Part shown: positions 1 through 64,000 of the stretch, one piece after another
Position numbering within the stretch: the first letter of the stretch is position 1
Layout of the letters: every line of letters starts with the position of its first letter
Assembly: GCF_005047655.1 (NCBI RefSeq)
Contig: NZ_SUKF01000003.1
Span: forward strand, 186,001-250,000
Origin: Sinimarinibacterium arenosum
Lineage (GTDB): Bacteria > Pseudomonadota > Gammaproteobacteria > Nevskiales > Nevskiaceae
Reading direction: 5' to 3'
Length of the DNA stretch: 64,000 bases
Position numbers and translations under genes: made by a program
Notes under the pieces: model-generated
Databases searched by the model: none
What the model saw: only the letters and a program-made list of their open reading frames with translations
Told to the model about the DNA's origin: nothing

Positions 1-938
1 ACGGCTACGGCAAGCTGTCCAAGCGTGACGAGCAGGCGCTGATGGCGGGCGCGCGCGTCGAAGTTGCGCCGTACAAGAAGCACGCCGGCGATTTCGTGCT
101 GTGGAAACCGTCGACCGACGAGCAACCGGGCTGGGATTCGCCCTGGGGCCGCGGCCGGCCGGGCTGGCATATCGAGTGCTCGGCGATGGCCGAGGCGCTG
201 CTTGGCGAGACCATCGACATCCATGGCGGCGGGATCGATCTGGTGTTCCCGCATCACGAAAACGAGATTGCGCAATCGACGTGCTCTCACGGCGGCAAGA
301 CCTTTGCGCGCTACTGGCTGCACAACGGCTTTCTCAACGTCGACAGCCAGAAGATGTCGAAGTCGGTCGGCAATGTGTTGCTGGTGCATGAGCTGCTGAA
401 GTCGCTGCCGGGCGAAGCCATGCGTCTGGTGCTGCTGACCGGCCATTACCGCCAGCCGATCGACTGGACCGATGAAGTCATCGGTGAGGCGCGCAAGAAG
501 CTCGACCGGCTCTACGGCGCGCTGCGGGATCTGGGCGACGTTGCGCCTGCGGCCGGGGTCACCGCGCCGGAAGCCTTCATCTCCGCGCTGGAGGACGATC
601 TGAATACGCCGATGGCGCTGGCTGAACTGTTCGAGCTGGCGCGCCGGGCCAACAAGGCGGACGATGCGGCCGAGAAGGCGCAGCTGAAGGCGCAGATGCT
701 TGATGCCGGTCTGCTGCTGGGCCTGCTGCAGCAGGCGCCGGAGGACTGGTTCAGCTGGAGCCCGGCCGTTGACGGTGAGCGCCCCGGCGCGGAAGAGATC
801 GAGGCCCTGCTGGCACAACGCGCCGACGCTCGCGCCAACAAGCAGTGGGCCGAATCCGACCGCATCCGCGACGAACTGAAGGCGCGCGGCGTCCTGGTCG
901 AGGACTCGAAGGACGGTCAGCGCTGGCGGTATCTCTGA
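1..938 (+). CDS. cysS: Cysteinyl-tRNA synthetase, 3' part (5' end outside window)
   Basis: This is the C-terminal two thirds of the enzyme that charges tRNA-Cys with cysteine in the cytoplasm. The open frame runs in from the left edge (first full codon at base 3) and begins with the family sequence YGKLSKRD. The class I signature KMSKS is visible at about bases 351-365 (QKMSKSVGN). The zinc-binding HENE stretch ([10 protein letters not shown]) lies just before it. The C-terminal DALR-type helical domain and the anticodon-binding tail, ending in DGQRWRYL, follow. The HIGH motif is upstream of the window, so the start cannot be judged. The frame is intact to its TGA. Identification is secure from the conserved motifs; no terminator hairpin follows directly. 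Confidence 0.97.
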
Positions 939-1010
939 CGGTCGTGCGTGAGTGTCGGTCAAGTGCTGCCGAGCGCCGATTGCCGTGTATTTGTTATAAA
1001 TTCTGGAAAA

Positions 1011-1036
1011 TCAATATATTGAGATATTAACCTCAA
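1011..1036. repeat. AT-rich palindrome and small hairpin between convergent genes
   Basis: A 12-bp perfect palindrome TCAATATATTGA (1011-1022) overlaps a TTGAG/CTCAA hairpin (arms 1019-1023 and 1032-1036). It sits in an AT-rich patch (about 985-1060) that contrasts with the GC-rich surroundings. Both flanking genes point toward it, so it is more likely a transcription end or processing site than a promoter. It has no clear U-tract, so it is not a textbook terminator. Confidence 0.35.
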
Positions 1037-1074
1037 GTGTTGAATGATGTATTGTGACTTCGTCGGCTCTACGG

Positions 1075-1857
1075 TCAGACGTCCTTGAGTCCGGCGCCGG
1101 CTTGCTTCAGCAGGCTGGCGAGGCGGCCGGCCCAGTTCTTCTGGCCGGCGACATCGGTGATCAGATCCTGGCGAATGGACAGGCCGACGTGTGGCAGCCC
1201 GCGCGATTCCGCATGCTGCGACAGCGTGTAGTCGTTGGTGTCGTCCATGGACTGCGGTTCGTTGATGCCGACCTGCAGGCGTTCATCGCGCTTGAGCAGC
1301 TGTTGCAGTGCGTGCCCCAGGCGGGCGTCACGGTCGAACATCAGGCTGATGTCCCACGGCCGCTCGTCGCCGCGAAAGCTCGGTGCAAAGCTGCGTAGTG
1401 CAATCAGGCGGGTCGGGCGGCGTGCACGCAGGCGCTGATCGATCAGCTTGCGCAGCGTGTCGTGGAACGGCGTGAAGACCCCAGCGATGCGCTCGGCGAC
1501 GGCTTCGGGGTCCAACTCCAGGTTGCCGTCGATCTCACCCCACTCGGTACGGCAGTTGATGGAGTCCGCAGCGTCCAGCGGACGGTTGCAGTCAATCACC
1601 AGACGTGAATAGTTGGCTTCGATCAGCGGCGCTTCGAGACGGTCGGATAGCAGCCGCGCTACGCTGACCGCGCCGATGTCCCAGGCCAATGGACCGTCAA
1701 GCTGGGTGTCCTTCAGTCCGAGGGTGCCCAGTGAGGCGGGCAGTCGTGGGCTGGCGTATTCGCAGACCAGCAGGAATTCCGAGCCGCCGTTCGCGTTGTA
1801 CAGCGTGGAGGCTTCCGTTTCATCGGATTCGAACAGCGGTTTGAGGATGGCGTTCAT
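1075..1857 (-). CDS. N-formylglutamate amidohydrolase family protein
   Basis: A 260-residue protein of the N-formylglutamate amidohydrolase (HutG-like) family, which hydrolyses N-formyl-glutamate or a related N-acyl amino acid. Visible family landmarks are the N-terminal LLVCEYASPRLPASLG (the family's 'EHAS/NxxP' region), the central NYSRLVIDCNRPLDAADSI stretch, and the C-terminal ...NDYTLSQHAESRGLPHVGLSIRQDLI. The chosen start (MNAILKPLF) overlaps the stop of the upstream gene by ATGA, which indicates translational coupling. A longer in-frame ORF extends upstream but lies inside that gene. There is no histidine-degradation gene nearby, so the substrate is uncertain; several paralogues in this family have no defined role. 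Confidence 0.85.
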   Translation of the reverse strand: MNAILKPLFESDETEASTLYNANGGSEFLLVCEYASPRLPASLGTLGLKDTQLDGPLAWDIGAVSVARLLSDRLEAPLIEANYSRLVIDCNRPLDAADSINCRTEWGEIDGNLELDPEAVAERIAGVFTPFHDTLRKLIDQRLRARRPTRLIALRSFAPSFRGDERPWDISLMFDRDARLGHALQQLLKRDERLQVGINEPQSMDDTNDYTLSQHAESRGLPHVGLSIRQDLITDVAGQKNWAGRLASLLKQAGAGLKDV

Positions 1858-2276
1858 GGCGTCGGCTTTTCCGGAGTCGAAGGGGTTGCGACAACGGTGC
1901 GATCGGTGGCCGGAGTGCGGCGCTGAACCTCGACGCTTTCGTTGATATTCGCGGGAATCGACCATTCGCTGAGGTCGATATTCATCTGCTTGAGGCCTTC
2001 GACGATGCGCTTCAGCAACGGACGGCTGCCTTTGGTGGCGATACCGCAGCCGCTGCGGGCCAGCAAGGTTTCGAAGTGATCGGTGAACGTGCTGCGGTCG
2101 CGCTGCGCGTTGCCGCTGGAGACGCGTGCGCGGGCCCAGTTCTGCGTCATGTTGAACTCCTGCGAGGAGGCCGCAAACGCACCGGCGGAGAGCCTGACGA
2201 CGACGAAGTCGCCGTAACGGGCAGTGCCACCACCGCCGCTGAAAACGCTGAGCAACAGGGTCTTGGGTTGATTCAT
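1854..2276 (-). CDS. Conserved-looking hypothetical protein, 140 aa
   Basis: A cytoplasmic-looking protein that I do not recognise. It begins MNQPKTLLLSVFSGGGGTARYGDF and is followed by a mixed alpha/beta central part and a Pro/Thr-rich tail (ATPSTPEKPTP). There is no signal peptide or membrane segment. The gene overlaps the N-formylglutamate amidohydrolase start by 4 bp (ATGA), so the two are probably made together from one mRNA. The start was chosen because upstream in-frame codons lie in sequence of non-coding character and family-like content begins at this ATG. Function unknown. Confidence 0.7.
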   Translation of the reverse strand: MNQPKTLLLSVFSGGGGTARYGDFVVVRLSAGAFAASSQEFNMTQNWARARVSSGNAQRDRSTFTDHFETLLARSGCGIATKGSRPLLKRIVEGLKQMNIDLSEWSIPANINESVEVQRRTPATDRTVVATPSTPEKPTP

Positions 2277-2414
2277 GAGCGCGCCTCGGGGCGATTGCTG
2301 GACTGCTGGCAACGGCGGCCAGGTTGCAATGCTGGAGGCGTCTGCAGGGTCGGCGGATTGCAGTAAGACCGCGGCCCGCGCACAGTATGCGCCCAAATCT
2401 CCGGGCGCGTCGGT

Positions 2415-3272
2415 TCAGTCGTCCTGTTCGGCGGCCTCGCGTCCGCGCTGGCGTGCCTCGGCTTCGCGCCGGGCTTCGGCAATCTGCTCCAGCACTGCTT
2501 CGACATCCGCCGAGCCCGGATCCGGCGTGAATTCTCCGGTCAACGGCGTTTCGGGCGTGAGCTGGGCGGTCTCGTACAGCGCCCAGATCTCGCGGGCGTA
2601 CTGGGTTGCGAGCAGCTCGGGTGCGACGCGACCAAACGTTTCCCGCATGTTGTCGACATCACGCTGCAGCATGCGAAAGGCGTTGTTGTTGCTCGCCGCA
2701 TCGACCGCCTGCGGCAGGTCGATCACCACCGGGCCGTTGGTGTCGACCAGCACATTGAATTCGGACAGATCGCCGTGAATCAGGCCGGCGCAGAGCATGC
2801 GCACGATCTGTTCGATCATGAACCGGTGCCACTCGCGGGCCTGTTCCGGTGTCATTTCGACTTCGTTCAGACGCGGCGCCGGGTTGCCGTCGGCGTCACA
2901 GACCAGTTCCATCAACAGCACGCCGTCGAACACACCCAGAGGCTGCGGTACGCGCACGCCGGCAGCTGCTAGGCGATACAGCGCATCGATCTCGGCGTTC
3001 TTCCATTCGCTTTCCTGCAGCTTGCGTCCGCGTCGGCTGCGGCCGCCCATTGCACGCTCGTCGCGACTGCCGCGGCGCTTGCGGCCTTCCTGGTACTGCG
3101 CGAGCTTGTGAAAGCCACGATGCTCGGCGTCCTTGTAGACCTTGGCGCAGCGCAGCTCGCCGTGACATTCGACAACGAAGACCGCGGCTTCCTTGCCGCT
3201 CTTGAGCGGGCGCACGACATCGTCAACCACGCCGTTGTCGACCAGCGGCTGCAGACCCTTGGGGACTTTCAT
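2415..3272 (-). CDS. RIO-type serine/threonine protein kinase
   Basis: A 285-residue RIO1-like kinase of the kind found in many gammaproteobacteria (the PA4780 group). The ATP-binding lysine is in RCAKVYK (residue 44). The catalytic loop reads HGDLSEFN (residues 166-173) and the metal-binding motif is IDLPQ (184-188), the RIO counterpart of DFG. A basic Arg/Gly-rich stretch (residues 62-84, RKRRGSRD...) lies in the flexible loop typical of RIO proteins. The C-terminal tail is charged and coiled-coil-like. Bacterial targets of this family are poorly known. The start ATG overlaps the stop of a small upstream ORF by 4 bp. Confidence 0.92.
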   Translation of the reverse strand: MKVPKGLQPLVDNGVVDDVVRPLKSGKEAAVFVVECHGELRCAKVYKDAEHRGFHKLAQYQEGRKRRGSRDERAMGGRSRRGRKLQESEWKNAEIDALYRLAAAGVRVPQPLGVFDGVLLMELVCDADGNPAPRLNEVEMTPEQAREWHRFMIEQIVRMLCAGLIHGDLSEFNVLVDTNGPVVIDLPQAVDAASNNNAFRMLQRDVDNMRETFGRVAPELLATQYAREIWALYETAQLTPETPLTGEFTPDPGSADVEAVLEQIAEARREAEARQRGREAAEQDD

Positions 3273-3355
3273 CGGAAGTCTTCGATGCGAAACAGCTGCA
3301 GCGTTGGCAGGGCCGGGTCGCCGGAATAAGCGCGCCAGAACGACGGGGTCAGCAT
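3269..3355 (-). CDS. Candidate small ORF (28 aa) coupled to the RIO kinase
   Basis: A short reading frame starting MLTPSFWRAYSGD ends in a TGA that overlaps the RIO kinase ATG (ATGA). Third codon positions are mostly G or C, like real genes here. The same frame can be extended upstream to an ATG at 3412 (47 aa), but that part has a weaker codon bias. No clear Shine-Dalgarno sequence is visible. It may be a leader peptide that couples translation to the kinase, a real small protein, or chance. Confidence 0.3.
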   Translation of the reverse strand: MLTPSFWRAYSGDPALPTLQLFRIEDFR

Positions 3356-3670
3356 GAGAGGCTCGGCGCTCGGCGCGTCAGAATCGGGCGCGCAGTGTAG
3401 TGGCAATTCCATGATTCAGGCGCGTGTCAGCGCGGCAGGCCCCGCCAGGTGTTCGAATTCGAGGCTCCCAGTGCACGCTTCTCGCGACTCCCGCATGCGC
3501 CATCGAGCGCACTGTCTGCGGATCTGCGAGGTGTGCTCGAGATGTCGCCCGGGTCGCGACTGTACGCGTGTCACCTGACGGAAGCCGTTCGCGAGCTGGC
3601 TCCGGTTCAGACGGCATTACAGCGCTATGGTCGCGGTCACTCGTTCATCCTGCGGTGCGTGTCAGTTCGC
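3356..3670. other. Intergenic stretch between RIO kinase and GGDEF protein
   Basis: About 315 bases between divergently oriented genes. It should hold promoters for both, but I find no convincing -35/-10 pair. Open frames here on both strands lack protein-like content. The downstream GGDEF frame stays open through most of this stretch, so part of it would be coding if an upstream start (GTG 3449 or ATG 3542) were used. Confidence 0.4.
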
Positions 3671-5398
3671 GTGTCTACTCGTTTGTCAGCCGTCTGCTGC
3701 ATCAGACGTTGTCGCGGGCCGGGATTCCGGCTGTCGCTGCGGACGTGGCTGCTGCTGTGGATTGGTCTCTGCGTTGCCCCTGCAGCAGCAGCGGCTTCGG
3801 TGCCAATCCTGGCGGACGAATGGGAGCCGGTCGTGGAGCAGGCGTCGCCGCTCGACGTCGCTGCCGATGGCAGCTATCAGACCTTTGATCCCACACGGAT
3901 TCATCAGATTGAGCGCAATCCGAATGGACGCTGGGTTCGTCTGCGACTGGCCGAGGGTCGCTGGCCGGCCGTGCCGCTGCTGCTGGTTGTCGAGCGCACG
4001 GTGTTCGGTACGGCCGCTTTGTGGCTGCCGGGTAACGCCGTGCCGGTGACGGCGGGGATCGCCGATTCGCAGCAGGTGGGGCTGTCCGGTATCGGGGCGC
4101 CGGTTTTCGAGCTGCCGCAAAACCTCGCGGCGGATGCGAGCCTGTATCTCAATTTCTATCCACACCCGACGCATGCGCCCGGTGTACGTCTGTCGGTCGA
4201 GCCGCTGGCGGACTATCTGCGCCGCAATGCGGTATGGGTCGCCGGGACCAGCGCCTGCCTTGCGGCGATGGCGATGATGATGGCAACGGCGCTGGTGTTC
4301 CTGGTCATCCTGCGTGATCGTGCGTATCTGTTCTATGCCGTGTATCTATCCTGCTTCATCGTGCTGCAAACGATTACCAGCGGCTACCTGTTCACGGTGC
4401 TGCACTGGCATTCTTGGGCTGCGGTGGTTGGGATTGTCGGCAAGCTGGTCACGGTCCTGAGCGTCATCAGCGCTTGTCTGTTCCTGCTCGCATTCACGCG
4501 CATGCGGGAATTTGCGCCGAAGTTGCAGCGGGTGGTGCTGGGATATGTGGTGTTGTTTGGCCTGGTCCTGGGCCTCGGGATGCTTCCGGTCGAGAGTCTG
4601 ATGCATTTGGCGCGGGTTGCACTGAATCCATTACTGGCTTTCGGTGCGCTGCTGCTACCAACCGCTGCGCTGATCGCCTGGCGAAGTGGCTCACGGTACG
4701 GCGGCTATTTTCTGCTCGGCTGGGTTCCGCTGATGGCGGTGACCTTTGCCGGTTCAATGCAGACCACCGGATCGTTCGCGGACTGGGCCTGGCTTGACGA
4801 CGCTCTGTTTCCCGCGGGAGCGTTCGAGGGATTGGTGCTCGCAATTGGACTGGCCGATCGCGCCCTGGCGCAGAGGCGTCTGTTCAGGGAGGCCGAGCAG
4901 TTGTCGATGGTCGATCCGTTAACCGGACTGATCAACCGACGCGCCTGGGAAGCCCAGTTCCAGCCGCTGGTGGCGCGTGCAGGTCACACCGGGCAGCGGG
5001 TTTATGTTCTGTTTGCCGACCTGGACCACTTCAAGTCGTTGAACGATCACTTCGGTCATCGTACTGGGGATCAGGCACTGATCGATGTCGCATCAGTCAT
5101 GCGCAGAATCGTGCCGCCGCCTGGGCTGGTCTGTCGCTATGGCGGCGAAGAGTTTGTGGCTGCATTGGTCGTGGACCATGGTTCGGTGGCGCGGACGATT
5201 GCGGAAACCCTGAGAGCTGCAGTGGCTTCGTTGTCGATTCCGGTCGATGCGGCAGGTCATACACTGACGCTGAGTATCGGACTGGCAAGACACCTTCGCA
5301 GCAACGTCTCGGAGGAGACGGTCGAGCGTGCGGACAACGCCATGTACCGGGCGAAGGCTGAAGGGCGAAACCGGGTGATGGAGATGTCCGGCGTCTAG
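3671..5398 (+). CDS. Membrane diguanylate cyclase (7TMR-DISM-like sensor plus GGDEF)
   Basis: Predicted to make c-di-GMP from two GTP in response to a periplasmic or membrane signal. A hydrophobic signal segment (LRTWLLLWIGLCVAPAAAAA) is followed by a periplasmic beta-rich domain of about 140 residues, then seven or so membrane helices, the 7TMR-DISM layout. The C-terminal GGDEF domain contains DPLTGLINRRAWE, FADLDHFKSLND and the active-site RYGGEEF (about nt 5137-5157). No RxxD inhibitory site precedes GGEEF, so product feedback at that site is unlikely. The start is uncertain: GTG at 3659 or 3671 puts the signal segment near the N-terminus, while GTG 3449 or ATG 3542 would add a basic extension of at least 40 residues. 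Confidence 0.85.
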   Translation: MSTRLSAVCCIRRCRGPGFRLSLRTWLLLWIGLCVAPAAAAASVPILADEWEPVVEQASPLDVAADGSYQTFDPTRIHQIERNPNGRWVRLRLAEGRWPAVPLLLVVERTVFGTAALWLPGNAVPVTAGIADSQQVGLSGIGAPVFELPQNLAADASLYLNFYPHPTHAPGVRLSVEPLADYLRRNAVWVAGTSACLAAMAMMMATALVFLVILRDRAYLFYAVYLSCFIVLQTITSGYLFTVLHWHSWAAVVGIVGKLVTVLSVISACLFLLAFTRMREFAPKLQRVVLGYVVLFGLVLGLGMLPVESLMHLARVALNPLLAFGALLLPTAALIAWRSGSRYGGYFLLGWVPLMAVTFAGSMQTTGSFADWAWLDDALFPAGAFEGLVLAIGLADRALAQRRLFREAEQLSMVDPLTGLINRRAWEAQFQPLVARAGHTGQRVYVLFADLDHFKSLNDHFGHRTGDQALIDVASVMRRIVPPPGLVCRYGGEEFVAALVVDHGSVARTIAETLRAAVASLSIPVDAAGHTLTLSIGLARHLRSNVSEETVERADNAMYRAKAEGRNRVMEMSGV

Positions 5399-5488
5399 GC
5401 GGTCGGAACATTGCCGGAGGTGCCACCGCGAGGTCCGAGTCGATGTTCTAGACTGACCCGGCTCACGTCCGTGCCGTTGAAACTCTCC

Positions 5489-6070
5489 ATGCGTCAATCG
5501 CCGATCACTTACCTGCTGCTGGCCGTCAATATCGGTGTGTTCGGCCTGCAGACCCAGGTCGCAGACGGTCTGATCGAGCGCTTCGCGTTGTGGCCGCTGG
5601 GCGCGGGCTTCGAGTTCTGGCAGGTCTTCACCAGCGCCTTTCTGCACGGGAGTCCGTTGCACCTGGGCGCAAACATGCTGGGCGTATGGATGTTCGGGCG
5701 CGATATCGAGCGCACGATCGGGTCGATGCGATTCGGCTGGTTGTATCTGATCAGCGTTCTGGCCGCGGCCGTCACCCAGCTGATCGCTGCCGGTTTCGGT
5801 CCGCCGGTTCCAACAGTCGGTGCTTCGGGCGGTCTGTTCGGTCTGCTGGCGGCATACGCGATGCTGTTTCCGCGACGGCGTGTGATGTTGCTGTTTCCGC
5901 CGATCCCGATGCCGGCTCCGGTGTTCGTGGTGCTGTATGCCTCTTTTGAGTTGTATGCAGGAATCACCGGGACCCAGGCGGGCGTCGCGCACTTTGCGCA
6001 TCTGGGCGGACTCGTCGGCGGATTCACGCTGCTGCGACGCTGGGGCCTGCGCCGCAGGTGGCGGAACTGA
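5489..6070 (+). CDS. Rhomboid-family intramembrane serine protease
   Basis: A 193-residue, six-helix rhomboid that cleaves transmembrane segments within the membrane. The catalytic serine lies in GASGG (GASGGLFGLL), the partner histidine in FAHLGGLVGG in the last helix, and HLGANMLGVW supplies the conserved His/Asn of helix 2. The start MRQSPITYLLL places the first membrane helix at the N-terminus; an upstream in-frame start would add 26 residues that do not resemble the family. The gene is 90 bp downstream of the GGDEF gene. Its substrate is not indicated by the neighbours. Confidence 0.93.
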   Translation: MRQSPITYLLLAVNIGVFGLQTQVADGLIERFALWPLGAGFEFWQVFTSAFLHGSPLHLGANMLGVWMFGRDIERTIGSMRFGWLYLISVLAAAVTQLIAAGFGPPVPTVGASGGLFGLLAAYAMLFPRRRVMLLFPPIPMPAPVFVVLYASFELYAGITGTQAGVAHFAHLGGLVGGFTLLRRWGLRRRWRN

Positions 6071-6176
6071 TCCATCTCAACGCGGCCGCGTGCCACTCGT
6101 GATTTCCTGCAATAAAGTGCGACGCCATCGATTCCCGCCATTCAACGACTTCTGATCCAAACGGCACAACGAGACC

Positions 6177-6827
6177 ATGAGCGAATTTCCCGCGGACATC
6201 TATACCGAGCCGACCGACATCGACGTCGACACCCTGCGCAATCTCGGCCCCTTGACCGGCATGGCCGGTGTCTGGGAGGGCCTGCGCGGTCTTGATGTGA
6301 AACCCAAGGCCGAGGGGCCAAAGAAGCAGGCCTATGTCGAGCGCATCGAGCTGCAGCCGATCGATCCGGCCACCAACGGCCCGCAGCTGCTGTATGGCCT
6401 GCGGTATCACACGCATGTGGTCAAGCCGGGGCAGGTCAAGACCTATCACGATCAGGTCGGCTACTGGCTGTGGGAGCCGGCGACCGGCGCGATCATCCAC
6501 ACGCTGACGATTCCGCGCGGTCAGGTTGTCATGGCTGGCGGACATGCCGCGGCTGATGCCAAGCAGTTCGAGGTGTCGGCGACGCAGGATTCGATCAACT
6601 ACGGCATCCGTTCGGCGCCGTTTCTGGAGCACGCGTTCCGCACCGTCGAATTCCGTATCAAGGTCACGATCAACAACGACGGTACCTGGTCGTACGAGGA
6701 AGACACCGTGATGCTGATCAAGGGCACGACCGAGCCGTTTCACCACACGGATCGCAACACCCTCAGCCGTATCGCCGAGCCGACGCCGAATCCGCTGGCG
6801 CGCAAGGAGCCGGGCTTGCACGACTGA
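6177..6827 (+). CDS. Nitrobindin-like heme-binding beta-barrel protein
   Basis: A 216-residue FABP/THAP4-type heme-binding beta-barrel domain protein, related to nitrobindin, proposed to bind ferric heme and react with NO or peroxynitrite. Family features are LTGMAGVWEG near the N-terminus (the GxWxG hallmark), YGLRYHTHV, HDQVGYWLWEP, IPRGQVVMAGG, and the C-terminal FHHTDRNTLSRI, which carries the candidate heme ligand histidine. No signal peptide, so cytoplasmic. It stands alone with weak ribosome-binding sequence (GAGACC) before the ATG. Confidence 0.88.
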   Translation: MSEFPADIYTEPTDIDVDTLRNLGPLTGMAGVWEGLRGLDVKPKAEGPKKQAYVERIELQPIDPATNGPQLLYGLRYHTHVVKPGQVKTYHDQVGYWLWEPATGAIIHTLTIPRGQVVMAGGHAAADAKQFEVSATQDSINYGIRSAPFLEHAFRTVEFRIKVTINNDGTWSYEEDTVMLIKGTTEPFHHTDRNTLSRIAEPTPNPLARKEPGLHD

Positions 6828-6852
6828 GGTGCCGTAGTCGGTGCGTCGGGAA

Positions 6853-9098
<2,246 letters not shown>

Positions 9099-9102
<4 letters not shown>

Positions 9103-9506
9103 GGGGTCGCTCCGTCGTTCAGTGCGGACAGGATCGGGCAGGCCTCGCTGTCGCCATGGCCCGGGCAGGCGTCGACCAGCTGGCGCAGCCCGTCGCGCAT
9201 GCGCTGGAGCTCGCGCAGTTTGGTCTCGATCTGCTCCAGGCGTTCGACCGCGAGCTGGCGCACGTCCTGGGCATCGGCACGCTGGTCCGACAGGGTCAGC
9301 AGGCCGGCAATCTCTTCCAGAGTGAAGCCCAGTGCCTTGGCGCGACGGATGAAGCGCAGGCGCTCGACGGCCTGTGCCGGGTATTCGCGGTAGCCCGACG
9401 CGCGTCGGGGTGGTTCCGGAATCAGGCCGGCGCGCTCGTAGTAGCGCACGGTGTCGATACCGACGCCGGCACGCTCGGCGAGCTGACTGACACGCAGACT
9501 GGACAT
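9099..9506 (-). CDS. cueR: Cu(I)-responsive MerR-family regulator (CueR-like)
   Basis: A 135-residue MerR-family transcription factor. The winged helix-turn-helix is at residues 1-70 ([20 protein letters not shown]), followed by a dimerisation helix. A C-terminal metal loop has Cys114 and Cys123 ([14 protein letters not shown]), matching the CueR loop but one residue longer. The cysteine that marks divalent-metal sensors such as ZntR near residue 79 is absent, which favours Cu(I)/Ag(I). Coupling to the copper ATPase by a 4-bp overlap and a long-spacer promoter with a dyad just upstream support autoregulation of the two-gene operon. Confidence 0.9.
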
Positions 9507-9540
9507 GGCAAAACTCCGCGACGGTTTGAACAGGGCCCAT

Positions 9541-9570
9541 GCTAAACCCTGGAGTCTGGTCCAGAGTCAA
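9541..9570 (-). promoter_or_regulatory. MerR-type promoter/operator of the copper operon
   Basis: On the minus strand TTGACT (9570-9565) and TTAGCA (9545-9540) are separated by 19 bp, the over-long spacer typical of MerR-controlled promoters. The spacer holds an imperfect dyad: ACTCTGGA and its partner TCCAGGGT within 9546-9567. It lies about 35 bp before the regulator ATG. Confidence 0.75.
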
Positions 9571-9610
9571 GGCCTGTTCTGCATTGCGGCGAGTGAAGCT
9601 GCGGGGCGGC

Positions 9611-10183
9611 CTAGCGCTGGACCGCGCGGTGACGCGGACAGTCGATCAGATGGTCGTTGACCACGCCCATTGCCTGAAGATAGGCATAGACGATAGTGCT
9701 GCCGACGAATTTGAAGCCGCGCTTGAGCAGATCCTTGCTGATGCGGTCGGACAGCTCGGTGCGTGCCGGCACTTCGCGCAGTTCGCGGAAGCGATTGATC
9801 ACCGGTGTGCCGTCGACAAAACCCCACAAGTAGGCGTCGAAGCTGCCGAACTCCTGCTGCACCCTGAGGAAGGCCTGGGCATTGCCGCGCGCCGACCAGA
9901 TCTTCAGGCGATTGCGCACGATGCCGGGATCGAGCATCAGCTTCTCCAACCGGGCATCGGTAAAGCGCGCGAGCTTGACCGGGTCGAAGTCGGCGAATGC
10001 ACGGCGATAGCTATCCCGGCGCTCGAGGATCGTGCGCCACGACAGGCCGGCCTGCGCGCCCTCGAGAATCAGGAACTCGAACAGCACGCGGTCATCGTGC
10101 TGCGGCACACCCCACTCATCGTCGTGATAGGCGCGGTACTCGGGGGTGGACGTCGACCACGGGCAGCGTTCGAGTTTTGCCAT
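9611..10183 (-). CDS. tag: DNA-3-methyladenine glycosylase I
   Basis: A 190-residue base-excision repair enzyme that removes 3-methyladenine from alkylated DNA. The N-terminal block [20 protein letters not shown] carries the Cys and His of the structural zinc site, and the C-terminal DHLIDCPRH supplies the other two. The central [15 protein letters not shown] is the family's helix-hairpin substrate pocket. The start MAKLERCPW was chosen because it matches family length and lies 10 bp after the dihydroorotase stop, so the two genes are probably co-transcribed. A longer frame extends into the dihydroorotase gene but is a shadow. Confidence 0.95.
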
Positions 10184-10193
10184 GCCCCGTGCT

Positions 10194-11525
10194 TCAGCGC
10201 TGGCTTGCGAACTGAATGCGCTGGCCGATCGGCGGCAGCTTGACCTCACCGTTCTCGTAGACCAGTTCGCCGTTGACCCAGGTGCCGGTGATGCTGGCGC
10301 CGAAGGTCCGGCCTTCCAGCGGGGACCAGCCGCACTTGTAGAGAATGTTGGACTGGTCGACCGTGGTGCTGCCGTGCGGATCGACCAGCACCAGATCGGC
10401 CCAGTAGCCTTCCCGGACATACCCGCGGTCGATGACGCCGAAGCGCTCCGCGGTCGCGTGACAGGCTTTCTGCACCACGGTGCGCATGTTCAGCTCGCCG
10501 CGTTTGACCAGATCGATCAGCATCAGCAGCGAATGCTGCACCAGCGGCAGGCCGGACGGTGCCTTGAAGTAGCTGTTGGCCTTTTCCTCCGCGGTGTGCG
10601 GCGCATGATCCGTGGCGATGATGTCGATGCGGTCTTCCATCACCGCGTGAATCAGCGCGCGACGATCCTCTTCGGTCTTGATCGCCGGATTGCATTTGAT
10701 CAGGTGACCGAGCGCGGCGTAATCGGCATCGCTCATCGCCAGGTGATGCACGCAGGCTTCGACGGTGATCTTCTTGCCCTTCATCGGGCCGGGCTCGAAC
10801 AGCGCCAGCTCGCGCGCGGTGGTCAGGTGCAGTACGTGCAGGTCGGCGTTGTGCTTCTTCGCCAGGCCGACGGCCAGCTGGCTGGAGGCGTAGCACGCCG
10901 CAGCCGAGCGGATGTTCGGATGCTCCCATGCCGGCACGTCCTCGCCGTACTTGGCACGCGCATCGGCTTCCAGCGCCTGGATCATCGGCGTGTCCTCGCA
11001 GTGCGTGACCACCATCAGCGGCGAGCGCGCGAAGATGCCTTCGAGGATATGCGGATCGTCGACCAGCATGTTGCCGGTGGACGCGCCCATGAACACCTTG
11101 ACCGCGCAGGCCTCGTTCGGCTGCAGTGCAGCGATCTCTTCGAGATTGTCGTTGGCGGCACCGAAGTAGAACGCGTAGTTGGCAAAGCTGTGGCCTTCGG
11201 CCAGCGTGTACTTGTCCGCCAACAGTTCGCGTGTGGTGATCGTCGGCTTGTTGTTGGGCATGTCGAAATAGCTGGTCACGCCGCCGGCCACCGCCGCGCG
11301 CGATTCGCTGAACAGATTGCCCTTGTGGGTCAGGCCCGGTTCGCGGAAATGCACCTGGTCGTCCATCAGGCCCGGCAGCAGCCATTGCCCCTTGGCGTCG
11401 TACACCGGGGTGCCGGCGGGCGCGCTGATCTGCGGCGCAATGCGCTCGATGCGACCGTTGCGAATCAGTACGTCGGCCGGGGTTTCGTGACCTTCATTGA
11501 TGATGTGGGCGTTGGTAATCAGCAT
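10194..11525 (-). CDS. pyrC: Dihydroorotase (variant metal motif)
   Basis: A 443-residue cyclic amidohydrolase that interconverts carbamoyl aspartate and dihydroorotate in pyrimidine synthesis. The start MLITNAHIINEG is preceded by a strong AGGAGG. The first metal motif reads DDQVHFREPG, so the usual HxH has Gln in its first position. Other conserved parts are VKVFMGASTGN (with the lysine that is carboxylated in relatives), VVTHCED, LHVLHLTT, and IIATDHAPHT with the catalytic Asp. The Q-x-H form is, as far as I know, shared by a subgroup annotated as dihydroorotase. tag follows 10 bp downstream. Allantoinase or hydantoinase are less likely alternatives. Confidence 0.88.
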   Translation of the reverse strand: MLITNAHIINEGHETPADVLIRNGRIERIAPQISAPAGTPVYDAKGQWLLPGLMDDQVHFREPGLTHKGNLFSESRAAVAGGVTSYFDMPNNKPTITTRELLADKYTLAEGHSFANYAFYFGAANDNLEEIAALQPNEACAVKVFMGASTGNMLVDDPHILEGIFARSPLMVVTHCEDTPMIQALEADARAKYGEDVPAWEHPNIRSAAACYASSQLAVGLAKKHNADLHVLHLTTARELALFEPGPMKGKKITVEACVHHLAMSDADYAALGHLIKCNPAIKTEEDRRALIHAVMEDRIDIIATDHAPHTAEEKANSYFKAPSGLPLVQHSLLMLIDLVKRGELNMRTVVQKACHATAERFGVIDRGYVREGYWADLVLVDPHGSTTVDQSNILYKCGWSPLEGRTFGASITGTWVNGELVYENGEVKLPPIGQRIQFASQR

Positions 11526-11681
11526 GGCACGCCTCCTGTTGTTGTCATTGACTGGCATGGTAGTCCATTTATTGCGGTCGTTTGTTCCCGACAATTTGTT
11601 GTGTCGTGCGGTCAGGCCGTCCCGCCAAGGGGTTCGGCGCTATGATCGTGCGATTGACGCCAGCCAGCGGGGGAGCCAGCG

Positions 11682-13877
11682 ATGGGCGAGCAAACGCATT
11701 ACCGTGCGTGCAATCTGTGCGAAGCAATCTGCGGTCTGGAGATCAAGGTCCGCGACGGCGTGATCGTGTCGATCCGCGGCGACGAGGCCGACCCGCTGTC
11801 GCGCGGACACATCTGCCCCAAGGCGGTGGCGCTGCAGGATCTGCAGGATGATCCGGACCGTTTGCGCCGGCCGCAGAAGCGCATTGGCGAGCGATGGGTC
11901 GAACTGAGCTGGGACCAGGCGCTGGACGAGGTGGCGGATCGGCTGGCCGAAATCCACCAGCGTGACGGTGCCAATGCGATCGCCGCCTACCTGGGCAATC
12001 CCAGCGTGCACAACTGGGGCAACATGACCCACAGCAGCGCGTTCCTGGGGCCGCTGAAGACGCGCAGTCGCTATTCGGCCACCTCGGTCGACCAGCTGCC
12101 GCACCAGCTGATCGCATACTGGCTGTACGGGCACCAGCTGATGGTGTCGGTGCCGGATATCGATCGCAGTGCCTACATCCTGATGCTCGGCGCCAACCCG
12201 ATGGCGTCCAACGGCAGCCTGTGGACCGTGCCGGACTTCCGCAAACGTCTGAAGGCGATGCAGGCGCGCGGCGGCAAACTGGTGCTGATCGATCCGCGTC
12301 GCACCGAGACCGCCGAGGTTTCCGACGAACATCACTTCATCCGCCCCGGCGCCGACGCGGCCCTGCTGCTGGCGCTGCTGAACACGATTCTGTCCGAGGG
12401 CCTGGGCGATCCGGGCCGGCTGGCGGCATTCACCGATGGACTCGATCAGGTTGCCGAATGCGTGCGACCGTTCACGCCGGAACGCGCGGCGGCCGTGTCC
12501 GGCGTCGATGCCGAGACGATCCGGCGCATCGCGCGCGAGTTCGCCGCGGCGCCCGCCGCCGCAGCCTATGGCCGCATGGGGGTGTCGACGCAGGCACACG
12601 GCACCTTGTGTCAGTGGGCGCTGGCGCTGCTGAACATTGTTACCGGCAATCTGGATCGCGAGGGCGGCATGATGTTTCCGCATCCGGCGATGGATCTGGT
12701 GCAGGGCGCGGGCTCGAAACCGGGCCACTACGGCGCCTGGCGCTCACGCGTACGGGGCCTTCCGGAATTCGGCGGCGAGCTGCCGGTTTCAGCGCTGGCC
12801 GAGGAGATCCTCACGCCCGGTGAAGGGCAGCACAAGGCACTGATCACGATCGCCGGCAACCCGGTGCTGTCGACGCCGAACGGGCGTCAGCTGGAACAGG
12901 CGCTGGCGTCGCTGGAGCTGATGGTCAGCGTCGATTTCTATCGCAACGAGACCTCGCGTTTCGCGCACTACATCCTGCCGCCGACCGCTGCGCTGGAACA
13001 CGATCATTACGACATCATCTTTCACCACTTCGCGTTGCGGAACACCGCGCGCTACAACCCGGCGATCCTGCCCAAGCCGGCCGGTGCGCTGCACGACTGG
13101 GAGATCTTCGCCGGCCTCGGCCGGCGCCTGCGCGAGCGTCTGCGTCCGGACGCCCGGCGCCCGCTGCTGCAGCGGGTGCAGGGACGGATCAGGGATGAGC
13201 TCATGTCGCGGATGCCGCCGCATCGCATGCTCGACTTCAGCTTGCGCCGCGGGGTCTACGGCAAGAAGTCACCCCAGCAGCTGACGCTGCGCAAGCTCAA
13301 GGCGGCGCCGCACGGGATCGATCTCGGGCCGCTGCAGCAGGAGCTGCCGGCGCGCCTGTTCACGCGCAACCACCGCATTGCCTGTCTGAATGAAGAGCTG
13401 CGCGGCGAGCTGCAGCGCTTCGATCAGGTGCTGAGCGAACAGCAGGCGCAGGCGCCGGTGGACGGCGAGCTGTGGCTGATCGGGCGGCGCCATGTGCGCA
13501 GCAACAACTCCTGGATGCACAACAGTCAGCGCCTGGTCAAAGGCAAGGCGCGCGATCAGCTGTTCATGCATCCCGACGATCTGGCCGCGCGCGGTCTGGA
13601 TGACGGCCAGCAGGTCGAACTGCGCTCGCGCGTCGGCAGCGTGACGGTGACGGTGCAGTCGACCGTGGACATCATGCGCGGCGTGGTTTCGCTGCCGCAC
13701 GGCTGGGGGCACACGCGTTCGGGTGTGGCGCAGCGTGTCGCGCGCAAGCATGCCGGGCAGAGTGCCAACGACCTGACCGACGAGCGCCTGCTGGACCGGC
13801 TGTCCGGCAATGCCGCGCTCAACGGCGTACCGGTGACGGTGATCGCGGCGGAGGTGGCGGCAGCCGACGCGGCGTAA
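11682..13877 (+). CDS. Molybdopterin-dependent oxidoreductase (single large subunit)
   Basis: A 731-residue cytoplasmic protein of the formate dehydrogenase/assimilatory nitrate reductase superfamily. An N-terminal 4Fe-4S site is built from CNLCEAICGLEIKV and ICPKA. Molybdopterin-binding features include YILMLGANPMASN, LVLIDPRRTETA and the C-terminal dinucleotide-binding domain with RRHVRSNNSWMHN and LPHGWGH. There is no twin-arginine signal and no adjacent electron-transfer subunit. The residue that would ligate molybdenum (Cys/SeCys/Asp) is not obvious; the region reads SATSVDQLPHQLI. The gene is divergent from dihydroorotase. Substrate unknown. Confidence 0.9.
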   Translation: MGEQTHYRACNLCEAICGLEIKVRDGVIVSIRGDEADPLSRGHICPKAVALQDLQDDPDRLRRPQKRIGERWVELSWDQALDEVADRLAEIHQRDGANAIAAYLGNPSVHNWGNMTHSSAFLGPLKTRSRYSATSVDQLPHQLIAYWLYGHQLMVSVPDIDRSAYILMLGANPMASNGSLWTVPDFRKRLKAMQARGGKLVLIDPRRTETAEVSDEHHFIRPGADAALLLALLNTILSEGLGDPGRLAAFTDGLDQVAECVRPFTPERAAAVSGVDAETIRRIAREFAAAPAAAAYGRMGVSTQAHGTLCQWALALLNIVTGNLDREGGMMFPHPAMDLVQGAGSKPGHYGAWRSRVRGLPEFGGELPVSALAEEILTPGEGQHKALITIAGNPVLSTPNGRQLEQALASLELMVSVDFYRNETSRFAHYILPPTAALEHDHYDIIFHHFALRNTARYNPAILPKPAGALHDWEIFAGLGRRLRERLRPDARRPLLQRVQGRIRDELMSRMPPHRMLDFSLRRGVYGKKSPQQLTLRKLKAAPHGIDLGPLQQELPARLFTRNHRIACLNEELRGELQRFDQVLSEQQAQAPVDGELWLIGRRHVRSNNSWMHNSQRLVKGKARDQLFMHPDDLAARGLDDGQQVELRSRVGSVTVTVQSTVDIMRGVVSLPHGWGHTRSGVAQRVARKHAGQSANDLTDERLLDRLSGNAALNGVPVTVIAAEVAAADAA

Positions 13878-13898
13878 TCCTGAAGGCGGAGCGCGTGC

Positions 13899-14756
13899 TC
13901 AGCTCGAATGCCGGCGCAGGAAGTCGATCACCGCCTGATTGAAGGCGTCGTTGCGATCACCGGCCACCATGTGGCCAGCTCCGGCGATGGCGACGGTTTC
14001 CGCGGCGGGGATCAGGTTGCGGAATTCGTCGACCCCGGCATCGCTGACGACATCGCTGAGCGAGCCGCGCACCAGTAGCGACGGCACGCGGACATTGCGT
14101 GCAGCCGTGCGCATGCGTTCCTCGAAGGCTTCGAGATAGGCGACATGTTCCTCGGCGGTGTCGGCGACCATTTTCGGATCCCAGTGCCAGTACAGGCGGC
14201 CGTCGTCGCCGTGGCGCAGATTCTTCATCAGCCCACTCGGATCTTTCGGCCGCGGGCGCGACGGGTTGTAGGCCGCCACGGCATCCGCTGCGGCGTCGAG
14301 GTCGGCAAAGCCGTCCGGATTGGCGCGCATGAAGGCGCGGATCTTGGCGACACCGGCGCGCTCGATGCGCGGTGCGACGTCAACCAGGACCAGCGAGGTG
14401 GCCATCGCAGTATCCGATTCTCCGAGGGCCACCAGAGAGGTGATTCCGCCCATCGACGCGCCGACCAGCGCCGGTGGGCGTGACAGTGTCGCGATCACGG
14501 CCCTGAGGTCGGCGACCAGCGCGTCGGTGCTGTAGTCCCCCTCGGCGGACCAGTCGCTCTGGCCGTGACCACGGGCGTCGTAGGCGATCACATGATGGCC
14601 GGCATCGACCAGCTCGCCAAAGGCGCGTGACCAGGCGTGACGGGTCTGTCCACCGCCGTGCAGCAGGATTACGGGAGGATTCCCGGGCGTGCCGCCGATG
14701 TCGGCAGCCAGCTGAATGCCGGATGCTCCGGTGATGCGGTGTGGGCTGATGGTCAT
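13899..14756 (-). CDS. Alpha/beta-hydrolase fold protein
   Basis: A 285-residue hydrolase with a complete triad: nucleophile in VGASMGG (GxSxG), acid in RGSLSDVVSD, and histidine in GAGHMVAGDR. The oxyanion-loop HGGGQTRHAW and DARGHGQSDW are typical of esterase/epoxide-hydrolase-like members. No signal peptide. Convergent with the molybdopterin oxidoreductase (21 bp apart). The substrate cannot be told from context. Confidence 0.92.
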   Translation of the reverse strand: MTISPHRITGASGIQLAADIGGTPGNPPVILLHGGGQTRHAWSRAFGELVDAGHHVIAYDARGHGQSDWSAEGDYSTDALVADLRAVIATLSRPPALVGASMGGITSLVALGESDTAMATSLVLVDVAPRIERAGVAKIRAFMRANPDGFADLDAAADAVAAYNPSRPRPKDPSGLMKNLRHGDDGRLYWHWDPKMVADTAEEHVAYLEAFEERMRTAARNVRVPSLLVRGSLSDVVSDAGVDEFRNLIPAAETVAIAGAGHMVAGDRNDAFNQAVIDFLRRHSS

Positions 14757-14792
14757 GCCGGTTTTGTTCAGGATGGGTTTGATTGCGGGATC

Positions 14793-15038
14793 CTAAGCGC
14801 CGGGCGTGCGGCAGACCGCGCCGGGCAGACCCGTGAGCCCCAGCGCGGCGCGCAGCGAGCGCGTGGCCTGTGCGCGCAGTGCCGGGTCACAGCGATAGGT
14901 CGCGACCCAGCTCAGCAAGGCATTGATCTCCAGCGGCTGCGTCGATGCCAGCGCACAGGCCTGATCGAGTGCCGCGGCGTCGTCCCAGTCCAGGTACTGC
15001 ACCAGCGCGTCAGTCACTGCGGAGGGCAGCGCCTTCAT
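14793..15038 (-). CDS. Small hypothetical protein, 81 aa
   Basis: An 81-residue helical, soluble protein (MKALPSAVTDALVQYLDWDD...) of unknown function. Its ATG overlaps the stop of the upstream DUF2238 membrane protein by ATGA, suggesting co-translation. A longer in-frame ORF upstream is out of frame with the real membrane protein gene and is rejected. Confidence 0.6.
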   Translation of the reverse strand: MKALPSAVTDALVQYLDWDDAAALDQACALASTQPLEINALLSWVATYRCDPALRAQATRSLRAALGLTGLPGAVCRTPGA

Positions 15039-15667
15039 CGGTGCAGTGCTGCCAGCTGCCGATCGTGCCAGCGCGCCAGCGTCAGCATGGCCGTGGACGA
15101 GCCGATCAACGCGAAAAGCATGTCTTCCTGGGTGTCCCAGGGATCGCCCTGGGTACCGAGAAAGTCGACTGCGCCATCGCCGAAACCCAGCGCCGTCCAC
15201 CACTCGATCAGTTCGTAGACGGCGCTGATCGCCATGGCGATACAGACGCACAGAAACGCAAGCATGCGACGCCCGTGTACGTAACGGCCGCGCAGCAGAA
15301 TTTCGCGTGCCGCGAGGGCGGGAACGAACCCTTGCATGAAGTGGCCGAGCTTGTCGTACGGGTTGCGGCTCAGTTCGAAAGTCTGCTGCACCCAGTCACC
15401 CAGCGGCACTCTGGCGTAGGTATAGGCGCCGCCGAGGATCAGCACCAGCGCGTGCGCGGTAATCAGTACGTACAGCATGGTGGTCAGGCGGTAGCTGTGG
15501 CGGGTCCAGGCCAGCAGCGGCAACACGATCAGGACCGGCAGCACCTCCAGTACCCAGGTGCCACGGTCATAGGGTGCGTATCCCGAGACGCACAGCGCCA
15601 GCACGACGATGGCGGCCAGCAGCCACAGCAGGCCTGGGGTTTGCGATGACGGTGCAGGATTGTGCAT
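15035..15667 (-). CDS. DUF2238-type integral membrane protein
   Basis: A 210-residue protein with about five to six membrane helices. The family signature includes NPYDKLGHFMQGFVPALAAREILLR split over helices 3 and 4, YELIEWW, and QGDPWDTQEDM near the C-terminus. The family (YjdF-like, DUF2238) has no defined function. The start MHNPAPSS lies 4 bp after the stop of the ArsC/Spx-like gene, so this and its two neighbours look like one minus-strand operon (15672-16028, this gene, 14793-15038). Confidence 0.85.
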   Translation of the reverse strand: MHNPAPSSQTPGLLWLLAAIVVLALCVSGYAPYDRGTWVLEVLPVLIVLPLLAWTRHSYRLTTMLYVLITAHALVLILGGAYTYARVPLGDWVQQTFELSRNPYDKLGHFMQGFVPALAAREILLRGRYVHGRRMLAFLCVCIAMAISAVYELIEWWTALGFGDGAVDFLGTQGDPWDTQEDMLFALIGSSTAMLTLARWHDRQLAALHR

Positions 15668-15671
15668 CGGA

Positions 15672-16028
15672 TCAGCCCTTGAGCCAGGCGAGCACGGCGT
15701 CTTCCTCGCCTTTGGCGAAGCCGACCCGAAGCGCGCCGTCACGGTCGAACACCGGGCGTTTGACGATCGATGGATGCGCCACGATCAGCGCGCTTGCGCG
15801 GGCCGTGTCGAGATCGGTCTTGTCGGCGTCGGGCAGCGCGCGCCAGCTGGTGCCACGGCGGTTCAGCACCGTGTCCGCGCCGAGCTGCTGCAGCCAGTGC
15901 TGCGCCAACGCAGGCTCAAGGCCGTCGCGCCGAAAATCATGGAAGCGATACTGAATATTTCCTGCGTCCAGGCGCTGACGCGCGCGCTTGACGGTGTCGC
16001 AGTTCGGGATGCCGTACAGAGTGATCAT
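15672..16028 (-). CDS. ArsC/Spx-family (YffB-like) thioredoxin-fold protein
   Basis: A 118-residue protein of the arsenate reductase-like Spx/MgsR/YffB group. It begins MITLYGIPNCDTVKRARQRL, with a single active-site cysteine at residue 10 where ArsC has its catalytic Cys. The characteristic KRPVFDRDGALRVGF (the 'RPV' signature) lies near the C-terminus. There is no ars gene nearby, and the group is generally thought to be glutathione-dependent reductases rather than true arsenate reductases. First gene of a three-gene operon. Confidence 0.9.
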   Translation of the reverse strand: MITLYGIPNCDTVKRARQRLDAGNIQYRFHDFRRDGLEPALAQHWLQQLGADTVLNRRGTSWRALPDADKTDLDTARASALIVAHPSIVKRPVFDRDGALRVGFAKGEEDAVLAWLKG

Positions 16029-16108
16029 TGATTCGTTGCGCAGATGAGAAGCGCAACGATAGCAGAGCGCCGGCCGGGTTCCGTTCTCGCGCCAGCGCGC
16101 GGCAGATA

Positions 16109-16540
16109 TCAGGCGCCGGCCAGGAACAGCTGGATCAGCGGCGCGGCCAGCACGAAGAAGGCGATGATCTGCAGCAGAAAGAAGCTGAAGCGCAGGCTGG
16201 TGCTGAAATTGGTTTCGGGCAGCACGACGTGAATCAGCGACTGCGTGATGCGTGCGGGCAAGATGGCGACTGCGGCGATGTCGAGGACATGACCGTGCAG
16301 TCCGCTTTGATTCAGCGCAAACACGATCGCACCGAACACCGGAAGATTCTCCACGCAGTTGGCGTGGGCCCGCATTGCGCGCCGATACCAGTCGGCGCCC
16401 TCGATGCGGTCGGCGCGAAAATGGCGGATCGCGATGCGTCCGCTGAGGATGTGGGACCAGCGATACACGCCGACGGTCAGCAACAGCAACAGCAGGGTCC
16501 ACAGGGCGAAGCCGAATACGCTCCAGACAGGTACGCTCAT
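16109..16540 (-). CDS. MAPEG-family membrane protein
   Basis: A 143-residue, four-helix membrane protein of the MAPEG family (membrane-associated proteins in eicosanoid and glutathione metabolism). The hallmark RAHANCVENLPVFGAI is present between helices 1 and 2, carrying the Arg-Asn-Glu residues that bind glutathione in relatives. Bacterial members are of unknown substrate. It is divergent from the AraC regulator, with about 110 bp between starts. Confidence 0.88.
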   Translation of the reverse strand: MSVPVWSVFGFALWTLLLLLLTVGVYRWSHILSGRIAIRHFRADRIEGADWYRRAMRAHANCVENLPVFGAIVFALNQSGLHGHVLDIAAVAILPARITQSLIHVVLPETNFSTSLRFSFFLLQIIAFFVLAAPLIQLFLAGA

Positions 16541-16650
16541 GGTCCACTCACGCTCGGGGTCAGGGCCGCTATGCTGCCTGCGACGGCGGGGCGAAAATTG
16601 CTCGTGGCGCCGGGCTTGTTGTCCATGCAGCCGGAAATGGGAGGGAAGCG

Positions 16651-17604
16651 GTGGACGCCTTGTCCGCGTTGTTGGGTCTGATTCGGTTGCAGGGGGCGGT
16701 GTTTTTGTCCGGTGAGTTCACCGCGCCATGGTCGGTGGTGACGCCGGAGGGTGCTGACGCCTGCCGGATGCTGATGCCCACGGCCGAGCATCTGATCCTG
16801 TTTCATCTAGTCGTCGAAGGCCGTTGCGAAGTCATCATCGCGGATGCACCGCCGCAACGGGTGCAGGCCTATCAGGCCGTAATTTTGCCACGCGGAACGC
16901 CCCATCGACTGGCGAGCCAGGCGGCGCTGGCCGGTCGCCGCATCAGTGAGCTGATGCAGGCCGAGGCCTGCGGTGATCGGCTTCATGTCGTGCGTCATGG
17001 CGGCGGTGGCGAAGCCTGCCGGATCCAATGCGGCTTTCTGTCCTGCGATCCGCGCATGGCGGCGCCCCTGCTGGACTCACTGCCGGATTTGCTGGTGGTG
17101 TCGCTGGACGCTGACGGCGGTCTGCCATGGCTCGCGCCGATGCTCGAATACGCGGTCAGTGATGCAGCCAGCCCCCGCCCGGGAGCCGGCGCGGTCCTGG
17201 CCAGACTGTCGGAGCTGATGTTCGTCGAGGCGGTGCGGCGTCATCTGGAGTCGCTGCCGCCGGATCGTAGCGGCTGGCTGGCTGGCCTGCGTGACCGCGT
17301 GCTGGCGCGGGCACTGACGGTGCTGCATCAGGACCCAGGCCGTGACTGGACCGTAGCAATGCTGGCCACTGAGGTCGGCGCATCCCGCAGTGTGATCAAT
17401 CAGCGCTTTGCGGATTTTCTCGGCCGTGCGCCGATGGATTACCTGACGCAGTGGCGCATGCAGGTCGCCGCGCAGCGGCTGAGGGATTCACGCGACAGCG
17501 TCGCGCAGATTGCCGACGCGGTTGGCTATCGCTCGGTTGCCGCATTCAGTCGTGCGTTCAAGCGCGCCTTCGACACACCGCCGGCACGCTGGCGGCGAGG
17601 ATAA
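16651..17604 (+). CDS. AraC-family regulator with N-terminal cupin domain
   Basis: A 317-residue transcription factor. An N-terminal cupin-like sensor domain (residues about 20-190, with VILPRGTPHRL) precedes the C-terminal double helix-turn-helix (about 215-315), which includes VAMLATEVGASRSVINQRF and IADAVGYRSVAAFSRAFKR. The start is GTG, preceded by GGGAGGGA. The cupin belongs to the group often annotated AraC-cupin, whose members regulate neighbouring oxidoreductase or GST genes; the GST gene downstream on the same strand is a candidate target or operon partner. Confidence 0.92.
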   Translation: MDALSALLGLIRLQGAVFLSGEFTAPWSVVTPEGADACRMLMPTAEHLILFHLVVEGRCEVIIADAPPQRVQAYQAVILPRGTPHRLASQAALAGRRISELMQAEACGDRLHVVRHGGGGEACRIQCGFLSCDPRMAAPLLDSLPDLLVVSLDADGGLPWLAPMLEYAVSDAASPRPGAGAVLARLSELMFVEAVRRHLESLPPDRSGWLAGLRDRVLARALTVLHQDPGRDWTVAMLATEVGASRSVINQRFADFLGRAPMDYLTQWRMQVAAQRLRDSRDSVAQIADAVGYRSVAAFSRAFKRAFDTPPARWRRG

Positions 17605-17666
17605 GCCGGGAGCCGGGTTAGCATGCACGCTCTTGGCCGTCATCAGGCCAGTTGGGGGAGAGCGTC

Positions 17667-18326
17667 ATGATCGTGGTTCATCATCTGGAGAATTCGCGCT
17701 CGCAGCGCGTGCTGTGGTTGCTGGAGGAGTTGGGCGTCGACTATCGCATTCAGCGCTATGCGCGCGATCCGGTGACCAAGCTGGCGCCAGCGGCCCTGAA
17801 GAAGGTACACCCGCTGGGCAAGTCTCCGGTGATTACCGATGGCGAGCGTACGGTCGCCGAGTCCGGCGCGATCATCGAGTATCTGGCCGAACGCTATGGC
17901 GATGGGGCGCTGCTGCCTGCAGCCGGATCCGACGAGGCACTGCGCTGCCGGTACTGGATGCACTACGCGGAAGGCACGCTGATGCCGTTGTTCGTGATGT
18001 CACTGATCTTCGGCCGGGTCGAACGTGCGCCATGGCCGGTGCGTCCGATTGCCAAGGCGATATCGGCGCAGGTGCGCAAGGCCTATCTCGGGCCGAATCT
18101 GCAGACGAACCTTGAATTCGTCGAGCAGGAACTGGCGCGCAGTTCATGGTTTGCCGGCGAATCCCTGAGCATTGCCGACATCCAGATGAGCTTTCCGATG
18201 GAGGCGGCCAGTCTGAATGGCGGTACCCCTCGGCCGCGGTCACAGGCCTATGTTGAGCGCATCCGCGCACGTCCGGCCTATCAGCGGGCGCTGGAAAAAG
18301 GCGGTCCCTTCGATTTGCTGAGCTGA
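17667..18326 (+). CDS. Glutathione S-transferase
   Basis: A 219-residue cytosolic GST. The N-terminal thioredoxin-like domain has HLENSRSQRVLWLLEELGV with the catalytic Ser/Asn region, HPLGKSPV (cis-Pro), and ESGAIIEYLAERYG for glutathione binding. The helical C-terminal domain contains FAGESLSIADIQMSFP. The start ATG follows GGGGGAGAG. It lies 62 bp after the AraC gene and may share its regulation. The substrate is unknown. Confidence 0.94.
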   Translation: MIVVHHLENSRSQRVLWLLEELGVDYRIQRYARDPVTKLAPAALKKVHPLGKSPVITDGERTVAESGAIIEYLAERYGDGALLPAAGSDEALRCRYWMHYAEGTLMPLFVMSLIFGRVERAPWPVRPIAKAISAQVRKAYLGPNLQTNLEFVEQELARSSWFAGESLSIADIQMSFPMEAASLNGGTPRPRSQAYVERIRARPAYQRALEKGGPFDLLS

Positions 18327-18358
18327 GCGCGTGCCCATGGGGCTGTAAAAAACGATCT

Positions 18359-18376
18359 ATTGATATCCCGATTAAT
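18359..18376. promoter_or_regulatory. Imperfect dyad in the AT-rich leader of the YeeE/YedE pair
   Basis: ATTGAT and ATTAAT flank ATCCCG in an unusually AT-rich 168-bp gap before the sulfur-transport pair. It could be an operator for an ArsR-type repressor, which often controls such genes, but the dyad is short and no regulator is adjacent. Confidence 0.25.
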
Positions 18377-18494
18377 GATGAAAAAGGCATAGGCATGCGG
18401 GGTGCAGCTCGCTAGCATCTGCGCCCTGATTGCAGCGGACGCAGTGGTGTGGCGCCTGCATCAGTTCAGCGTATGACCAGGATCGGGGGTTGAG

Positions 18495-18917
18495 ATGAGC
18501 GGATGGGTGATTGAATCGGTCGCGGGTGGCGCGATGATCGGACTCGCCAGCGCCTTGCTGCTGCTCGGTAGCGGGCAGATCGCCGGGATCAGCGGAGTGG
18601 CGGCGACGCTGACGCGCGGTGACGCCGGTGCCGGTGCCTGGCGCCTGTTGTTCATCGCCGGCCTGGTGTCGGCACCGCTGCTGTACGTAGCGGCGACCGG
18701 GCGCGGAGTCGGAGGCGCGATCGAGCTGCCGTTGCCGCTGATCATCGGCGCCGGTGCGCTGGTGGGTTTCGGCACCCGCAGTGCGTCAGGCTGCACCAGT
18801 GGCCATGGCGTCTGTGGGCTGGGGAATCTGTCTGCGCGCTCGCTGGTTGCGGTTGCGCTGTTCATGTCCACCGCGGCACTGACGGTGTTTGTTTCCCGTC
18901 ATCTGATTGGAGCCTGA
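18495..18917 (+). CDS. YeeE/YedE-family transporter, N-terminal half
   Basis: A 140-residue, four-helix half of the YeeE/YedE (TsuA-like) thiosulfate/sulfur transporter. The signature GTRSASGCTSGHGVCG contains the conserved cysteines thought to relay thiosulfate through the pore. The partner half follows 1 bp downstream. Together they correspond to one full-length YeeE. Confidence 0.92.
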   Translation: MSGWVIESVAGGAMIGLASALLLLGSGQIAGISGVAATLTRGDAGAGAWRLLFIAGLVSAPLLYVAATGRGVGGAIELPLPLIIGAGALVGFGTRSASGCTSGHGVCGLGNLSARSLVAVALFMSTAALTVFVSRHLIGA

Positions 18918-18918
18918 G

Positions 18919-19404
18919 ATGACATCGGTTTTCAGAACCTCGACGTTCAAAGCGGTCATTCCGCTGCTGTCCGGGCTGCTGTTTGGAGCGGGGCTGATCG
19001 TGTCTGGCATGACTGACCCGCAACGCGTGATCGGCTTTCTCGATGTCGCGGGTCACTGGAATCCCGCACTGGCGCTGGTCATGGGTGGCGCGGTGCTGGT
19101 GACGCTGCCGGCATTTGCCTGGGCCCGTCGCGGCGGCCGCACTGTGTTTGGCGACGCGCTGAGCCTGCCCGAGCGCCGCACCATCACACGGCCGCTGATC
19201 ACCGGCAGCATCCTGTTTGGGATCGGCTGGGGCCTCAGCGGCGTGTGCCCTGGTCCGGGATTGCTGCTGGCGGCCGGCGCCGGCCGGGACGCCCTGTTGT
19301 TCGCGGCCAGCATGCTCGCCGGAATGTTCATCAGCGACCTGCAGCGCGGACTCAAGCGCAGTGACCGCGCCGAACCCGTGCCCGCCGTTGGGGAGTGCGG
19401 TTGA
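18919..19404 (+). CDS. YeeE/YedE-family transporter, C-terminal half (DUF6691-type)
   Basis: A 161-residue membrane protein paired with the preceding half. It opens with SGLLFGAGLIVSGMTDPQRV (family motif) and has GLSGVCPGPGLLLAAGAG, carrying the second conserved cysteine loop. The start ATG is 1 bp after the upstream stop, preceded by TGGAG. The pair should import reduced sulfur compounds through the inner membrane; no rhodanese or persulfide dioxygenase gene is next to it here. Confidence 0.92.
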   Translation: MTSVFRTSTFKAVIPLLSGLLFGAGLIVSGMTDPQRVIGFLDVAGHWNPALALVMGGAVLVTLPAFAWARRGGRTVFGDALSLPERRTITRPLITGSILFGIGWGLSGVCPGPGLLLAAGAGRDALLFAASMLAGMFISDLQRGLKRSDRAEPVPAVGECG

Positions 19405-19431
19405 TGCGGTCCAGCTGACGGCGCGTCACGC

Positions 19432-20760
19432 ATGGATGAACTGGCGGTCGCAAACGGACAGCACCTGATCGTCGCGTTGATGACGGGTGGCGGCGGGCTG
19501 ATCCTGTTCTGGACCGACCGGCGCAGCGCGCCCAGTCGGGCGCTGGCCTTGGGACTGGTGCTGATCGGAGTGCGCCTGCTGCTCAATGCCGACCAGCAGG
19601 GCGCCGAGCTTCCCCTTTGGCGGGTCGTGCTGCTGGCGCGCCTGGTCGAGTCCGCCGCAATCATCACCGGCATCGAGTGGGCGCGCCGAATCGGCCTGAC
19701 CGCCACTGACGCGCTGCGCCGCACGGTGCACTGGTTGTTTCGTGTCGCGCAGTTGCTCGTTCTCGTTTTTGCGCTGATGCAGGTTGGGTATCTGCTGTTG
19801 GCACCGGAGGCGGCAACCTCCGATATCGAAGGGCCGATCCGGGTGCGGGGCTACGAGTGGGCGCTGTTTGCGCCGGTTCTCGGCAGTGCCGCATTGCTGG
19901 CAGGCATCGCAATCGTGATCCTGCTGATCACGCGTACCGATCCGGTGGAATCTGTGCGGCTGCGTGCATTGCTGTTTGCATCCCCGCTGCTGCTGGCGGC
20001 GTTGGTTATCCGCGAAAGCTGGGTTCCGCTGGTGCTGTCAGCGGGACTGCTGGTGTTCCTTGCCGGCACGATCCGGTACCTGATCCTGCAATCGCAGCGC
20101 GCGCAATCCTTGAGTGAGTTTCTGTCCCCCGAGGTGGCTCGGCTGGTCAAACTGCGCGGTACCGATGTCGCGCTGCGCCGGGAGAAGCGGCGGATCAGCG
20201 CGGTGGTGTGCGACCTGCGCGGTTTTACCGCGTACGCAGACCGTCAGGATTCGGATACTGTGGTTGGCCTGCTGGAGCGGTACTACGCGGTGGTCGGTGA
20301 CGTTGCGGCTGCGCATGGGGGCATGGTCAAGGACCACGCTGGCGATGGGGTGCTGATTCTGGTCGGTGCGCCGGTGCCGCATCGGCGCCATGCACGGCGG
20401 GCACTGCGCCTCGCGCGTGAACTCAGCGAACGCGTCACCGCGCTGCTCGACGGGCAGACCGACGCGCTCGGGGTCGGGATCGGGGTGGCCAGCGGCGAAG
20501 TCACCGTCAGGGCGATCCAAGGCGGCGGGCGGCTGGAATACGTGGCCGTGGGCAGCGCGGTGAATCTTGCCGCGCGTCTGTGTCAGCGCGCCGGATCCGG
20601 CGAGGTCCTGGTCGACGCCGTCACCCTCGAGGAAGTGGAGCGATACGACGAGCGCCCCTGTTTGCAGCGGTTGCCGGATGAGCCGGTCAAGGGGTTCGAA
20701 ACGACCGTGATCGTGCACCGGCTGCTGCCGGACAGTGCCGAAATCGCGACGATCCGATAG
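19432..20760 (+). CDS. Membrane-anchored class III adenylate/guanylate cyclase
   Basis: A 442-residue protein with about six membrane helices (residues 1-215) and a C-terminal class III cyclase domain. Metal ligands are in VVCDLRGFTAY and HAGDGVLILVG; the transition-state pair Asn/Arg is in VGSAVNLAARL, so catalysis looks intact. No HAMP or PAS domain is evident. It is followed 72 bp later by a c-di-GMP enzyme, which suggests a cAMP/c-di-GMP signalling locus. The product (cAMP or cGMP) cannot be set from sequence alone. Confidence 0.92.
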   Translation: MDELAVANGQHLIVALMTGGGGLILFWTDRRSAPSRALALGLVLIGVRLLLNADQQGAELPLWRVVLLARLVESAAIITGIEWARRIGLTATDALRRTVHWLFRVAQLLVLVFALMQVGYLLLAPEAATSDIEGPIRVRGYEWALFAPVLGSAALLAGIAIVILLITRTDPVESVRLRALLFASPLLLAALVIRESWVPLVLSAGLLVFLAGTIRYLILQSQRAQSLSEFLSPEVARLVKLRGTDVALRREKRRISAVVCDLRGFTAYADRQDSDTVVGLLERYYAVVGDVAAAHGGMVKDHAGDGVLILVGAPVPHRRHARRALRLARELSERVTALLDGQTDALGVGIGVASGEVTVRAIQGGGRLEYVAVGSAVNLAARLCQRAGSGEVLVDAVTLEEVERYDERPCLQRLPDEPVKGFETTVIVHRLLPDSAEIATIR

Positions 20761-20832
20761 GCGGAGCGCGTCAGCCGAAGACAGGGGCGGATTGGCGTTG
20801 TTGCGCCGGCTGCCCCCTGTAATCATGACTTC

Positions 20833-23800
20833 ATGAATCCGGTACGCAGTCGGTTTGTGGGCGCATTGGCGCTGCTCGCGGGTCTGGGGCTGAGCACGTT
20901 CGCCTATCGCCAGGTGCAATTGGTTGAACAGGAGACGGCGAACCGCAAGTTCGACGCGCGTACTGCTGCGGTGACCGATTTCATTGGCGAGCGCTTTTTC
21001 GACTACGAACAACTGCTCAGAGCCGGCGTCGCGCTGTTCAATACCGACAGCGCCGTGAGCCGTGCAGACTGGAATCGTTTCGTCAGTACCCTGCAGGTCA
21101 CCGAGCGCTATCCCGGCACCCAGGGCCTTGGTTATGCGCGCTGGTTGCGGCCCGAGCAGGTCGGCGATCTGGTCGCACAGGTTCGTGCGGAGGGTTATCC
21201 CGAGTTTGAACTGCATCCTGCCGGATCGCGCGATCACTACGGCGTCATTGTCTATCTGGAACCGTTTGATCTGCGCAATCGTCGCGCTTTCGGATATGAC
21301 ATGTTTTCGCAGTCGGTGCGACGCGAGGCAATGCAGCGCGCAATCGATACCGGCGACGCTTCGTTAACCGGTCGCGTGACCCTGGTCCAGGAGACTGAGG
21401 TTGATCAGCAGGCCGGCACCCTGCTGTATCTGCCGGTTTATGCGGGAGGAGGTGTGCCCGCCACGCAGGAAGAACGTCGCCAGAGCATTATCGGATTCGT
21501 GTACAGCCCGCTTCGCATGAACGATCTGATCAGCGGCGTACTTGGCCACAGTTTCGATGATCTGAAACTGCGCATCGTGGATTCCGCGGAATCCGGCGAT
21601 GCCGATCTGCTGTTCCGCTCGCCGAATCTGACGCCGAGTGATCTGTCGCCGTCGACGCCGCGCTGGACACGGACGCTGAAAATTGGCGGACACCATTGGA
21701 AAGTGGAAGCGTTTCCGGCGCAACCGCTGGTCACCGGCTGGTCGCGCGCCCTGTTGATTCTGCTTGGTGGTGCACTGATCAGTCTGCTGGTGGCGATCCT
21801 GCTGTGGTCGGCGACCGGTGCCCGCGACCGAGCGGTGGCGCTGGCGCGTTCGATGACGCAGGCGCTTAGGCGTACTCAGGAGCGTCAGCAGGCCGTGCTC
21901 GACAGTGCGGTTGACGCGATTCTTACGGTCAACGCTCGAATGCAGATCAGCTCGGCCAATCATGCGATGGCGCGAATGTTCGGCCGTACCGTTGATGATT
22001 TGCGGGATACCGAAATCACGCGACTGTTGCCGGAATTTCCGACGTTGATGGATGACGTACAAAGTCCGCAGACGGCGCAGCAGTCCTCTCCGGTCCGACG
22101 CGAGACGCTCGGGCGTCGCGCCAATGATCAGGAATTTCCAGCGGAGGTCACGATCAGCCCGCTGTCGGGCGAGGTCGATGCCGAGGGTGGTGCGGTTGTC
22201 GTTACGATTCGCGATCTGACCCTGATCCGTCAGGCACAGGCCGCGCTGGCTGCCGCGCACTCGCTGCGCGAGTCGATTCTCAGTCATGCGCCATTTGCGG
22301 TGATCGCCGTGGATACCGATCTGAGGGTGGCCGAAATCAATCCCGCTGCGGAAGCACTGTTGTGGTACCGCAAGGATGAACTGGTCGGTCGCGGAAATCT
22401 GGGCTGGATTCTCGGAACCGACTCTGCCGACGATGGAAAAACCCAATCCGTGATCGACAACGTCCTGAGTCCGGTGCGGCGCGGGCAGGTCGATGAGCGG
22501 GAGTGGAGCTACCAGCGCAAGGACGGCAGTCGGGTGCTGGTCAATCAGGTCGTCACCGCACTGCGCGATGAGGTTGGCGCGGTCACCGGCTTTCTGGTCA
22601 TTGCCTACGACATCACCGAACGCAAGCGTACCGAAGACTACATCCGGCATCTGGCGCACCACGATGCACTGACCGAGCTGCCGAACCGGGCGTTGTGCAC
22701 TGACCGTCTGGAAGTTGCGATGGCGCAGGCACGCCGCACTGCGCAGAAGGTCGGTGTGCTGATGATCGATCTGGATCACTTCAAGCGCATCAATGATTCG
22801 CTGGGACATCACGTCGGCGACGAGTTGCTGATCCAGGTGACTTCGCGTCTGCGTCATAGCGTGCGCGAGGGCGATACCGTCGCGCGCATGGGCGGTGACG
22901 AGTTTGTTGTCGTGCTGCCGGGGATTTCCGATCAGGAAGACGCGCTGCGCGTCGCCCGGACCCTGGTCGACGTGTTGCCGCAGCCGATCAGCGTTGGGGC
23001 GCACGAACTGCATGTCACACCCAGCGTCGGCGTCTGCCTGTATCCCGATGATGGTGCCGACACGATCACGCTTCTGAAGAACGCGGATACCGCGATGTAT
23101 CACGCCAAGGAGCATGGGCGAAATCGCTACAGCCTGTTCTCGCAGGACATGCTGCGCGCCAGCGAGAGCAAGATGGCGATGGAGAGTGCGCTGCGCCGGG
23201 CGATTGCGCGCAAGCGTCTGTTGCTGCATTACCAGCCTCTGGTATCGCTGGGCGACGGCGAAGTCACCGGGATGGAAGCGCTGCTGCGCTGGCCCGATGA
23301 CAAGGGGGGCTTCATTCCCCCCGATGTGTTCATCCCGATTGCCGAGGAAACCGGTCTGATCAATCAGATGGCAGACGGGTTGCTCGGACAGGCCTGCGCC
23401 GATGCGATGCTGTTGTCACAGCAGCTTGCGCGTCCACTGGGCATCGCCGTCAACATTTCGCCCAAGCAGTTTCACAATGCGCGTCTGATCGACGTGGTGC
23501 GTTCGGCGTTGCAGAACAGCGGTCTGCCGCCGCAGTTGCTGACGCTGGAAGTGACCGAGCGCATGCTGATCGGCGACCCGGCCGATGCCGCAGAAGTTCT
23601 GCGCGGTTTGCGACACCTGGGGGTCGGTGTTGCCATCGACGATTTTGGAACGGGCTATTCCAGTCTTGCGTACATTTCGCAATTTCCGATCAGCAAGCTG
23701 AAGATCGATCGCTCCTTCATTCGTGATCTCGGTGAAGATACCGCTGACACCGCCGTGATCAACGCGATCATCGCGATGGGGCGTTCAATGCACCTGCAAG

Positions 23801-23985
23801 TGATCGCCGAAGGCGTGGAGACCGCAGCGCAACGCGACTATCTGCGTGCGCGCGGGTGCCATGAGGTGCAGGGCTTCATGTTCAGTCCCGGTGTGCCGGT
23901 CGCTGAATTCGCCCAGGTGGTTACGCGCATCGAGCGTTCCAACCCACAGCCCGCTGTGGCGCAGCCGGCCATCGTTCAATTCTGA
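20833..23985 (+). CDS. CHASE-PAS-PAS-GGDEF-EAL c-di-GMP enzyme
   Basis: A 1050-residue membrane sensor. A first membrane helix (about 8-25) leads to a periplasmic CHASE domain (about 40-290; ...YPGTQGLGYARWL), then a second helix (about 302-325), a PAS domain (about 350-465), a second PAS with PAC (about 480-605), GGDEF (about 610-775) and EAL (about 795-1035). The cyclase motif GGDEF is intact and is preceded by REGD, a product-inhibition I-site. The phosphodiesterase motif reads EALLRW and DDFGTGYSSL is complete, so both activities are possible. CHASE domains in other proteins bind cytokinin-like or small hydrophobic ligands; the ligand here is unknown. Confidence 0.95.
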   Translation: MNPVRSRFVGALALLAGLGLSTFAYRQVQLVEQETANRKFDARTAAVTDFIGERFFDYEQLLRAGVALFNTDSAVSRADWNRFVSTLQVTERYPGTQGLGYARWLRPEQVGDLVAQVRAEGYPEFELHPAGSRDHYGVIVYLEPFDLRNRRAFGYDMFSQSVRREAMQRAIDTGDASLTGRVTLVQETEVDQQAGTLLYLPVYAGGGVPATQEERRQSIIGFVYSPLRMNDLISGVLGHSFDDLKLRIVDSAESGDADLLFRSPNLTPSDLSPSTPRWTRTLKIGGHHWKVEAFPAQPLVTGWSRALLILLGGALISLLVAILLWSATGARDRAVALARSMTQALRRTQERQQAVLDSAVDAILTVNARMQISSANHAMARMFGRTVDDLRDTEITRLLPEFPTLMDDVQSPQTAQQSSPVRRETLGRRANDQEFPAEVTISPLSGEVDAEGGAVVVTIRDLTLIRQAQAALAAAHSLRESILSHAPFAVIAVDTDLRVAEINPAAEALLWYRKDELVGRGNLGWILGTDSADDGKTQSVIDNVLSPVRRGQVDEREWSYQRKDGSRVLVNQVVTALRDEVGAVTGFLVIAYDITERKRTEDYIRHLAHHDALTELPNRALCTDRLEVAMAQARRTAQKVGVLMIDLDHFKRINDSLGHHVGDELLIQVTSRLRHSVREGDTVARMGGDEFVVVLPGISDQEDALRVARTLVDVLPQPISVGAHELHVTPSVGVCLYPDDGADTITLLKNADTAMYHAKEHGRNRYSLFSQDMLRASESKMAMESALRRAIARKRLLLHYQPLVSLGDGEVTGMEALLRWPDDKGGFIPPDVFIPIAEETGLINQMADGLLGQACADAMLLSQQLARPLGIAVNISPKQFHNARLIDVVRSALQNSGLPPQLLTLEVTERMLIGDPADAAEVLRGLRHLGVGVAIDDFGTGYSSLAYISQFPISKLKIDRSFIRDLGEDTADTAVINAIIAMGRSMHLQVIAEGVETAAQRDYLRARGCHEVQGFMFSPGVPVAEFAQVVTRIERSNPQPAVAQPAIVQF

Positions 23986-24049
23986 ATAAGGCTGGGGCCG
24001 CTGCGCAGTGACGCTGCGGCTCCCAGCCGTGACTTCTGGTGGATGCAGC

Positions 24050-27000
24050 TCAGTCGCTGTCCTTGCGATGAACGGCGGCGAACAGGGTCGGCAGCACCAG
24101 CAGGCTCAACAAGGTGGCCGAAAGGATGCCGCCGATCACGACAGTAGCCAGCGGACGCTGGACTTCGGCACCGGTGCCGGTGTTCAGCGCCATTGGCAGA
24201 AAGCCCAGCGACGCGACCAGTCCGATCATCAGAATCGGTCGCAGTCGCGTCAGCGAACCTTCAGTCACTGCATCGATCAGCGCGCTGTTCTGGGACAGCA
24301 GTTCGCGGAACATCGACACCAGCACGACGCCGCTGAGGACTGCCACGCCGGATAGCGTGATGAAGCCGACGCCGGCGGAGATCGACAGCGGAATGTCGCG
24401 CAACCACAGCGCCAGGATGCCCCCGGTCAAGGCCAGCGGTACGCCTGAGAACACCAGCAAGGCATCCTTGACCGAGGCGAACGTCAGGTAAAGCAGGCCG
24501 AAGATCATCAGCAGCGCGATCGGCACCACGATGGTCAGGCGTTGCGCCGCCGAAGTCAGCTGTTCGAAGGTGCCGCCCCAGGTCATGTAGTAGGCCGGCG
24601 GCAAGACCACGGCGCTGGCGACGCGGGTCTGCGCCTCGCCGACGAAGCCGCCGAGGTCGCGACCACGCACATTGGCCGTCACCACGATGCGGCGCTTGCC
24701 GTTCTCGCGCGAAATCTGGTTCGGCCCCAGGGTGCGTTCGACCCGCGCGACTTCGGACAGCGGTATGTAGCCGCCGCTGCCGTTCAGCAACAACGGCAGA
24801 CGTGCCAGTGCGGACGGATCAGTGCGTTGCGATTCGGGCAGGCGCACGACGACGTCGTAGCGCGCGTCGCCTTCGAAGATCTGCCCGGCTGGCTGGCCGC
24901 CAATGGCAACCGCCACCAGATCCTGAACCTCGGCAACGTTGACTCCATAGCGCGCCAGACGTTCGCGATCAGGCTCGACCGCGAGCATCGGCAGGCCGCT
25001 GGCCTGTTCGACCTTGACATCGGCAGCCCCGGGGACTGCAGTGATTTCAGCAGCGACGCGTCGCGCAACACGTTCCAGCGTGTCCAGATCATCGCCGAAG
25101 ATCTTGATCGCCAGATCGGCGCGGACGCCCGAGATCAGCTCGTTGAAACGCATCTGGATCGGTTGGGTGAAACCGTAGGACGCGCCCGGCACCGCATCGA
25201 CCGTGGCGGCCAGTTCCTCGATCAGCTGGGCTTTCGGCTTGGCCGGATCCGGCCATTCATGACGCGGCTTGATCATCACGAAGGTATCGGTCTCACCGGG
25301 AGACATCGGGTCAGTTGCCGCCTCGTTGGTGCCGGTGCGCGCGAACACTCTGGCGACTTCAGGCACGTTCATCAGCGCAGCGTTGACCCGGACCTGTTCG
25401 GTCACGGCCTGCTCAATGCCCACGCCCGGCACGCGGGTGGGCTGGATGATCAGATCGCCTTCATCGAGGTTGGGGATGAACTCGGTGCCCAGTCGCGTGG
25501 CCATCACCCCGCAGATCAGCACCAGCACGACCGCGCCGGTCAGGATCGGGGTCGGCCGGCGCAGCGACCAGGCCAGCGCCGGCGCGTAGATGCGCTTGGC
25601 GGAATGGACGATCAGGTTTTCCTTTTCAGAAATCGGACCGCGCAGCAGGATCGCGATCAGCGCGGGCACCATCGTCACCGACAGGAACAGCGCGGCAAGC
25701 AGTGCCATCACCACGGTCAGCGCCATCGGATGGAACATCTTTCCTTCGACACCGGTCAGCGCGAAGATCGGCAGGTTGACCAGCACGACCACCAGCACGC
25801 TCACCAAGCTGGGTCTGAACACTTCAGCTGTTGCCTCGTGCACGATCGACAGCCGATGGGCCAGCGACAACGGGCTGCTGACGCGATGCTGCTCGGCGCC
25901 CAGACGCAGGATGCAGTTCTCGACGATGATCACCGAACCGTCGACGATCAGGCCGAAGTCGAGCGCGCCCAGACTCATCAGATTACCGCTGACATTGGCG
26001 CCAACCATGCCGGTGAAAGTCATCAGCAACGACACCGGAATCACCAGCGCGGTCAGCAGCGCTGCGCGCAGATTGCCCAGCATCAGGAACAGCACGACAA
26101 CGACCAAGACCGCGCCTTCGATCAGGTTCTTCTGAACCGTGCCGACAGTCTTTTCGACCAAATCGGTACGGTTGTAAACCGTCAGCGCGCGTACGCCCTC
26201 GGGCAACTGCTGGCGAATCTCGTCGAGCTTCTCCGCAACACGGCGCGAGACAATGCGGCTGTTTTCTCCGATCAGCATGAATGCGGTCGACAGCACCGTT
26301 TCCTCGGTGCCCAGCTGGGCGGCGCCGGTGCGCAGGGGGCCGCCAATTTTTACCTCGCCAACGTCGGCGATGCGCACCGGGGTGCCGTCAACGGTTGCGA
26401 TGACGACGTTGCGAATGTCGTCAATGCTGCGCAGTTCTCCGGTCGTGCGCACCAGCAGTTGTTCGCCATTGCGCTCGATGTAGCCGGCGCCGCGGCTGGC
26501 GTTGTTTTCCTCCAGCGCCATCACCACGTCGTCGAGCTTGAGCCGGTGCGCCAGCAGCATCGTCGGGTCGGGCAGTACGTGATACTGCTTGACCACGCCG
26601 CCGATCGAGTCGACTTCAGTAACGCCGGCGGTCTGACGCAACTGCGGACGGATGATCCAGTCCTGGATACTGCGCAATGCGGTTGCGTCATAGGGACTGC
26701 CGTCGGCCTGGCGCGCATCGGCGTCAGCCGTCAGTGCGTACATGAAAATCTCGCCGAGTCCGGTCGCCACCGGGCCCAGAGTCGGTTCGATTCCGCCCGG
26801 CAGGCTGCCGCGCACTTCCTGCAGGCGCTGGTTGACCTGCTGTCGCGCAAAGTAAAGATCGGTACCGTCGGCGAAGACTGCCGTGACCTGCGACAGGCCG
26901 TACTTTGAAATCGAGCGGGTCTGACTGAGCCCAGGCAGGCCGCCCAGCGCGGTCTCGATCGGGAAAGTCACACGGCGTTCGGTTTCGAGCGGCGAATATC

Positions 27001-27163
27001 CGGGTGCACGTGTGGCAATCATCACCTGGACGTTGGTGATGTCGGGTACCGCGTCTACCGGCAGACGCTGATAGGCCAGTACGCCGATGATGCACAGGCC
27101 AAGCGTCATCGCCATCATCAGCCAGCGACGGGTGACGGCGAGGTGGAGGAGTCGTGTGATCAT
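24050..27163 (-). CDS. czcA: Heavy-metal efflux RND pump, CzcA type
   Basis: A 1037-residue inner-membrane proton antiporter, the pump subunit of a tripartite metal exporter. The membrane-helix-4 motif DFGLIVDGSVIIVEN keeps the two Asp and one Glu of the CzcA/HME1-3 class, which move divalent cations (Zn, Co, Cd or Ni) rather than the Cu(I)/Ag(I) of CusA. The N-terminal PVDAVPDITNVQV is another CzcA-type signature. The gene starts 4 bp after the adaptor gene stop and closes the operon. The likely metal is inferred from the motif class, not proven. Confidence 0.94.
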   Translation of the reverse strand: MITRLLHLAVTRRWLMMAMTLGLCIIGVLAYQRLPVDAVPDITNVQVMIATRAPGYSPLETERRVTFPIETALGGLPGLSQTRSISKYGLSQVTAVFADGTDLYFARQQVNQRLQEVRGSLPGGIEPTLGPVATGLGEIFMYALTADADARQADGSPYDATALRSIQDWIIRPQLRQTAGVTEVDSIGGVVKQYHVLPDPTMLLAHRLKLDDVVMALEENNASRGAGYIERNGEQLLVRTTGELRSIDDIRNVVIATVDGTPVRIADVGEVKIGGPLRTGAAQLGTEETVLSTAFMLIGENSRIVSRRVAEKLDEIRQQLPEGVRALTVYNRTDLVEKTVGTVQKNLIEGAVLVVVVLFLMLGNLRAALLTALVIPVSLLMTFTGMVGANVSGNLMSLGALDFGLIVDGSVIIVENCILRLGAEQHRVSSPLSLAHRLSIVHEATAEVFRPSLVSVLVVVLVNLPIFALTGVEGKMFHPMALTVVMALLAALFLSVTMVPALIAILLRGPISEKENLIVHSAKRIYAPALAWSLRRPTPILTGAVVLVLICGVMATRLGTEFIPNLDEGDLIIQPTRVPGVGIEQAVTEQVRVNAALMNVPEVARVFARTGTNEAATDPMSPGETDTFVMIKPRHEWPDPAKPKAQLIEELAATVDAVPGASYGFTQPIQMRFNELISGVRADLAIKIFGDDLDTLERVARRVAAEITAVPGAADVKVEQASGLPMLAVEPDRERLARYGVNVAEVQDLVAVAIGGQPAGQIFEGDARYDVVVRLPESQRTDPSALARLPLLLNGSGGYIPLSEVARVERTLGPNQISRENGKRRIVVTANVRGRDLGGFVGEAQTRVASAVVLPPAYYMTWGGTFEQLTSAAQRLTIVVPIALLMIFGLLYLTFASVKDALLVFSGVPLALTGGILALWLRDIPLSISAGVGFITLSGVAVLSGVVLVSMFRELLSQNSALIDAVTEGSLTRLRPILMIGLVASLGFLPMALNTGTGAEVQRPLATVVIGGILSATLLSLLVLPTLFAAVHRKDSD

Positions 27164-27167
27164 CGGC

Positions 27168-28136
27168 TCATTCCTCTTCGCGCGTCAGCAGCTCGGACTT
27201 GAGCATGAAGGTGTTGCCGCGAGCGACACGGGTTCCGGCCACGATTCCCTCGAGAATCTCGACATTCGCCGAGTCCGCGGCACCGAGACGGACTTGCTGT
27301 GGCGTCAATCCGTCCGGCGTTTCGACAAAGACGCTGGGTTTGCCGTCGATCGACTGGACTGCGTCGGCGGGGACCGCCAATGCCGCGCTGTGTTGCCGGA
27401 TCTCGATCCGAGCCTTCACGAACTGACCCGGCAGCCAGTGGCGATCGACGTTGTCCAGTGGTGCACGCACGCTGACGCCGCGGTTGCTGCTGTCGGCTTC
27501 GGCGCCGACGTACGTCAGTTTCGACCGGATTGGCGCATCCGCTGCGCTGCTTTGCATGACCTCAACGGCCTGACCGAGCGCAACCTGGCCTGCTTGGCTG
27601 GCGAATACGGTCAACGCGGCGTTGACCTGGCTCAGATCGGCCACCACGGCCAGCACCGCATCGCTGACTGATTCTCCGGTGCCGGCGTGGAGCTCCAGCA
27701 CGATGCCGTCGATGGGGGACGTCAGCCGGTAGGTTCGCAGGCTGTCACTGGACTCGATCGTCAGCAGCGCGTCCCCGGCTTTGACGGCGTCTCCCTGTCG
27801 CACGTCCACGCTGCGCACGATGCCCGGGTAACGCGCGGACAGCTGGCGCTTGCGGTTGCGTGGAAGGGTGATCTCGCCGTAGACCTCAAGCGTCTCGGAG
27901 AGGGTTGCGGGCCCCGCAGTGGCTATCGTGATGCGGTTGCCGGCGTAATCGGCCGGAGCGATGCGGATCACTTCCGCTGCCGTTGGCGCGGTTGCCGTGG
28001 TGTCGACTGATGGCGCCTCCGTCGGCTTTGCGGAACAGGCGCTCAAGCTCAGTGCCAGCAGTGCCAGCGGCAGCGCAGTCGAAATCCGATTCATCAGGCG
28101 CGGGGTGGTGAATGCTGTGGCGATGGATGGGTTCAT
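27168..28136 (-). CDS. czcB: Metal efflux RND periplasmic adaptor (CzcB-like)
   Basis: A 322-residue membrane-fusion lipoprotein linking CzcA to the outer-membrane channel. A signal peptide ends in a lipobox (LALSLSAC). The lipoyl halves read RQLSARYPGIVRSVDVRQGD and TYRLTSPIDGIVLELHA, with a beta-barrel and membrane-proximal domain after. There is no helical hairpin of usual length between the lipoyl halves (KAGDALLTIESSD... joins directly), so the coiled coil is very short. The start ATG has AGGACG upstream; a second ATG (28094) directly before the signal peptide is possible. It lies 10 bp after the TolC-type gene. Confidence 0.9.
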   Translation of the reverse strand: MNPSIATAFTTPRLMNRISTALPLALLALSLSACSAKPTEAPSVDTTATAPTAAEVIRIAPADYAGNRITIATAGPATLSETLEVYGEITLPRNRKRQLSARYPGIVRSVDVRQGDAVKAGDALLTIESSDSLRTYRLTSPIDGIVLELHAGTGESVSDAVLAVVADLSQVNAALTVFASQAGQVALGQAVEVMQSSAADAPIRSKLTYVGAEADSSNRGVSVRAPLDNVDRHWLPGQFVKARIEIRQHSAALAVPADAVQSIDGKPSVFVETPDGLTPQQVRLGAADSANVEILEGIVAGTRVARGNTFMLKSELLTREEE

Positions 28137-28146
28137 GTTCGGCGTC

Positions 28147-29454
28147 CTAGGGTGCGGGCGACGCGGCGGTCGCATCGTCGGGGGGCGCAAGCGCGGTCAT
28201 GCGCTCGATCGCAGCCAGAAAGCGGTGATAGTCGGCGGCATTGGTGACACGCTCGCGTTCAAGTTCCAGCGCGGTCGTGCGGGCGTCGAGAACATCGAGT
28301 TGCGAGTAGCGGCCTTCGTTGTATCCACGCAGAGTCGCCTTCAGCGCTGCGTCAGCGCGCGGGATCAGGGTCTGGCCCAGGGTTTCGACCAGGGTGCGCG
28401 CGTGCCGGAGTTCCTGTGTCAGGTCGTACAGGGCCGCCTTGGCATGGATCAACGCGCCACGCTGCTGCACCTCCACAAGGTCACGCTGCGCGGCGGCGGC
28501 GGCGATGCGTCCCTGGTTGCGGTCGGACCATGGCAGCGGAAACAGCAGCGTGGCGACGAGGCCCACATCGTTGCTGCGCTCAAAGCGCCGCACTCCGGTA
28601 CTGAGGACCGGGTTGCCGCTGGCCTGCGCGCGTGCCAGCGCCAGCTCTGACTCGCGCAGGCGGCGTTCGATGTCGTAGCGTGCGTAGTCCGGGCTGCTAC
28701 TCAACTGCGCGAGCAGTTGTTCTGGCTCCGGCAGCGATGGAAGTTCCAGCAGATTGGCTTCGGCCTGACTGAACTCCGCGCTATCTGCGCCCCACTGTGC
28801 GGCAAGCCAGCGCCGCTGGGTCAGCAGCAGATGTTCGTAGTGCTCGACTTCCAGCAAGGCACGCTCACGCCCGATTGCAGCGCGTTGACGTTCGAGGTCG
28901 CTGGCGGCACCGGCGCGCACGCGGCGGTCGGCCATGGCGTAGACCGATTCGGCGATGTCTGCGCTGTGCTGGGCCAGTTGCAGTTGCTGCTGCGATTCAA
29001 CCACGTCGATGAAGCGGCGCGCCGTATCGGCGGCCACATCCAGGCGTGCCAGCGTGTAGTCAGTGTCGATGCGAACGATGCCGTCGCGCGCTACGGCAAC
29101 CCGTGCGCGACGTTTTTCGCTGCCTTCCAGCGCAAGCGCAAGACGCAGCGTAGCTTCCATGGAATCTGCGGCTTTGTAGTCACCGGAGCCGGCGAAATTC
29201 TCGACATCAATGCCAATCTCGGGGTTGGGCTTCAGGCCTGCCTGCAGCGTCAGCGCTTCGGCCGCACTCCGTTGCGGTGCAAAGGCGTCAAGTGCGGGGT
29301 TGCTGTTCAGCGCGGCTTGCAGAGCTGCGCGCATCGTCAAGGCAGCGCCAGGCTGGGGCGTCGTGGCGGCCTGGGCGAAGCCGGCTGCTGTCGCGGCAAC
29401 CAGCATGACCAACAGAGACAGAGCGACCTTGCGAGGTCGTGATCTCGGATACAT
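28147..29454 (-). CDS. czcC: TolC-family outer-membrane channel (CzcC-like)
   Basis: A 435-residue outer-membrane efflux protein. The signal peptide (VALSLLVMLVAATAAGFAQA) precedes two long helical OEP repeats typical of TolC-family channels (for example RALLEVEHYEHLLLTQRRWL and YDLTQELRHARTLVETLG). In the same operon as the adaptor and pump, it completes the export path across the outer membrane. Confidence 0.93.
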   Translation of the reverse strand: MYPRSRPRKVALSLLVMLVAATAAGFAQAATTPQPGAALTMRAALQAALNSNPALDAFAPQRSAAEALTLQAGLKPNPEIGIDVENFAGSGDYKAADSMEATLRLALALEGSEKRRARVAVARDGIVRIDTDYTLARLDVAADTARRFIDVVESQQQLQLAQHSADIAESVYAMADRRVRAGAASDLERQRAAIGRERALLEVEHYEHLLLTQRRWLAAQWGADSAEFSQAEANLLELPSLPEPEQLLAQLSSSPDYARYDIERRLRESELALARAQASGNPVLSTGVRRFERSNDVGLVATLLFPLPWSDRNQGRIAAAAAQRDLVEVQQRGALIHAKAALYDLTQELRHARTLVETLGQTLIPRADAALKATLRGYNEGRYSQLDVLDARTTALELERERVTNAADYHRFLAAIERMTALAPPDDATAASPAP

Positions 29455-29588
29455 GGGAATCCCTCATCTGGGCCACCCGCGCGAATGGCAGCGCGGCGGC
29501 ACACGGACATCAGACGCGCGAATCGACCGGGTTGTGTCGGCTCAGCGTCAGCAAGCGTTCCGCGATTTGCGGAACCGGGAGGGAACCA

Positions 29589-29999
29589 TCAGAGTGGCGG
29601 CGCGCGCAGCGGTGGACGCAGAACGCTGCGGTGTAGACGCCGGACGTGGGTCTGCCGCGGTTGCAGTCCGGCAAATCGCACATAGAACTGCGGTATTGCC
29701 AGGTCCGTCGCCGTTTCTGTCAGAAAGGCGATGGGTTTGCGTGGTGTGTCGCGGGGTGTGCGCAGATCGGGCTTTCCAGCCTCATCGCCGACGACTGCAG
29801 TGTCCACATCCTGATCGTTGGCCAGATGCGGTACGGACGCATTCGCCAGATAGACCAGGGGTACCGGATGGTCGGCGCTGAGCGGATCGGCCAGATGGGT
29901 GTGCCAGTGCAGGTCGACCGTACGGGTGAGCACCAGCATGCCGGCGATCATCGCCAGCAACAGACTGCTCCATCGTATGCGCCTTACCTTTTTATTCAT
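29589..29999 (-). CDS. Small secreted/membrane protein leading the czc operon
   Basis: A 136-residue protein with one N-terminal membrane helix (WSSLLLAMIAGMLVLTRTVD) and a periplasmic part with a His cluster (DLHWHTHLADP) and a basic C-terminus. It lies 134 bp upstream of czcC on the same strand. Small, poorly conserved proteins in this position (CzcI/CopL-like) often affect metal-dependent expression, but this one has no recognisable domain. An AT-rich stretch (about 29990-30060) with TTGACA upstream is the probable operon promoter; its -10 is unclear. Confidence 0.65.
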   Translation of the reverse strand: MNKKVRRIRWSSLLLAMIAGMLVLTRTVDLHWHTHLADPLSADHPVPLVYLANASVPHLANDQDVDTAVVGDEAGKPDLRTPRDTPRKPIAFLTETATDLAIPQFYVRFAGLQPRQTHVRRLHRSVLRPPLRAPPL

Positions 30000-30070
30000 T
30001 AGATTCCCAATGATGCATCCTTTGATGTCAACAAAAGATAAAAAGGATCTCAGCAGATTTCGTGCCGACC

Positions 30071-30877
30071 TTAACCGGAAGCCGATGTCTCGGAATCTGC
30101 CGCCTGACGTTGCTGGCGCGCGAGCTGGTCGATTTCCTTCTGATGCTCGGCGACCGCCGCACGGAGTTGCTGCAGGTTCTCGCGCAGCATGTCCGCCACC
30201 AGCTCGTCGGTGCGCGGGTCCTTGAGCACCTCTTCGATCACGCGCATTGCGGCATCGATGACCGACTGCACGATGTCGTCGTAGAACGGCAGCCGCGCCA
30301 ATCGCCCGGTCTGGCGGTCCTGTTTCAATTTTTCGACGATGGTCGAGCGCAGCTGCACCTGGTTGTCGGCCAGCGCGCGCGAGATGTTTTCGGTGTAGCG
30401 CCCCTTGGCCAGTACGCCTTCGACCTGGTCCAGCACTGCAATGGTGACGGCACCGCTGATTGCCTTGACGATGGTGTCGCGGAATTTGTTGACCAGCAGA
30501 TAGGTAAAGTCCTCGCCGAAGGCGCGGTCAGCGGCCAAGCCGAAGCGCGACAGCAGGACCACGATGCGCAGGATGCGGAACAGGCGGAAGCCGCGGATCG
30601 CAGGATGCGACACCGGGATCATGCCGAGGATCTCGTACCAGTTGCGGATCAGGAAGCTGCGCTGCCAGCCGGCGGCGCGCCAGCGCCAGGTGAACTCAGC
30701 GGCGAAGATGGCGCAGATGATGTAGTCGGCAATGATGATGTCGCGCCGTTCGATCGCGGTGACCGGGCCCCAGGTCTCATAGGCCAGCAGTCCGATCGAG
30801 ACGAATGCCAGCACCAGCATGATCCAGTCGATCGTGCGGATGCGCTCCAGGGCGAGGAAAAAGCGTCGGATGTCCAT
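30071..30877 (-). CDS. Voltage-sensor (ion-transporter family) protein lacking a pore
   Basis: A 268-residue membrane protein. Four helices match the voltage-sensor domain of cation channels: S1 (IDWIMLVLAFVSIGLLAYE), S2 with FAAEFTWRWR, S3 with NWYEILGMIPV, and S4 RGFRLFRILRIVVLLSRFG with Arg every third or fourth residue. No S5-pore-S6 or selectivity filter follows. Instead there is a 140-residue soluble, helical, charged C-terminal region (KFRDTIVKAISGAV... to coiled-coil HQKEIDQLARQQRQ). Family hits are usually labelled 'ion transporter', but this one resembles a sensor domain fused to something else. The start ATG follows a weak RBS; an in-frame TTG lies 9 bp upstream. Confidence 0.8.
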   Translation of the reverse strand: MDIRRFFLALERIRTIDWIMLVLAFVSIGLLAYETWGPVTAIERRDIIIADYIICAIFAAEFTWRWRAAGWQRSFLIRNWYEILGMIPVSHPAIRGFRLFRILRIVVLLSRFGLAADRAFGEDFTYLLVNKFRDTIVKAISGAVTIAVLDQVEGVLAKGRYTENISRALADNQVQLRSTIVEKLKQDRQTGRLARLPFYDDIVQSVIDAAMRVIEEVLKDPRTDELVADMLRENLQQLRAAVAEHQKEIDQLARQQRQAADSETSASG

Positions 30878-30941
30878 GACGCCCAAGCTTAGCCGGGCCG
30901 GACGGGATGCGCGCGGCGTCGCTGTTGCAGTCGAAGCGGAA

Positions 30942-31331
30942 TCAGACCGCGGTGTTGCCGCTGCGCACCGGTGGCAGTGCAGCGAATTCAGCCTCCGTGA
31001 ACAGACGCGATCGGGTCAGGAAGCGCTTTCCGGTGCCGTTCTCCAGCGAAAACATGCCGCCGCGTCCGTCCACGACATCGATGATCAGCTGCGTGTGTTT
31101 CCAGTACTCGAACTGGGACGGGCTGATGAAGAAGCGGGCCCCGGCGATTTCGCCGAGCAGGATGTCCTGGTCACCCACAATGAAGTCGGCGACCGGATAA
31201 CACATCGGCGACGAGCCGTCGCAGCAGCCGCCGGACTGGTGGAACAGCACTTCGCCGTGGCGGTCGCGCAGATGTGCAATCAGCTGATCGGCCATGGGTG
31301 TGGAGAGGACACGTGATGGGAAGGCGTTCAT
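30942..31331 (-). CDS. DUF779 domain protein
   Basis: A 129-residue protein of the DUF779 family. The core HQSGGCCDGSSPMCYP has three cysteines and is the family's hallmark, probably binding a metal. This family is often found next to aldehyde or alcohol dehydrogenase genes, as here (aldehyde dehydrogenase in the same orientation, upstream of the porin). The biochemical role is unknown. Confidence 0.9.
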   Translation of the reverse strand: MNAFPSRVLSTPMADQLIAHLRDRHGEVLFHQSGGCCDGSSPMCYPVADFIVGDQDILLGEIAGARFFISPSQFEYWKHTQLIIDVVDGRGGMFSLENGTGKRFLTRSRLFTEAEFAALPPVRSGNTAV

Positions 31332-31359
31332 CGGAAACTCCTCGGACCTGGTGTGAAAC

Positions 31360-31391
31360 CTCCGGCCTCGCGCGGAGCCGCAAGGCCGGAG
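31360..31391 (-). terminator. Hairpin after the porin gene
   Basis: CTCCGGCCT (31360-31368) pairs with AGGCCGGAG (31383-31391) over a 14-base loop, directly after the porin stop. No U-rich run follows, so it may be a weak terminator or an mRNA-stabilising hairpin. Confidence 0.4.
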
Positions 31392-31407
31392 TCGGGTCAG
31401 CTGGCGA

Positions 31408-32106
31408 TCAGAGGCTGACGTTCAACGCTGCAACGATCCGGTCTTCGAAGTTCTTGCCGAATTCGTGTGCATCGGTGTCGTAATAGCGCAGGTCCAGCAT
31501 CACATGTTCGACTGCGGCGTAGCTGATGCCAAAGTTCCAGGTAGCGAAGTCTGTGCCGGCGCTGATGCTCTGCTGGCCGTAGGCGCCACCGAGGGACCAT
31601 TTCGGATTGATCGCATACTTGGCATTGAGTTCGGCGTAGGTGCCGCTGTCGTCGCTGCCGAAATAGTCGGTGGTGTACAGCACTGCAGCGCCGAGCGAGA
31701 CGGCATTGAAGCTGCGGCCCGCAGCGAGCTTGTACTCGATCGTGTCGATGTCCACGCCATCGGGCTGATTGCGATAGCCGTAGCGGACCACGCCGATATC
31801 CAGCTGCCATGCCCCGAGCGCCGGACGCCAGCCGCCGTAGATGTCGTACTCCAGATCGATGTCATTGCCGAAGTCCACGTTCTCGGCGCCGGCGCCGGCG
31901 TAGAACGCACCACTGCTCAGATTGACCGAGGCGAATACGAAGGGATCACCGTTGGTCTGGCTGACACCGCGAAAAACGTAATCGGTTGCCGCCCCGACGG
32001 TGTAGGACAGGCTGGTTTCTGCCAGCGCTGCGGGCGCTGTTCCGAGCAGTGCAGTCAGCAGCAGGCTGCGGCTCAGCGCGAGTGATGTGCGGTGTGTCTT
32101 GTTCAT
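31408..32106 (-). CDS. TorF-family putative outer-membrane porin
   Basis: A 232-residue beta-barrel protein (TIGR02001-type). A signal peptide (LSRSLLLTALLGTAPAALA) is followed by alternating aromatic/polar strands including DYVFRGVSQTNGDPFVFASV, the family's N-terminal hallmark, and LYTTDYFGSD. It ends in a short strand (DRIVAALNVSL) as expected for an outer-membrane barrel. It lies between the aldehyde dehydrogenase and DUF779 genes on the same strand, so it may help uptake of the aldehyde-related substrate. The start follows AGGGGATCC. Confidence 0.88.
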   Translation of the reverse strand: MNKTHRTSLALSRSLLLTALLGTAPAALAETSLSYTVGAATDYVFRGVSQTNGDPFVFASVNLSSGAFYAGAGAENVDFGNDIDLEYDIYGGWRPALGAWQLDIGVVRYGYRNQPDGVDIDTIEYKLAAGRSFNAVSLGAAVLYTTDYFGSDDSGTYAELNAKYAINPKWSLGGAYGQQSISAGTDFATWNFGISYAAVEHVMLDLRYYDTDAHEFGKNFEDRIVAALNVSL

Positions 32107-32249
32107 ACTGGATCCCCTGTTGTGGTGCAGCGAATGCGGCGCCGTTGGCGACGGCCGCGACCAAGCCCGCCCGCTGTCGCGGACGCGGCGTTGTAGGTTG
32201 AAAGGGCCCTTCGCCCTGCCTCCAGGCGTGGGCCGAACCTCCAAGAAGA

Positions 32250-32281
32250 GGCGGCGTCAGCGCATTGCGCTGAGCGCCGCC
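32250..32281 (-). terminator. Hairpin between aldehyde dehydrogenase and porin
   Basis: A strong stem, GGCGGCG(T)CAGCGC pairing with GCGCTGAGCGCCGCC with a single bulge and a 2-3 base loop. It lies just after the aldehyde dehydrogenase stop and is followed on the minus strand by a short pyrimidine run (CTCTTCTT). It probably ends or attenuates the aldehyde dehydrogenase transcript before the porin. Confidence 0.6.
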
Positions 32282-32303
32282 AGCGGGAGGAGACTCTTGG
32301 GTG

Positions 32304-33824
32304 CTAGAAGAAGCCGAGCTTGGTCGGGCTGTAGCTGACCAGCATGTTCTTGGTCTGCTGATAGTGGTCAAGCATCATGCGGTGAGTCTCGCGGCCGATA
32401 CCGGACTGCTTGTAGCCACCGAAGGCGGCGTGGGCCGGGTAGGCGTGATAGCAGTTGGTCCATACGCGGCCGGCCTGGATCGCGCGGCCAAAGCGGTAGC
32501 AGGTGTTGGCGTCGCGGCTCCAGACGCCGGCGCCCAGTCCATAGAGCGTGTCGTTTGCAATCTGCAGCGCCTCGTCCTCATCCTTGAACGTGGTGACCGA
32601 TACCACTGGTCCGAAGATTTCTTCCTGGAAGATGCGCATCTTGTTGTGGCCGCGGAACACCGTTGGCTTGACGTAGTAGCCACCGGCGAGGTCGCCTCCC
32701 AGTGCATTGCGTTCGCCGCCGGTAAGTACTTGCGCACCTTCCTGCTTGCCGATGTCGATGTACGACAGGATCTTTTCCATCTGCTCGCTGGACGCCTGTG
32801 CGCCGATCATCGTCGCCGGATCCAGCGGACTGCCCTGGACGATCGCCTCGACACGCTTGAGCGCGCGTTCCATGAACGTGTCGTAGATCGACTCGTGGAT
32901 CAGTGCGCGGCTGGGGCAGGTGCAGACCTCGCCCTGGTTCAGCGCGAACATCACGAAACCTTCGATGGCCTTGTCGAAGAAGTCGTCGTCCTCGGCGCAG
33001 ACATCCTTGAAGAAGATGTTCGGCGACTTGCCGCCCAGCTCCAGCGTCACCGGAATCAGGTTCTGGCTGGCGTACTGCATGATCAGGCGGCCGGTCGTGG
33101 TCTCGCCGGTGAACGCAATCTTGGCGATGCGGTTGCTGGACGCCAGCGGCTTTCCGGCTTCGAGGCCGAAGCCGTTGACGATGTTCAGCGTGCCCGGCGG
33201 CAGCAGGTCACCGACCAGCTCGGCCAGCACCAGCAGGCTGGCCGGCGTCTGTTCGGCCGGCTTGATCACCACGCAATTGCCGGCGGCCAGCGCCGGCGCC
33301 AGCTTCCATGCCGCCATCAGGATCGGGAAGTTCCACGGAATGATCTGGCCCACGACGCCCAGCGGTTCATGGAACTGGTAGGCAACCGTATCGTGGTCGA
33401 TCTGGCCGATTGAGCCTTCCTGTGCGCGGATGCAGCCGGCGAAGTAGCGGAAGTGATCGATCGCCAGAGGAATGTCAGCCGCGGTGGTTTCGCGGATCGG
33501 CTTGCCGTTGTCCCAGGTTTCGGCCAGCGCCAGCGTCGCCAGGTTGGCCTCCATGCGGTCGGCGATGCGGTTCAGGATGTTGGCGCGTTCGGCGACGCTG
33601 GTACGGCCCCAGCTGTCCTTGGCGGCGTGCGCGGCGTCCAGGGCGAGCTCGATGTCGTCCTTGTCGGACCGTGCAATCTGACAAACGACTTTGCCATTGA
33701 TCGGCGAGACATTGTCGAAGTACTGGCCGTTGACCGGGTCGACCCATTTGCCGCCGATGTAGTTTCCATAGCGGCTGGCGAATGGAGACTGCGTCGACAG
33801 TGTGACGGTTTCGGGTTTGTTCAT
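32304..33824 (-). CDS. NAD-dependent aldehyde dehydrogenase (ExaC/AldB type)
   Basis: A 506-residue aldehyde dehydrogenase that oxidises acetaldehyde or longer aldehydes to acids. It has [16 protein letters not shown], the glutamate motif [10 protein letters not shown], and the catalytic cysteine in [14 protein letters not shown]. The family with VCTCPSR and C-terminal [20 protein letters not shown] is the ExaC/AldB/AcoD subgroup. These enzymes are commonly controlled by AcoR-type sigma-54 activators, and such an activator is divergently encoded next door. A sigma-54 promoter is visible upstream (33882-33897). Confidence 0.95.
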
Positions 33825-33881
33825 TGAGGACTCCTCCTGATTTGAGGCCGTTGTTCGGCCGGGTATGCATGGAGTCCTGGG

Positions 33882-33897
33882 CGCAGCGCCCGTGCCA
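33882..33897 (-). promoter_or_regulatory. Sigma-54 promoter of the aldehyde dehydrogenase gene
   Basis: On the minus strand TGGCACGGGCGCTGCG matches the -24/-12 consensus TGGCACG-N4-TTGC with GG and GC 10 bases apart; only the first T of TTGC differs. Transcription would start near 33871, leaving about 47 nt of leader before the ATG at 33824. The facing gene encodes a sigma-54 activator. Confidence 0.8.
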
Positions 33898-34035
33898 ACT
33901 TTTCCGCAGTTGTTCCGGAAAGTTTCAGGATACTGATTTGTAAGGAATTAGTTGAATGTTGGAGGCGTCCTCCGAAGGTCGTGCTTGCCAGTCGGGCCGC
34001 GAGTTGTACAGTGGGGAAACAGTGCGTGGGACAAG

Positions 34036-34052
34036 TGTCGCAATTTGCGACA
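34036..34052. promoter_or_regulatory. 17-bp perfect palindrome, likely activator-binding site
   Basis: TGTCGCAATTTGCGACA is a perfect dyad (8-bp arms around one T). Flanking GGGAC and GTCCC extend it imperfectly. It lies about 173 bp upstream of the predicted sigma-54 start (a typical enhancer distance) and 5 bp before the Shine-Dalgarno sequence of the activator gene, so it may both activate the aldehyde dehydrogenase and autoregulate the activator. Confidence 0.7.
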
Positions 34053-34070
34053 GTCCCGGAGGACGACACG

Positions 34071-35933
34071 ATGCCTATAGAAAACGATCATCGCAGTGTG
34101 CTGGCGGCGCGCCGCCGCTTCTTCGAGGACGGCCGCGCGCCGCGGGGGCTGGTGCCCGATGCGATTCTGCGTTCGTGGATCCGCTGTGCCGGACTGGGGC
34201 TGGAAGCGGCGCAGGGGCCGCAGGTCGAGATGCTGAATGCGCGCGAGCTGCGCGAAGCCAGCGAACGCCACGAACGCCTGCGCCGGCTCTGCCGGCCGGA
34301 ACTGGAACTGCTGCATGCCGATGCGCGCGATACCGGCAGCGTCGTGATCCTGACCGACGCCAACGGTCTGGTGCTCGATACCGTCGGCGATACCGAGTTT
34401 GCCGGTCGCGCCGCACAGGTCGCGCTGCGTCCGGGGGTGGCCTGGGGCGAGGCCATGACCGGCACCAATGCGATCGGCACGGCGCTGGTCGAGCGGCGGC
34501 CGATCGAAGTGCGCGGCGCGGAGCACTACTTTGTGCCGCACCGGATTCTGAGCTGTTACGCGGCACCGATTCTCGATCCGCGGGGGCAGGTGGCCGGCGC
34601 GCTGGACCTGTCCGGGCATGCCGCGATCGCGCATATGCATGCGCTGGGCATGGTGCGCCTGGCGGTGGATCAGATCGAGCGACGTCTGTTCGACGGCGCG
34701 TTCCGGGACTGCGACGTCGTGCGCGTGCATCGCGATCCGGCACTGCTCGGCACGGCGCGTGAAGGCATTCTGGTCTTCGACGACTATCGCCTGATCGCCG
34801 CGAACCGCCATGGCCTGGCGTTGTTCGGGCTGGATTGGGAGGATCTGGGCAAGACTCGCTACACCGAGTTGTTCTCGACCACGATGAGCGCACTGCGTGA
34901 TGGCGCCGATCTGCGTGGGCTGCGCGGTCAGCCGATGCATGGGCACATCGACGTCGAGCGCTCATCGCGGCCGCGTGCGGTGATGCCGGCAACCCCAGCG
35001 GCGACGCCGGACGCGCTGCCGGTGCTGCTGGATGCCGGGCAGAAGCGTCGGTTGCAGCGTGCGGCGCGCATGCTCGATGCGAATCTGCCGGTGCTGCTGC
35101 AGGGCGAGACGGGAGCCGGCAAGGAGGTGTTTGCACGGCGTCTGCACGCCGCCAGTGCGCGTTCCGGCGGCCCCTTCGTTGCCGTCAACTGCGCGGCGCT
35201 GCCGGAAGGTTTGATCGAGGCTGAACTGTTCGGCTACGAAGACGGCGCGTTTACCGGAGCGCGCAAGCACGGTGCCGCGGGACTGCTGCGGCAAGCCGAC
35301 GGCGGCGTACTGTTCCTCGACGAAATCGGCGACATGCCGCTGTCGTTGCAGTCACGCTTGCTGCGCGTATTGCAGGAACGCGAGGTCACGCCGCTGGGTG
35401 GCGGCAAGCCGGTGGCCGTGAACTTTGCTCTGGTCTGTGCAACGCATCAGGCCCTGGACGCCGCGGTGGCGGAAGGGCGGTTTCGTGCCGATCTCTACTA
35501 CCGCATCGCGCAGTACAGCGTACTGCTGCCGCCGCTGCGCGATCACGTCGATCTGCACGCGCTGATTGCCGAGCTGTGGAGCACGCTGGGCGCAGCGCAG
35601 GCTTTGCCGGTCGACGTGCTGTCGCGGCTGGCGGCGCATGTCTGGCCGGGCAACTATCGTGAGCTGCTGGCTGTGCTGCGCACTCTGCGCGTGCTGGCGG
35701 AGGATGGCGTCGAGCTGAACATCGACGATCTGCCGCCGCAGTTTCGGACACAGCGTACGCCGCGTGTTGTGGTGGGCGCTGGTGACGCCGCGATGGATCT
35801 GCAGCAGCTGACCGATGCCGCGATGCAGGATGCCTTGGAGTCCTGCAAGGGCAATGTGTCGGCGGCAGCGCGGCGCCTTGGCGTCAGCCGCAGCACGCTG
35901 TATCGCCGCGTACTGGCGAGCGCTGCAGACTGA
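34071..35933 (+). CDS. acoR: Sigma-54-dependent activator, AcoR type
   Basis: A 620-residue enhancer-binding protein. The N-terminal GAF-like sensor (about 50-230) has GVAWGEAMTGTNAIGTAL, the AcoR-family hallmark. A linker with a PAS-like segment follows. The AAA+ domain has Walker A GETGAGKE (about 345), the sigma-54-contact loop GAFTGA (about 392), LFLDEIGDMPLSLQSRLLRV, and the final Fis-type helix-turn-helix (AARRLGVSRSTLYRRVL). The start ATG is preceded by GGAGGACG. The inducer is probably an alcohol or aldehyde metabolite, judging from its neighbour. Confidence 0.93.
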   Translation: MPIENDHRSVLAARRRFFEDGRAPRGLVPDAILRSWIRCAGLGLEAAQGPQVEMLNARELREASERHERLRRLCRPELELLHADARDTGSVVILTDANGLVLDTVGDTEFAGRAAQVALRPGVAWGEAMTGTNAIGTALVERRPIEVRGAEHYFVPHRILSCYAAPILDPRGQVAGALDLSGHAAIAHMHALGMVRLAVDQIERRLFDGAFRDCDVVRVHRDPALLGTAREGILVFDDYRLIAANRHGLALFGLDWEDLGKTRYTELFSTTMSALRDGADLRGLRGQPMHGHIDVERSSRPRAVMPATPAATPDALPVLLDAGQKRRLQRAARMLDANLPVLLQGETGAGKEVFARRLHAASARSGGPFVAVNCAALPEGLIEAELFGYEDGAFTGARKHGAAGLLRQADGGVLFLDEIGDMPLSLQSRLLRVLQEREVTPLGGGKPVAVNFALVCATHQALDAAVAEGRFRADLYYRIAQYSVLLPPLRDHVDLHALIAELWSTLGAAQALPVDVLSRLAAHVWPGNYRELLAVLRTLRVLAEDGVELNIDDLPPQFRTQRTPRVVVGAGDAAMDLQQLTDAAMQDALESCKGNVSAAARRLGVSRSTLYRRVLASAAD

Positions 35934-35936
35934 CGG

Positions 35937-37310
35937 CTACAGCAACGCGTCCTCCAGCTCGTCGAGGCTGGTGGCAATGTAGTCGAGCATGCGCTGCACT
36001 CTCGGCACCGCCCGGCGGCAGGCGATCAGACCGAAATCCACGGCGTCGCCGCGGCTGATGATGGTGATATTCAGCGCCATCGTGTCGACCACCAGCGATG
36101 CCGGATACATGCCGTCCAGGCGGCAGCCTTGCCAGTACATCGGCTCGCGCGGTCCGGGAACATGCGAAATCACCAGATTGGCGATGAAATGCTTGGGGTC
36201 CAAGCGTGACAACCACATCAGGGCGCCAGGCAGCAGTTGGGCGACGCTGAATGCCTGCAGCTGGGCCGGCGACATTTCGCGAAAGCGCGCCTTGTTGTAG
36301 TCCATGCAGCCCTTGATCAGTAGCAGGCGCTCCACCGGGTCGCTCAGGTGCGTCGCCAGATTGGCCAGCGCGAAGGCAATTTCGTTGCCGCTGTCGCCAT
36401 CGTCGCGTCGTACCGAGACTGGCACAATGGAAACCAGGGGCTCGTCCGGCAGTGCGTCGAGGTCCGTCAGGTAGCGCCGCAGCGCTCCGGCGCATAGCGC
36501 GAGAATCACGTCGTTGAGCGTTCCGTGGACGGCATCGGCAACCGCGCGTATGCGGTCGGTCGGATACGACTGCGCGGCAAAGCGGCGTGACGCCGTGACC
36601 ATTTGGTTGAGGATGCAGCGTGGGGCCTGCACGCTGGTTGCCAGATATGGGTTATGCGCGCGGTAGTCGTGCCAAGTGTGCTGCAACTGTTTGACGAAGG
36701 TCGGTGTTGCGCGCACGCCGTTGCGTGCAAGGCTCGCGATCAGCCCCACAGGTCCCAGCGCAGCCGGTGCCGGCACCGCCAGCGTGGTTCCGGACCGCCG
36801 TGACGGAATCTCCCATGGCGCAGCCATCCGCATCGAACTTTCGCGATCGTTCGACATCGACTTCATGAACAACCGCAACGCAGCGATGCCATCGACCACT
36901 GCGTGATGGATCTTGAAGTAGAGCGCAATGCGGCCGTCTTCGAGACCTTCGACCAGATACATGCGCCACAGCGGATAGGCGCGATCCAGATGCGCGCTGT
37001 GGACGCGCGATACCATTGCCAGCAATTCGCGGATGCGGCCGGGCTTGGGCAGCGCCAGATGCACAAAGTGCTGGCCCAGATCGAACTCGCGCTCGGAGTC
37101 CCAGAAGCGAAAGCCGAAGCGGGTGTTGGGATGGCGGTCGAAGGGCGGCACCACGCCGGTCGATTCGCGCAGATGCGCGGCGATCTGGGCGGCAAAATCC
37201 GGAGGAGCGCCTTCAGGGGGTTCAAACAGGACCAGACCGCCCACATGCAGGGGCATGTGCCGTTGTTCGACCAGCAGGAACGCAGCGTCAATCGGGGACA
37301 GTCGCAGCAT
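35937..37310 (-). CDS. Wax ester synthase/diacylglycerol acyltransferase family protein
   Basis: A 457-residue WS/DGAT family enzyme that transfers acyl chains from acyl-CoA to alcohols or diacylglycerol, forming storage lipid. It has the catalytic HHAVVDG (residues 135-141), the N-terminal LSPIDAAFLLVE, and the C-terminal NLVISHVPGPREPMYWQG (PLW-type region). No signal peptide; such enzymes are peripheral membrane proteins. Convergent with acoR, only 3 bp apart. Substrate preference cannot be told. Confidence 0.94.
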   Translation of the reverse strand: MLRLSPIDAAFLLVEQRHMPLHVGGLVLFEPPEGAPPDFAAQIAAHLRESTGVVPPFDRHPNTRFGFRFWDSEREFDLGQHFVHLALPKPGRIRELLAMVSRVHSAHLDRAYPLWRMYLVEGLEDGRIALYFKIHHAVVDGIAALRLFMKSMSNDRESSMRMAAPWEIPSRRSGTTLAVPAPAALGPVGLIASLARNGVRATPTFVKQLQHTWHDYRAHNPYLATSVQAPRCILNQMVTASRRFAAQSYPTDRIRAVADAVHGTLNDVILALCAGALRRYLTDLDALPDEPLVSIVPVSVRRDDGDSGNEIAFALANLATHLSDPVERLLLIKGCMDYNKARFREMSPAQLQAFSVAQLLPGALMWLSRLDPKHFIANLVISHVPGPREPMYWQGCRLDGMYPASLVVDTMALNITIISRGDAVDFGLIACRRAVPRVQRMLDYIATSLDELEDALL

Positions 37311-37413
37311 CCGTCATCTCTCCTCAATCTTTCTTGTTTTGGCTCGGCGCCAAACTGCCCCAGATCACCCGGTGAGGTCGTTGACCTTCATCATGTCAAT
37401 GGCTGCCCGACGG

Positions 37414-37761
37414 TCAGGGCAGCTTGTCGTTGAGGCGTGAGTCCACGGGGGCGGCAATCGGTGCGCGCTGATAGATCTCGGGTTTCTGCAGCATCTGGCT
37501 CGCGATGAACATCATCTTGATGTTGTCCAGCATCTGTTGCAGTTCTGTTGCCCGCTGTTCTTCGTCGGCGCACTCGCCGATGCACGGCAGGCGTTCCCGG
37601 TAGCGGCCGGCGTTCGAGTCCAGCGGCGACTGCTGGCCTTCAACGATGATGGGGTCGAGTTGCTGTGATGCTTCGGTGGTGTCGTCGGCGGCGTACGCCG
37701 GAAGCCCCGCCGCGAGCACCAGCAGGACCAGCGGGCGAATGCTTTGATGGAACAGGCGCAT
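37414..37761 (-). CDS. Small periplasmic hypothetical protein, 115 aa
   Basis: A secreted protein: signal peptide LVLLVLAAGLPAYA then an acidic region (DDTTEASQQLDPIIVEGQ) with two cysteines in LPCIGECADEEQ that could form a disulfide, and a Met-rich helix (LDNIKMMFIASQMLQ). No family recognised. The gene is on the same strand as and upstream of the wax-ester synthase, 103 bp apart. Confidence 0.65.
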   Translation of the reverse strand: MRLFHQSIRPLVLLVLAAGLPAYAADDTTEASQQLDPIIVEGQQSPLDSNAGRYRERLPCIGECADEEQRATELQQMLDNIKMMFIASQMLQKPEIYQRAPIAAPVDSRLNDKLP

Positions 37762-37833
37762 GAGGGTCTCCGGTCAAGAAATGCCTTGTCTGCCGAGCTT
37801 AGCGCATCGCAGCGTCTGAATTGCCGCCGGCCT

Positions 37834-39354
37834 TTAGGACGAGCAGCTGACGCTCAGGTGAGCTGCTTCGGGCGGGGGCTCCGCAGCATGGCTTTCGTAC
37901 TGTGGATGTTCGTCATAAGGATTTCGCAGCAGCGTCAACAGGCGTTCGATTTCACTGGCATCGCCACGCTGCGCGGCTTCGATCGCGGCCTGGGCAAGAT
38001 GATTGCGCAGGACAAATTTCGGGTTGACGGCGTTCATGCGCGCTCTGCGGGCGGCATCGTCGCCATCCTCCATTCGCAGACGCTGCCGATAGTCTTTCAG
38101 CCAGCCCTCCAGGGCAGCGCTGTCGTGCACGATGTCTGCCAGCTCGGTCGCACTTTCATCGTTGGCATTGACCGTCGCAAGCGCGCGGAAGCTGCGGGTG
38201 AAATCGCTGCGGCCGCGATGCAGAATCGAGACAAAGCGGTTGATCAGGGTCGGGTCGTCGCCGTGCGGTTCGCGGAGCCCCACTTTGCGGCGCCAGGCCG
38301 CGGTCATCGCCTCGGAATAGGCAGCCGGATAGCCGTCGACTAGCGCCTGGCCTATTTCCACCGCCTGATCGGGTGAGTCCGACAGCAGCGGCAGGCAGGC
38401 TTGAACCAGACGTGAGCAGTTCCAATGCCCCACGGTCGGCTGCTGGTCGTAGGCGTAGCGCCCGCCGGCATCGGTGTGATTGCAGATGTGTTTGGCGTTG
38501 AAGCCGTCGATGAAGCCGAACGGCCCGTAGTCCAGGGTCAGGCCGAGGATCGACATGTTGTCGGTATTCATCACGCCGTGGCAGAACCCCAGGGACTGCC
38601 ATTGTGCGATCAACTGGGCGGTGCGCCGGATCACTTCGCGCAGCCAGCGTTCGTAACGGTCCGGCCGCCCGGAAAGCTCGGGAAAGTGGGCGTCGATGAC
38701 GTGGTCGGCAAGCTCTCGCAACGCCTCGTGCTGATCGCGGTAGTAGAACACCTCAAAGTGACCAAAGCGGACATGGCTGGGGGCCACGCGGCAGATCACT
38801 GCCGCGGTTTCCAGTGTTTCACGCCGTACCGGATCATCGGCCGCGATCAGGCTCAACGCGCGTGTCGTCGGTACGCCCAGATGATGCAAGGCTTCGCCGC
38901 ACAGATACTCGCGCACACTGGAGCGCAGCACCGCGCGACCATCACCGAAGCGCGAGAACGGGGTCTTGCCGGCACCCTTGAGCTGGAGGTCCCAGCACTG
39001 CCCATCGGGCGCACGCAGTTGGCCCAGCAGGATCGCGCGACCGTCGCCGAGCTGAGGCACCCAGCCGCCGAACTGGTGGCCGGCGTACAGCATCGCGCGC
39101 GGATCACCGCCCGGCAGCGGGCGGTTGCCCGCCAGGATTTCGGTGAATTCCGGGCGCTCTGCCTCTGCCGGATCGATGCCGAGCTGGGCCAGCAGCGAGC
39201 GGTTGAGGTGCAGCAGGCGCGGAGCGGTGACGGGGGCGGGCTCGACGCGTGCTGAGAACACATCGCCCAGCCGGGCATAGGCGTTGTCCAGGGGTAGCGC
39301 GTCGATGCGGTATCCGCGCATCGCGTTGTCGGCAGTGTCTGAGGGCAGGGGCAT
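37834..39354 (-). CDS. selO: SelO/YdiU protein adenylyltransferase
   Basis: A 506-residue pseudokinase-fold enzyme that transfers AMP to protein hydroxyls during oxidative stress. It has AGHQFGGWVPQLGDGRAILL, RFGDGRAVLRSSVREY, GFCHGVMNTDNMSILG (catalytic-loop region) and DYGPFGFID (metal site). The protein ends SVSCSS, with Cys in the third-last position where eukaryotic SelO has selenocysteine. The start is the first ATG (29 bp from the divergent peptidase gene); a second Met at residue 12 is possible and would widen the gap. Confidence 0.93.
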   Translation of the reverse strand: MPLPSDTADNAMRGYRIDALPLDNAYARLGDVFSARVEPAPVTAPRLLHLNRSLLAQLGIDPAEAERPEFTEILAGNRPLPGGDPRAMLYAGHQFGGWVPQLGDGRAILLGQLRAPDGQCWDLQLKGAGKTPFSRFGDGRAVLRSSVREYLCGEALHHLGVPTTRALSLIAADDPVRRETLETAAVICRVAPSHVRFGHFEVFYYRDQHEALRELADHVIDAHFPELSGRPDRYERWLREVIRRTAQLIAQWQSLGFCHGVMNTDNMSILGLTLDYGPFGFIDGFNAKHICNHTDAGGRYAYDQQPTVGHWNCSRLVQACLPLLSDSPDQAVEIGQALVDGYPAAYSEAMTAAWRRKVGLREPHGDDPTLINRFVSILHRGRSDFTRSFRALATVNANDESATELADIVHDSAALEGWLKDYRQRLRMEDGDDAARRARMNAVNPKFVLRNHLAQAAIEAAQRGDASEIERLLTLLRNPYDEHPQYESHAAEPPPEAAHLSVSCSS

Positions 39355-39383
39355 ACGGGCACTCTAACAAGTAGACTTTCGGC

Positions 39384-40670
39384 ATGTGTGATACCCAAGT
39401 GCTGGTCACCGACGAGGCGGTCTGGTTCGCAAAGAATTCGGACCGGGAGCCGTCCGAGCCGCAGCCAGTGCTGCGGTATTCGGCGGTGCACGATGACCGA
39501 CAGAAGTTGGTGCGCGTTTCGCACATCGAGATCGAGCAGGTGCCAGACCGCCTGGCGACGATCCTGTCGCAGCCGGTGTGGTGCTGGGGCGCGGAAATGG
39601 GCGTCAATGAAGCCGGGGTGGCGATCGGCAACGAGGCAATATTTTCGAAGCGTGCCAGTCTGCACCCAGGTCTATTGGGCATGGATCTGGTGCGCCTTGG
39701 GCTGGAGCGTGCGGCCACGGCCGACGCCGCGATTGAAGTCATGACCACGCTGCTGGAACGCTACGGGCAGGGGGGGGCGGCCGGCTACAAGGACCAGAGC
39801 TTCTGCTACGACAGCAGCTTCATCGTGGCGGATGCCGCTGGGGCCTGGGTGCTGGAAACTGCCGGCCGCAGCTGGGTTGCTCGGCGGGTGCGCGGGCATG
39901 CGGCAATTTCCAATGCACTGAGTATCGGTGCCGATTACGAACGCTGCTCGGCGGATCTCTCGGCGGGCCGAGCGGATTTTGCCGCGCAATTCGATACGCG
40001 GCTGATGCCGTGGTTCGCCCGCTCGTCCAGCCGCCGCAGGCTGTCAATGCAGTGTCTGAGCGCGCAGGAGTCGCCCAGCATGGCGCGTTTTGCGCGACAT
40101 CTGCGGACACATCGCCACGCGGACCGGACCCTCGAGCACGGGAGCAATGCCGATCTATGCATGCACTCGGCCGGGCTGGTGCGACGGCATCAGACGACGG
40201 GTTCGCTGATCGCGAAGCTCGGTGCCAAAGGCGCTCAGCAATGGCTGACCGGTACCTCGGCGCCGTGTCTGTCGATCTTCCGGCCGGTGACGTTCGACGG
40301 TGAATGGTCCGTACTGACGGACCCTGATCGCAGAATCGAGGCGCCACTGTGGCGACGGCATGAATGGTTGCATCGCTGGGCGCTGGGCGACCTCCGCTTG
40401 CGCGAGCGTCTGCAGGTTACGCGGGATGAGGTCGAGGCGCGGATGTTTGTGGCCAGTGCCGATGGTTCATCCGCCGGACTGCAGCAGGCGGATCGTCTGG
40501 CGGCCGCATGGCACAAGGTGTTGTGGGAATCGCTTTCGACGCTGCCGGCACCAAAGTTATCGCGGCATTGGCGCCGGATTGCGGCGCGCGATGGCATCGA
40601 TCCGACGCGCGCGGCGGGGGCTGCTACTAAACTATTGGCTGAACCAACGATCAGGGAGCGCGGCGCGTGA
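39384..40670 (+). CDS. Secernin/C69-family dipeptidase-like Ntn hydrolase
   Basis: A 428-residue protein of the peptidase C69/secernin family. The sequence begins MCDTQVLVTDE, so Cys2 would be the N-terminal nucleophile after Met removal, and WFAKNSDREP is the family's next motif. Further conserved blocks are GVNEAGVAIGNEAIFSK and GWVLETAG-like AWVLETAGRSWVARRV. No signal peptide. It overlaps the start of the small PLDc_N protein by GTGA. The peptide substrate is unknown. Confidence 0.88.
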   Translation: MCDTQVLVTDEAVWFAKNSDREPSEPQPVLRYSAVHDDRQKLVRVSHIEIEQVPDRLATILSQPVWCWGAEMGVNEAGVAIGNEAIFSKRASLHPGLLGMDLVRLGLERAATADAAIEVMTTLLERYGQGGAAGYKDQSFCYDSSFIVADAAGAWVLETAGRSWVARRVRGHAAISNALSIGADYERCSADLSAGRADFAAQFDTRLMPWFARSSSRRRLSMQCLSAQESPSMARFARHLRTHRHADRTLEHGSNADLCMHSAGLVRRHQTTGSLIAKLGAKGAQQWLTGTSAPCLSIFRPVTFDGEWSVLTDPDRRIEAPLWRRHEWLHRWALGDLRLRERLQVTRDEVEARMFVASADGSSAGLQQADRLAAAWHKVLWESLSTLPAPKLSRHWRRIAARDGIDPTRAAGAATKLLAEPTIRERGA

Positions 40671-40855
40671 ATATGAATTTTTCGGGCATGGGCCTGTGGG
40701 GATTTCTGGTCCTGGTCGCCGATATCTGGGCGATCGTCAGCACCGTGCAGAGCTCGGCTACGACCGGCAAAAAAGTGCTCTGGATTTTGCTGATCGCGTT
40801 TCTGCCGGTGCTGGGTTTCGTGCTGTGGCTTTTTCTGGGGCCACGCGGGCGCTGA
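40667..40855 (+). CDS. Small PLDc_N-type membrane protein, 62 aa
   Basis: A 62-residue two-helix protein (LWGFLVLVADIWAIVSTVQ and VLWILLIAFLPVLGFVLWLF) ending in GPRGR, matching the PLDc_N family of short cardiolipin synthase-like N-terminal segments. The GTG start overlaps the upstream TGA (GTGA) and sits well from GGGAG; an ATG two codons on is the alternative. Probably co-translated with the peptidase. Confidence 0.82.
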   Translation: MNMNFSGMGLWGFLVLVADIWAIVSTVQSSATTGKKVLWILLIAFLPVLGFVLWLFLGPRGR

Positions 40856-40878
40856 CGCTGCGCCAGGGCTTGATCCTT

Positions 40879-40911
40879 GCTGAATTGCCCCGTCCGGCGG
40901 GGCAATTCAGC
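40879..40911. terminator. 14-bp perfect hairpin between convergent genes
   Basis: GCTGAATTGCCCCG pairs fully with CGGGGCAATTCAGC around TCCGG. It stands between two convergent genes and probably ends transcription from both sides; only a modest AT-rich tail follows on either side. Confidence 0.65.
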
Positions 40912-40938
40912 ATTGGTATAGGCGACACCGCTTTGGCG

Positions 40939-41931
40939 CTAGACGCCCAGGCGTCCGCGCAGTTCCGCCGGGGTCAGATAGGGCGGCTGCGTCATCCCTT
41001 CCAGTTTTCTCACCAGGCTGACCAGCTCGGCGTTCACCGGAGTCGGCTTGCCATGCTCCAGGCCCAGGCGGACGATCTCGCCATTGAGCTGGTCGATTTC
41101 GGTGGTACGCCCGGCGTCGACGTCGGCAACCATCGAGGGATACGAGCCATCGCGCAGGCCGTTGCGCCAGCGCGCAAACCACCAGGGCAGCCGGGTGCGG
41201 CCCGCGATCAGACTCCGATACCAGCGGTAGGGTATCGGTGACGGCAACTGGTAGGTGATGCCGGCGTGTTCGAGCAGGCCGACGGCTTCGTCCAGCACGG
41301 CGGTGTAGATTGCGCGCAGATCCTGCTGTGTCAGCAGATCCTTGAACGTGGTGTGGGTCAGCGCGCCGATCGCGTTTGCCAGATTGATCAGCAGCTTGCC
41401 CCAGGCGGCCGCTTCGCCGGTCGTTCGGGTGACGTCCATGCCGCTGCCGACGAAGGCCCCGCACAGGCGCCCGGTTTCGCAATCGACCAGGATCTGTGGC
41501 CGCGTGGTGATGCGCGCATGCAGGGGTTCCAGCATCTGCCCGTTGAACATGACCGTCAGCGCGACGACGCGTGCTTGCGGCAGACGCTCGTGAATGCGAC
41601 GCAGCGCGCCGACGCCGTTGAGCGTGCAGACAATGGCGCAGCGCTGCGGAATCGGTGGAAGTGCGTCAAGCACGGTATCCAGGTCGCGAAATTTGACGCA
41701 CAGGAACAGGAAGTCAACGTCGTCCAGTGACAGCGACTGCGTCAGGATCGGCTTGGGTGCGACGATCGGCGGATGCCCGGCTCCCGCGTGCTCGACGCGC
41801 AGGTTCTGGACTGTCTGCAGAGTGGTCACATCCTTGTCGCGTACATAGAGCTTGACCGGCTCCCGTCGCACACTCATCAGATAGGTGGACAGGATCGTTC
41901 CCACGGCGCCAGCGCCGACGACCAGAATCAT
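40939..41931 (-). CDS. panE: 2-dehydropantoate 2-reductase (ketopantoate reductase) family
   Basis: A 330-residue NADPH-dependent reductase of the ApbA/PanE family, which makes pantoate for coenzyme A. The nucleotide fold ILVVGAGAVGTIL is at the N-terminus; LNGVGALRRIHERLP, VAALTVMFNG-like VVALTVMFNGQ and the C-terminal LPSPIPYRWYRSLI and YPSMVADVDAGRTTEIDQLNG (with the catalytic Lys/Glu region) follow. The start is preceded by GGGAG. No other pantothenate genes are nearby, so the exact substrate is only likely. Confidence 0.88.
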   Translation of the reverse strand: MILVVGAGAVGTILSTYLMSVRREPVKLYVRDKDVTTLQTVQNLRVEHAGAGHPPIVAPKPILTQSLSLDDVDFLFLCVKFRDLDTVLDALPPIPQRCAIVCTLNGVGALRRIHERLPQARVVALTVMFNGQMLEPLHARITTRPQILVDCETGRLCGAFVGSGMDVTRTTGEAAAWGKLLINLANAIGALTHTTFKDLLTQQDLRAIYTAVLDEAVGLLEHAGITYQLPSPIPYRWYRSLIAGRTRLPWWFARWRNGLRDGSYPSMVADVDAGRTTEIDQLNGEIVRLGLEHGKPTPVNAELVSLVRKLEGMTQPPYLTPAELRGRLGV

Positions 41932-42101
41932 CTGCAATTTCTCCCCGGGCCAGATGGCCCGCCCTTGCTCGCGAGGCCTCAAGCATAGCGCGGTATGTCG
42001 GAAGTATCCCCGTGCCGTCAGTCCTCGGGGAACGGATGCGTCGGGTTGCGCCGCGTGCTTCAATAGCTGCCTGCCAGCGCACGAGGAGAGTGACGGAGGC
42101 G

Positions 42102-45100
42102 ATGTCGACCGATTCGATCGAATGTCCGGCCTGCGCGCAGCGCAATCCCCAGGAAGCACGCTTCTGCAATCAGTGCGGCGCCCGGCTGCAGGCGCCTGCG
42201 GAAGGCGGCTATACGCCGCGTCATCTGGAGCAAACGATCCATCGCCCGGCGGCGGTGCAGGGTGAGCGCAAGCGCGTGACGGTGCTGTTCGCAGACATCA
42301 AGGGTTCGACGCGCCTCGCCGAGCAGGCCGGTGCGGAGTTGTGGCATCACATCCTGGACCGTTTCTTCGCGATCCTGGGCGCGGCGGTGCACCGCTACCA
42401 GGGCACGGTTAACCAGTACACCGGCGACGGCATCATGGCTCTGTTCGGCGCGCCGCAGGCGCTTGAAGACCATGCCGCGCATGCAGCGTTCGCCGCGCTC
42501 GACATGCAGCGTGAAGTGCGGCGCTATGCCGACGAGCTGCGTCTTCAGCACGGCATCAATCTTTCCCTGCGTGTTGGCTTGAACAGCGGTGATGTCGTTG
42601 TCGGCCGGATCGGTGACGATCTGCGCAGCGACTACACCGCGCAGGGGCCGACCGTGCATATGGCGGCGCGGATGGAGCAGATCTGTGAGCCGGGTCGGAT
42701 TTATGTCAGCACCCATACTGCCGGGTTGCTGGAAGGATCGTTTCGCCTGCGCAGCCTCGGCGCGACGCAGATCGCCGGTTTCGATGCGCCGGTCGCAGTC
42801 AGCGAACTGGAGGGGGTGGCCAATGGTCTGCGCACGCGGCTGGATCGCAGCTTGGCGCGATCCGGGGCGCCGCTGATCGGGCGTGAGCCGGAGATGCAGC
42901 AGCTGATGTCTGCGTTCGAGCGTGTGCGTCAGGGTGAGGGGCAGGTCGTGGCGGTGATCGGCAATGCCGGCATTGGCAAATCCAGGCTGTGTCGTGAATT
43001 TGTCGTCGCCTGCGAGCGCGAGGGCGTCGCGGTCCATCGAACCACTGGCGTGCCGTATGCCAGTCGCTTGCCGCTGCTGCCGATCCGGCACCTGCTGCGC
43101 AGCAAGCTGGGCGTGCCGGATGATGCGACGCCCGAAGATACACGGCGCTGGGTTGCTGGCGCACTGCTGCTGGAAGATCCGGCGAATGCCGCGGTTCTGC
43201 CGCATGTATTCGAATTTCTTGGCGTGCGCGAACAATTCGAGCAACAGCCGGAAACCCTGAACAGCGCGCGCGATCAGATGCTGGAACAACTGGCGGACTA
43301 CCTGCCATGCAGTGGCGAACCGACCATCCTGCTGGTCGAGGATCTGCACTTTCTCGATGCGGGCAGTGAAGCGTTCCTGGCGCACCTGTGTCGCAGCGTT
43401 GCGAGAAAGAATTGCCTGCTGCTGCTGAATTTCCGTCCCGACTACGCGTCGGAGTGGTTGCAGCCTCTGGTGCATGAATCGATTCCGCTGACGGCGCTGA
43501 ATGCGCAACATCTGTTGCAGCTGGCGCGGACGCTGTTGGGCGATGATCCCAGCATTGCCGAGGTGGCCGAGGTGGTTGCGCAACGTGCCGGCGGCAATCC
43601 CTATTTCGTCGAAGAGGCGGTGCTGGCGCTGGTCGACGGGGGCTGGCTGCAAGGCCAGTCGCGGGCGTGGAAGCTGGTTCGCGCAGTCGATGAGTGGCCG
43701 ATGCCCGATAGTGTGCAGGCGCTGCTGGCTGCACGAATCGACCGCCTGCCGGACGCGGCGCGCAGTCTGCTGCAGGCGGCCGCAGTGATTGGCCAGCAGT
43801 TTGATCAGGATCTGCTGCAGACGCTTGCGGGTGTCGATGCGGACCATGTCGCGGCACAGCTGGGGCTGCTTGAAGAGCTGGGATTTGTGCACACGCTCGA
43901 CGACGGCTTCGCGTTCTGTCATCCGCTGGTGCAGGAGGTGGCGTACCTGGGGCAGCTGGAAAGTCGGCGCCGTGCGGTGCATGCCCAGCTTGCCGAATTG
44001 CTGGAGCAACGCCATGGCCAGGACGACACCGCCAGCGAACTTTCGGTGCGGATCGCCGAGCATTGGCAGCGCGCCGGGGAATGGGTACGTGCCGGAAGCT
44101 GGAACCTGAAAGGCTTTCGCTGGGCGATGGTGCGGGATGCGGACCTGGCTCTGGATCAGTGCCGACGCGCGGTGATTCATTTTGACCGTGCTGCGGACAG
44201 TCCTGAAGTGGCGCGCGGCCGGGTTCTTGCCCGCGCCGCACTAATCCGGATGGCGCAGTTCGCCCAGATTCCGGCCGAAGAAATCGAACGCGCATGGCGC
44301 GACGCGCGAGCAATGGCGGAGGATGATTTGGCGGCTCAGGTCGAGCTGCAGATTTCCTACGGCAATGAACTGCTGCATCGCGGCCAGGTCGACGCCGCCG
44401 CACGCGTTCATCAGGAGGCTGCGCAGCGATGTCTAGACACCGGACAGGCTGCGCTGCTGAATCGGTTTCGCTTGGCGGTGCTGCTGTCCAGCAATGCGGC
44501 CGGGCAGGTGCGTAGCGGACTGGAGATTCTTGATCGCGCCGGGGGCGACTGGCGCCGCCGGCCGATCGATGAAGAAAATCATGCCTCGCGTGGCTTCTAC
44601 GGACTGATGCTGACCTGGCAGGGACGGCTGGATTTGGCGCGAGCCGAGCTGGACGGGGCCTTGGCATTCGCGGAAGCGCAGCAACAGCCGGTCAGCTGGA
44701 TGTATGCCAATCGCGTGGATTTTGGCTTGATCAGCGGCGATCTGAGCGGGATCGAGCAGTCGGCCTATCGCAGTCTGGAATATGCCCAGCAGCATGGCAG
44801 TCCGTTCTTCCGTTCGGTCGCATTGCGCGCGGTGGCGCTGGCGCATCTGCTGCACGGCAGGGCGCAGCCGGCGATCGATGCCTTGATGGAAGCACGGCCG
44901 ATGGTAGTTGCCGGCGCTCCCGCACACCAATTTGAGTCCAATCATCTGTCGACGCACGCGCTGGCGTTGTTGGTTGCGCAGCGCGACGGTGAGGCAGAAG
45001 ACATGGCGCTGCAGGCACGTGACAGTGCATTGCGCTCCGGTTCGCGCGTCTGGGAGATCATCGCACTGGTGGCGTGGCTGCGCCTGGAGCCGACTCCTCA

Positions 45101-45347
45101 GCGGCGGCAGCGGATCGCGGAAACCATGCAGCGCATGCAGTGGCTGGTTGACGATACCGGGGCGGAGGGATTCCGGCCCTGGCTGGAATTGGCTCGAGGC
45201 CATTGGACCACCGATCCCGCCGAGCGCGCCGCCGCGCATCTGCGCGCGCAGCGCGCGTTCGAGGCAATTGGAGCGCGTGCATATGCACGCCGTATCGCCG
45301 ACAAGCGCAGCGCCGAGCCTGAGGGCATGGGACAATCACTGCAGTGA
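42102..45347 (+). CDS. Zinc-ribbon / class III cyclase / AAA-type ATPase / TPR signalling protein
   Basis: A 1081-residue cytoplasmic multidomain protein. A zinc ribbon (Cys8, 11, 22, 25) precedes a class III cyclase domain (about 60-235) with VLFADIKGSTRL and GDGIMALFGAP. The usual transition-state Asn is His in TVHMAARMEQ, a variant common in this domain set. A STAND-like ATPase follows with Walker A GNAGIGKSRL (about 286) and Walker B ILLVEDLHFLD, then C-terminal TPR-like helical repeats (about 650-1060). It is the first gene of a probable three-gene unit: the next gene's leading frame starts with a GTG overlapping this stop by 4 bp, and its best ATG lies 35 bp after the stop. The likely input is a ligand sensed by TPRs or ATP-driven assembly. 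Confidence 0.92.
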   Translation: MSTDSIECPACAQRNPQEARFCNQCGARLQAPAEGGYTPRHLEQTIHRPAAVQGERKRVTVLFADIKGSTRLAEQAGAELWHHILDRFFAILGAAVHRYQGTVNQYTGDGIMALFGAPQALEDHAAHAAFAALDMQREVRRYADELRLQHGINLSLRVGLNSGDVVVGRIGDDLRSDYTAQGPTVHMAARMEQICEPGRIYVSTHTAGLLEGSFRLRSLGATQIAGFDAPVAVSELEGVANGLRTRLDRSLARSGAPLIGREPEMQQLMSAFERVRQGEGQVVAVIGNAGIGKSRLCREFVVACEREGVAVHRTTGVPYASRLPLLPIRHLLRSKLGVPDDATPEDTRRWVAGALLLEDPANAAVLPHVFEFLGVREQFEQQPETLNSARDQMLEQLADYLPCSGEPTILLVEDLHFLDAGSEAFLAHLCRSVARKNCLLLLNFRPDYASEWLQPLVHESIPLTALNAQHLLQLARTLLGDDPSIAEVAEVVAQRAGGNPYFVEEAVLALVDGGWLQGQSRAWKLVRAVDEWPMPDSVQALLAARIDRLPDAARSLLQAAAVIGQQFDQDLLQTLAGVDADHVAAQLGLLEELGFVHTLDDGFAFCHPLVQEVAYLGQLESRRRAVHAQLAELLEQRHGQDDTASELSVRIAEHWQRAGEWVRAGSWNLKGFRWAMVRDADLALDQCRRAVIHFDRAADSPEVARGRVLARAALIRMAQFAQIPAEEIERAWRDARAMAEDDLAAQVELQISYGNELLHRGQVDAAARVHQEAAQRCLDTGQAALLNRFRLAVLLSSNAAGQVRSGLEILDRAGGDWRRRPIDEENHASRGFYGLMLTWQGRLDLARAELDGALAFAEAQQQPVSWMYANRVDFGLISGDLSGIEQSAYRSLEYAQQHGSPFFRSVALRAVALAHLLHGRAQPAIDALMEARPMVVAGAPAHQFESNHLSTHALALLVAQRDGEAEDMALQARDSALRSGSRVWEIIALVAWLRLEPTPQRRQRIAETMQRMQWLVDDTGAEGFRPWLELARGHWTTDPAERAAAHLRAQRAFEAIGARAYARRIADKRSAEPEGMGQSLQ

Positions 45348-45382
45348 ATCGTGCCGGCGGGACCGGCCTTTGGGGGAAGATG

Positions 45383-46174
45383 ATGCGCATAAAACGAATC
45401 AGGACTGCCGTGGGCGCGCTGGCCTGTGCGCTGGCGGCGTGGTCGTCCACAGTCATGGCGGACGAGGCGCTCGACAGTGTCATCGGTTGCATGCGCGCGA
45501 ACATACCGAACACCGTGCAGATCAAGGAGGTCGAATTGATCTCCACTGACCGCGTGGGTGCCACGCGCACGCTGCGGGGCCGTTTGTACGGCACGCGCGA
45601 GGATGACCGCCTGCGCGCGATGATGAAGATCGGGTCGCCCGCCGATCTTGCCGGCGCGGCCTATCTGATGCGTGAGAAGGCGGAGGGCGACGAGATGTAC
45701 GTGTATGTCCCGGCGCTGCAGAAAGTTCGCCGCATCACCGGAGCCGGTGTTGATGGTGCATTGTGGGGGACGGACATTTCCTATGGCGACGTGCGCCAGC
45801 TCAACAATGCATTCACCTCCGGTCGCAGTGTCCTCGAAGGCGGCGGCGAACTCGGCGGGCGCAAGGTGCATCATCTGGCCGTGACGCCGGACCCGGCGGA
45901 AGCCTCCCGTTTCTCGATGGTCAAGGTCTGGGTTGATCAGCAGAGCTGTGTCAGCCTGCGCGCCGACTTCATGGAGGGTGGTTTGGTCGGCAAGCGGCTG
46001 GAGATCGATCCGGCCTCGCTGCGGCAGTCCGGTACCCACTGGTACGCGGGTGAAGCCTTGATGACTGACCTGAAAGAAGGCACGCAGACGCGCCTGAAAG
46101 TGTTGGGTCTGTCCAGCGACGTCAATCTGTCGGGGCGTTATTTCAATCCCAGCACGTTCTACCTGGGAAGCTGA
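45383..46174 (+). CDS. LolA-like outer-membrane lipoprotein-sorting protein
   Basis: A 263-residue periplasmic protein with a signal peptide (MRIKRIRTAVGALACALAAW, cut near MA|DEA) and the PF17131-type LolA-like beta barrel (GDEMYVYVPALQKVRRITG, the family's hallmark). Such proteins are paired with MMPL/RND exporters and are thought to carry a lipid through the periplasm. The chosen start is the second of two ATGs, 6 bp after GGGGG; a GTG at 45344 that overlaps the cyclase stop would add 13 residues. The RND gene follows 25 bp downstream. Confidence 0.9.
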   Translation: MRIKRIRTAVGALACALAAWSSTVMADEALDSVIGCMRANIPNTVQIKEVELISTDRVGATRTLRGRLYGTREDDRLRAMMKIGSPADLAGAAYLMREKAEGDEMYVYVPALQKVRRITGAGVDGALWGTDISYGDVRQLNNAFTSGRSVLEGGGELGGRKVHHLAVTPDPAEASRFSMVKVWVDQQSCVSLRADFMEGGLVGKRLEIDPASLRQSGTHWYAGEALMTDLKEGTQTRLKVLGLSSDVNLSGRYFNPSTFYLGS

Positions 46175-46199
46175 GCGGCAGCGCGTCCGCAGGAATTCG

Positions 46200-48917
46200 A
46201 TGCAGCGACTGATTCTCTGGCTGTCGTCTCATCCGCTGGTTGTCATCGCGGCGACCTTGCTGTTGTCGTTTGCAGCGGCGCTGTGCCTGATCGATCCGCG
46301 TGACGCGAGCCTGCGTCTCAAGGTCGATCCGTCGCTGGAGCGGCTGCTGCCGACGCAGGACGACGATCGAGCCCTGTTCGACCGGGTCCGCGCGCAGTTC
46401 GGTGAGACCGACCCGGTACTGCTCGCAGTCGGCTTTGACAATGTCTACACGCCGGACAGCATCGAAAAGATCGATGCGCTGACGCGCAAGCTCGGCGAGA
46501 TTGAGGGCGTGCGTCAGGTGATGTCGATCGCCAACGTTGCCAATCCGGTTGCCGATGATTTCGGTATCGACCTCAGCACCTTTGCCACGCAGGCACGCGT
46601 TCACCCCGAACGGGTCAAGGACTTTCCTGCGCAGGTCAACGACAATCCGATCTATCGCAATGCGCTGGTTTCGGCAGACGGCAAGGTTGCGGCATTTGCG
46701 TTGTCGCTCAACGGCGTCGATGAAAACCGTTTCCGGCGCGAGCATTACACGGACCGAATCCGCTCGCTGGCGGGTGAGGTCACAGGCTCTGACACCGTGT
46801 GGATCACCGGAAGTCCGGTGATCATGGCCGAGACCACCAACGCGATTCTGCGGGCGCAGAAATTCACCATTCCTGCGATCTTCGGCTTGGTGGTATTGCT
46901 GTTGTACATCGGCTTTCGCAGCGTGCGTGCCGTGCTGTTGTCGACCTTGACCATTGGCCTGGCGCTGTTGTGGACGATGGCATCGGCCGTGCTGATGGAT
47001 CTGCCGCTGAATCTGGTGACGGCACTGGTGCCGCCATTGGTGACAACCCTGTGTCTGTCGTACGCAGTGCATCTGCTGGCGGAATTCTACGAGCGGCACC
47101 ATCAGGATGGCGGCGCCTTGCGGCTAGAGCGTGTGTTCCGCCGAATGGGCGTCAGCCTGCTGTTATCCGGGGGCACCACGATTGCCGGCTTCATGGCGCT
47201 GGTGCCGGGCTCGCTGCCCGCGGTCGCGCAGTTCGCCGGTCTGTCGGCACTGGGTGTCGCGTTCTCAGTTCTGCTGACCCTGGTGTTTCTGCCGGCCATT
47301 CTGACCTACGCCGGACCGAAGCGGCCGCTCAGGATTCTGGGCGATGCGATGATGGCGCGAAAGGCGCGCAAGCTGGCCTTGTTTGATCTGAAGTGGCGGA
47401 ACTGGATCATCACCTTTGCGGTATTGTTGATTCCGATTGATCTGTATTTCGCCAGCAACATTCGCGTCGGCACCGAATACATCAAGAGCTTCGGTCCGGA
47501 TGCCACGGTCCGCCGCGACTACGAAGCGATCAACCGGGTCTTCGATGGCGCCAATCCGGTGGCTGTGGTGATCGAGACCTATGTCAACGATGCTTTGACC
47601 GATCCGGCGCTGATTCGCGAGATCGAAGGCCTGCAGAAATGGTTGCAGGCGCAGCCTGAAGTCGGCGCTGTGGTGTCCTATGTCGACCATCTGAAGTTGA
47701 TCAATCGCAATCTGAATGACGGTGATCCTGCCTACTATCGAGTGCCGACCGACGCTACCGCGGTGAAGCAGTTGCTGGTTTTTGGTGGCAGCGACGAAAT
47801 CCGGCGACTGATCGATTCCCGCTTTCGCACGTCCATGATCGCAGTACGGATCAAGGTGGACAGCTCGATACAGATTGCGGATTTCGTGCAGCGCACCGAG
47901 GCGCGCCTGCGCGAGATGCCGCCGCCGCTGAACGGCCGCGTGACCGGAAGTCCGGTCCTGGCAACGCGCACCGTCAATGAAATCGCTTCGGGGCAGCTGA
48001 CGTCGCTGCTGGTGGCTTTTGGTGCGATCTGGGCAATGCTCGCGCTGATGTTCACTTCGGCCCGATCGGCATTGCTGGCGATGCTGCCGAACATTCTCCC
48101 GGTCGGTGTCTACTTCGGCACCCTGGGCTTGCTTGATATCTCGCTCAATCCTACGACCAGTCTGATTGCCTGCGTGGTGCTCGGCATTGCGGTGGATGAC
48201 ACGATTCATTTTCTTGCGCGCCTGAATACCGATGCGCGCGCCAAGGGCAATGAGAAAGCGGCGGTCAAGAGCGCACTGTCGGCAGTGCTGCGACCAGTGA
48301 CGTTCACGATGATCGCGCTGTGTCTGGGATTTCTGATTTTCACCGGCAGCGAGTTGCAGAACCAGGTGCAGTTCGGTGCGTTGGCGGCGTTCACGATCTT
48401 TGTCGCTTGGTTGGCCGACATCACGTTGACGCCCGCTTTGGGATCGAAGCTGCGCATTGTCACCTTGTGGGACATCCTGCGCCTGGATCTGGGCCAGTCG
48501 CCGCAGCATACGATTCCGCTGTTGTCGGGCCTGAGTCTGCGCCAGGCGCGAGTGTTCGCGCTGATGTCCAAGCTGGAGCACCACAAAGTCGGCGAGCGCA
48601 TCATTCAGCATGGCGACTATGCGCGCGACATCTATGTGGTGATCGACGGCGTGCTGCAGGTCTGGGTTGACCGCGGCGGCGAACGCAAAACCTTGTCCAC
48701 GCTGCAGCGCGGCGCTGTGATGGGGGAAACCGGATATTTCGGACAGCGCCGCACCGCCAATGTCGACGCGCAAACGCCGGTGCGTCTGCTGCGTTTCGAT
48801 TCCCAGGATCTCGAGCGATTGCGTCAGCGCTATCCGCGCATTGCCGCGGTGATCTATCGCAATCTGAATCGGATTCAGGCTGAACGGCTGGCGCGTGCGA
48901 CAGCAATGCTGCAGTAG
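46200..48917 (+). CDS. RND/MMPL exporter with C-terminal cyclic-nucleotide-binding domain
   Basis: A 905-residue inner-membrane RND-superfamily exporter. Two homologous halves each carry a large periplasmic loop and a bundle of helices, with TGSPVIMAETTNAI and TGSPVLATRTVNEI in equivalent places. The proton-relay region reads LGIAVDDTIHFLARL. After the last helix (LADITLTPALGSKL) a soluble domain of about 130 residues matches the CAP/CNMP-binding fold: KVGERIIQHGDYARDIYVVIDG and the phosphate cassette VMGETGYFGQRRTANV with Gly-Glu and Arg in place. The frame is continuous, so the fusion is real. Export of a lipid-like substrate to the LolA-like partner and gating by a cyclic nucleotide made by the cyclase are inferred. 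Confidence 0.93.
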   Translation: MQRLILWLSSHPLVVIAATLLLSFAAALCLIDPRDASLRLKVDPSLERLLPTQDDDRALFDRVRAQFGETDPVLLAVGFDNVYTPDSIEKIDALTRKLGEIEGVRQVMSIANVANPVADDFGIDLSTFATQARVHPERVKDFPAQVNDNPIYRNALVSADGKVAAFALSLNGVDENRFRREHYTDRIRSLAGEVTGSDTVWITGSPVIMAETTNAILRAQKFTIPAIFGLVVLLLYIGFRSVRAVLLSTLTIGLALLWTMASAVLMDLPLNLVTALVPPLVTTLCLSYAVHLLAEFYERHHQDGGALRLERVFRRMGVSLLLSGGTTIAGFMALVPGSLPAVAQFAGLSALGVAFSVLLTLVFLPAILTYAGPKRPLRILGDAMMARKARKLALFDLKWRNWIITFAVLLIPIDLYFASNIRVGTEYIKSFGPDATVRRDYEAINRVFDGANPVAVVIETYVNDALTDPALIREIEGLQKWLQAQPEVGAVVSYVDHLKLINRNLNDGDPAYYRVPTDATAVKQLLVFGGSDEIRRLIDSRFRTSMIAVRIKVDSSIQIADFVQRTEARLREMPPPLNGRVTGSPVLATRTVNEIASGQLTSLLVAFGAIWAMLALMFTSARSALLAMLPNILPVGVYFGTLGLLDISLNPTTSLIACVVLGIAVDDTIHFLARLNTDARAKGNEKAAVKSALSAVLRPVTFTMIALCLGFLIFTGSELQNQVQFGALAAFTIFVAWLADITLTPALGSKLRIVTLWDILRLDLGQSPQHTIPLLSGLSLRQARVFALMSKLEHHKVGERIIQHGDYARDIYVVIDGVLQVWVDRGGERKTLSTLQRGAVMGETGYFGQRRTANVDAQTPVRLLRFDSQDLERLRQRYPRIAAVIYRNLNRIQAERLARATAMLQ

Positions 48918-49005
48918 TCAAGCTACCCGGGCGTGTAGCGTCTCTGTGGCCCGGGTCGGCCATAATTCAGGCGGCCGACGTCCTGTGCGACGAGGAGAGC
49001 AATTC

Positions 49006-49026
49006 ATGAACAAGGAAATCCAATGA
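49006..49026 (+). other. Six-codon mini-cistron before the SDR gene
   Basis: ATG AAC AAG GAA ATC CAA TGA follows a strong GAGGAG and its stop overlaps the SDR start (ATGA). The SDR's own start has AAGGA inside this mini-ORF. It may feed ribosomes to the SDR by coupling, or the strong Shine-Dalgarno could simply serve the SDR start. Confidence 0.4.
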
Positions 49027-49874
49027 GTCTGAAGAACAAGACGCTGTTCATCACCGGTGGATCGCGTGGTATTGGTGAGGCGATCGCCCTGCGTGCTGCG
49101 CGCGATGGCGCCAACGTGGTCATTGCGGCCAAGACGGGCGAGCCGCACGCGAAATTGCCCGGGACGATTTATTCGGTCGCCGAGGCGATTGAACAGGCTG
49201 GCGGCAAGGCGCTGCCCCTGCTGTGCGATATCCGCGATGAAGTACAGGTGAAGTCTGCCGTTGAAAAGACGGTGGAAACCTTCGGTGGGATCGACATCCT
49301 GGTCAACAATGCCAGCGCGATCGGCCTGACTGGAACTTTACAGACGGACATGAAGCGCTACGATCTGATGAACGGGATCAATGCGCGCGGCACTTTCATG
49401 ACCGGCAAGTACTGCATTCCGCATCTGAAGAAGGCAGTCAATCCGCACATCCTGACCTTGTCGCCACCGCTGGACTTTCAGGCCAAGTGGTTTGCGCCCC
49501 ATGTTGCCTATTCAATCGCCAAGTACGGCATGAGCCTGTGCACTCTGGCCTGGGCGCAGGAGTTCCGTAAGGAGGGCATTGCTGCGAATTCGCTGTGGCC
49601 GCGCACGACCATTGCCACCGCTGCGATTACCCTGGTCGGTGGCGACGCGGTGACCCGGATTTCGCGTACGCCGGCGATCATGGCCGATGCCGCGCACGCA
49701 ATCCTGTGCAAGTCCTCGCGCGAGTTCACCGGCCAGTTCTGCATTGATGAGTATGTGCTCAAGGATGCCGGCATCAACGATTTCTCCGGCTATGCTGCAG
49801 TGCCGGGCACGCCCGATAGCGCCATCGCGCCGGACTTGTTCCTGCCGGATGGCCTTCCGCCAATCGGCGGCTGA
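49023..49874 (+). CDS. Short-chain dehydrogenase, HSDL2-like
   Basis: A 283-residue SDR of the hydroxysteroid-dehydrogenase-like-2 type. It has TGGSRGIG (NADP binding), NNASAI, catalytic Ser in [10 protein letters not shown] and YSIAK (Tyr-x3-Lys). The typical HSDL2 insertion [17 protein letters not shown] follows the first strand. The C-terminal sterol-carrier domain of eukaryotic HSDL2 is absent. It probably acts on a fatty-acyl or steroid-like substrate. It lies 105 bp after the RND gene on the same strand; co-transcription is possible but not certain. Confidence 0.93.
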
Positions 49875-49884
49875 GCACGCGCAG

Positions 49885-50379
49885 GTGTCGCGCTGGCGCC
49901 CGCCACGGCCAAAGTCTTCGCCGCACATCACTGCGGAGGGACATGCGCGGCTGAAGGCCGAGTTCGAGCAGTTGTGGCGCCAGCGCCGGCCGGAGGTGGT
50001 GCGGGCTCTGTCGGCCGCTGCCGCCGAGGGCGATCGCAGTGAAAACGCCGAGTATCAATACCGCAAGAAGGAACTGCGCGAGATCGATGCGCGTCTGAAG
50101 TACCTGACCACGCGTCTGCAGGAGGTCAAGGTGGTCGATGTGGTGCCGCGAGATGACGGGCGCGTCTACTTCGGGGCCCGCGTCGAGTTGGCGAACGTGG
50201 ATGATCAGCGCACTCACTATCGCATTGTCGGCGCAGACGAAGCCGACAGTGCGCGGGGTGCGATCAGCGTTGATGCTCCGCTCGCGCGCGCGTTGCTGGG
50301 AAAATCGGTGGGTGATGTGGTGACGGTGGACCTGCCCGGCGGTCCGGCAGAATTTGAAGTGCTGGAAGTCGGTTATTGA
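49885..50379 (+). CDS. greB: Transcription elongation factor GreB
   Basis: A 164-residue elongation factor that rescues backtracked RNA polymerase by stimulating transcript cleavage. The start is GTG ([20 protein letters not shown]), matching the GreB N-terminus. The coiled coil carries the catalytic acidic tip ([21 protein letters not shown]), and the C-terminal FKBP-like domain has [16 protein letters not shown] and [10 protein letters not shown]. It begins 11 bp after the SDR stop and its 3' end overlaps the convergent TetR gene by 7 bp. Confidence 0.95.
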
Positions 50380-51050
50380 GCCCTATTTCGGCGCCTTTTT
50401 TGTTCTGAGGCTTTGGGCTCAGCAGCTGCGGCACTGCATATCGCGTCAATGATCCACTTCAGGCGGCTTCCGCAGGACTTGACGTTGCCGCCGGCCAGAA
50501 ATTGCAGAATCAGGCCGTCCATGGCTGCGATGCACGCGGCCGCGATCTGTTCGAGCTGCGCGCGCGGACGGTGCGGTTCGATGTGCGCGAAAGTGTGAAG
50601 CAGGATGTCGACGTATCCGTCGTACTGTTTTCGTGCCAGATCCGGGCTGTTGGGGGATGTCAGGGCATACAACGTCAGCTCGTACTGGGCCTTGTGCAAT
50701 GCCGGATTGATCTGCACGTGTTTCCAGTAGGCCGCCGAGGCGCGGCGAATGGCCTTCTCAAGTGTGACGGCGCTACGTGCACCTTTCTCAATGATCGTTC
50801 GTGCCTCGCCATGCATCGCATCGAGTACTGCGAGCAAAAGCTCCTCTTTGCTTGCGAAGGTGTAGTGCAGCATGGCCTGATTCATTCCGGCTTCGAGGGC
50901 GACGGAGCGCGTTGAAGTCGCCGGCAGGCCGTCGCGTGCAATCACGCAGATTGCTGCCTGGATCAGTCGCGAATGCCGCTCTGCGGCGCTGATCGGGGTC
51001 CAGCGCTTGCGCTCGCTGTGTCGTTTTCCGTCTATGTCCTTGGTATCCAT
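50373..51050 (-). CDS. TetR/AcrR-family repressor
   Basis: A 225-residue regulator with an N-terminal helix-turn-helix (about 25-75: [45 protein letters not shown]) and a variable ligand-binding C-terminal domain. Its basic C-terminal tail ([13 protein letters not shown]) ends inside greB's last codons. It is divergent from the amidohydrolase gene, and the dyad TTAGTC-N4-GACTAA between them is the likely operator. Confidence 0.92.
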
Positions 51051-51073
51051 TTCTGCAGTACCATCGGGTCTAT

Positions 51074-51089
51074 TTAGTCAATCGACTAA
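51074..51089. promoter_or_regulatory. TetR-type operator dyad
   Basis: TTAGTCAATCGACTAA has perfect 6-bp arms around AATC and lies in the 84-bp divergent gap between the TetR gene and the amidohydrolase. Repression of both genes by the TetR protein is the simplest reading. Confidence 0.6.
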
Positions 51090-51134
51090 TTAAGTTTTCT
51101 CTGACTTCAATCATAGCCGTATGGAGTCCTTCCG

Positions 51135-52754
51135 ATGCTTCTGGAAAATGCAACCGTCTGGTCGGGTCCGACCGCACAGCCCACAGTCGCTTCTCTGGGA
51201 GTGCAGGCGGGGGTCGTAGCGTCCTGCGGCGCGACTCGACCAAATGACGCGGCAGGCGGTCCGCGTCGCGATCTTTCCGGCCACCATATCGTTCCCGGCT
51301 TCGTCGACGCGCACTCGCATTTGACGGTGAGCGCGTGGATTCCGGAGTGGCTGGATGGATCCGAGTGGACCAATGCGGATCAGGCACTTGCCGCCTTGCG
51401 AGATCTGTCTCGAGTGCGTCCGCACGCACCGTGGCTAATTGCCATGCAGGTTGACTTCGATCTGTGGGCAGGCGGCCTGCCAGCCCGGTCGCATCTTGAC
51501 GATGCCGTGTCCGGTCGGCCGGCCATCATCATGGATGGTTCGTTGCACCGCTGCTGGATCTCGTCGGCAGCCGCCGAAGTCTGCGGAATATCGACCTTGT
51601 CTCCCGGCGTAGCGGGTGACATTGAGCGCCGCCGTGGCCGGCCGACGGGGATGCTCTGGGAAGCGGTCAGCGCGATGGCGTTCCAGCGCGCACTGGCGGA
51701 GTCGGCGGAGCACCTTGGAGAGGCGGGTTACGACGCCTTGCTGCAGGCCGAGGCGCAGCGGCATCTGTCAGTCGGGATCACCGCCTGTCACGATCCGCTG
51801 GTGCCGCCGTCGTTGCAGGACGCGATGCAACGCCTGCGTCGGGCGACGCCACTGCGCCTGTCGTGGTCGAGGGTGTCCGAGGCGAGTCTGTTACAAGCGC
51901 CGGAATCCGGTGAGGTCTGTCCCGATTGCGGTGAGGGTCCGGCCAGCGCCAAGCTGTTCATGGACGGAGCGCACCGATGCGCATTGTGTCTTGATCCTGC
52001 GCACGTGATGGCGATGGCTGCAGGCGCGATGACGCAGCTGTTCGGGGGCAACACACGGCCGATGCGCGATCTGTTGCGATATCGCACGGTCTATCGGGAT
52101 CGTCGCTTCTACGTGCCGTATCTGAGAATGAGCGTCGATGCATTGACGCAGCGGTTGGACATGCTTTCAGGTCAGGCTGTTCGACCGAGAATTCACGCCC
52201 TGGGTAACCACGCGGTCGCCTGCAGTTGCGCCGCGCTGCGACGGCTCGGTATCCGCGATGCCACACTGGAACACTTGGTGGTGGTGGGTGATAGCGATAT
52301 GGATGCTGTTGCCGCAAGCGGTGCGCTGGCTTCTCTGCAACCCGGCTTTATCGATCACTATGGCGCTGCGCTGATCGAGCGTCGGACGATGCCGGCGCTG
52401 CATGTGCTCCCTGCGGCTTCTTTGCTGCGACGCGGGGTTCCGCTTGCACTGTCATCAGACAATCCGTGCGGTCCACTGAATCCGCTGCACAATCTGCGAG
52501 TGGCAGTGGAACGGCGGCTGCCGGATGGTCGAACCGTTGATGCGGACGAAGCCATATCGATCGAGGACGCCGTGGCCGCCTATAGCATTGGCGGCCATCA
52601 AGCCGTGCATGGACAGCCGTCGGTTGGATTAACGGTTGGCGCGCCAGCTGACTTTGCGGTGCTGAATGGCCATCCGATGAATCCGCAAACCCGTGTCGTC
52701 GAAACCTGGATTGCCGGAACGCGGGTGTGGCCTCTGACGATGGAAGCGAATTGA
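51135..52754 (+). CDS. Amidohydrolase family protein (YtcJ/amidohydrolase-3 type) with a Cys cluster
   Basis: A 539-residue metal-dependent hydrolase. The first metal motif is GFVDAHSHL, the lysine/aspartate strand is AKLFMDGAH, and the last histidine/aspartate parts are RIHALGNHAV and LALSSDNPCG. Uncommonly, CPDC and CALC flank the AKLFMDGAHR strand (spacing 16), suggesting an extra metal site close to the active centre. No signal peptide. It is divergent from a TetR repressor, so it is probably induced by its substrate, which is unknown. Confidence 0.88.
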   Translation: MLLENATVWSGPTAQPTVASLGVQAGVVASCGATRPNDAAGGPRRDLSGHHIVPGFVDAHSHLTVSAWIPEWLDGSEWTNADQALAALRDLSRVRPHAPWLIAMQVDFDLWAGGLPARSHLDDAVSGRPAIIMDGSLHRCWISSAAAEVCGISTLSPGVAGDIERRRGRPTGMLWEAVSAMAFQRALAESAEHLGEAGYDALLQAEAQRHLSVGITACHDPLVPPSLQDAMQRLRRATPLRLSWSRVSEASLLQAPESGEVCPDCGEGPASAKLFMDGAHRCALCLDPAHVMAMAAGAMTQLFGGNTRPMRDLLRYRTVYRDRRFYVPYLRMSVDALTQRLDMLSGQAVRPRIHALGNHAVACSCAALRRLGIRDATLEHLVVVGDSDMDAVAASGALASLQPGFIDHYGAALIERRTMPALHVLPAASLLRRGVPLALSSDNPCGPLNPLHNLRVAVERRLPDGRTVDADEAISIEDAVAAYSIGGHQAVHGQPSVGLTVGAPADFAVLNGHPMNPQTRVVETWIAGTRVWPLTMEAN

Positions 52755-52884
52755 GCGCCCTGCATTGAGTGTTCAGGTATGCGGACGCAGTGCTTCGCTG
52801 GCCGCCCAGCGCTGGGGCCTAGCGAGCAGATCACATAGTGAAGTCGCCAAGGGGGCGGAAATGCCCTTGAGCGGATGACCGAAT

Positions 52885-52961
52885 TGGTCGGGGTGATAGG
52901 ATTCGAACCTACGGCCTCTTGCTCCCGAAGCAAGCGCTCTACCAAGCTGAGCTACACCCCG
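52885..52961 (-). tRNA. proK: tRNA-Pro (anticodon CGG)
   Basis: Read on the minus strand: acceptor CGGGGTG pairs with CACCCCG, discriminator A, encoded CCA. The D arm, anticodon arm (CTTGC-TTCGGGA-GCAAG, anticodon CGG for codon CCG) and T arm (GGTTCGAATCC core) are complete. 77 nt with CCA. It lies 8 bp downstream of ispB and shares its strand. Confidence 0.97.
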
Positions 52962-52969
52962 TACGTCGG

Positions 52970-53938
52970 TCAGGCGGCGCGATGCAAGTTGTATTGCGCC
53001 AGCTGAACCAGTGCATTTTTATATCGCGAATCGGGAATTTCGCTTAATGACTGGACCGCTTCGCGGCCATGCCGCTCAGCGAGGGCGCGAGTGTACGGAA
53101 TTGCCCCGGTGGATTCAACAGCTGCGAGCACTTCGTCGAGACGATCGACCTGGCCGCTGCGAATGGCTTCGCGAATGATCTCGGCGCGTGCGGGATCGGC
53201 TTCGCGCATGGCCTGGATCAAAGGCAGGGTCGGCTTGCCTTCCGCCAGATCGGTGCCGACGTTCTTGCCGCTGACCGCGGGGTCTGCGAGGTAGTCGAGC
53301 AGGTCGTCGACGAGCTGGAACGACAGACCGAGATGGTGGCCGTAAGCAGCCATGGCAGACTGCACGGACTCCGGTTGATCGGCGGCGATAGCGCCGAGAC
53401 GGCATCCACCTTCAAACAGGCGGGCAGTTTTCAGTTCGATGACCTGCATGTAGCGCGCTTCGTCGACATCCGGGTCGCCGCAGTTGAGCAATTGCAGGAC
53501 TTCACCTTCGGCGATCGCGTTGGTGGTGTCTGACATCACGCGCATGACTTCCATGCGTCCGCTGTCGACCATCATCTGGAAACTGCGCGAGTACACGAAG
53601 TCGCCGGACAGCACCGCGCCGGCGTTGCCCCAGACCGCGTTGGCAGTCTTGCGTCCGCGGCGCAGGCCGGATTCATCCACGACGTCGTCGTGCAAGAGCG
53701 TTGCGGTGTGAATGAATTCAATCGTCGCGGCGTGCAGGATGGCTTCATCGCCGCTACACCCGAGCGCTCGGGCACTGAGCAGGACCAGTGCCGGGCGCAT
53801 GCGTTTGCCGCCAGCATTGACGATGTATTCGCCGATTTCGCGAATGAGAACGACCTGGGACTGGAGCCGGGCGCGAATTGTGGCGTCGACCTGCCGCATG
53901 TCGTCGGCGATCGGGGCGAGAATGTCTTGTAGATTCAT
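52970..53938 (-). CDS. ispB: Octaprenyl diphosphate synthase
   Basis: A 322-residue trans-prenyl chain-elongating enzyme that makes the polyprenyl tail of ubiquinone. It has the first aspartate-rich motif LLHDDVVDES (84-88 DDVVD), KTARLFEGGCRLGA, the second motif LVDDLLDYLAD, and GGKRMRP. It is transcribed away from rplU, the usual gammaproteobacterial arrangement, with the tRNA-Pro downstream. Confidence 0.96.
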   Translation of the reverse strand: MNLQDILAPIADDMRQVDATIRARLQSQVVLIREIGEYIVNAGGKRMRPALVLLSARALGCSGDEAILHAATIEFIHTATLLHDDVVDESGLRRGRKTANAVWGNAGAVLSGDFVYSRSFQMMVDSGRMEVMRVMSDTTNAIAEGEVLQLLNCGDPDVDEARYMQVIELKTARLFEGGCRLGAIAADQPESVQSAMAAYGHHLGLSFQLVDDLLDYLADPAVSGKNVGTDLAEGKPTLPLIQAMREADPARAEIIREAIRSGQVDRLDEVLAAVESTGAIPYTRALAERHGREAVQSLSEIPDSRYKNALVQLAQYNLHRAA

Positions 53939-54053
53939 AGGATCGCGGCGATGCTAGGGACGCGGTGAGGTCGCGTCAATCCGGCATCCGGCACGTCATA
54001 GTAGAATGTCGCCGCGCAGCGTCGCTGTCGCGCGCGGCGGTTGTGAATATTTG

Positions 54054-54082
54054 TTGACGTTTACAGGGTCCGCCCCTACAAT
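54054..54082 (+). promoter_or_regulatory. Sigma-70 promoter of rplU-rpmA
   Basis: TTGACG and TACAAT are separated by exactly 17 bp. The leader that follows (about 50 nt) contains a GGCCGG/CCGGTC hairpin before the Shine-Dalgarno GGAG of rplU. A strong promoter suits ribosomal genes. Confidence 0.85.
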
Positions 54083-54140
54083 TGCGGGCTCTTTGCGGCC
54101 GGACCCCCGGTCGGTTACAAAAAATCATTTGGAGTCAACG

Positions 54141-54455
54141 ATGTACGCCGTGATCAAGACGGGTGGCAAGCAGTACAAAGTCGCCCCGGGCGAAACGCTC
54201 AAGATCGAGAGCCTGGATGCCGAAGTCGGCAATACCGTGGCCTTCGAAGAGGTGCTGATGGTATCCAACGGCGATCAGTTGACGGTCGGCGCTCCGATGG
54301 TTGCTGGCGGCGTTGTCAAGGCTGAAGTGCTTTCGCACGGCCGCGGCGACAAGATCCGCATCGTCAAGCATCGTCGTCGCAAGCACTATCACAAGGAACA
54401 GGGCCATCGGCAGAACTTCACGGAAGTGAAGATCACCGATATCGTCGGCGCCTGA
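54141..54455 (+). CDS. rplU: Ribosomal protein L21
   Basis: A 104-residue 50S protein ([14 protein letters not shown]..., ending [11 protein letters not shown]...ITDIVGA). It is the first gene of the rplU-rpmA unit, 22 bp before rpmA. A longer upstream frame lies in the leader and is not coding. Sequence and length match the family. Confidence 0.98.
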
Positions 54456-54477
54456 TTCAGATTCCGGAGTTTACGAA

Positions 54478-54735
54478 ATGGCACATAAGAAGGCAGGCGG
54501 CAGTACTCGTAACGGCCGCGATTCCGAAAGCAAACGCCTGGGCGTGAAGAAGTTTGGCGGCGAAGCGGTTATCGCCGGCAACATCATCGTGCGCCAGCGC
54601 GGAACCCAGTTTCATGCAGGCAGCAATGTCGGCCTCGGCCGCGATCACACGCTGTTTGCGCTGTCGCCGGGTCGTGTGCAGTTTGCGCGACGCGGTCCGG
54701 ACAACAAGTCCTTCGTGGACGTGATTCCGGCCTGA
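54478..54735 (+). CDS. rpmA: Ribosomal protein L27
   Basis: An 85-residue 50S protein near the peptidyl-transferase centre. It starts [20 protein letters not shown], with no cleavable N-terminal extension as found in some Firmicutes, and has the family's [19 protein letters not shown] strong terminator follows 17 bp after the stop. Confidence 0.98.
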
Positions 54736-54752
54736 CGCCCACACAGCGAATG

Positions 54753-56028
<1,276 letters not shown>

Positions 56029-56067
56029 AACAGCGGAATTATTGAAGTTCAGCAGACGGAATTCGAT

Positions 56068-57198
56068 ATGACGGCGAGTCGTGCCAGACTGAATGGGACG
56101 CGACGTTGGGTGATCAAGGTCGGCAGTTCCCTGGTGACCGCAAAGGGCGCGGGTCTCGATCATGCGGCGATTGCCGATTGGTGCGCGCAGATCGCGGGCT
56201 TGCGGCGCGCCGGTCTGCAGGTGGTCCTCGTTTCCTCCGGTGCAGTTGCCGAGGGAATGGCGCGGTTAGGTTTACGCAAGCGCCCGGCGATACTTCACGA
56301 GCTGCAGGCGGCGGCGGCTGTCGGGCAGATGGGGTTGGTTCGTGCGTACGAGTCCGCGTTCGATACGCACAGCCTCCGTGCGGCGCAGGTACTACTGACC
56401 CACGAGGACGTGGCTGATCGCGATCGTTATCTCAATGCCCAGGGCACGCTGAACTCACTGCTCGACTTCGGTGTGGTTCCCGTCGTCAACGAGAACGATA
56501 CCGTCTCCACCGACGAGATCAGGCTGGGTGACAACGACACCCTCGGAGCGCTGACCGTCAATCTGATTCAGGCTGATGTGCTGGTGCTGCTGACCGACCA
56601 GGATGGTCTGTTCGATGCCGATCCGAGGATCAATGCGGATGCCAAGCTGGTCAGCGAGGCGGAGTTGACCGACGCCCGCCTGAGCGCCATGGCCGGCGAC
56701 AGCAAGGGTGAGTATGGTCGCGGCGGGATGCGTACGAAACTGGCGGCAGCGCACACGGCTGCGCGCTCCGGTGCTTCGACCTTGATCGCGCACGGTCGTC
56801 TGCCAGACGTGTTGTTGCGTCTGCATGCTGGGGAGGCGTTGGGCACTTTGCTGAAGCCAGCGCAAAGCGTCATGGCGGCGCGCAAGCGCTGGATCGCCGG
56901 GCAGCTGCAGGTGCGTGGAAAGCTGGTCCTCGACGACGGTGCAGTGCGTGTGCTGCGGGAGCAGGGACGAAGTCTGCTGCCGGTGGGTGTGCGCTCCGTA
57001 GAAGGGGCTTTCCAGTGTGGCGAGTTGGTGTCCTGTGTGGATCTGCAGGGTCGTGAGATCGCGCGCGGACTGTGCCGCTACGATGCTGATGATGCCCGAC
57101 GTATCGCCGGTGCGCGGACTGAAGAGATTGCCCAGCGCCTCGGTGGACCGGGCGAACCTGAGATGATCCATCGCGACAATCTGGTGCTGGTGGGCTGA
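56068..57198 (+). CDS. proB: Glutamate 5-kinase
   Basis: A 376-residue enzyme that phosphorylates glutamate in the first step of proline synthesis. The kinase domain has [21 protein letters not shown], and [17 protein letters not shown]; the C-terminal PUA domain (about 280-370) contains [11 protein letters not shown] and [17 protein letters not shown]. It lies 39 bp after obgE; obgE-proB is a common pair in gammaproteobacteria. Confidence 0.97.
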
Positions 57199-57252
57199 GT
57201 GCCGCGCCGCCTTGCGGTGAAATCGCAGCGCGCTGGCTGATGCCGGCGCGCA

Positions 57253-57285
57253 AAAGAAAAGGGGCCGCGAAGGCCCCTTTCTTTT
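57253..57285. terminator. Bidirectional terminator between proB and the TonB receptor
   Basis: GGGGCC and GGCCCC form the stem around GCGAA, with AAAGAAAA before and TTTCTTTT after. It can work from both sides: after proB on the plus strand and after the receptor on the minus strand (its stop is at 57305). Confidence 0.85.
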
Positions 57286-57304
57286 GACATCAATGCGCTG
57301 ATGA

Positions 57305-60115
57305 TCAGAAGCGCTGAATCACACGCACGTACGGCATACGGCCCTGCGGCTCGTACAGTGTCTGATCGTAGTATGGGCTGGTCAGATTGAAGTTGGTCGA
57401 CACGCCGCGATCGAAGACGTCACGGATGCCGAGGACCAGTGACCCATTCCACGGGTTGTCCCACTTGACCTGGACGTCATGAATCGCGTTCGACGCAACG
57501 TGACCAGAGCGCTGCAGTGCCAACGGGTTCGGATCGCCCGGATCGGTTGCCGCTGCGGTCGACGGGATGTAGCTGGTGTTCCAGGTCGCGGTGAAGGCGT
57601 CGACCGTCCACGGCAGGGTCAAGGAGACGCGGTATTCCGGTACGCCGGGGTCGCCAACCTGATCCCGTGCCGGCAGGACGCCATCATCTTCGGTGTATCC
57701 GAGCACATAGCTGACGGCCAGCGACGGACGGATCGAGCCCCAGTTGCCGAAATCAAAGCGCGAATTCAGCGTCAGGTCGATGCCGTCGGTCTGAATTTCG
57801 GAGATGTTGTCGGTGGTGGTTTCGACGAAGTCGATCGCGCCCGAATCACGGCGGTTGACCGCCGTGCCGTCAGGTAGGGTCTGGCCCAACAGCTCACGGA
57901 AAATGAGGCTCTGCACCGAATAGGTGGTCAACGAGTCCTTGATCGTGATGTTGTAGTAATCCAGCGTAAGGTCGAGCCACTCAAGCGGCTGCATGGCAAT
58001 GCCGAAGCCGAACTGTGTCGAGGTTTCCGGGTTCAGATCCGGGTTGGCCTTGATGAAAGTGTCGTACTGCGATTCGGCGCATTGCGAATCGGCGACGCCG
58101 GCAGCGCGGCAGGTCACCAGATCGCGCGCGCTTTCGGCGCTGAACGCATCCTTGGCATTGAGTTCACTGAGCAGCGGAGCGCGGAATCCCTTGCCGACCG
58201 AGCCCCGCACCGTCAGGTTGTCCATTGCCTGCCAGCGCGCCGAGACCTTGGGGCTGAAGGCGCCGCCAGCTGCGTCGGAGTAGTGATCGTAGCGGGCCGC
58301 GACGTCGACTTCGACCTGGGCCGGCAACGGCACCACGACTTCGCCAAACATCGCATAGGCATTGCGATCGCCGCTGGACGAGTTGCCTGACGAGCCGCCA
58401 ACGGTGCCGGCTTCCGACTGCGAGTCGTAGTTGTCAAAGAAGCGTTCCTGGCGGTACTCGCCGCCCCATGCGCTGTCGATGACGCCGCTGGAAGTGTCGA
58501 ACAGAGGCACATGAACCGTGGCAAACAGCTCGCGGTACTCGGTCAGGCCATCCCGGGTGGTGGTGACGACCATCGAGTTCAGCGTGTCCTGATCGCCCGG
58601 GTTCGCCAGATCGAACGGGTTGTAGCTGCCGTCGGCCGCGGCGGAGGCCGCTACCGAGCGCAGCAGGTAGCCGCTGCCCAGCTCGGTGAAGGTGAAGCGG
58701 CTGATGCGCGCGCCGCCCTCAATGTCCCAGTCCCCGAAGTTGTAGCGCACCACGGGCAGGATGCTGAGCACGCCGGAACGATTGTTGTTGTCGCGGGTGC
58801 CCAGCGGCAGGAAACGATGGGCGACATAAACGTCTTCGCCATACGGGTTGGTGGGAGCGTCGCCCGGAACGAACAGCAAGTCCGGTGCCGGCGCGAAGCG
58901 GCCGAAACTCTCCGACTGTGCGTACGTTGCGGTGATCTCGAAGGACAGGTTGTAGTCAATGTCGTAGGCATACTTGACGAACACCGAGCTTGTGGTCAGC
59001 TCGGTGGTGTCGGCAGCGAACTGTGTGAAGTCGAAGCCGCACATGTCGCCGCCCTGAATGCCCGTGAAATTGCCGACATCGTCGACAAGGCGGTAGTACC
59101 CCAGCGATTCCTGGCAGCCCGCATCAGCGACCGCACGCGTTTCGCTGAAATCGCTGTTGAAGATGGTGTTGCCGAATCCGCTGATGCCTGCGGTTTCGGA
59201 GAAATTGTAGGTTCCGTCGGGATTCTGTGCGCCGAACTGGCTGCGGGAATAGTCGCGATCGCGCAGGAAGATCGGCTGTTTGTTGGTGTACGCAGCGCCA
59301 AACAGCATGCGGCTGTCGCCAGTCGACAGGCCCGCCACGATCGAGGCGTCTTCCTCGTCGCCGCCCGGATTGACCGGGCTGCCGAGGCCGGCGGAAATTT
59401 CGACGCCGTTGAAGTCCTTGCGCAGGATGACATTGATCACACCGCCAATGGCGTCCGAGCCATAGACCGCCGATGCGCCGTCAGACAGGACTTCGATGCG
59501 CTCAACTGCCGCGAGCGGGATCGTATTGAGGTCAACACCCGAGCCTTGCAGTGACGGCGAGGTCGCGATGCGGCGTCCGTCGACCAGCACCAATGTGCGG
59601 TTTGAGCCCAGACCGCGCAGTGACGCGACGCTCTGGCCCTGGCCGCTGCTGCCGGATATCGAGGTGTAGGAGCCAAAGCTGTTGAAGGTCGAGGAGCGCA
59701 GCGCGTCGGCGACCGAAATCTTGCCGCTGGACTGAATGGCGTCACGGCTGATAACGGTGACGGGCAGGGCGCCTTCCATCGCGGCACGGCTCAGGCGTGA
59801 GCCTGTCACTTCGATGGAATCAAGTTCAGCAGCGTCTTCGCGCAGCGGTTCCACTGGAACGGAATCGGCGACGACCGGAGCGTCTTCGTACTGAGACTCG
59901 GGGAACAGGGGTTCCGCGGGTGGGAGGTCAGCTGGCAGCGGTGCGTCCGCGGAAACGTCGACCGGAGCGCCCTCTGCGTCGATCGCAACCGGTGCCGGCA
60001 GTTCTGGATCAATGTCCTGCGCCCAGGCTGGCGCCGCAAAGCAGGTGATGATCGTTGCCGCGATCGCTGTCAGGCGCAGCGAACCCGACGGCGGGTTATG
60101 CCGTGAAGAATGCAT
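57305..60115 (-). CDS. TonB-dependent outer-membrane receptor
   Basis: A 936-residue receptor that imports a large nutrient using TonB energy. A signal peptide (IAATIITCFAAPAWA) is followed by an unusual 75-residue Pro/Ala/acidic stretch (DIDPELPAPVAIDAEG...), then the TonB-box-like DSIEVTGSRLSR, plug domain (VTVISRDAIQSSGKISVADA, DGASAVYGSDAIGGVINVIL) and beta-barrel ending in an aromatic strand (YVRVIQRF). The class with YGSDAIGGVINVILRKDF and SNRTLVLVDGRR often handles sugars, peptides or steroids; the substrate is not indicated here. It stands alone. Confidence 0.95.
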   Translation of the reverse strand: MHSSRHNPPSGSLRLTAIAATIITCFAAPAWAQDIDPELPAPVAIDAEGAPVDVSADAPLPADLPPAEPLFPESQYEDAPVVADSVPVEPLREDAAELDSIEVTGSRLSRAAMEGALPVTVISRDAIQSSGKISVADALRSSTFNSFGSYTSISGSSGQGQSVASLRGLGSNRTLVLVDGRRIATSPSLQGSGVDLNTIPLAAVERIEVLSDGASAVYGSDAIGGVINVILRKDFNGVEISAGLGSPVNPGGDEEDASIVAGLSTGDSRMLFGAAYTNKQPIFLRDRDYSRSQFGAQNPDGTYNFSETAGISGFGNTIFNSDFSETRAVADAGCQESLGYYRLVDDVGNFTGIQGGDMCGFDFTQFAADTTELTTSSVFVKYAYDIDYNLSFEITATYAQSESFGRFAPAPDLLFVPGDAPTNPYGEDVYVAHRFLPLGTRDNNNRSGVLSILPVVRYNFGDWDIEGGARISRFTFTELGSGYLLRSVAASAAADGSYNPFDLANPGDQDTLNSMVVTTTRDGLTEYRELFATVHVPLFDTSSGVIDSAWGGEYRQERFFDNYDSQSEAGTVGGSSGNSSSGDRNAYAMFGEVVVPLPAQVEVDVAARYDHYSDAAGGAFSPKVSARWQAMDNLTVRGSVGKGFRAPLLSELNAKDAFSAESARDLVTCRAAGVADSQCAESQYDTFIKANPDLNPETSTQFGFGIAMQPLEWLDLTLDYYNITIKDSLTTYSVQSLIFRELLGQTLPDGTAVNRRDSGAIDFVETTTDNISEIQTDGIDLTLNSRFDFGNWGSIRPSLAVSYVLGYTEDDGVLPARDQVGDPGVPEYRVSLTLPWTVDAFTATWNTSYIPSTAAATDPGDPNPLALQRSGHVASNAIHDVQVKWDNPWNGSLVLGIRDVFDRGVSTNFNLTSPYYDQTLYEPQGRMPYVRVIQRF

Positions 60116-60322
60116 CGTGTTACTCCCGTATCCCGTGTGAACTTGCCTGCCGCGACGCACGCATCCGGCAGCTTATGTGCGGTCACTGTTCCGGTCGCCG
60201 TCCCCACGGCTGCTGGACCGGAAATTTCTGACAACGCGGATCGAATGGTACCGACCCCGTCTGAAATCAGATAGAGGAATTTTACGGAGGTGAAATTGCC
60301 CTAACGGGAATCTGCGGGCACG

Positions 60323-60350
60323 AAAAAGGCGGGCCGAAGCCCGCCTTTTT
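60323..60350 (-). terminator. Rho-independent terminator after rpsT
   Basis: GGCGGGC-CGAA-GCCCGCC with flanking A5 and T5. It terminates rpsT on the minus strand; its symmetry could also stop plus-strand readthrough. Confidence 0.88.
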
Positions 60351-60373
60351 GCAACTGCGGCACAGGCTTTAAA

Positions 60374-60637
60374 TCAGCCCAGTGCCTTGATCGCTGCCGT
60401 CAGGCGTGCCTTATGACGCGCAGCCTTGTTCTTGTGGATCATGCCCTTGGTCGCGTAGCGATCAATCACCGGGACCATTGCGGTATACGCCGCCTGGGCG
60501 ACCGCCTTATCCTGGCTTTCGATGGCCTTGACGACCTTCTTGATCGTGGTACGGACCATGGAGCGCTGAGCCACATTGCGGGCACGACGCACTTCTGATT
60601 GACGGGCGCGCTTTTTCGCGCTGGCAATATTGGCCAA
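60374..60637 (-). CDS. rpsT: Ribosomal protein S20
   Basis: An 87-residue 30S protein. The start is TTG ([15 protein letters not shown]), preceded by AGGAGCAG. A TTG start is also known for E. coli rpsT, where it takes part in autoregulation. A longer frame upstream lies in the leader and lacks family sequence. The protein ends AIKALG, as expected. Confidence 0.96.
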
Positions 60638-60692
60638 GGTGCTGCTCCTGCGAAACCGGGCTGGACGCCGGCTAAAGAAAAAAAGGGCGCGA

Positions 60693-60721
60693 AGTATGTC
60701 CGTGCTCCGGGTCGTTGTCAA
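60693..60721 (-). promoter_or_regulatory. Sigma-70 promoter of rpsT
   Basis: On the minus strand TTGACA (60721-60716) and CATACT (60698-60693) are 17 bp apart. The -35 is perfect and the -10 is 4 of 6. The start site would be about 45 nt before the TTG start codon. Confidence 0.75.
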
Positions 60722-60774
60722 TTGAGGGTTCTCAGCCAGGCGTTTTACGGAAGCAGCTGAAAAGGCACGTGTTT

Positions 60775-60801
60775 ACCGGCACCAGTTGACCGGCACCAGT
60801 T
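60775..60801. repeat. Tandem 14-bp direct repeat before murJ
   Basis: ACCGGCACCAGTT occurs twice, 60775-60787 and 60789-60801, separated by a single G. It is just upstream of the murJ start (60814) and downstream of the divergent rpsT promoter. It may be a slippage product or a tandem protein site. Confidence 0.7.
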
Positions 60802-60813
60802 AAACTGCGCGTC

Positions 60814-62370
60814 ATGTCCCGTTCCCTGCTCAAATCCACCGGTCTAGTCGGACTGATGACGCTGTTGTCCCGCGTTCTGGGTCTGGTGCGCGAGATCATG
60901 CTGGCCAGCAAGTTCGGCGCCGGCGGCGGCATGGATGCGTTTCTGGTGGCGCTGATGATCCCGAACTTCGGGCGGCGCATGTTTGCCGAGGGCGCTTTCT
61001 CGCAGGCCTTCGTGCCGGTTTTCACTGAGGTCAAGACGACCGGCAGCCATGACGATGCGCGGGACATGGTCGCGGTGGTCGCAGGCACGCTCGGTGGCGT
61101 GCTGTCGGTAATCACGGTTCTGGGCTGCATGGCTGCGCCGCTGCTGGTTTGGGCATTCGCATCGGGGTTCGCGGTCGATCCTGACAAGGCGGCGCTCAGC
61201 GCACAGCTGCTGCGCTGGACCTTTCCGTATCTGATGTTCATCTCACTGACGTCAATGGCCGGAGGTGTCCTCAACGCCTATGGTCACTTCGGCGTGCCGG
61301 CGTTCACTCCTGTGATCCTGAATGTGTGCCTGATCGCGTCGGCATTCATCGATTCAGGCTCGGTGCAGGCGCTGGCGTGGGCGGTATTCGCTGCGGGCAT
61401 CCTGCAATTCCTGTTTCAGTGGCCCTCACTGCTGCGCCTGCGGCTGCTGCCGCGGCCGCGCTGGGGCTGGCGCGATCCCCGGGTGCGACGCATCGTCAGC
61501 TTGATGGTGCCGGTCCTGATCGGATCATCGGTTGCACAGATCAGCTTGCTGCTGAACACCAACCTGTCGACGCATCTGGGTGACGGTCCGGTCAGCTGGC
61601 TGTACTACGCGAACCGTTTGATGGAATTCCCGTTGGGAATCTTCAGCATTGCGATTGGAACGGCGATCCTGCCGACTTTGTCGGCCCAGCACGCCTTGCG
61701 CTCAACCGAAGATTTCTCTGCAACGCTGGACTGGAGCCTGCGCCTGATGCTGGTGATCGGACTTCCAGCGGCTGTCGGCATGGTGGTCCTGGCCGGTCCG
61801 TTGGTGGCGACGGTGTACGGGTACGGCCGCTTCCAAGCCAGCGACATCACGATGACTGCCTATGCGCTGTGGGCCTATGGCGTTGGCTTCATCGGCTTTT
61901 CATTGATCAAGGTGCTGACCCCAGGTTTCTATGCCCGGCAGAACACTCGGCAGCCGGTGCGCTACGCGATGATCGGCCTGGCCGTTGGCATGACAGTCAG
62001 CGTCATTCTGTTTGTCCTTGCGCGACACTACGACGTCGCATTTGGACACGTGGGTCTGGCGGCATCGACGTCGATCACGGCCTGGGTCAATGCAATGCTG
62101 CTGCTGCGTCGCCTGCGCCGCGATGCGGTCTACTTGCCGGGAATTGCGTGGCGCCGCTTTGGCTTGCAGTTACTGGCGGCAAATCTGGTGCTGGCGCTGG
62201 TCGCATTCAGTTTTGCCGGCGCCCCGCAGTGGTGGAGCGAGGCCTCTGCTGCAATGCGTGCGTTGCGGTCTGCGGCATTGATCGGAGCGGGCATCTTCGT
62301 TTATTTCGGCACGCTCGCAATGACTGGCGTACGGCCGCGACATTTCCGGCGGCAAGTGGTGGCCCAATGA
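60814..62370 (+). CDS. murJ: Lipid II flippase MurJ
   Basis: A 518-residue, 14-helix MOP-superfamily transporter that flips lipid II for peptidoglycan synthesis. It has TLLSRVLGLVREIMLASKFG, the N-terminal family signature, FAEGAFSQAFVPVF, and GVLNAYGHFGVPAFTPVILN. The ribF start overlaps its stop (ATGA). Ends in a basic cytoplasmic tail. Confidence 0.97.
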   Translation: MSRSLLKSTGLVGLMTLLSRVLGLVREIMLASKFGAGGGMDAFLVALMIPNFGRRMFAEGAFSQAFVPVFTEVKTTGSHDDARDMVAVVAGTLGGVLSVITVLGCMAAPLLVWAFASGFAVDPDKAALSAQLLRWTFPYLMFISLTSMAGGVLNAYGHFGVPAFTPVILNVCLIASAFIDSGSVQALAWAVFAAGILQFLFQWPSLLRLRLLPRPRWGWRDPRVRRIVSLMVPVLIGSSVAQISLLLNTNLSTHLGDGPVSWLYYANRLMEFPLGIFSIAIGTAILPTLSAQHALRSTEDFSATLDWSLRLMLVIGLPAAVGMVVLAGPLVATVYGYGRFQASDITMTAYALWAYGVGFIGFSLIKVLTPGFYARQNTRQPVRYAMIGLAVGMTVSVILFVLARHYDVAFGHVGLAASTSITAWVNAMLLLRRLRRDAVYLPGIAWRRFGLQLLAANLVLALVAFSFAGAPQWWSEASAAMRALRSAALIGAGIFVYFGTLAMTGVRPRHFRRQVVAQ

Positions 62371-63338
62371 AACTGATTCGCGGCCTGCAGAACCTTCAGC
62401 GTGCCGGAATCGATTCCGCGTCCGGATGCGTGCTGACCATCGGCAATTTTGACGGCGTCCATCGCGGGCATCAGGCGCTGCTGACGCGAGCTGTCGAACT
62501 CGCAGAGCGCTACGGCGTTCCGGCCACGGTGCTCAGCTTCGAGCCAACACCGCGCGAGTACTTCAGCGGTGAGCGCGCGCCGGCGCGGGTCAGCAACCTG
62601 TGCACCAAACTGCTCGACCTGGGCAGTTTTGGTATCGGACAGGTAGTGCTGCATCGGTTCGGCAGTGCATTTGCGCAGCTTGAGGCGACCGTATTCGTGC
62701 GCGATGTTCTGGCGAGTCAGCTGGGAGTGCGCGCCATCGTGATTGGCGACGACTTCCGGTTCGGTGCCCGTCGTGCCGGTGATCTGGAGATGCTTCGAAG
62801 AGAAGGTGCGCGGCTGGGATTTGAGGTCGACGGGATTGCCAGTGTCTGCGCCGAGGGTTTGCGTTGCAGTTCGACTGCACTCAGGGATGCCCTGGCGGTG
62901 CCGGATCTTACGCATTGTGAGGCGTTGCTGGGGCGTCCGTACCGGCTCGTGGGGCGAGTTCGCGGGGGCCTGCGACTGGGGCGCACCTTGGGCATGCCCA
63001 CTGCCAACGTCAACTTGCGACGGCAGCCGGCGCTACGCCTGGGGGTCTATGCCGTCGAGGCGAGGGCGTTGAATAGTGATGGCACTGGCGGCGAATTTCT
63101 GCCCGGCGTGGCCAATCTTGGCGTGCGCCCGACCTTGGGGCTGACCCGCTGTCTGCTGGAGACCCATCTGATCGATCACAGCGAAGACCTGTACGGCCGG
63201 CTGCTGGAAGTACGGTTTCGGCAGTTTCTGCGCCCCGAACAACGGTTTGATGATCTCTCGGCGCTGTCGGCGCAGATGCAGCGCGACAAGAGCGACGCCG
63301 CCGCCTTTTTTGCCAGCAAAAGCACCGGACCCGCATAA
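62367..63338 (+). CDS. ribF: Bifunctional riboflavin kinase/FAD synthetase
   Basis: A 323-residue enzyme that makes FMN and then FAD. The N-terminal nucleotidyltransferase has IGNFDGVHRGHQALL and VIGDDFRFGARRAGD, and the C-terminal kinase domain has GRTLGMPTANVN and LGVRPTLG. The start overlaps murJ by ATGA; murJ-ribF-ileS is a classic gammaproteobacterial order. Confidence 0.97.
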   Translation: MKLIRGLQNLQRAGIDSASGCVLTIGNFDGVHRGHQALLTRAVELAERYGVPATVLSFEPTPREYFSGERAPARVSNLCTKLLDLGSFGIGQVVLHRFGSAFAQLEATVFVRDVLASQLGVRAIVIGDDFRFGARRAGDLEMLRREGARLGFEVDGIASVCAEGLRCSSTALRDALAVPDLTHCEALLGRPYRLVGRVRGGLRLGRTLGMPTANVNLRRQPALRLGVYAVEARALNSDGTGGEFLPGVANLGVRPTLGLTRCLLETHLIDHSEDLYGRLLEVRFRQFLRPEQRFDDLSALSAQMQRDKSDAAAFFASKSTGPA

Positions 63339-63443
63339 TTCGAGGGCTGTGCATGGATCGACCCGCGGAACCGGCGTTGCATTGCCGCCCACAACGGATC
63401 GACCTCAATTTTGAAGAACACCGCTGCCGGGTCAGACTCCGCT

Positions 63444-64000
63444 GTGACCGACTACAAATCGACGATCAATCTTCCGCAAACCGAATTCCCGATGCAGGCC
63501 GGCTTGGCCAAGCGCGAGCCGGAAATGCTCGCGCGCTGGCAGCAGCAAGGTCTGTATGCCGCGGTGCAGTCCGAAACGCGTGAGCGGGCGCCATTCTGGT
63601 TCATCGATGGCCCCCCGTACGCCAATGGCGACATTCATATTGGGCATGCCGTCAACAAGGTGTTGAAGGATATTGTCGTCAAGTCGGCCCGATTGGACGG
63701 CCGCCATGCGCCGTTTACCCCTGGCTGGGACTGTCACGGTCTGCCGATCGAACTGCAGGTCGAGAAGAAATTCGGCAAGGTTGGCGACAAACTCGACGCA
63801 GCGGCATTTCGTGCCAAGTGCCGCGAATATGCGGGCGAGCAGGTCGAGCGTCAGCGTGTGGATTTCGAGCGGTTGGGCGTTCTGGCCGACTGGGACAAAC
63901 CCTATCTGACCATGCAGCCCGCGTTCGAAGCGGAACAGCTGCGGGTGCTGGCGCGGATCGTTGATAACGGACATGTGGTGCGCGGTTTCAAGCCCGTGCA
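63444..64000 (+). CDS. ileS: Isoleucyl-tRNA synthetase, 5' part (continues past window)
   Basis: The first 185 codons of the enzyme that charges tRNA-Ile. The start is GTG ([20 protein letters not shown]), 105 bp after ribF. The class I motif HIGH is in [13 protein letters not shown], and [11 protein letters not shown] follows. The editing (CP1) domain and the KMSKS motif lie outside the window. Confidence 0.97.

Follow-up and report, generated by a model that had tools for sequence, protein, structure and literature searches.

The window, the whole 64,000-nucleotide stretch analysed here, comes from a genome of 4.54 Mb and carries on its forward strand three consecutive genes, assigned from the ORF list and Pfam, for a cyclase protein, a LolA-like protein and a membrane pump. 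Starting from the 5′ end, the first gene (42102-45347, +) encodes a protein with a weakly zinc-ribbon-like N terminus, a class III cyclase domain (about 42267-42779), a STAND-like AAA_16 ATPase (about 42870-43421) and a long C-terminal region that is TPR-like in relatives. The second (45380-46174, +) encodes a LolA-like periplasmic protein with a signal-like N terminus, and the third (46200-48917, +) an RND/MMPL pump fused to a C-terminal cyclic-nucleotide-binding (CNB) domain. A linker picked out by alignment conservation (48447-48569; VTLWDxLRLDLGxxPQxxIPLL...ARxFAL) leads from the last membrane helix to the barrel of the CNB domain (PF00027, 48579-48833), which contains the phosphate-binding cassette GETGYFGQRRTA (48723-48758) with residues E843 and R851. 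An ApbA/PanE-type reductase-like gene (40939-41931, -) forms a conserved divergent neighbour upstream, and an SDR oxidoreductase gene (NCBIfam NF006133; 49023-49874, +) is the conserved downstream neighbour, with a GreA/GreB-like gene next.

A sequence-only reading of this DNA had described three consecutive same-strand genes with minimal gaps; the ORFs are all real, and the gaps measure 32 and 25 bases. The overlap that it saw between the cyclase stop and a GTG of the next frame also exists: the stop codon occupies 45345-45347, and GTG 45344, the mechanical first start of the LolA-like ORF, runs into it. The start of the LolA-like gene is, however, more likely ATG 45380, which lies directly 3′ of TTTGGGGGAAG and has a better ribosome-binding site, so that GTG 45344 is unlikely to be the true start; the 32-base gap behind the cyclase stop follows from this placement. 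Plausible ribosome-binding sites are also found at the cyclase ATG 42102 and the pump ATG 46200. A search for sigma-70-like promoters from 41800 to 49200 on both strands gave zero matches and is uninformative.

The pump and its CNB domain

The pump belongs to the RND/MMPL superfamily (PF03176, 3.9e-37), and in an uninterrupted frame continues into the CNB domain, just as the earlier reading had it. The second protein, which that reading called LolA-like, belongs to PF17131 (8.5e-32, score 110.7 against a gathering cut-off of 30). An AlphaFold model of the pump built from a 19-sequence input has a mean pLDDT of 85.9, and its top Foldseek matches are MmpL5, MmpL4, MmpL3, NPC1/NPC1L1 and HpnN, with identities of 13-16% among the matches listed. 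Given these best matches to the predicted fold, the most economical reading places it among the lipid-handling RND proteins. Among named NCBIfam groups, neither the HpnN equivalog (TIGR03480, score 119 against a cut-off of 751.85) nor the HAE3 subfamily (207.9 against 351.9) accepts it. The nearest named relatives are pumps of Fontimonas thermophila (78%), a Nevskiales MAG (76%) and Sinimarinibacterium flocculans (74%).

Conservation was followed in 105 pumps, 87 placed by tblastn and 18 from a phylum-wide search. Position D666 is Asp in 92 of them and D667 in 88; these acidic membrane residues are candidates for the proton relay. In the first half of the pump, positions 285-288 are Asp in none of the 87. 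The cargo is probably lipid-like, by analogy with the two protein families involved. Elsewhere in the window lie a wax ester synthase/DGAT gene (35937-37310, -; PF03007, 3.2e-62) and, close by, a SelO gene (37834-39354, -). The WS/DGAT gene was set aside as a hint to the cargo: in the neighbour listing, which is imperfect, that label falls on no gene.

By score and predicted fold, the pump carries a CNB domain (cNMP_binding, residues 794-878, 4e-17, 62.4 bits against a cut-off of 27.5). Modelled alone, the domain takes a CNB fold with a mean pLDDT of 87.6, and its best Foldseek matches are mostly cyclic-nucleotide binders, namely Thermus thermophilus CAP, Mycobacterium tuberculosis CRP, PKG, GlxR and SthK, with HCN also among the matches. 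The non-binding homologues AKT1 and EAG1 appear there too; EAG1 is non-binding by its entry title, and AKT1 to our knowledge binds no cyclic nucleotide.

In canonical CNB domains the cassette glutamate holds the ribose. The cassette arginine holds the cyclic phosphate (PMC2246266). The window pump reads GETGYFGQRRTANV in this segment, and the two residues are each kept in 103 of the 105 pumps (85/87 in the first set, 18/18 in the phylum-wide set). The exceptions are L151 and L161, which lost the Glu, and L162 and L168, in which the Arg is His; these come from three Myxococcota/Deltaproteobacteria bins and one unclassified bin, and 0/4 are cyclase-linked, two having no cyclase and two too little flank. 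The E-to-R spacing is 8 in the window pump's group and in the paralogous pump L115, 9 in the distant pumps of the phylum-wide set, and 9 or 10 in four other CNB proteins of the same genome (L108, L109, L113 and L116; the cassette pattern matched 4 of the 8 CNB loci of the genome other than its two pumps). The window group's cassette is therefore one residue shorter than in most CNB domains compared (8 against 9), and a pocket that is kept yet slightly altered in sequence may bear on the choice of ligand.

These features could also belong to a CNB-homology domain without affinity for cyclic nucleotides, or with another ligand, that serves in assembly or intrinsic gating. The short cassette, the four copies lacking Glu or Arg and the fold matches to AKT1 and EAG1 lean in that direction. 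Precedents are on record: the CNB scaffold senses other ligands too (PMC2246266), and some CNB domains are not gated by cyclic nucleotides or bind nucleosides (PMC6052114, PMC10959531). Yet the near-universal retention of Glu and Arg differs from FixK, FNR and several further families, which have altered cassettes in a table of PMC2246266, and we consider such a ligand-free or repurposed domain improbable.

The linker before the CNB domain looks as a coupling element would. It ranks with the best-conserved parts of the pump, with W757, D758, L760 and R761 invariant in 19 diverse members; in the distant pumps the Trp and Asp are not retained, W757 being Trp in 1/18 and D758 Asp in 8/18.

Distribution of the gene set across genomes

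By a hand tally of search tables, 52 of 58 family genomes contain the CNB-pump, counted where a match extends over its CNB part. The main-type cyclase gene is linked to the pump in 15 of those 52, sits on a different contig in 11 (where contig breaks are possible), is unplaced in 1 and was not found in 25, of which 3 have a 35% homologue elsewhere. The unplaced case is G057, whose cyclase match is a fragment at the edge of a contig. In two of the 15 linked genomes (G015 and G026), 1.3-1.9 kb separates the cyclase from the LolA-like gene. G056 has only a pump fragment, and five genomes have neither pump nor fragment; one of these five (87% complete) has the cyclase. The linked set of three genes also occurs in families f2, f4, f5 and f6 of the order, and the f3 pumps (L099, L104) have no linked cyclase. 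The proposal that the neighbourhood recurs in relatives is borne out by these 15 family genomes and four further families. Beyond the family, relatives of the CNB-pump are found in Salinisphaerales, Myxococcota and other classes.

Many family loci share the same flank order: divergent ApbA/PanE-type gene, cyclase where present, LolA-like gene, pump, SDR gene, GreA/GreB-like gene. In family loci that have both neighbours, the cyclase sits between the ApbA/PanE-type and LolA-like genes. The LolA-like gene adjoins the pump in 33 of 37 first-round loci. From a phylum-wide sample of 299 genomes, 18 full-length CNB-pumps of another class were taken; 15 have a LolA-like neighbour, on the same strand as the pump in 14. 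With a model made from the window family and some flanks short, 17 of these 18 showed no cyclase in the flank; the exception, L205, has one on the opposite strand.

The 87 pumps were kept from 118 candidates (117 loci plus the window) after removal of 21 duplicates and 10 further entries, nine of them too short (L144, L152, L163, L187, L189, L190, L192, L196 and L197) and one, L191, two pumps merged. Three of the short ones, L192, L196 and L197, may be pumps without the CNB domain, since they match only to residue 751-784. L144 lies on a contig titled Verrucomicrobia, is 63% identical to the window pump and has Nevskiaceae-type SDR and GreA/GreB neighbours; it is probably mis-binned.

Where the flank is known, a cyclase lies at most 5 kb from the pump in 24 of 74 loci, and 50 have none; 13 of the 87 rows were left out for too little flank, and one of the 24, L150, sits at a contig edge that leaves only the C-terminal part of its cyclase. 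On a quick tree of the pumps with several long branches, linkage changes 14 times among the 74 labelled loci, and the cyclase resembles a module with a set position, gained or lost many times. The window genome itself has a paralogous LolA-like and CNB-pump pair (L068, contig C21, 7622-11271), whose pump is 42% identical, has Met after the cassette Arg and is adjoined by an OmpA-family gene; no cyclase lies nearby in this flank. The genome has 8 class III cyclases, and 14 CNB matches, 13 above the cut-off. The low linkage, the single case among the 18 other-class pumps, the paralogue without a cyclase and the eight cyclases of the genome together make the CNB-pump the core and a private cyclase optional, as far as gene neighbourhoods tell. 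The idea of one operon that encodes the whole circuit is not supported by these counts: the cyclase is missing or unlinked in most loci and is no obligatory part, and with so many cyclases and CNB domains in one genome the messenger need not be local.

The cyclase and its association with the pump

The first protein had been read as zinc ribbon, cyclase, ATPase and TPR repeats. Its cyclase domain (Guanylate_cyc, 1.6e-24, 86.9 against a cut-off of 21.9) and its ATPase (AAA_16, 2.1e-22) stand above the Pfam cut-offs, but the zinc-ribbon models (5.9e-5 and weaker) all fall under their curated cut-offs; the relatives L184 and L170 gave TPR/MalT-like repeat calls, the window copy none at E <= 0.01. 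By phmmer the closest solved cyclase domain is that of CyaB (3r5g, 1.2e-26). Numbered from base 42099, the metal-binding pair D66 and D110, together with R191, is present in 19/19 aligned cyclases, as is the active-site Thr. The Lys position is Gln in 19/19 linked cyclases (Gln106 in the window copy), and the Asn position is Asn in 11, His in 5 including the window copy (His187), Gly in 2 and Ser in 1. We take these to be the purine-selecting and transition-state positions, neither of which is presumably universal in class III cyclases. The cyclase is likely, though not certainly, active, on either ATP or GTP.

One could also see the protein as chiefly a scaffold or sensor built on its STAND-type ATPase, the cyclase domain being poorly active. 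The His in place of Asn in the window copy, the Gln in place of Lys in all copies and the conserved P-loop region are in keeping with that; a dead domain, however, would not need the metal Asp pair, Thr and Arg that all 19 copies keep, and we regard such a role as unlikely. A second class III cyclase gene lies in the window at 19432-20760 (+; 442 aa, PF00211, 2.4e-10), with a gene for a CHASE-PAS-GGDEF-EAL protein (20833-23985, +) directly downstream and an AcrB-type pump gene next.

As for a cyclase that makes the pump's messenger, two rearranged loci are informative. In L170, a gammaproteobacterial MAG, the LolA-like gene and the CNB-pump are followed by a cyclase-ATPase-TPR gene whose start codon and the pump's stop codon form a 4-base overlap (ATGA). 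This cyclase is far from the main family, with a domain score of 136 against at least 266 for main-type copies and a very long branch, and the search patterns resolved none of its catalytic motifs. In L184, another gammaproteobacterial MAG, the LolA-like gene and the pump are followed by three tandem cyclases, the third incomplete at the end of the sequence stretch. PrkA, DUF444 and SpoVR genes lie upstream in L184 (2155-18620), on the same strand. L170 and L184 are independent REARRANGEMENTS, with the cyclase downstream of the pump and the order changed. Because the cyclase stands on the other side in both, their arrangement favours function over an inherited neighbourhood. If genomes hold about 8 cyclases, as here, an unrelated cyclase is by our estimate the next same-strand gene in roughly 1 of 1000 loci, so two such cases among some tens of non-family loci are unlikely by chance. 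Tandem pairs of cyclases occur upstream of the pump in L090 and L093.

Cyclase and pump divergence correlate across 20 linked loci (Mantel r 0.93, a value reached in 0 of 2000 permutations; the tandem cyclase L090b, mis-cut to 22 residues, was left out), which fits co-inheritance as well as co-adaptation. In the source genome no CNB-less pump match among those listed lies within 80 kb of its class III cyclases. Another cyclase gene stands on the opposite strand about 3.3 kb away from the window's AcrB-type pump (24050-27163, -), and nearness alone is therefore no proof. Additional cyclases in flanks outside the main family (L093 and its copy L165, L098 and its copy L172, L100, L155 and L205) were not counted as support; 2 to 3 are expected by chance, an estimate from 8 cyclases per 4.5 Mb and about 87 loci of 16 kb. 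In L155 (1619-5965), CHASE2-cyclase, DUF928 and patatin-like genes precede a deltaproteobacterial LolA-like/CNB-pump pair by a few kb.

The pump could instead draw on a global pool of cyclic nucleotide, with the neighbouring cyclase serving another target and being merely co-located or co-expressed. That the pump without a linked cyclase is the commoner state and that the genome has eight class III cyclases accord with a shared pool, as does the pocket, whose two residues are kept in 24/24 cyclase-linked pumps and also in 59 of the other 63, which have no linked cyclase or a flank that is not covered. A mere bystander is harder to reconcile with a cyclase that lies on either side of the pump by lineage, with the ATGA overlap of L170 and the three copies of L184, or with the tandem pairs of L090 and L093; we hold a pool-only explanation to be rather less than likely.

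A possible mechanism and known counterparts

From the domains, the gene order and its recurrence, the conserved pocket and the predicted folds, we infer a regulated exporter. The LolA-like protein and the RND pump would together provide a lipid-like cargo with an export route in the envelope, the pump extracting it from the inner membrane by proton-motive force and passing it to the periplasmic LolA-like carrier. The cytosolic CNB domain of the pump would bind a cyclic nucleotide, most likely cAMP, and would set pump activity through the conserved linker. A neighbouring sAC-like protein, composed of zinc ribbon, cyclase, STAND ATPase and repeats, could make the messenger near the pump upon some cue, and at loci that have no such neighbour other cellular cyclases would supply it. 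We put the probability of this reading, in which a cyclic nucleotide sets a lipid-type exporter allosterically and often, though not necessarily, comes from a local sAC-like cyclase, at roughly 0.55.

Descriptions of cAMP in bacteria mostly concern its role in transcription, through CRP. A self-contained bacterial second-messenger circuit, in which a sAC-like cyclase beside a CNB-bearing RND pump throws a post-translational switch of lipid export in place of CRP-type transcription, convergent with the sperm pair of sAC and SLC9C1, is a tentative possibility. The observation that started this work is confirmed and the circuit partly supported. The strongest new point is that a cyclic-nucleotide cassette is retained across a widespread RND pump family and that sAC-like cyclases stand repeatedly beside it, in rearranged orders. 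The genera Solimonas, Fontimonas, Sinimarinibacterium and Hydrocarboniphaga hold the system. A conserved pump family with an intact cassette would open direct messenger control of lipid export to tests in these genera and lend RND pumps a regulated mode.

Our search of the open-access literature, which leaves out most subscription papers and is weak evidence of absence, found no RND/MMPL pump with a CNB domain, either with strict terms or among the titles listed for looser ones, and gave no match for sAC-like bacterial architectures. MmpL3/4/5 and HpnN share the domain and fold with the window pump, and several have a role in envelope lipid transport by their entry titles, but identity is as low as given above and the entries seen indicate no CNB domain in them. 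TOMM_kin_cyc (TIGR03903) aligns with residues 52-716 of the cyclase protein, its cyclase and ATPase region; the score of 239.1 against a cut-off of 705.75, and the absence of any kinase domain call in the protein, set the two apart, and the assignment was rejected.

For MMPL together with LolA-like domains there is a precedent in hydrocarbon growth, TOL_3187 of Thalassolituus oleivorans, which was 42-fold up on the n-C28 alkane (PMC6304351). There, however, both parts form one fused protein, and the text of that article does not contain the term cyclic nucleotide. CNB domains as allosteric modules on membrane proteins are also known from bacterial fusions, including mechanosensitive channels, AAA/ABC-like proteins and HisK, collected by Kannan et al. 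2007 (PMC2246266); an RND/MMPL class is absent from the 30 families of its Table 1.

The closest parallel comes from sperm. Soluble adenylyl cyclase (sAC) has a cyclase-ATPase-repeat architecture. SLC9C1, a CNBD-bearing sperm Na+/H+ exchanger, is modulated by cAMP, with cited evidence for a physical interaction with sAC, and replacement of the cassette arginine (R1053Q) abolishes the cAMP effect (PMC6052114). On our reading the two systems would share the scheme of a secondary transporter with a CNB domain and a soluble adenylyl cyclase partner. SLC9C1 belongs to an unrelated transporter family, is eukaryotic and has its own voltage sensor, whereas the window system pairs an RND pump and a LolA-like carrier. 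If our reading is right, the window system would work like SLC9C1, and because the two transporters are unrelated, the likeness would be a convergence of design.
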